A stretch of DNA of 19,553 nt from Thermoplasmata archaeon (GTDB taxonomy: Archaea; Thermoplasmatota; Thermoplasmata; UBA184). Shown one piece after another: positions 1 to 19,553 of the stretch. Below the pieces are notes generated by a model. It worked only from the letters and a program-made list of their open reading frames with translations, searched no databases and was not told the DNA's origin. A program made the position numbers and the translations under genes. How positions within the stretch are numbered: the stretch's first letter is position 1; every line of letters starts with the position of its first letter. The DNA is taken from contig JASHYV010000163.1 of the NCBI GenBank assembly GCA_030064695.1, forward strand, positions 1-19,553, in the 5' to 3' direction.

Positions 1-506
1 TTCTCGACAGCGTTCACCGTTCAGCGGAGCCGCCGTCTCGACCTGGAGGTCGGCCCGTGGGGCTCCGCGATATGCCCGTCTCGCCGTCGGCCCTCCGGTC
101 CGCCTCCGCGTGCCCCGCTCCCTGGGGTTCCCGGATCCCGACCTTCCCCGACCGCGAGCGTACCGCCCCGACGGTCGTTGCCGTCGCGCCGGCCCGCGGA
201 CCGAAGGTCCGCCGATCCGACGCGGGGGCGCCCGACCGTCTAACTGCCGGATGAGAGGCGCCGCCGCGAGGTCGTAGGGGCTCCTCGCCGCCGCCCGTCT
301 CGAGCGGACGCCCGGCCGGACCGGTCGGTCGTCCGATCCGAGCTCCCTCGGGTGCGCCCTCCCGGCCCGTTCCCGGCCCATCCGCCGGACCTCCGCCTCC
401 CGCGCGCTCTGCGGTGGTCCGACCGTGGAGGCGGGCCCCGGGCAGGCGGCGCCCACCCCGAACCCACGCTCCTCGCGCGGCGCCCGCCCGGCGAGGGGAG
501 GAAGCT
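1..506. other. No gene that can be called with confidence
   Basis: All six frames are partly open here because stop codons are rare at this GC content. On the plus strand one frame is open from the window edge to a TGA at 252-254 and has mostly G/C-ending codons, so it could be the tail of a gene that starts outside the window. The predicted peptide is rich in Pro, Arg and Ala and shows no motif I recognise. From 255 to 506 I see no promoter-like AT-rich box, no RNA gene and no repeat. Confidence 0.4.
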
Positions 507-514
507 GTGGACCC

Positions 515-832
515 GTGGATGCACTCCGCATCGACTCGGAACCCGTTCTCCCCGAACCCGTTCGACGCCGAACGACCCTGGGACCGCGTGCGCTCGCGGA
601 GGTCCGCCTCCCGATCGCCGGTCCGTATCGACCCCGCGCCCGGCTCCTGCGGCTCCCGAGCGGCGAGCTCCGGTGGCGGGTGCGGCTCTGGGAGGTGGAC
701 CGGCCGGTGACGCGGCTGCTGCCCCCCGAGCTCGTCCGCACGTACGCCGAGCGCGCGGGGCTCCGCGACCTCGTCGCCCAATTGGACGCGGCCGTCGAGT
801 CGGCGCGACGCGAGGAGGCGCCCGATGCCTGA
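515..832 (+). CDS. Small protein of unknown function, upstream of the HerA-like ATPase; possible frameshift near its start
   Basis: I do not recognise this protein. The clear coding part runs from about 599 to the TGA at 830-832. It reads as an arginine- and leucine-rich segment (GELRWRVRLWEVDRP) followed by a helical tail (LVRTYAERAGLRDLVAQL). The stop overlaps the ATG of the next gene (825) by 8 bases, so the two are probably translated as a coupled pair. The start is unclear. This frame is open up to a GTG at 425, and I took the GTG at 515 as the nearest in-frame start. The best ribosome binding site in the area (GGGGAGG, 495-501) instead serves a GTG at 507 in another frame. That frame has better codon third positions up to about 598, which suggests a frameshift or assembly error. 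Confidence 0.5.
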   Translation: MDALRIDSEPVLPEPVRRRTTLGPRALAEVRLPIAGPYRPRARLLRLPSGELRWRVRLWEVDRPVTRLLPPELVRTYAERAGLRDLVAQLDAAVESARREEAPDA

Positions 833-3359
833 GCCCGACGTCGCCTGCGTGCGCCTCGCGATGGATCCGCCGGTCCGCGCCCGGTTCTACCGGTCGCTCG
901 CGTGGTCGCTCTCGGCGACCCGGGGTCCCGCGGGGGCGGTGATCGAGGGCTCCTCGGAGGATCCGGCGCCCTGGGTCACGTTCCGCCCGAGGAGCCTCGT
1001 CGCGACCGTGCGCGCCTCTCCCGTGCCCGGAGCGTCCGAGATCCGATCCGGCGCCGCGCCGCTGGCCGAGCTCCCCGCCGCGACCCCGGAACGGTACGGC
1101 GTGCTCGTTCCGGCGACCGTCCCCTCGACGGGCGCCCGGGTCCCGGCGGGCTCGGCGGACCGGCCCGACCTCTCGGTCGCCCTTCGGCGGGCCCGCCTCG
1201 CGTTCCAAACGTTCTGGGTGCGGGAACCCGACGGACGGATCGCGGTGGCCCGTCGATTCCGGGTGGAGGGCGGACCCGGGTCGACCGGGGACGCGTTCGA
1301 TCTCGTCGCGCCGCTCCTCGCGCTCGACTGGAGCGACCGACTGGGGGTCCCGGTCGTCCCCGAGCCGGCCCCGAGCCGCCCGCGCTCCGCCTGGCGGCAG
1401 GGATCTCCGCGCGGCCTGCGCCCCGCCGCGTGGAGACGGGTCGAGGTGCCGTTCGCCGCGCGCACCGCCGAAGGGCCGACGTGGGGCGCCACGACCCCGC
1501 CTCCCCCGGCCGGGCACGCGGTCCTCTGGGGCGCGTCGGGCGCCGGGAAGACGTCGCTCCTCGCGCGATGGGCCGCGGAGTCGATCGGGCGGGGCGTCCC
1601 GGTCCTCGCCATCGACCTGCACGGGGACCTCGTTCCGGCGATCGTCGCCCAGCTCCCGCCCGGACGGCTCCGGGACGTGGTGGCCGTCGACGCGGAATGC
1701 CGGCCGGTCGCCGGCATCTCCGCCCTGCCTCCGGCCGACGGGGACGGGGAGCGGGCGGCCGCCCACCTGGTCGCCGCGCTCAAGCGGCTCACCCCCGACG
1801 GCACCGATCTGTACTGGGGGTTCCGTCTCGAGCGGATCTTCGACACCCTGGTCCGCGTCGTGCAGGAGCAGCGCGGCTCGCTGCTCGACCTCTACGCCCT
1901 CCTGACCGACCCGGACCGACGCGACGCGGCGCGGCTCGCGCTCCGGAGGACGGATCTCGCCCGCTTCCTCGACGAGCTCGCGCCGGTCGTCCGGCGGAAC
2001 CCCGAGTTCCTCTGGTCGGCCGCGACGCGGCTCTCCAAGATCGTCCTCGTGCCCGCGCTCGGGGAGCTGCTCGCCCCCTCCGACGGAGGGCTCCCGGTCG
2101 AGGAGCTCCTGACCGAGGGCCGATCGATCCTCCTGCGCCTGCCCTTCGCGACCCTCGGCCCGGAAGCGGCCCAGCTCGCCGGTTCGCTCGTGCTGGGACG
2201 CCTCTACCTCGGGCTGGCCGCGCGCCGCCGCGGCGAGACCGATCCCCGGGCCGTCCGCCTCGTGCTGGACGAGGTGCAGGGCTTCTCTCCGCGCCTGGTC
2301 GCGGAGATCCTGACCGAGAGCCGGAAGTTCGGGTTCCGGGTGCTCCTGGCCTCCCAGTATCCCGACCGCCTGGCCCCGGAACTTCGCGCGGCGGCGGCGG
2401 GGACCCTCACGGGCTGCGTCACGTTCCGGGTGCCCCGAGCCTCCGCGCGCGAGGTGGGAGCCTGGTTCGGCCTCTCTCCCGCCGAGTCCGAAGCGACGCT
2501 CCCGGAGCTTCCCGTCGGACAGGCGATCGCGGTCGGGCTCGACGGCGAGGGGCTCCGGACGATCGCCTCGGCCCCGGTGACCCCGATCGGGAGCGCGCGA
2601 TGGGCGGAGCGGGTCAGCGCCACGCGGGACGAGTTCGAGGTCGATGGATCGGGGTCTGACCCCGGCGAGCGGCCGGACGACGCGCTCCTGCTGGCGGTGC
2701 TCCAGGCGGAGGAGTCCGGCGTGCCTCTCACGTTCGCGGACCTCGTCCCCGCCGCGCGCGCGTTCCCGGGCGCGGACCGCGATCCGGCGCTCGTGGAAGA
2801 GCGCGCTCGCCGCCTCGTCGACCGGGGGGACCTTCGGGTGACGGAGGGACGGTGCCGCCTCTCCGACTCCGGGGCCCGCCTCCTCGGGCTGGGAGCGCCG
2901 ACCGGCGCGACGCGGGAGACCCCGCGCCACCGCGCGCTGCTCCTGCGGGCGTTTCGCGTCTTCGCCCGGCACGGCGCCCGCCTCGAGATCGTGCGTCAGG
3001 GACGGTTCGACACCACGCTCCCGGACGCGGTGTTCCACCTCCTGGCCGACGCGACCCGGCGCGCGCCCGCGCCCGAGCTCCGTCTCGCGCTCGAGCGGCT
3101 GCGGACCGGATGGGCGTGGCGGTGCTTCGGGGGTCGGGACGTGCACGTCGAGGCCGAGGTGTCCGGGGCGCGTCGCGCCGTCCGCCTCCGCCACGACTGG
3201 GCCAAGGCCCGGGCGCGGGACGCGTTCCTCGTCGTCGCGATCGACAATGCCGCCGACGCCCACCGCGCGCGCGAGATCCTCCGAGCGATCGGGGCGGGTC
3301 CCGACCGGGCCCAGGTTTGGCACCTGGGCCCCCCGCGCGTTCCCGAGCCGAAGCCGTAA
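825..3359 (+). CDS. HerA/TraG-like DNA-translocase ATPase with C-terminal winged-helix and nuclease-like domains
   Basis: 844 residues. Residues 1-225 form an N-terminal region I do not recognise. A P-loop ATPase core follows, with Walker A GASGAGKT at 236-243 and Walker B VRLVLDEVQGF at 477-487 (D482, E483). A later segment, LLASQYPDRL, resembles the glutamine motif of the HerA/FtsK/TraG group. This family threads DNA or moves it through membranes as a ring. About residues 620-690 look like a winged helix. The C-terminal part has PD (733-734), an alternating acidic strand VHVEAEV (773-779) and WAKA (792-795, K794), laid out like a PD-(D/E)XK nuclease fold, though the usual E-x-K lysine is not obvious. 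The ATG at 825 has a strong binding site (GAGGAGG, 812-818) six bases upstream. No NurA gene is adjacent. The ATPase call is firm; the nuclease call is inference. Confidence 0.82.
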   Translation: MPEPDVACVRLAMDPPVRARFYRSLAWSLSATRGPAGAVIEGSSEDPAPWVTFRPRSLVATVRASPVPGASEIRSGAAPLAELPAATPERYGVLVPATVPSTGARVPAGSADRPDLSVALRRARLAFQTFWVREPDGRIAVARRFRVEGGPGSTGDAFDLVAPLLALDWSDRLGVPVVPEPAPSRPRSAWRQGSPRGLRPAAWRRVEVPFAARTAEGPTWGATTPPPPAGHAVLWGASGAGKTSLLARWAAESIGRGVPVLAIDLHGDLVPAIVAQLPPGRLRDVVAVDAECRPVAGISALPPADGDGERAAAHLVAALKRLTPDGTDLYWGFRLERIFDTLVRVVQEQRGSLLDLYALLTDPDRRDAARLALRRTDLARFLDELAPVVRRNPEFLWSAATRLSKIVLVPALGELLAPSDGGLPVEELLTEGRSILLRLPFATLGPEAAQLAGSLVLGRLYLGLAARRRGETDPRAVRLVLDEVQGFSPRLVAEILTESRKFGFRVLLASQYPDRLAPELRAAAAGTLTGCVTFRVPRASAREVGAWFGLSPAESEATLPELPVGQAIAVGLDGEGLRTIASAPVTPIGSARWAERVSATRDEFEVDGSGSDPGERPDDALLLAVLQAEESGVPLTFADLVPAARAFPGADRDPALVEERARRLVDRGDLRVTEGRCRLSDSGARLLGLGAPTGATRETPRHRALLLRAFRVFARHGARLEIVRQGRFDTTLPDAVFHLLADATRRAPAPELRLALERLRTGWAWRCFGGRDVHVEAEVSGARRAVRLRHDWAKARARDAFLVVAIDNAADAHRAREILRAIGAGPDRAQVWHLGPPRVPEPKP

Positions 3360-3382
3360 GGAGCGGGGCGGATTCGGCGACC

Positions 3383-3883
3383 GTGCGCCTGTTCGTGGCC
3401 GTCGACGTGGAAGGCCCGGAGGCTCCGAGCCCGAGTCACCTCACGCTCGCGTTCCTCGGGGAAGTTCCGGACGCCCGGGTCCCGGAAGTGGAGGCGGCCC
3501 TCCCGCCGGTGGCGACGACGGCGGCCCCGTTCGCGATGCGGCTCGAGGGCGTCGGGGCGTTCCCGTCCCGAGAGCGGCCGCGCGTCGTCTGGCAGGGAGT
3601 GGGAGCGGGCGCCGCCGCGCTGGAGTCGCTGGCCTCGCGCACGCGGGCCGCGCTCCGAGAGTGCGTGCCGGGGCTCGAGCGGGAGCGGTTCGTGCCGCAC
3701 GTGACCCTGTTCCGCGTGCGGACCCTCGAGGACCGGCGGCGGGCCCGGGAGCTGCTGGACGGCGCGGTGCCCCCGCCGTCGCCCCGCGACCTCTGGATCG
3801 ACGCGCTCCGGCTCAAGGCGAGCGAGCTCGCGCCCGGCGGGGCGCGCCATCGCACGATCCGCTCCTTTCCCCTCGGGGCTTAG
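3383..3883 (+). CDS. thpR: 2H phosphoesterase, RNA 2',3'-cyclic phosphodiesterase (ThpR/LigT family)
   Basis: 166 residues beginning at a GTG and reading MRLFVAVDVEG. Both family motifs are visible: HLTL at 19-22 and HVTL at 106-109. These two H-x-T motifs form the paired catalytic site of the 2H superfamily, whose LigT/ThpR members hydrolyse 2',3'-cyclic phosphates on RNA ends. The C-terminal LKASELAPGGARHRTIRSFPL is also typical. The protein is short for the family: only about ten residues separate the first strand from HLTL, where relatives usually have a helix and some 25-35 residues. The gene starts 23 bases after the ATPase stop on the same strand, so it is probably in the same transcript. 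A GGAGCGG stretch right after the ATPase TAA is a rather distant ribosome binding site. Confidence 0.85.
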   Translation: MRLFVAVDVEGPEAPSPSHLTLAFLGEVPDARVPEVEAALPPVATTAAPFAMRLEGVGAFPSRERPRVVWQGVGAGAAALESLASRTRAALRECVPGLERERFVPHVTLFRVRTLEDRRRARELLDGAVPPPSPRDLWIDALRLKASELAPGGARHRTIRSFPLGA

Positions 3884-3923
3884 GGGCGACCGAGCACCGT
3901 TCGCGGGTCCGGCCCGCGTCGGC

Positions 3924-3932
3924 AAATTTTTA
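3924..3932 (+). promoter_or_regulatory. TATA box of the large surface-protein gene
   Basis: AAATTTTTA is an isolated AT-only stretch in DNA that is otherwise almost all G and C. It lies between the thpR stop (3883) and the next gene. Transcription would start near 3954, which leaves a leader of about 14 bases to the GTG at 3968 or 41 bases to the GTG at 3995. Confidence 0.7.
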
Positions 3933-3994
3933 CGCGAGGCGAGCGGTCGTGGCCCACCGCCCGGCCGGTGCGGGCTCGGGCGGACGGAGACCGG

Positions 3995-6790
3995 GTGGCC
4001 GTCCTCCGCCTTTGGGGCATTCCGCAACGCGGCGCGCTCGCCGGCGCCGTGCTGGTCCTAGTCCTCGCGGGCCTCGTCCTCGCCGCACCGGGCCCGCCCA
4101 CCCCCGCCTCCGCCGGGTTCGCCTCCGCCTCCGCGTGCCCGGGCGCGCTGGGACCGACGTCGTACCAGGGCGTCGTCGCGGACCTGGGGGGCGCCCCGGG
4201 GGCCGTCTCCGTGTCCGACGTGAAGCTCCTCGTCGACTACTCGATCGAGGCCACGGTGACGAACCTTACGACCGGGGCCGTCGAATCGATCTCCTGCTCT
4301 ACTTCGAGCCTTTCGACCGAGTCGAACGCGACCGGGGGCTTCGCCTTCGGCATCTCCCCCGGCTCGACCTCCTGCCTCGCGCCGGCCGGCGACCCGGAGC
4401 TCGAGTGCACGACGTACTCCGGACCCTACGGACCGCTCGCGATCACGGTGGAGAACCTCCTGCCGCCCGACTACGCGGCGGTGACGAACGAGACCGGGGC
4501 GAACGTGACCGTGGACCTGGTCGCGCTCCTGGAGACGCTCGAGCTCGACCCGACCGGTCCGGTCGCGGTCGACGCGCCCGGGGCCGCCCTCTCGGTGGCG
4601 GCCGTCCCGTATGCCGCCGACGGCGCGCCGACCCCCGCGGGGGTCGGGCTCACGTACAACTGGTCGATCACCGGGTCCGGCTGGTCGCTCGCGGCTCCCT
4701 CGAACACGAGCTCGGTCTCCGTGGTCTCGGCGCTCGACGCCGGGGTCGGCCACCTCTCGGTCTCGGCCGCCACCGCCACGGAAGACGACGACACGAACTC
4801 TCCGGTCCCCCTCGAAACGTCCCCCGCGAACCTCACGCTGTGGGTGGCTGCGACCGGTATCACTTCGAGCGAGCTCAACCGCACGGTGCTCGACGTCGGA
4901 GGCTCCGTGCGGGCGCAGGCCAACGCGACCGGCGCGGCCGGTTTCGCGTACTCGGCGACGTTCTCGAACGGGGAGGGCGGCGCCCCGATCTCGGTGCCGT
5001 GCGCGACCGGGGCGAGCTCCGGGGGCCTGGTCAACGTGAGCTGCTCGGCCGATCTGCCCCTGCCCGAGGCCGGGACCGTCGTCCCGTCCGTCGTCGTCAC
5101 CAACGGGTTCTCCGAGGCCGGCGCGAACTTCACGGCCGTGACGATCACCCCGCCGCCCCAACTCGAGCTCACCCCGTCGGCGCCGGTCGGCTACGCCGGC
5201 GCGCCGATCCCGGTCGAGCTCTCCGCCGCGGCGGGCACCGGCGCGACCCCGTTCCAGGGTGCCTGCCTCGCGACCGGGGGAGCGGTGCTCTGCTCCACGA
5301 GCGCGGGGCCCACCTGGACGTTCGACCCGGTCCTTGCCGACGCCGGGGTCTACTCGGCGACGGCCTGGGCGATCGATGCGGACGGGGAGAACGCGTCCGC
5401 GAGCACGACGCTCGACGTCGTCGCGCCGCTCGACCTCGGCCCGATCTCCGCGCCCTCGAACGCCACCGTCTCCGAGCCGGTCTCCCTCTCGGTCGATCTG
5501 ACCGGCGGCGTTTTGCCCGTCGCCTACTTCTTCAACGCGTCCACGTCCGCCGCACCGCTGGCGGCCGGGACGATGGACTCCGACCGGCCGATCTCGGCGA
5601 CGTTCGACCCGTCCCAATCCGGCGTCGTCCAGGTGACGGTGACGGCGGTGGACGACCTGGGTACCCGGACGGAGGTCGAGACGGACCTCTCGATCGCTCC
5701 CGCGCCGGCCGCGGTGGTCCGGGCGGTCTCGGCGACGCCGGGGAGCGCGGTCGTCGTCGGCACGCCGACCTCCGTCGCCTGGACGGCGTTCGGGGCGGAC
5801 GGACGCCCGGTCCCGACGTACGCGCCGTCGATCGAGCTGACCCTCTCGGGTCCTTCGGGCCCGGTGGCCGGGTGGGTCAACGCCTCGGGGATCGGTCCGT
5901 TCGCTGCCGTCGCGCCCGGGGAGTTCGCCGTGCCCTCGAACGCCTGGGTCAACGGGACGCTCCAAGTCTCGGTGACGGGGGCCGCGGCCGTCGCGACCGC
6001 CGTCGACCTCGTGGGGACCGGGCTGCCGGGCGCGGTCGCGCCCTGGTCGTTCGCGGTGGCGCCCGACCTCGACCACCTCGAGCTCTCCCAACCCGACGTC
6101 GTCGTCCCGGGGGCGCGAACCAACGCGACCGAGTGGACGGTGACGGACCGCTTCGGCGACCCGGTGCCCGGGGCGCCGGTCACGATCGAGGTCGACACCG
6201 CGAGCGGCGGCCTCGCCCGCGTCGCGCCGGCGGTCGTCGGGGCGGGCGGCCTCACGTACGTCTGGGTCAACGTCTCGCTCGGCGCGTCCGGCGGATCCGT
6301 GCGGGTCCTCGACGCGGCGGGCGACCTCCTCCTCCCCGCGCGATCGGTCCCGGCGCTCACCGCTCCGGCGGCCGGCCGGCTCCCGCCGCTCGCCTCGCTC
6401 GGCGCGACGATCCCGATCGGGATCGTCGCCGGGTCGCTCTCCTACGCGGCGGCGCGGCGCCGCCGCCGGTCGTCCCCTCCCCCGCTCGAGGAGGCGATGC
6501 GCCAGCTCTCCGAGGGCCGGGCCCGGATTGAGGAGATCGTGGACGCGACCGGCGGCGCGACGCTGTCGGAACTGGCCCGGGTCTGGGACCCGCCGCCGGC
6601 GCCGCCCGAGCTCGCCGAGTGGGTCGCCTCCCTGGTGACCGATGGCACCCTCGCGCCGACCGAGAGCGTCGCCGGGGAGACCCTCTACCGCCTCGCGCCC
6701 CGCGAGGAGGGCGTGCGGATCACGCTGGACCCGGAGGAGCTCGAGCGGGCGATCGCCCGCCGGGCGGAGGAGACGGAGCCCGAAGGGTAA
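3995..6790 (+). CDS. Large secreted surface protein with Ig/PKD-like domains, C-terminal membrane anchor and cytoplasmic winged-helix-like tail
   Basis: 931 residues from the GTG at 3995, which has GGAGA (3986-3990) just upstream; an in-frame GTG at 3968 is an alternative. A signal peptide is clear: basic start, hydrophobic core AGAVLVLVLAGLVLAA, then a PASA-type cleavage region. The bulk (about 4120-6360) is Ser/Thr/Ala/Val-rich beta-sandwich-like sequence with many Asn-x-Ser/Thr sites and paired cysteines. One stretch (GLTYNWSITGSGWSL) is PKD-like. Near the end a hydrophobic segment (about 6380-6450, IPIGIVAGSLSYAAA) is followed by five arginines, marking the inner membrane face. About 100 residues follow with a helix-turn-helix-like pattern (ATLSELARVW ... 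LAEWVASLVTDGTLAP ... LYRLAP), as in archaeal winged helices. The topology suggests an envelope sensor that could act on DNA or a partner inside; that role is inference. It converges with glyA, 7 bases between stops. Confidence 0.75.
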   Translation: MAVLRLWGIPQRGALAGAVLVLVLAGLVLAAPGPPTPASAGFASASACPGALGPTSYQGVVADLGGAPGAVSVSDVKLLVDYSIEATVTNLTTGAVESISCSTSSLSTESNATGGFAFGISPGSTSCLAPAGDPELECTTYSGPYGPLAITVENLLPPDYAAVTNETGANVTVDLVALLETLELDPTGPVAVDAPGAALSVAAVPYAADGAPTPAGVGLTYNWSITGSGWSLAAPSNTSSVSVVSALDAGVGHLSVSAATATEDDDTNSPVPLETSPANLTLWVAATGITSSELNRTVLDVGGSVRAQANATGAAGFAYSATFSNGEGGAPISVPCATGASSGGLVNVSCSADLPLPEAGTVVPSVVVTNGFSEAGANFTAVTITPPPQLELTPSAPVGYAGAPIPVELSAAAGTGATPFQGACLATGGAVLCSTSAGPTWTFDPVLADAGVYSATAWAIDADGENASASTTLDVVAPLDLGPISAPSNATVSEPVSLSVDLTGGVLPVAYFFNASTSAAPLAAGTMDSDRPISATFDPSQSGVVQVTVTAVDDLGTRTEVETDLSIAPAPAAVVRAVSATPGSAVVVGTPTSVAWTAFGADGRPVPTYAPSIELTLSGPSGPVAGWVNASGIGPFAAVAPGEFAVPSNAWVNGTLQVSVTGAAAVATAVDLVGTGLPGAVAPWSFAVAPDLDHLELSQPDVVVPGARTNATEWTVTDRFGDPVPGAPVTIEVDTASGGLARVAPAVVGAGGLTYVWVNVSLGASGGSVRVLDAAGDLLLPARSVPALTAPAAGRLPPLASLGATIPIGIVAGSLSYAAARRRRRSSPPPLEEAMRQLSEGRARIEEIVDATGGATLSELARVWDPPPAPPELAEWVASLVTDGTLAPTESVAGETLYRLAPREEGVRITLDPEELERAIARRAEETEPEG

Positions 6791-6797
6791 GGCGGGC

Positions 6798-8090
6798 TCA
6801 CTCCGGCTCGCGCCCGACGAGGTCGTAGAACCGGTACGCCGCTTCGCCGGCGGCGAAGCAGTACTGGAGCGTCGTGAATCCGCTCTTCAGCTCGGCCGCG
6901 CCGGCCCGCACCTCGTCGGGCGACCGGCCCCGGTGGAGGAGCGCGTCGAACAGCTCGGCGATCCGCTCCATCTCCTTCGGGCCCATGCCGACCCGGGTCA
7001 CCTCGGGGGAGCCCAACCGGATCCCCTGCGGGTGCTTCGGGCTCTTGTCGCCCGGGAGGAGGTTCTTGTTCGAGATGATCCCGGCGTCGGCGAGCCGCTT
7101 CGCGACCTCCTCGCCGCCCCCCTCCTTCTCGACGCGGACCGCGATCGTGTGGGAGCGGGTGAACCCCAGGTCGGGCGCGAGCACGTCGAAGCCGCGGTCG
7201 TGCAGCGCCTGGGCGAGGGCTCGAGCGTTCTCGACGGTGCGCCGCGCGAGGTCCCGGCCGTACTCCAGGAACTCGGCGAGGCTCACGGCGAGGGCCGCCA
7301 TCGCGGCCAGGTGGTGGTTGCTCGTGACGCCGGGGAAGGCGCCCGACTCGAGCTTCTTCTTGAGCTCGGGGTCGTCGGTTTCCGCGAGGAGGATCCCGTG
7401 CTGCGGCCCCGGGAGCGTCTTGTGCGTCGAGGCGGAGATCACGGCGCACCCCTCGCGCAGCGGGTCCTGGAACTCGCCGCCGGCGATCAGGCCTAGCACG
7501 TGCGCCCCGTCGTACCAGCCGCGGGCGCCGATCTCCTCGAGCGTCGGCCGGAGCTCCTCGATCGGCATCGGGAAGAGGAACAGGGAGAGCCCGAAGAGGC
7601 AGGTCTTCGGCCGCACGGCCCTCAGGATCTCCCGCGTGCGCGGGACGTCGATCGTCATCCGCTCGGGGTCCCAGGCGTAGTAGACCGGCTTCACGCCCCG
7701 GAGGCCGAACGCGCCGAAGCCCGCCGACGAGATGTGCGCCCCGTCCGCGAGGCGGCTCGTCCCGACCAAGTCGCCGGGCTCGACGAGCGCCTTCAGCACC
7801 GCCAGGTTCGCGACCGTCCCGCTGATCGGCCGCACGTCGGCGAACGAGCAGCCGAAGAGCCGGCGCGCCAGGTCGAGGCAGGTCCGCTCGACCCGGTCGA
7901 CCTGCTCGTTCCCCTCGTAGTAGCGCTCGCCGGGGAGCCCTTCCGCGTACCGCGAGTTGAAGTCGGAGATCAGCAGCTCCTTCGCGTACGGCGAGAGGAG
8001 GTTCTCCGACGCGATCAGCGGGATCGCGTGCTCGAAGCGGGTCGAGTGGGCCCGGACCTCGTCGCGGATCGACCGGACCGTCCGGGCCAT
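6798..8090 (-). CDS. glyA: Serine hydroxymethyltransferase
   Basis: 430 residues. This is the pyridoxal-phosphate enzyme that interconverts serine and glycine while passing a one-carbon unit to a folate or methanopterin carrier, in the cytoplasm. The sequence follows archaeal homologues closely: IPLIASEN near the start, YAEGLPGERYYEGNE, the PLP-facing segment YDGAHVLGLIAG, and STHKTLPGPQHG with the Schiff-base lysine at about residue 224. Further on are FPGVTSNHH and NKNLLPGD. I chose the ATG at 8088-8090 because MARTVRSIRDEV lines up with the N-terminus of methanogen GlyA. The frame is open to 8216, but the extra 42 residues are Gly/Pro/Arg-rich and look untranslated. GGGGAG touches this ATG directly. 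The leader contains one copy of the CCAGTGGAAA motif. The gene is divergent from the thioesterase gene. Confidence 0.93.
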   Translation of the reverse strand: MARTVRSIRDEVRAHSTRFEHAIPLIASENLLSPYAKELLISDFNSRYAEGLPGERYYEGNEQVDRVERTCLDLARRLFGCSFADVRPISGTVANLAVLKALVEPGDLVGTSRLADGAHISSAGFGAFGLRGVKPVYYAWDPERMTIDVPRTREILRAVRPKTCLFGLSLFLFPMPIEELRPTLEEIGARGWYDGAHVLGLIAGGEFQDPLREGCAVISASTHKTLPGPQHGILLAETDDPELKKKLESGAFPGVTSNHHLAAMAALAVSLAEFLEYGRDLARRTVENARALAQALHDRGFDVLAPDLGFTRSHTIAVRVEKEGGGEEVAKRLADAGIISNKNLLPGDKSPKHPQGIRLGSPEVTRVGMGPKEMERIAELFDALLHRGRSPDEVRAGAAELKSGFTTLQYCFAAGEAAYRFYDLVGREPE

Positions 8091-8130
8091 CTCCCCGGGG
8101 GCCGGGGTCGGGAACGGGCGGGACCCCCGC

Positions 8131-8157
8131 CCCCCTCCGTTTCCACTGGAGAAGTTC
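8131..8157 (-). repeat. CCAGTGGAAA/G-run motif, copy 1 (glyA leader)
   Basis: Read on the minus strand this is GAACTTCTCCAGTGGAAAC followed by GGA and a long run of G. Its core is the near-palindrome TCCA-G-TGGA. A second copy, in the opposite orientation, follows the thioesterase gene at 8703-8726. Here it lies about 40 bases before the glyA start. Confidence 0.5.
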
Positions 8158-8214
8158 CCGGGCATCCCGCGCTCCGCGCCCCGCACGGCGCGGGCGGGCC
8201 ACCCCCTCCCGTCC

Positions 8215-8220
8215 ATATAT
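8215..8220. promoter_or_regulatory. TATA box between glyA and the thioesterase gene
   Basis: ATATAT stands alone in GC-rich DNA. Its centre is about 26 bases before the ATG at 8243, the usual archaeal TATA-to-start distance, so the thioesterase mRNA is probably leaderless. Being palindromic, it could also serve glyA on the other strand with a leader of about 100 bases. Confidence 0.65.
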
Positions 8221-8242
8221 GCGGATGGGCCGTGCGCCGCCG

Positions 8243-8695
8243 ATGGCCCCGGCGGACGCCGCGCCCCACCCCTGGCCGGTCTCCCGGCGCTTCTACGTCC
8301 CGTACCACGACATCGACATCCTGGACCACCTCAACCACGCCGCGTACTTTCCGCTCATGGAGACGCTCCGCTGCGACTACTACCTCCCGCTCCTCGGGAC
8401 GACCGACCCGGCCCGGATCGACATCATCATCGCCGAGGCGACGTGCCGGTACCTCGCTCCGGTCGCCTACGGCGCCGAGCTGGTCGGCGAGGTCGCTCCG
8501 GCCCGGCCGCTCGGTCGGACCAGCTTCACGCTGCTCTACCGCTTCTCTATCGCCGGAACCTCGACCGTGACGGCCCGGGGCCGCACCGTGATCGTGACCT
8601 ACGACTACGCTCGTTCGACGAAGGCCGAGATCCCGGCCGACCGTCGGGTCCGGCTCGAGAAGGACGCGGTCGACCCCGCGTCGGAAGGCTGGTAG
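8243..8695 (+). CDS. Acyl-CoA thioesterase, hotdog fold (4HBT family)
   Basis: 150 residues from the ATG at 8243. The signature HDIDILDHLNHAAYF (22-36) matches the catalytic helix of 4-hydroxybenzoyl-CoA thioesterase-like proteins, where an Asp followed by H-x-N marks the active site; D28 and N31 are the likely equivalents. The later strand-rich segment (ATCRYLAPVAYGAEL ... GRTSFTLLYRF ... GRTVIVTYDY) is the usual hotdog sheet. Such enzymes hydrolyse acyl-CoA thioesters; the substrate cannot be read from sequence. In-frame ATGs at 8219 and 8225 exist, but they overlap or sit too near the TATA box at 8215-8220, which favours 8243. The gene is divergent from glyA and ends 42 bases before a convergent small gene. 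Confidence 0.85.
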   Translation: MAPADAAPHPWPVSRRFYVPYHDIDILDHLNHAAYFPLMETLRCDYYLPLLGTTDPARIDIIIAEATCRYLAPVAYGAELVGEVAPARPLGRTSFTLLYRFSIAGTSTVTARGRTVIVTYDYARSTKAEIPADRRVRLEKDAVDPASEGW

Positions 8696-8702
8696 GCGGG
8701 GC

Positions 8703-8726
8703 GAAGTTCCAGTGGAAAAGGGGGGG
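8703..8726 (+). repeat. CCAGTGGAAA/G-run motif, copy 2 (after the thioesterase gene)
   Basis: GAAGTTCCAGTGGAAAA followed by seven G. The core TTCCA-G-TGGAA (8707-8717) is a perfect 5+1+5 palindrome. It starts 8 bases after the thioesterase stop and lies between convergent genes. Copy 1, in opposite orientation, is at 8131-8157. Confidence 0.5.
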
Positions 8727-8737
8727 TGGGGGGCCCC

Positions 8738-9031
8738 TCAGAAGCCGGGGTGGGTCGCGTGCCCGCGGGAGAGCGGCGGCGGCCACGGGATCGGCTCGAT
8801 GTACGCCGGGTCCTCGGCGACCGTCTCGACTCGATAGACGACCCCGGTGCCGCGGAGCGCGACGTGGATCTTGCCCAGGATGTCGTGGAACTCGTCGATC
8901 GTCGTCCACTCGAAGGCGAGGTCGTGGGGGCCGATGATGAACGAGAGGCCGGACGCCTTCCGCACCCGGTCGGCGATGTCCATCGGGGAGACGCCCTCGG
9001 GCTCGAAATAGAGGTCGATGTAGGTGTGCAT
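8738..9031 (-). CDS. Small conserved-looking protein, possibly a stand-alone RAM (Lrp/AsnC ligand-binding) domain
   Basis: 97 residues. I do not recognise the protein with certainty. The order of elements (strand TYIDLYFEPE, helix MDIADRVRKASG, strand LSFIIGPHDLAFEW, helix TIDEFHDILGKIHVAL, strand GVVYRVETV) gives a beta-alpha-beta-beta-alpha-beta pattern. It resembles the effector-binding half of Lrp/AsnC regulators, with no DNA-binding half. Proteins of that kind bind amino acids or related ligands as oligomers; a role here is inference. The ATG at 9029-9031 is preceded by a good TATA box (9065-9074), giving a leader of about 12 bases and no Shine-Dalgarno. It is convergent with the thioesterase gene. 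Confidence 0.7.
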   Translation of the reverse strand: MHTYIDLYFEPEGVSPMDIADRVRKASGLSFIIGPHDLAFEWTTIDEFHDILGKIHVALRGTGVVYRVETVAEDPAYIEPIPWPPPLSRGHATHPGF

Positions 9032-9064
9032 CGGCGGCGGTAGGGTAGAGACGCCGGCAGCTCC

Positions 9065-9074
9065 TATTTAAATT
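9065..9074 (-). promoter_or_regulatory. TATA box of the small RAM-like gene
   Basis: AATTTAAATA on the minus strand is the most AT-rich ten bases in this part of the window. Transcription would start near 9044, just ahead of the ATG at 9031. Confidence 0.75.
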
Positions 9075-9105
9075 CCGTTACACGGGACGACTCTCGAGCT
9101 ATACG

Positions 9106-9127
9106 GCACCGGCCCCGGGGCCGGTGC
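9106..9127. repeat. Perfect 22-bp palindrome at the 3' end of the SRP RNA gene
   Basis: Two 11-base arms (GCACCGGCCCC and its reverse complement) meet with no spacer, centred between 9116 and 9117. It overlaps the last bases of helix 1 of the SRP RNA on the minus strand. As RNA it would form a strong GC hairpin directly after the mature 3' end, so it may help termination or 3' processing. No T run follows. Confidence 0.75.
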
Positions 9128-9437
9128 TAGGCCAGCAGGATTGCCGCCCGGACGAACCCCGCGGAGACCCCGCGCGCTCCTCGGCCCCGTCGCCCCGCCG
9201 ACGTCGACGGGTCACGGTAAGGCTGCTCCCGTCAGGACCTGACCCGATGCCCGTGATGGATACCCGCTAGGGCGCTCCTCCGAGCGCCCGTCGCGGGACC
9301 CGCGGCCCGGCGGAACAGAGCGTCTACGAAGCTACACGAGACGCGAAGCTCGTCCGAACGTCGTTCCTGCCTGTCACCCCCGCTGAGGACGGTTTCGGTG
9401 TGTAAGGGGACGCCCAACCCCCCGGTCCAGCCTAGCG
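9124..9437 (-). ncRNA. Archaeal signal recognition particle RNA (7S RNA)
   Basis: About 314 bases, the usual archaeal length. The S-domain core is unmistakable on the minus strand: GGTCAGGTCC, a four-base loop TGAC, then GGGAGCAGCC (9244-9221). This is the SRP54-binding helix 8. The Alu-domain start, GGGGGGTTGGGCGTCCCC (9423-9406) followed by GAAACCGTCC (9396-9387), matches archaeal 7S RNAs. The ends pair as helix 1: GCTAGGC near 9436-9430 with GCCTAGC at 9132-9126. The RNA scaffolds SRP54 and SRP19 for co-translational targeting of membrane and secreted proteins. Ends are estimated from the pairing and from the TATA-like box at 9457-9466. Confidence 0.92.
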
Positions 9438-9456
9438 GCGAAAGGACGCCGGACCC

Positions 9457-9466
9457 TCTACATAGC
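9457..9466 (-). promoter_or_regulatory. Probable TATA-like box of the SRP RNA gene
   Basis: On the minus strand CTATGTAGAG is centred about 25 bases before the 5' end predicted by helix 1 pairing (about 9437). It is weaker than the other TATA boxes here, and it includes the TAG stop of the OsmC gene. Confidence 0.45.
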
Positions 9467-9934
9467 GCTTGGGCCCGCGATCTCGGGCTCGACCCGGACC
9501 GGGAAGTTCACCGAGTTCGCGATGAAGCACTTCGCGTGCGCCGCCTCGTGGATCTCGAGCGCGCGCTTCGGGTCCCCGCGCTCGATCCGGACCCGGGGCC
9601 GGAGCGTGACCGAGGTGAACCGCCCGCCGCCGTCCGCCGACTCCTCCATCGTCCCTTCGGCGGCGTCCTCGTAGCCGCGGACGACGATCCCGGCCTCGGA
9701 GGCCAGGTGGAGGTACCAGAGCAGATGGCAGGCGGAGAGCGACGCGACCAGGAGTTCCTCCGGGTTGTACCGGGTCGCGTCGCCGCGGAAGGTCGGGTCC
9801 GACGAACCGGCGAGCTCCGGCTTGCCCGCGACCCGGACCACGTGGTCCCGGCCGTACTCGCGGTAGCCCGACGTGCCGGAGCCGCGGTCCCCGGTCCACA
9901 CCACCCCGACCGAGTAGGCGTGGGCTCGCGGCAT
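9458..9934 (-). CDS. OsmC/Ohr-family peroxide-handling protein
   Basis: 158 residues. The family's two redox cysteines are in their usual settings: C69 in LLVASLSACHLLWYLHLA and C136 in HAKCFIANSVNFPV. The N-terminal strands and the GYRE ... NPEELLVAS segment also fit OsmC. Members reduce organic hydroperoxides in the cytoplasm through these cysteines using dithiol donors; the exact substrate is not visible. The ATG at 9932-9934 has GGGAGG two bases upstream, and a TATA-like TTATC near 9960 would place transcription start almost at the ATG. The SRP RNA follows directly on the same strand. Without the 3.4-kb insertion upstream, this gene would lie 46 bases after the KaiC-like ATPase gene. Confidence 0.87.
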   Translation of the reverse strand: MPRAHAYSVGVVWTGDRGSGTSGYREYGRDHVVRVAGKPELAGSSDPTFRGDATRYNPEELLVASLSACHLLWYLHLASEAGIVVRGYEDAAEGTMEESADGGGRFTSVTLRPRVRIERGDPKRALEIHEAAHAKCFIANSVNFPVRVEPEIAGPSAM

Positions 9935-9980
9935 CGCCTCCCACGACGGGACGTTCGGCGATAACCGTGCCGACCGGCGC

Positions 9981-10099
9981 CTAGCGGATGTGCTCGAGGC
10001 TGAAGGAGCCCAGGTTCAAGGAGCGCTTCGAGAAGGTGTAGCCGATCCACGCGCGGGCCTGCGCCTCGCCGAGACCGCGGACCGAGAGGAACGTCTTCA
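9981..10099 (-). pseudogene. Detached 3' end of the KaiC-like ATPase gene (left repeat copy)
   Basis: On the minus strand this encodes KTFLSVRGLGEAQARAWIGY followed by TFSKRSLNLGSFSLEHIR and a TAG stop. That is exactly the last 38 residues of the ATPase gene ending at 13376. An ATG stands directly before it (10100-10098), so a 39-residue peptide could be made, but I see no dedicated promoter. Weak protein similarity continues a little further upstream (VERM against IEQL) and then stops. The base differences from the right copy are all synonymous. I read this as the original chromosomal gene end left behind by an insertion. Confidence 0.8.
9982..10099. repeat. 118-bp direct repeat, left copy (attachment-site-like)
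   Basis: It matches 13377-13494 at a constant offset of 3395 bases with three mismatches, all in the first 24 bases (9993, 9996, 10005). The remaining 94 bases (10006-10099) are identical. The repeat ends at the boundary with more AT-rich DNA. Confidence 0.93.
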
Positions 10100-10144
10100 T
10101 CCGCTCAACGCATGTTTTGCCGCTCGGTTCGACGGTGAGATAGA

Positions 10145-10165
10145 AGTACAATGGTTTCAAGTACT
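10145..10165. repeat. Short inverted repeat near the left end of the element
   Basis: AGTAC and GTACT are separated by 11 bases, just inside the element and upstream of the first cargo gene's TATA-like box. The short arms make it a weak candidate for an operator or recombinase site. Confidence 0.3.
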
Positions 10166-10170
10166 GTGAC

Positions 10171-10178
10171 GGTATAGG
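10171..10178 (+). promoter_or_regulatory. TATA-like box of the first cargo gene
   Basis: GGTATAGG; the same GGTATAG occurs before the second cargo gene (11927-11933). Transcription would start near 10200, which argues against the TTG at 10186 as the translation start of the downstream gene. Confidence 0.45.
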
Positions 10179-10284
10179 GTCCACGTTGCCCGTGCGCGCG
10201 GAACGCACGGTCGGGGCCGAGCCGGGTGAGGCCCGCGACCCACCCGGCATCGTGGCGGTTGGGGGGCTTCACGGACGTTGCGGC

Positions 10285-11877
10285 GTGTCCGGGTATCACG
10301 GGCGCACCGCCCGGCGACCGGGACCGGAGTGGATTGGCCTCGTTGCAAGCTTTCTGACAGTCGCTCTGCTGATTCTCGCCAGCGATCTCCTGGTAGGTAG
10401 CGCCAGGGCGTCGGGTCCACAGCTTTGCACATGCGCCTGCTACGGAACGTGTGGCGGCGGCTGCCCGAGCGGCTCCACCTTGGGCTTGGACGAAACGACG
10501 GTGTATCTGAATCCCACGAACGTCACGCTCTCTTGGGATGTTACCACGGCGTACGTCGACAGTGCATGGGCGAACGTCACGTTCGGAACCTCGACGACGT
10601 ACGCCTTCTACGCCGCGAACGAGTCGGGGTTAGGAAGGGACGTCTACATCAACTACCTTGAACCCTCCACCACCTACTACTACAAGATCGCGGCGTACGG
10701 CTACTGCCTCGCGACCCCGTACCACTGGTATCACGGCACTCTCACCGGGTCCTTTTCTACGACCGCCGCGACAGTTTGGACCTACCATCCTCAGTACTTG
10801 TCTGGACAGGTGCTCAACAGCACCGGAAGTGCGGGGGCAACCGGAATGCTTGTCATAGCCTACTGCTCAGACTGGATGGGCACCTGGGACGACATGATCT
10901 ACAACTATTCGGGCGCGACCAGCGCGGTCTCTCGCTACTGGTGGCAGTCCGCCACAGTCGGCGCGGATGGTTACTTCGCGATTCAAGTCAGTGCCGAGGG
11001 CCAGGACGATGGGGTCGGGAACGACACGTACGCCGAGGTTTGTGACTGGGGTGGCTCAACGACCGTGGTGAGCATCTTCACATCCACTTCCGAGAGGTGT
11101 GGCTATCTTGGCGTATGCGTCTCCGGCGGCGCGTGGGGCGGCCTCGGCACCTGGAATGAGACTTTCGTCGTTTGGGATCGTCCCTACATCGATGTGGAAG
11201 CGCCGACTAACGGGCTTGGGCCCTACGTGCCGCTTGAGCTGGAATACACGAACAGCTCGTACGCCACCTTACAGTTCAACGAGTCGGTTAGCGTGACCGC
11301 GACCTACACTGCGACCATCGCTGGCAACGGAGGGTCGACGTCCTCGAGCTTCGTACAGTCCATTTCCGGCTCTGCTACGGGGGAGAACGTAGAGACTTGG
11401 GCGCGCTACTACTGTTCAGGTTGGGCAACCTTCAATGCTACGACCCGCTCGAGTTCGTTGTCGTACGTGAGTTTCTTCGGGGCGATATACGACTCCACGA
11501 CTCAGAACCTGATTAGCGGCGTTCCGCTGTCACCCTCCTCAATTACCCGGAGCGAGGCCTTTGGAGACGGCCTCTGGTACTGGTTCAACATCACACATTC
11601 AGAGACCCGAGCAGGGGGTGTGACCGTAACCGGTTCCGTCACCGACGTCAGCGGTCTCGATATTACACTGGACGTTTCATTCGACCTTGGAGGGGTTGTC
11701 TCTATCGGAGCCAGTATTCCGATAACCGTTGAATTCTCCACTACGACATCGTATTCCGATGCGCTTTACTTCTCCGTGTACAATACCGGATCCACCACAC
11801 ATGCGTTTACCGCGTACGTACAGGGGGGATCGACCACCACATCGGGCCTTATACTCTATCTCTGGCAAATGGACTAA
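10285..11877 (+). CDS. Secreted protein with cysteine cluster and fibronectin-III-like domain (element cargo)
   Basis: 530 residues from the GTG at 10285. The frame is open up to a TTG at 10186, and a GTG at 10252 is also possible; I prefer 10285 because it gives a compact basic start and lies after the likely transcription start near 10200. A signal peptide is clear (WIGLVASFLTVALLILASDLL, cut near ARA-SG). Five cysteines follow at 48, 50, 52, 56 and 60 (C-x-C-x-C-x3-C-x3-C). Next is a beta-sandwich ending in DVYINYLEPSTTYYYKIAAY, typical of fibronectin type III. The rest is Ser/Thr/Tyr-rich with many Asn-x-Ser/Thr sites and no C-terminal anchor. It is probably exported and glycosylated. I cannot name a function. 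Base composition differs from the surrounding chromosome. Confidence 0.78.
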   Translation: MSGYHGRTARRPGPEWIGLVASFLTVALLILASDLLVGSARASGPQLCTCACYGTCGGGCPSGSTLGLDETTVYLNPTNVTLSWDVTTAYVDSAWANVTFGTSTTYAFYAANESGLGRDVYINYLEPSTTYYYKIAAYGYCLATPYHWYHGTLTGSFSTTAATVWTYHPQYLSGQVLNSTGSAGATGMLVIAYCSDWMGTWDDMIYNYSGATSAVSRYWWQSATVGADGYFAIQVSAEGQDDGVGNDTYAEVCDWGGSTTVVSIFTSTSERCGYLGVCVSGGAWGGLGTWNETFVVWDRPYIDVEAPTNGLGPYVPLELEYTNSSYATLQFNESVSVTATYTATIAGNGGSTSSSFVQSISGSATGENVETWARYYCSGWATFNATTRSSSLSYVSFFGAIYDSTTQNLISGVPLSPSSITRSEAFGDGLWYWFNITHSETRAGGVTVTGSVTDVSGLDITLDVSFDLGGVVSIGASIPITVEFSTTTSYSDALYFSVYNTGSTTHAFTAYVQGGSTTTSGLILYLWQMD

Positions 11878-11904
11878 GATCGACTCCGCGACCGATAGAG
11901 GGGA

Positions 11905-11923
11905 CAACCTCAAGCCGAGGTTG
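11905..11923. repeat. Hairpin-forming inverted repeat between the two cargo genes
   Basis: CAACCTC and GAGGTTG form a perfect 7-bp stem around the loop AAGCC. GAGGTTG recurs at 11933-11939, just before the next start codon, so the left arm could pair with either copy and cover or expose the start region. No T run follows, so it is not an obvious terminator. Confidence 0.45.
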
Positions 11924-11943
11924 CAAGGTATAGAGGTTGGAAG

Positions 11944-13263
11944 ATGGCGGGTGATGGTGCGACGCCCCACCGCGGAGATCTTCGGCCGACCTCGCGGAAG
12001 TGGCTGGCGATTGCGGCCGCAGTGCTAGTCGTCACAGCGGGTGTAGGATACGTGGCCTATCGTAGTTTCGCCTCACCAACGGCTGCCGGGCACGGAAGCG
12101 GCGCTTCGACTTCGCCCGTCAATCCGGGCAACGGGCTCACCTTTCTCCAGGCATTTGGCCCGGTCAACGAGAGCGTCCAAGGGACGAGTGGGTCCCCTTG
12201 GACTCCGACCTCGATCGTCGGCATCGCCCCGCAAGCTCCGGCCGCCCCCCTCCCGAATTATCGTCTTTCCCTCAACGAAACTCTGCGCCTCTGTCAAGAG
12301 CTCCCAGGGGTAACGGTGTGGAACTCGAGCGGAATACCGGTGTTCAACGGCACGCTCAACTCCGGCGCCGCGCCGTTCTGGTCCTTCATTTTCAAGAACG
12401 CGACCGGGGCCTACATGTATGCCACGAACTTGGAGGGGAAGGTAACCGTCGATCCACCGTCGACGACCTTCGAGGCCTGCTTGATGGCTGGCGGCCTCGG
12501 ATCGAGCTATCTGCTGAATCCGACGGAGAACACGCCCGCCGCTTCGGAGTTGGCGTACTCGACTTACGGCGAGAACTTCTCGAGCCAGCACTCACCTCTC
12601 GTGGAGTACTATGTGCTGGGGAATGCCCAACTGCTGGATCCTGACGCAAGTCCACTCGGCTGGATCGTGAACTACTTCCGATGCGACCAAGTCGGAGTCA
12701 GCGGAATTCAGGACTACCTCGCGGTCGGCAATCTTGATAACGGAAACGAAAGCGGAGTGGTCGAGGACAACGGGTGGCTGACCTGCACGTACTCCGACTA
12801 CGACCTTGCATTCGAGTCACCGTCCAATGCTACCCCCTCAGGTACGGCTGGACGGTACATCTCCATCCCTTTCCAAGTGACGTTTCCACCTTCCGGAAAC
12901 CAGACGACCTACTACGATGGATGGGGGCTGCTCTCTTGGATGACAGATTTGACCCTGACCGATTCCGAAGGTCAGCAGCTGCTCCCGACGGCCGCGACCT
13001 GCGCAGCGTGGGTACCGGAGCTAGCCGACTGCCCGGCTAGTGACCAGGGCTGGTTCGCCGTGCTGCTCTCCGAAAACGGAGCATGGCTCGACAGCTATCC
13101 CGCGACCCCGGGGAGCGGAAGTTGGACGATACCCAACGTCATAGTCAGTAGCACGGATCAGTTGGTGATCGTTACTCCAAACTCCTGGAATGCCTCCGAG
13201 GACGCCCTCAGCCTCTACGGCACCCCTAATGCCCCCGCGGTGATCGGAAACACGGATCTTTAG
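11944..13263 (+). CDS. Membrane-anchored extracellular protein of unknown function (element cargo)
   Basis: 439 residues from the ATG at 11944. A short basic cytoplasmic start (ending TSRK) is followed by one membrane segment at about residues 20-39 (WLAIAAAVLVVTAGVGYVAY), without a clear cleavage site. The remaining 400 residues should face outward. They are rich in Ser, Thr, Gly and aromatic residues, have several Asn-x-Ser/Thr sites (NESV, NETL, NATG, NFSS, NQTT, NASE) and scattered cysteines that could pair. I recognise no catalytic motif. The gene lies 66 bases after the other cargo gene on the same strand and shares its lower GC content, so the two probably arrived together and may act together at the cell surface. 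Confidence 0.75.
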   Translation: MAGDGATPHRGDLRPTSRKWLAIAAAVLVVTAGVGYVAYRSFASPTAAGHGSGASTSPVNPGNGLTFLQAFGPVNESVQGTSGSPWTPTSIVGIAPQAPAAPLPNYRLSLNETLRLCQELPGVTVWNSSGIPVFNGTLNSGAAPFWSFIFKNATGAYMYATNLEGKVTVDPPSTTFEACLMAGGLGSSYLLNPTENTPAASELAYSTYGENFSSQHSPLVEYYVLGNAQLLDPDASPLGWIVNYFRCDQVGVSGIQDYLAVGNLDNGNESGVVEDNGWLTCTYSDYDLAFESPSNATPSGTAGRYISIPFQVTFPPSGNQTTYYDGWGLLSWMTDLTLTDSEGQQLLPTAATCAAWVPELADCPASDQGWFAVLLSENGAWLDSYPATPGSGSWTIPNVIVSSTDQLVIVTPNSWNASEDALSLYGTPNAPAVIGNTDL

Positions 13264-13375
13264 GCTATACGCTCGAAAACGGCCGCCCACGGGATGGCCA
13301 ACTGCCAGCAAGTCCAATGCCCGCTCCAATGTGGGCCGGCGAGTTCGGGCACTGTTTGCCCGTGGCGACCTTCCC

Positions 13376-15649
13376 TTAGCGGATGTGTTCCAGGCTGAAC
13401 GAGCCCAGGTTCAAGGAGCGCTTCGAGAAGGTGTAGCCGATCCACGCGCGGGCCTGCGCCTCGCCGAGACCGCGGACCGAGAGGAACGTCTTCAGCTGCT
13501 CGATCTTGAGATTGATCGAGCCGTCGACCATGTGCTCGAGCGTCTCCAGGTCCGACTCGGAGTGCATGCCGGAGTCGAGGATGTAGTAGGCGACCGCCTG
13601 GTCGAGCTTGCGGCGCCCGACGAACGGCTGCAGGAACCGGAACGTGGCCGCGGTGTCGAGGTACGCGGTGATCGTCGAGACCGACTCGAAGATGAGCCGG
13701 TACGTCGGGAACTGCTCCTTGAGCTCTTCCGCGAACCCGTTCACCGTCGAGGCGAGCTGGTCGAGGACCCCCTTGTCGGTCGAGGAGAGGAACCGTACCC
13801 CGGACGCGGCGGCCTGGGAGCCGACCGATCGCGAGTAGAGGTCGACGTACCGGACCATCCCGCGCTTCTCGGCGTCGGCGAACTGCGGGTAGAGCCCGGC
13901 CAGGTCGTCGCGGACCTGCGTGTAGGTCTTGTCGGTGACGACCCAGATCGACGGGATCCCGGCCTTCAAGCCCTCCGCCGAGAAGAGCCGCGCGAGCACG
14001 TCCTTCCCCGTGTGCGCCGGCCCGTTGACCAGGATCTGGAGGCCCGGCGAGAACCCTCCGAACAGGAGATCGTCGAGTCGGCGGACCCCGCTCTTGACCT
14101 TGACCTCCTGCGCGGACTCCTGGACGTCAGCCTGCATGCGGCCGGCCTCGGCCTCGGCGGCCTGCGCGCCCATCCGCTCGAGCGTTTGCATCCGCTCGTG
14201 CAGCAGCCCCTCGCGGCCCTTCAGTTCGGCCTCCTTCATCGAGAGCTGGTGGCGGAGATCGTCGAGCCGCCGCGCCTCCTCGGAGGCGGTGACGGACCCC
14301 CCCGAGCCGACGGTGCGGCGCAGCTCCTCGAGCCGCCGCGCCTCGATGTCGAGCGCCTTCTTGCGGGTCTCGAGCTGCTGGTCGTAGGCGGCGAGCTCGC
14401 GTTCCTTGAACTCGAGCGGTCCGCGGCGCCGCTCGAGCTCGTCCGCGTTGATCCGGAACTCCTCGAAGCGCGTGCGCAGCTCGTTCTCGCGGGCGCCCAG
14501 GTCGCGCTCCCGCCGGTCGACCTCCTCGAGCCGGGAGGAGAAGTCGGCCGCCACGGGCCCGCCCTCCTTTCCGAGCAGCTGCTCCCGCTCCTTGGCCCGG
14601 TCGAGCTCGCCGCGGAGGTTCCGCACGTCGCCCTCGAGCTGGATGATGCGGCGCCGAAGGTCGGTCTCCCGCTCCACGTACTCGTGCTCGCGATCGGAGA
14701 ACTCCTCTCGGAGGCGCGCGTCGAGCTCGCGGGTCGCCTTTTCGACGGCGTCGACCGTCGTCCGGGCCGCGATGGCCGGTGCGCCCGCCGGCACGTCGCC
14801 GGGAGCGCCGTCGGCCGGAGCCCGGACCCCGCCGCTCTCGAGCGCCAGGAGCCGGAGCTTGAGCTCCGCGATCTCGTCCTCCTTCTCGCGGACCGCGATC
14901 TCGCGCTCCTTCGCCTCGCGGCCGCGGACGTACTTGATGACGGCGATCGAGCCGCGCTTCACGTGCTCGACCTCGTCCTCGAGCTGCTTGCGCTTCGCCC
15001 GCTCGTCGTAGAGCTGCCGCTGGAGGTCCTGCGCCTCGACGATGAGCGACGACGGGTCGAACTGGTCGGTCTTCACCCGGTCGAGGAGTCCCGTGAGCCA
15101 CCGGACGACGGTCTCCTCGCGCTCCAGCACGGGGGCGACCTGCGCGTCCGCCGTGGCCGGGCGGGGCGCGCCCTCCGACGGCGGAGCGGGGCCGGTGACC
15201 GGCGCGGGCCCGGCCGCCGCCGGACGGGCCGGCTCCGCCGTGCGGATCCAGTCCTCCATCGCGCGATCGTCGCCGTCGACCCATTTCTTCAGCACGTCGG
15301 CCGAGCCCTGCGGCGCGGCCCCGACGCGACGCTTCTTGCCCCGGTCGGGGCGCCGGACGGTGCCCGCCCAGCGCTCGACGAGCTCGTCGGAGCTCGCCGG
15401 GCTCGCGCCCGGCGCGGGCGCGGCGCCGGCTGCGCCGGCGGCCCGGATCCGCTCCACGTCGGACATCCCGAGTCCGAGCCGCGTCAGCTGGTCGGCGGAG
15501 AGTTCCCGGACCTGCACGGCCGTGGTGAGGCCGGCCTGGTGGAGGATCTCGCCCGCCTCGGCCGAGACGCCGAGCGCCCGGGCCAGCTCCTCCGCGACGG
15601 GCGACGCGGCGGGGGACCGCTCGGGGGTCGGGGACGCCGCGCTATCCAT
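13376..15649 (-). CDS. Long coiled-coil protein with N-terminal HhH-like domain and C-terminal KaiC/RadA-like ATPase domain
   Basis: 757 residues. Residues about 18-72 look like a helix-hairpin-helix domain as in RadA (ALGVSAEAGEILHQAGLTTA ... LTRLGLGMSDVERI). A Pro/Ala linker follows, then a charged heptad-rich coiled coil from about 180 to 505. Residues about 510-757 form a RecA-fold domain starting VKSGVRRLDDLLFGGFSPG, as in KaiC, with Walker A GPAHTGKD at 543-550 (K549). The Walker B strand reads YRLIFESVSTI, with Glu (655) where KaiC relatives carry Asp. The ATG at 15647-15649 has a TATA box (15685-15692) giving a leader of about 13 bases. The last 38 codons form the right copy of the 118-bp repeat, and the stop is TAA. 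It may be a structural or signalling ATPase; the function is unknown. Confidence 0.85.
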   Translation of the reverse strand: MDSAASPTPERSPAASPVAEELARALGVSAEAGEILHQAGLTTAVQVRELSADQLTRLGLGMSDVERIRAAGAAGAAPAPGASPASSDELVERWAGTVRRPDRGKKRRVGAAPQGSADVLKKWVDGDDRAMEDWIRTAEPARPAAAGPAPVTGPAPPSEGAPRPATADAQVAPVLEREETVVRWLTGLLDRVKTDQFDPSSLIVEAQDLQRQLYDERAKRKQLEDEVEHVKRGSIAVIKYVRGREAKEREIAVREKEDEIAELKLRLLALESGGVRAPADGAPGDVPAGAPAIAARTTVDAVEKATRELDARLREEFSDREHEYVERETDLRRRIIQLEGDVRNLRGELDRAKEREQLLGKEGGPVAADFSSRLEEVDRRERDLGARENELRTRFEEFRINADELERRRGPLEFKERELAAYDQQLETRKKALDIEARRLEELRRTVGSGGSVTASEEARRLDDLRHQLSMKEAELKGREGLLHERMQTLERMGAQAAEAEAGRMQADVQESAQEVKVKSGVRRLDDLLFGGFSPGLQILVNGPAHTGKDVLARLFSAEGLKAGIPSIWVVTDKTYTQVRDDLAGLYPQFADAEKRGMVRYVDLYSRSVGSQAAASGVRFLSSTDKGVLDQLASTVNGFAEELKEQFPTYRLIFESVSTITAYLDTAATFRFLQPFVGRRKLDQAVAYYILDSGMHSESDLETLEHMVDGSINLKIEQLKTFLSVRGLGEAQARAWIGYTFSKRSLNLGSFSLEHIR
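13377..13494. repeat. 118-bp direct repeat, right copy (3' end of the KaiC-like gene)
   Basis: This copy is continuous with the full ATPase gene. Compared with the left copy it has CTG GAA in place of CTC GAG, TCG in place of TCC, and stop TAA in place of TAG; residues are unchanged. Two of these changes lower the GC content, as expected if this end was supplied by the more AT-rich element. Confidence 0.93.
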
Positions 15650-15684
15650 GGGTAGAAGGGACGATAACTAGGCCGGCGGGGGGT

Positions 15685-15692
15685 CTTAAAAG
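15685..15692 (-). promoter_or_regulatory. TATA box of the KaiC-like ATPase gene
   Basis: CTTTTAAG on the minus strand is centred about 26 bases before 15662, giving a short leader to the ATG at 15649. It is one of two AT-rich boxes in this divergent intergenic region. Confidence 0.65.
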
Positions 15693-15700
15693 GTCCCGCT

Positions 15701-15736
15701 TCGAGCGGCGGCGGCGCGCCGGTGCGCGCCGCTCGA
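15701..15736. repeat. Inverted repeat between the divergent promoters of the ATPase gene and tyrS
   Basis: TCGAGCGGCG (15701-15710) and CGCCGCTCGA (15727-15736) are perfect 10-base arms around 16 GC-rich bases. The right arm runs into the tyrS TATA box, and the left arm is upstream of the ATPase TATA box. It could be a protein-binding site or a DNA cruciform. Confidence 0.55.
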
Positions 15737-15742
15737 TAAATA
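15736..15742 (+). promoter_or_regulatory. TATA box of tyrS
   Basis: ATAAATA is centred 26 bases before the ATG at 15765, so transcription should begin at the start codon and give a leaderless mRNA. Confidence 0.75.
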
Positions 15743-15764
15743 CCGACAGGCTTCCGGGCTCACG

Positions 15765-16820
15765 ATGGACGCGGAGGAGCGCGTCGAGCGGATCGTCCGG
15801 AACACGGCCGAGGCGCTCACCGTCGAGGAGATCCGCGCGCTCGTCGCGACGCGCGAGCGGCCGCGGGCGTACATCGGCTTCGAGCCGTCCGGCGCGCTCA
15901 CGATCGCGCACCTGATCACGGCCCGGAAGATCCGGGACCTGACCGAGGCCGGCCTCGACGTCACGGTGTTCCTCGCCGACTGGCACGCCTGGATCAACGA
16001 CAAGCTCGGCAGCGACCTCTCCCGGATCCGGGCGTCGGGCCGCTACATGCAGGCGACCTTCGTCGCGCTCGGGGTCGACCCGGAGCAGGTCAAGTTCCGC
16101 TGGGCCCGTGAGCTCGCGGAGAGCGCCGACTACTGGGCCCGCGTGGTCCGGGTCGGCAAGGCGACGAGCCTCGCCCGGACCCGCCGGGCGATGTCGATCC
16201 TCGGTCGGTCGGAGGAGGAGGCGAACCTGGACACCGGGAAGCTGTTCTACCCCGCGATGCAGGCCGCCGACATCTTCGAGCTCCCCGTCGATCTCGCCTA
16301 CGGCGGGATGGACCAGCGCCGCGCGCACATCCTCGCGCGGGAGGTGGCGCACCACTACGACTGGCCGGTCCCGAGCGCGATCCACACGCCGCTGCTCTCC
16401 TCGCTGAAGGGCGGGGGCCGGATGGACCCCACCGAGGGCACCTCCGAGCGGAAGATGTCGAAGTCCGACCCGGGCTCGGGGATCCCGATCCCGGCGACCT
16501 CCGTTGAGGTCCGCGCCCGCATCGAGGCGGCGTTCTGCCCCGCGAAGGAGGTCGCCGGCAATCCGGTCGCCGAGATCGTCCGGTACATCCTGTTCCCGTG
16601 GGACGGCGTTTTCGAGGTCGACCGAACGCCGGAGCACGGGGGCGCGATCGCCTTCGCCTCGGAGGCGGAGTTCGCGTCCGCGTGGACCGAGGGGCGCCTC
16701 CACCCGAAGGACCTGAAGGCGGCCGTCGCGACGGCGGTCGACCGCCTGATCGATCCCGCGCGCCGGTACTTCGCCGACCACCCGGACCAGGGACCGAAGG
16801 CGTTCGAGCCGACCGGCTGA
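15765..16820 (+). CDS. tyrS: Tyrosyl-tRNA synthetase, archaeal type
   Basis: 351 residues. A class I aminoacyl-tRNA synthetase that charges tRNA-Tyr in the cytoplasm. It aligns well with the Methanocaldococcus enzyme: YIGFEPSG (36-43, with the tyrosine-pocket Tyr36), VTVFLADWHAWIND, MQAADI (Q166 and D169, the tyrosine-hydroxyl-binding pair), GGMDQRRAHILAREV and the KMSKS loop at 230-234. The C-terminal LHPKDLKAAVATAVDRLIDPAR is also typical. The HIGH motif is altered: where relatives have HLGH, this protein has TIAH (46-49), keeping only the second His. The ATG at 15765 sits exactly where a leaderless transcript should start. The gene is divergent from the KaiC-like ATPase and converges on the ABC permease gene, with 18 bases between stops. 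Confidence 0.94.
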   Translation: MDAEERVERIVRNTAEALTVEEIRALVATRERPRAYIGFEPSGALTIAHLITARKIRDLTEAGLDVTVFLADWHAWINDKLGSDLSRIRASGRYMQATFVALGVDPEQVKFRWARELAESADYWARVVRVGKATSLARTRRAMSILGRSEEEANLDTGKLFYPAMQAADIFELPVDLAYGGMDQRRAHILAREVAHHYDWPVPSAIHTPLLSSLKGGGRMDPTEGTSERKMSKSDPGSGIPIPATSVEVRARIEAAFCPAKEVAGNPVAEIVRYILFPWDGVFEVDRTPEHGGAIAFASEAEFASAWTEGRLHPKDLKAAVATAVDRLIDPARRYFADHPDQGPKAFEPTG

Positions 16821-16838
16821 GCGCCCCCCGGTCGCCGC

Positions 16839-17714
16839 TCAGGCGGTCTGGCGCCGGAAGGCGACGACCGCGAGGCTGTAGAGCAGCACCGCGACGATCG
16901 CCACGGCGAGGAACGCCTGGCCGATCTCGGTCCAGTTCCAGCCCGTGAGGATCAGCGTCCGGGCGGCGGTCGCGATGTAGCTCACCGGGTTGAACTTCGA
17001 GAACGTCTGCACCCAGCCGGGCAAGAGGTCGTACGGCAGCATCGCCGTCGAGAGGAAGAGCAGCGGGAACGTGAGCGTGAAGCTCACCATCATCGTCGTC
17101 TCCGTCCGCTTCGTGAACAGCGCCACCGAGTTGGAGAGCCCGGCGAACGCGACGCCGAAGGCGGCGACGAGCAGGACGATCATCGCGTCGCCCGCGATCC
17201 CCGTCGCGAACGGGATCTTCCAGCCGAACGCGACGCAGAACAGGTAGGCGATCGCGAGGACGATCGCCGTCTGCGCCGCCATCCGCACGCCGTCGGCGAG
17301 CGTCTTGCCCACGAGGACCGACGCCCGCGAGATCGGGGCGACCAGGAACTTGTCCATGAAGCCGGTCTCGATGTCGCTGACCATCGAGAAGCCGGACTGC
17401 GCCGCCGCCTGGATGGCGCTCATGATCGCGATCCCGGGCAAGAGGACGGCGATGTAGTCGTAGGGGAGCGGCGTCCCGCCCGGCACGTCCGTCGCCCGGG
17501 CGAAGACGGTGCCGAACGTCTGGCTGAACATCCCGAGCCAGATGACCGGCATCATCAGCGTGAAGAACAGGAGGAACGGGCTGCGGCTCAGCTTGCGCAG
17601 GCTGCGGTAGGCGACCCACGCGATCTCGCTCGCCACGCCGCCCACCGAGCCCAGGGCGCCGGGCACGGAGAGCGCCGGCGCCGCGGGCCGGTAGACCGAC
17701 TCCGTCGTCGCCAT
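16839..17714 (-). CDS. ABC-2 type exporter permease (DrrB-like)
   Basis: 291 residues with six hydrophobic segments: FLLFFTLMMPVIWLGMF, IAVLLPGIAIMSAIQAA, an AAQTAIVLAIAYLFCVAF stretch, MIVLLVAAFGVAFAGL, SFTLTFPLLFLSTAML and AFLAVAIVAVLLYSLAVV. The central IETGFMDKFLVAPISRASVLVGK is the characteristic cytoplasmic loop of the ABC-2 (DrrB/NodJ) family, and FNPVSYIATAAR is also typical. It forms the membrane channel for the ATPase encoded just upstream. The substrate is unknown; relatives export drugs, lipids or polysaccharides. The ATG at 17712-17714 comes one base after the ATPase stop, with GGAGGG seven bases before it inside the ATPase gene, so translation is coupled. Confidence 0.92.
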   Translation of the reverse strand: MATTESVYRPAAPALSVPGALGSVGGVASEIAWVAYRSLRKLSRSPFLLFFTLMMPVIWLGMFSQTFGTVFARATDVPGGTPLPYDYIAVLLPGIAIMSAIQAAAQSGFSMVSDIETGFMDKFLVAPISRASVLVGKTLADGVRMAAQTAIVLAIAYLFCVAFGWKIPFATGIAGDAMIVLLVAAFGVAFAGLSNSVALFTKRTETTMMVSFTLTFPLLFLSTAMLPYDLLPGWVQTFSKFNPVSYIATAARTLILTGWNWTEIGQAFLAVAIVAVLLYSLAVVAFRRQTA

Positions 17715-17715
17715 C

Positions 17716-18792
<1,077 letters not shown>

Positions 18793-18816
18793 ATTGGTTT
18801 GCGAGAGAGTCATCCT

Positions 18817-18842
18817 TCATTAAATAATTTACTAGAGAATGA
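18817..18842. promoter_or_regulatory. Shared AT-rich divergent promoter and probable MarR operator
   Basis: The perfect palindrome TAAATAATTTA (18821-18831) is the only AT-rich stretch here and can act as the TATA box in both directions. Wider arms TCATT (18817-18821) and AATGA (18838-18842) frame it. MarR proteins usually bind such palindromes over promoters, so the regulator probably represses both itself and the exporter. Confidence 0.65.
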
Positions 18843-18863
18843 TTTGCGGGCGTAAGGTTCTTG

Positions 18864-19388
18864 GTGGCGCGGGGCGTCCCCTCGATCGTGCAGAGCGATC
18901 GGACCCAGCGCGAGGCGCTGATAGAGGACACCCTCGGGCTCATGCGCGCCGCCGTGGGCCGCGCCCTCGCCGGCATCGGCCCCGTCAACAAGGACGGGTT
19001 CCCCGTGCTCCAGCACTTCGCGCTGCACTACATGATGCACGACCGGGCCATCACCCAGTCCGAGCTCGCGAACCTCTTGGGCGTCTCGCCCGGGTACGTC
19101 ACGACGCTGATCGACCGGATGGAGGCGGAGCACCTGGTCCGGCGGACCCGGGACCGCAGCGACCGCCGGAAGATCCTGCTCCGGGTGACCTTGAAGGGCC
19201 ACCACTTCCACCACCAGCTGCACCGGGACTGGGGGAAGTCGGCGCTGCCGCTGTTCGAGGGCTGGACGGACGAGGAGATCGCGACCTTCCAGCGGCTCCT
19301 CCGCAAGCTCGCGATGCCGAGCGGCGGGGTCGTCGATCCGGCGTCGGCCCTCGCGACGCCGCGCGGCGGCGACGCCACCGTTAAGTAG
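18864..19388 (+). CDS. MarR-family transcriptional regulator
   Basis: 174 residues from the GTG at 18864, which has TAAGG (18853-18857) six bases upstream; a TTG at 18861 and a GTG at 18888 are alternatives. The helix-turn-helix reads ITQSELANLLGVSPGYVTTLIDRME and is followed by the MarR wing RRTRDRSDRRKILLRVT. Flanking helices would form the dimer. MarR proteins typically bind as dimers and release DNA on contact with small aromatic or toxic compounds, or on oxidation. The divergent drug-exporter-like operon and the shared AT-rich box argue that this protein controls that exporter. The TAG stop overlaps the TATA box of the L7Ae gene. Confidence 0.9.
   Translation: MARGVPSIVQSDRTQREALIEDTLGLMRAAVGRALAGIGPVNKDGFPVLQHFALHYMMHDRAITQSELANLLGVSPGYVTTLIDRMEAEHLVRRTRDRSDRRKILLRVTLKGHHFHHQLHRDWGKSALPLFEGWTDEEIATFQRLLRKLAMPSGGVVDPASALATPRGGDATVK
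19381..19387 (+). promoter_or_regulatory. Probable TATA box of the L7Ae gene
   Basis: TTAAGTA overlaps the end of the MarR gene. Transcription would start near 19410, giving a leader of about 49 bases that begins just before a foldable sequence. Confidence 0.5.
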
Positions 19389-19422
19389 CTCGGCCCCTCC
19401 GGGGGCCCCACCCGTGAGCCGA

Positions 19423-19442
19423 GGACCCCCTGCGGGGGTTCC
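19423..19442 (+). promoter_or_regulatory. Hairpin in the L7Ae leader, candidate kink-turn
   Basis: CCCCC (19426-19430) pairs with GGGGG (19434-19438) around a three-base loop, and GGA/TCC extends the stem with one bulge. GA steps lie on both sides (GTGAGCCGA before, GCTGA after), including a box-D-like CTGA. L7Ae proteins bind kink-turns, and in some archaea they bind their own mRNA leader. I could not build a perfect kink-turn by eye. Confidence 0.4.
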
Positions 19443-19458
19443 GCTGACGCGAGGACCG

Positions 19459-19553
19459 ATGGCGCGACCGATCTACGTGCGATTCGAGACCCCGAGCGAC
19501 CTCGCCGACAAGGCCCTGCAGCTCGTCCAGGTGGCGAGCGAGACCGGCAAGGT
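19459..19553 (+). CDS. rpl7ae: Ribosomal protein L7Ae, N-terminal part (runs off the window)
   Basis: Only the first 31 residues and part of the next codon are present: MARPIYVRFETPSDLADKAL followed by QLVQVASETGK. This matches the start of archaeal L7Ae, where relatives read VYVKF-x-VPEE followed by a helix and then a segment ending in a glycine-lysine turn. L7Ae binds kink-turns in 23S rRNA, box C/D and H/ACA guide RNAs and, in archaea, RNase P. The ATG at 19459 has GAGG (19451-19454) four bases upstream. Confidence 0.85.
   Translation, partial: MARPIYVRFETPSDLADKALQLVQVASETGK

Follow-up and report, generated by a model that had tools for sequence, protein, structure and literature searches.

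Results

The window (the whole stretch of DNA analysed here, 19,553 nucleotides) is part of a GC-rich Thermoplasmata genome and carries, in this order, glyA, a thioesterase gene, a gene for a 97-aa protein, the SRP RNA gene, osmC, a cassette of two genes, a KaiC-like ATPase gene and tyrS. The ATPase gene (13376..15649, minus strand) is the target of the cassette; its 757-aa product has a coiled-coil N-terminal part and contains PF06745 (Pfam match with E 1.6e-16) and PF24336. A search with this protein returned 573 homologs at E ≤ 0.001, and among the best 120 of these the organism, where named, is Thermoplasmata archaeon. The C-terminal residues LGSFSL[ED]HIR are almost invariant across these 120 listed homologs. 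One homolog (P0001) differs from the window ATPase at 1 of 757 residues and, judged by sequence, seems to come from a second strain of the same species. The downstream neighbour of the ATPase gene is osmC (9458..9934, minus strand; PF02566). The archaeal SRP RNA gene lies at 9125-9437 on the minus strand (RF01857, 127.6 bits), between osmC and the gene of the 97-aa protein, and relatives have a gap of ~450-510 bases at this place.

Self-comparison of the window revealed a direct repeat, 9981-10106 versus 13376-13501, in which 120 of 126 bases agree and six differ, and which comprises the last 41 codons and the stop of the ATPase gene. The copy that forms the present 3′ end of the gene (13376..13501, minus strand; henceforth referred to as the gene-side copy) is in frame and ends in TAA, and the copy next to osmC (9981..10106, minus strand; the far copy) ends in TAG. 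The far copy translates as ERMKTFLSVRGLGEAQARAWIGYTFSKRSLNLGSFSLEHIR followed by its stop, where the gene has EQLKTFL...EHIR and its stop, and four of the six changed codons are silent if TAA/TAG is counted as silent. The direct repeats are thus the 3′ end of the target gene with the reading frame kept. The longest identical run is a core of 94 bases, located at 10006..10099 in the far copy and at 13401..13494 in the gene-side copy (both minus strand). Past the stop a weaker similarity extends for ~16 further bases (142 bases at 93% in all), and on the inner side only 6 of 10 bases are similar, which could be chance. The spacing between the far stop (9981) and the osmC start (9934) is 46 bases, and GC content is 60.1% in the cassette compared to 73.4% in the remaining window. 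The preliminary description of this DNA had proposed an AT-richer insert bounded by repeats at a constant offset of 3395 bases, each being the coding end of the ATPase gene including its stop, with 46 bases left to osmC, and all of this was borne out by our analysis. Its count of 94 identical bases out of 118 stands as the length of the longest identical run, but the repeat as a whole is better given as 120 of 126.

The cassette contains two genes, both on the plus strand, for which we use the working names cas1 and cas2, with no relation to the CRISPR genes. cas1 (10186..11877) encodes 563 aa as the longest frame, with a hydrophobic stretch around residues 46-75 and 12 Cys, and cas2 (11944..13263) encodes 439 aa with a hydrophobic stretch at ~19-40. 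Since each protein has one strong hydrophobic stretch near its N-terminus and 10-11 NxS/T sites, both are likely, as far as sequence can tell, to be membrane-anchored surface proteins. Neither matched Pfam, NCBIfam or PHROGs (in PHROGs, nothing up to E 1); cargo relatives were not found in viral contigs, cas2 had no match in plasmids or phage records, and its PDB search gave nothing below E 0.001. Structure models were poor, with a mean pLDDT of 59 for cas2 and 39 for cas1. Searches of the same three collections recognised no recombinase in the cassette. The unit also lacks an integrase gene of its own, as an autonomous tyrosine-recombinase element would carry, a transposase or casposase gene, as expected of a DDE transposon or casposon, and, with PHROGs up to E 1, any virus hallmark gene of a provirus. 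Among 25 of 28 inverted pairs listed, none joins both cassette borders as terminal inverted repeats would.

Including the window's own proteins, database matches numbered 6 for cas1 and 28 for cas2, and an HMM of cas2 found relatives, many of them weak, in 55 of 106 genomes. cas1 and cas2 are adjacent in genomes G044, G031, G061 and G010, and also, at contig ends, in G106 and G102. Their neighbours vary: the EF-2 gene in G044, a DUF655 gene and a recombinase gene in G061 and a transposase gene in G010, and in G087 the gene of ribosomal protein S3Ae adjoins cas2. GC3 was 0.72 for both cargo genes in the window and in G044, 0.74-0.75 for cargo in G091 and G025 and 0.56-0.81 in G061, G031, G078 and G087, to be compared with a host baseline taken from window genes only, in which five other genes have values of 0.943-0.977 (0.943 being a long putative surface-protein gene). 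Relatives of cas1 and cas2 often lie at contig ends (L114, L120, L121, L124, L125), which may reflect variable flanks in the population. The contigs of an ATPase homolog (P0006) and of a cas2 homolog (P0128) are both 192574 bases long.

To establish whether the ATPase site is empty elsewhere, as the preliminary description had asked by suggesting a search for the ATPase gene followed directly by osmC, we compared 63 related ATPase loci, which are labelled Thermoplasmata or other euryarchaeotes with the exception of one (L062) labelled 'bacterium'. A second ATPase tail was present in none of the 63; 38 of them hold at least 3.6 kb past the gene, and in the 25 with less a distant second copy could be missed. 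osmC follows next after the ATPase gene in five relatives (L008, L010, L018, L028 and L034), at distances of 40, 40, 54, 189 and 232 bases, measured to gene starts that were set by coding score, and the 46 bases in the window belong to the same spacing class. In the locus L001 (73% identity) the ATPase gene is followed by the genes for the 97-aa protein, the thioesterase and GlyA, an order shared with the window except that osmC and the cassette are missing. The target site is therefore empty in relatives. None of the 63 loci was an empty allele from the same species, and the window was the only occupied ATPase-gene site found. A search with the 41-residue ATPase tail gave matches in 91 of 106 genomes of the order, and second tail matches, among those listed, were long frames of a paralogue or lay at contig edges. 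In one locus (L048), the KaiC-like gene is immediately followed by a remote cas2-like gene (5130-6353; 26% over 151 aa), and the tail is not repeated.

We next considered how unusual such repeats are and compared with themselves 136 loci (1.80 Mb, from this and related genomes, overlap between loci having been spot-checked only). With thresholds of at least 80% identity, at least 50 bases and a gap of 600-10000, only four direct-repeat pairs passed in 1.80 Mb, the window being one of them. Three of the four bracket cargo genes, for which random placement would give 1-5% each, although the window is itself among the three and so is not independent. The other two are a clean pair in G025 and a weak one in L111, both described below. 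When 108 gene tails from 14 cargo contigs were tested with gaps allowed, the window scored 166 bits and a contig of G025 111. Tails in G073 and G087 reached 41.1 against a null maximum of 38.3, at 62-68% identity, and were not taken as repeats. Overall, a duplicated gene end was found in three of the 14 cargo contigs (window, G025 and G061), and the other 11 had no clear gene-tail repeat.

Several further candidates were set aside. An 83-base, 86% repeat surrounds two cas2-type genes in G091 (L111, 7410-7492 and 11432-11514), between a diphthamide-synthase and an asparagine-synthase gene; it is a weak case because it begins beyond what is conserved in the diphthamide-synthase gene as a domain and no frame has an excess of silent-site changes. 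Visual inspection alone suggested an IS-like remnant next to it. The repeats in L108 (70%) and L116 (75 bases, three copies) are not clean gene tails, and in L045 two genes have C-termini that resemble each other. In G044 the EF-2 tail lies near the cargo and had no second copy within the stretch tested.

The same anatomy as in the window was found at another gene in G025 (G025:C36, locus L113), where two 3′ ends of a 278-289-aa gene enclose one cas2-type gene in a unit of 1.75 kb. This target gene, regulator-like by eye and with no Pfam match, is present in 47 of 61 genomes searched, and among the matches listed for these 61 a separate copy of the tail alone occurs only in G025; the match in G022:C35 was partial, and that in G091:C25 broken into pieces. 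The repeat has a 75-base identical core and diverged tails that differ by indels and both terminate in a stop; the far copy shows silent differences inward of the core. No recombinase was found in the unit and no further repeat of at least 80% in 183 kb of G025. L113 starts at base 1 of its contig and the core ends at base 197, and among the 19 full contigs of the G025 bin we found two joins with overlaps of exactly 197 bases. As this overlap equals the distance from the contig start to the core end, we take it as a sign that the assembly branches at the border of the cassette, and hence an empty allele is probably present in the same sample; the other branch was not in the G025 bin. Another contig of this bin (L172, G025:C14; 2751 bases) has two ends that match over all 400 bases tested, in both orientations.

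In G061, cargo genes lie beside a non-conserved tyrosine recombinase gene. The region (L109; G061:C4 34034-48633) spans 14.6 kb, has a 3′ end of a DUF655 gene at either border and contains, after the DUF655 gene and 36 bases, genes for a 353-aa tyrosine recombinase (PF00589, E 1.3e-17) and a 241-aa protein, cas2, cas1 and IS481-like pieces. Outside G061, the closest match of the recombinase in the 61 genomes searched is in G044 (37%). At a distance of 14.6 kb, with 31 bases left to the contig end, lies a second copy of the final 23 bases of the DUF655 gene, in which 20 of 23 bases agree, the three differences are silent and the stop is kept. This tail scored 15.5, and no match of 13.5 or more occurred in 4.96 Mb of other loci on both strands. 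In a stop-anchored test of 156 gene tails, which misses G025 because its tails differ by indels, G061 ranked second after the window, and its score was reached in 1 of 468 null comparisons. The 14.6-kb region is, on sequence grounds, a probable integrated element at the DUF655 gene end.

To determine which tail belongs to which partner, we compared the codons of the two window copies with those of 33 relatives. On the gene side, the stop TAA occurs in none of the 33, GAA in two and CTG in four; in the far copy, a CGG codon on the inner side is found in none. The rarity, among relatives, of the gene-side TAA, GAA and CTG, together with the absence of the far copy's CGG from them, would fit a reciprocal crossover inside the core, with the gene-side tail probably supplied by the element and the far copy probably the original end of the gene. 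One codon counts against an element-supplied gene-side tail: there TCG is the common state (31 of 33 relatives), and the far copy has the rare TCC.

Discussion

Taken together, we consider it probable that the 3395-base unit is an integrated mobile element that restores the gene end it enters and has no recombinase of its own, in the manner of cis-mobilizable elements. A circle carrying the two surface-protein genes and a homologous ATPase 3′ end would recombine within that end, whereupon the ATPase gene would keep its body and take the last codons and the stop of the element, and the old tail would end up on the osmC side. The recombinase would be provided in trans, or the unit would be carried along within a larger element in the way of cis-mobilizable elements; alternatively, the unit may be what deletions have left of an element resembling the one in G061. 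The circular intermediate, the recombinase in trans, the ownership of the tails and present mobility are all steps that we infer. Entry into a gene end by an integrase, as proposed in the preliminary description, is in keeping with the empty sites, the accessory nature and varied places of the cargo and two analogous tail loci, one of which has a tyrosine recombinase. The proposal is thus supported in part: no recombinase was recognised in the cassette, and a scan of viral contigs with the tail turned up nothing resembling attP.

Several observations sit less comfortably with the 3395-base unit being such an element. The cores of the window and of G025 (94 and 75 bases) are fully identical even though the ends diverge, which a strand exchange of 6-8 bases alone does not explain, and the two cores share no motif beyond chance, which makes one common recombinase unlikely. 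The same holds for the failure to find a recombinase in either unit, for the 11 of 14 cargo contigs in which no gene end is clearly duplicated, for the null comparison that equalled the G061 score and for the ATPase site being found occupied in the window alone. The main rival is homologous recombination alone, in which the circle of a relative, with a diverged tail and cargo, would enter by a single crossover, and the tails would allow excision likewise. Long identical cores within diverged homologous flanks are what heteroduplex repair or conversion leaves, and the lack of a shared core motif, the lack of a recombinase in both the window and the G025 unit, and the L048 locus, where a remote cas2-like gene follows the ATPase gene with no repeat, all agree with this model. 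However, ~130 bases offer little homology for recombination, a tyrosine recombinase and a short 23-base repeat at a gene end occur together in G061, and the tail of the integrase element e14 is 165 bp long with 12 changes (PMC11148124), so that long diverged tails do not need the homologous-recombination model. The G061 locus and the e14 tail thus favour site-specific recombination, at least in origin, and we regard homologous recombination alone as rather unlikely. A broader version, doubtful in our view, would have a class of recombinase-free Thermoplasmata surface-gene cassettes that use homologous recombination only, with a host 3′ end as the landing homology, the gene always restored and the landing gene changing between lineages.

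Capture of a donor tail and cargo by one homologous and one illegitimate end would leave a unit that was never mobile and a 126-base duplication arisen by chance. Such a single event also yields a donor tail on the gene side and the old tail on the far side, but it needs coincidence to account for the recurrence of this anatomy in G025, where related cargo sits at a different gene, and for the bias of repeats towards cargo, and plain retention of an old tail does not predict the inner-side silent differences of the G025 far copy; we therefore hold it to be improbable. That two alleles or strains were misjoined in the assembly, an idea to which the near-identical P0001 and its hint of a second strain lend some substance, is barely credible, since the copies differ, mostly at silent sites and with both in frame, their flanks differ as well, and the same anatomy recurs in G025, another assembly.

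The general kind of element to which the preferred reading, a gene-end-restoring mobile element, would assign the unit is already known. Prophage e14 in icd of Escherichia coli K-12 duplicates 165 bp of the gene tail; the duplicate has 12 base changes, alters two residues conservatively and keeps the frame (PMC11148124, PMC6379469). It resembles the window unit in having a protein-coding target whose tail is duplicated with changes and without loss of frame, and differs in being a bacterial prophage that carries intE, a putative integrase gene, whereas no recombinase gene accompanies the two genes of the window unit. Streptococcal CIMEs (PMC7563491) are 1.2-13 kb long and carry nothing but cargo between flanking recombination sites, genes for recombination or transfer being absent, and composite islands with CIMEs lie in the 3′ ends of rpmG, rpsI, fda and rplL. 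Like them, the window unit is flanked by recombination sites (here putative) and has no recombination or transfer gene; unlike it, they are bacterial, are defined as derivatives of ICEs or IMEs and stand in tandem with these, whereas the window unit is archaeal, alone at its site and has no known parent element, the G061 element being a possible relative. The latter shares with the window unit cas2 and cas1 and a gene 3′ end duplicated with silent differences and an intact stop, but is 14.6 kb long, has its own recombinase and a different target gene, and its repeat is 23 bases. In Thaumarchaeota, 3′ ends of protein genes serve as the target of 14 of the 68 elements mapped (PMC6563490), and in NitEve-E2 the stop TAG is replaced by TAA with the frame kept. 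These elements resemble the window unit in their use of protein-gene 3′ ends and, for NitEve-E2, in the change from TAG to TAA, and differ in that, in the same account, most att sites are <26 bp (median 17) and cryptic elements encode an integrase by definition.

A protein-coding target per se is therefore already known, from the thaumarchaeal elements (PMC6563490) and from e14 in icd (PMC11148124). As far as can be told, the novelty lies in the archaeal lineage, in the genes targeted and in the cargo family, which links three genomes; literature titles on Thermoplasmata islands, integrases and tyrosine recombinases, drawn for the most part from outside the subscription journals, mention no such cassettes. 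The finding concerns very small units (3.4 kb in the window, 1.75 kb in G025) in a little-known archaeal lineage that carry surface genes, keep the target whole and have no recognisable recombinase. Their anatomy, a gene tail with its stop, cargo, and a second tail with silent differences, can serve as a search rule. That the cargo serves surface-protein exchange is a guess; if the units are mobile, they would provide a route for the exchange of surface proteins between archaea that surveys keyed to integrases would miss.
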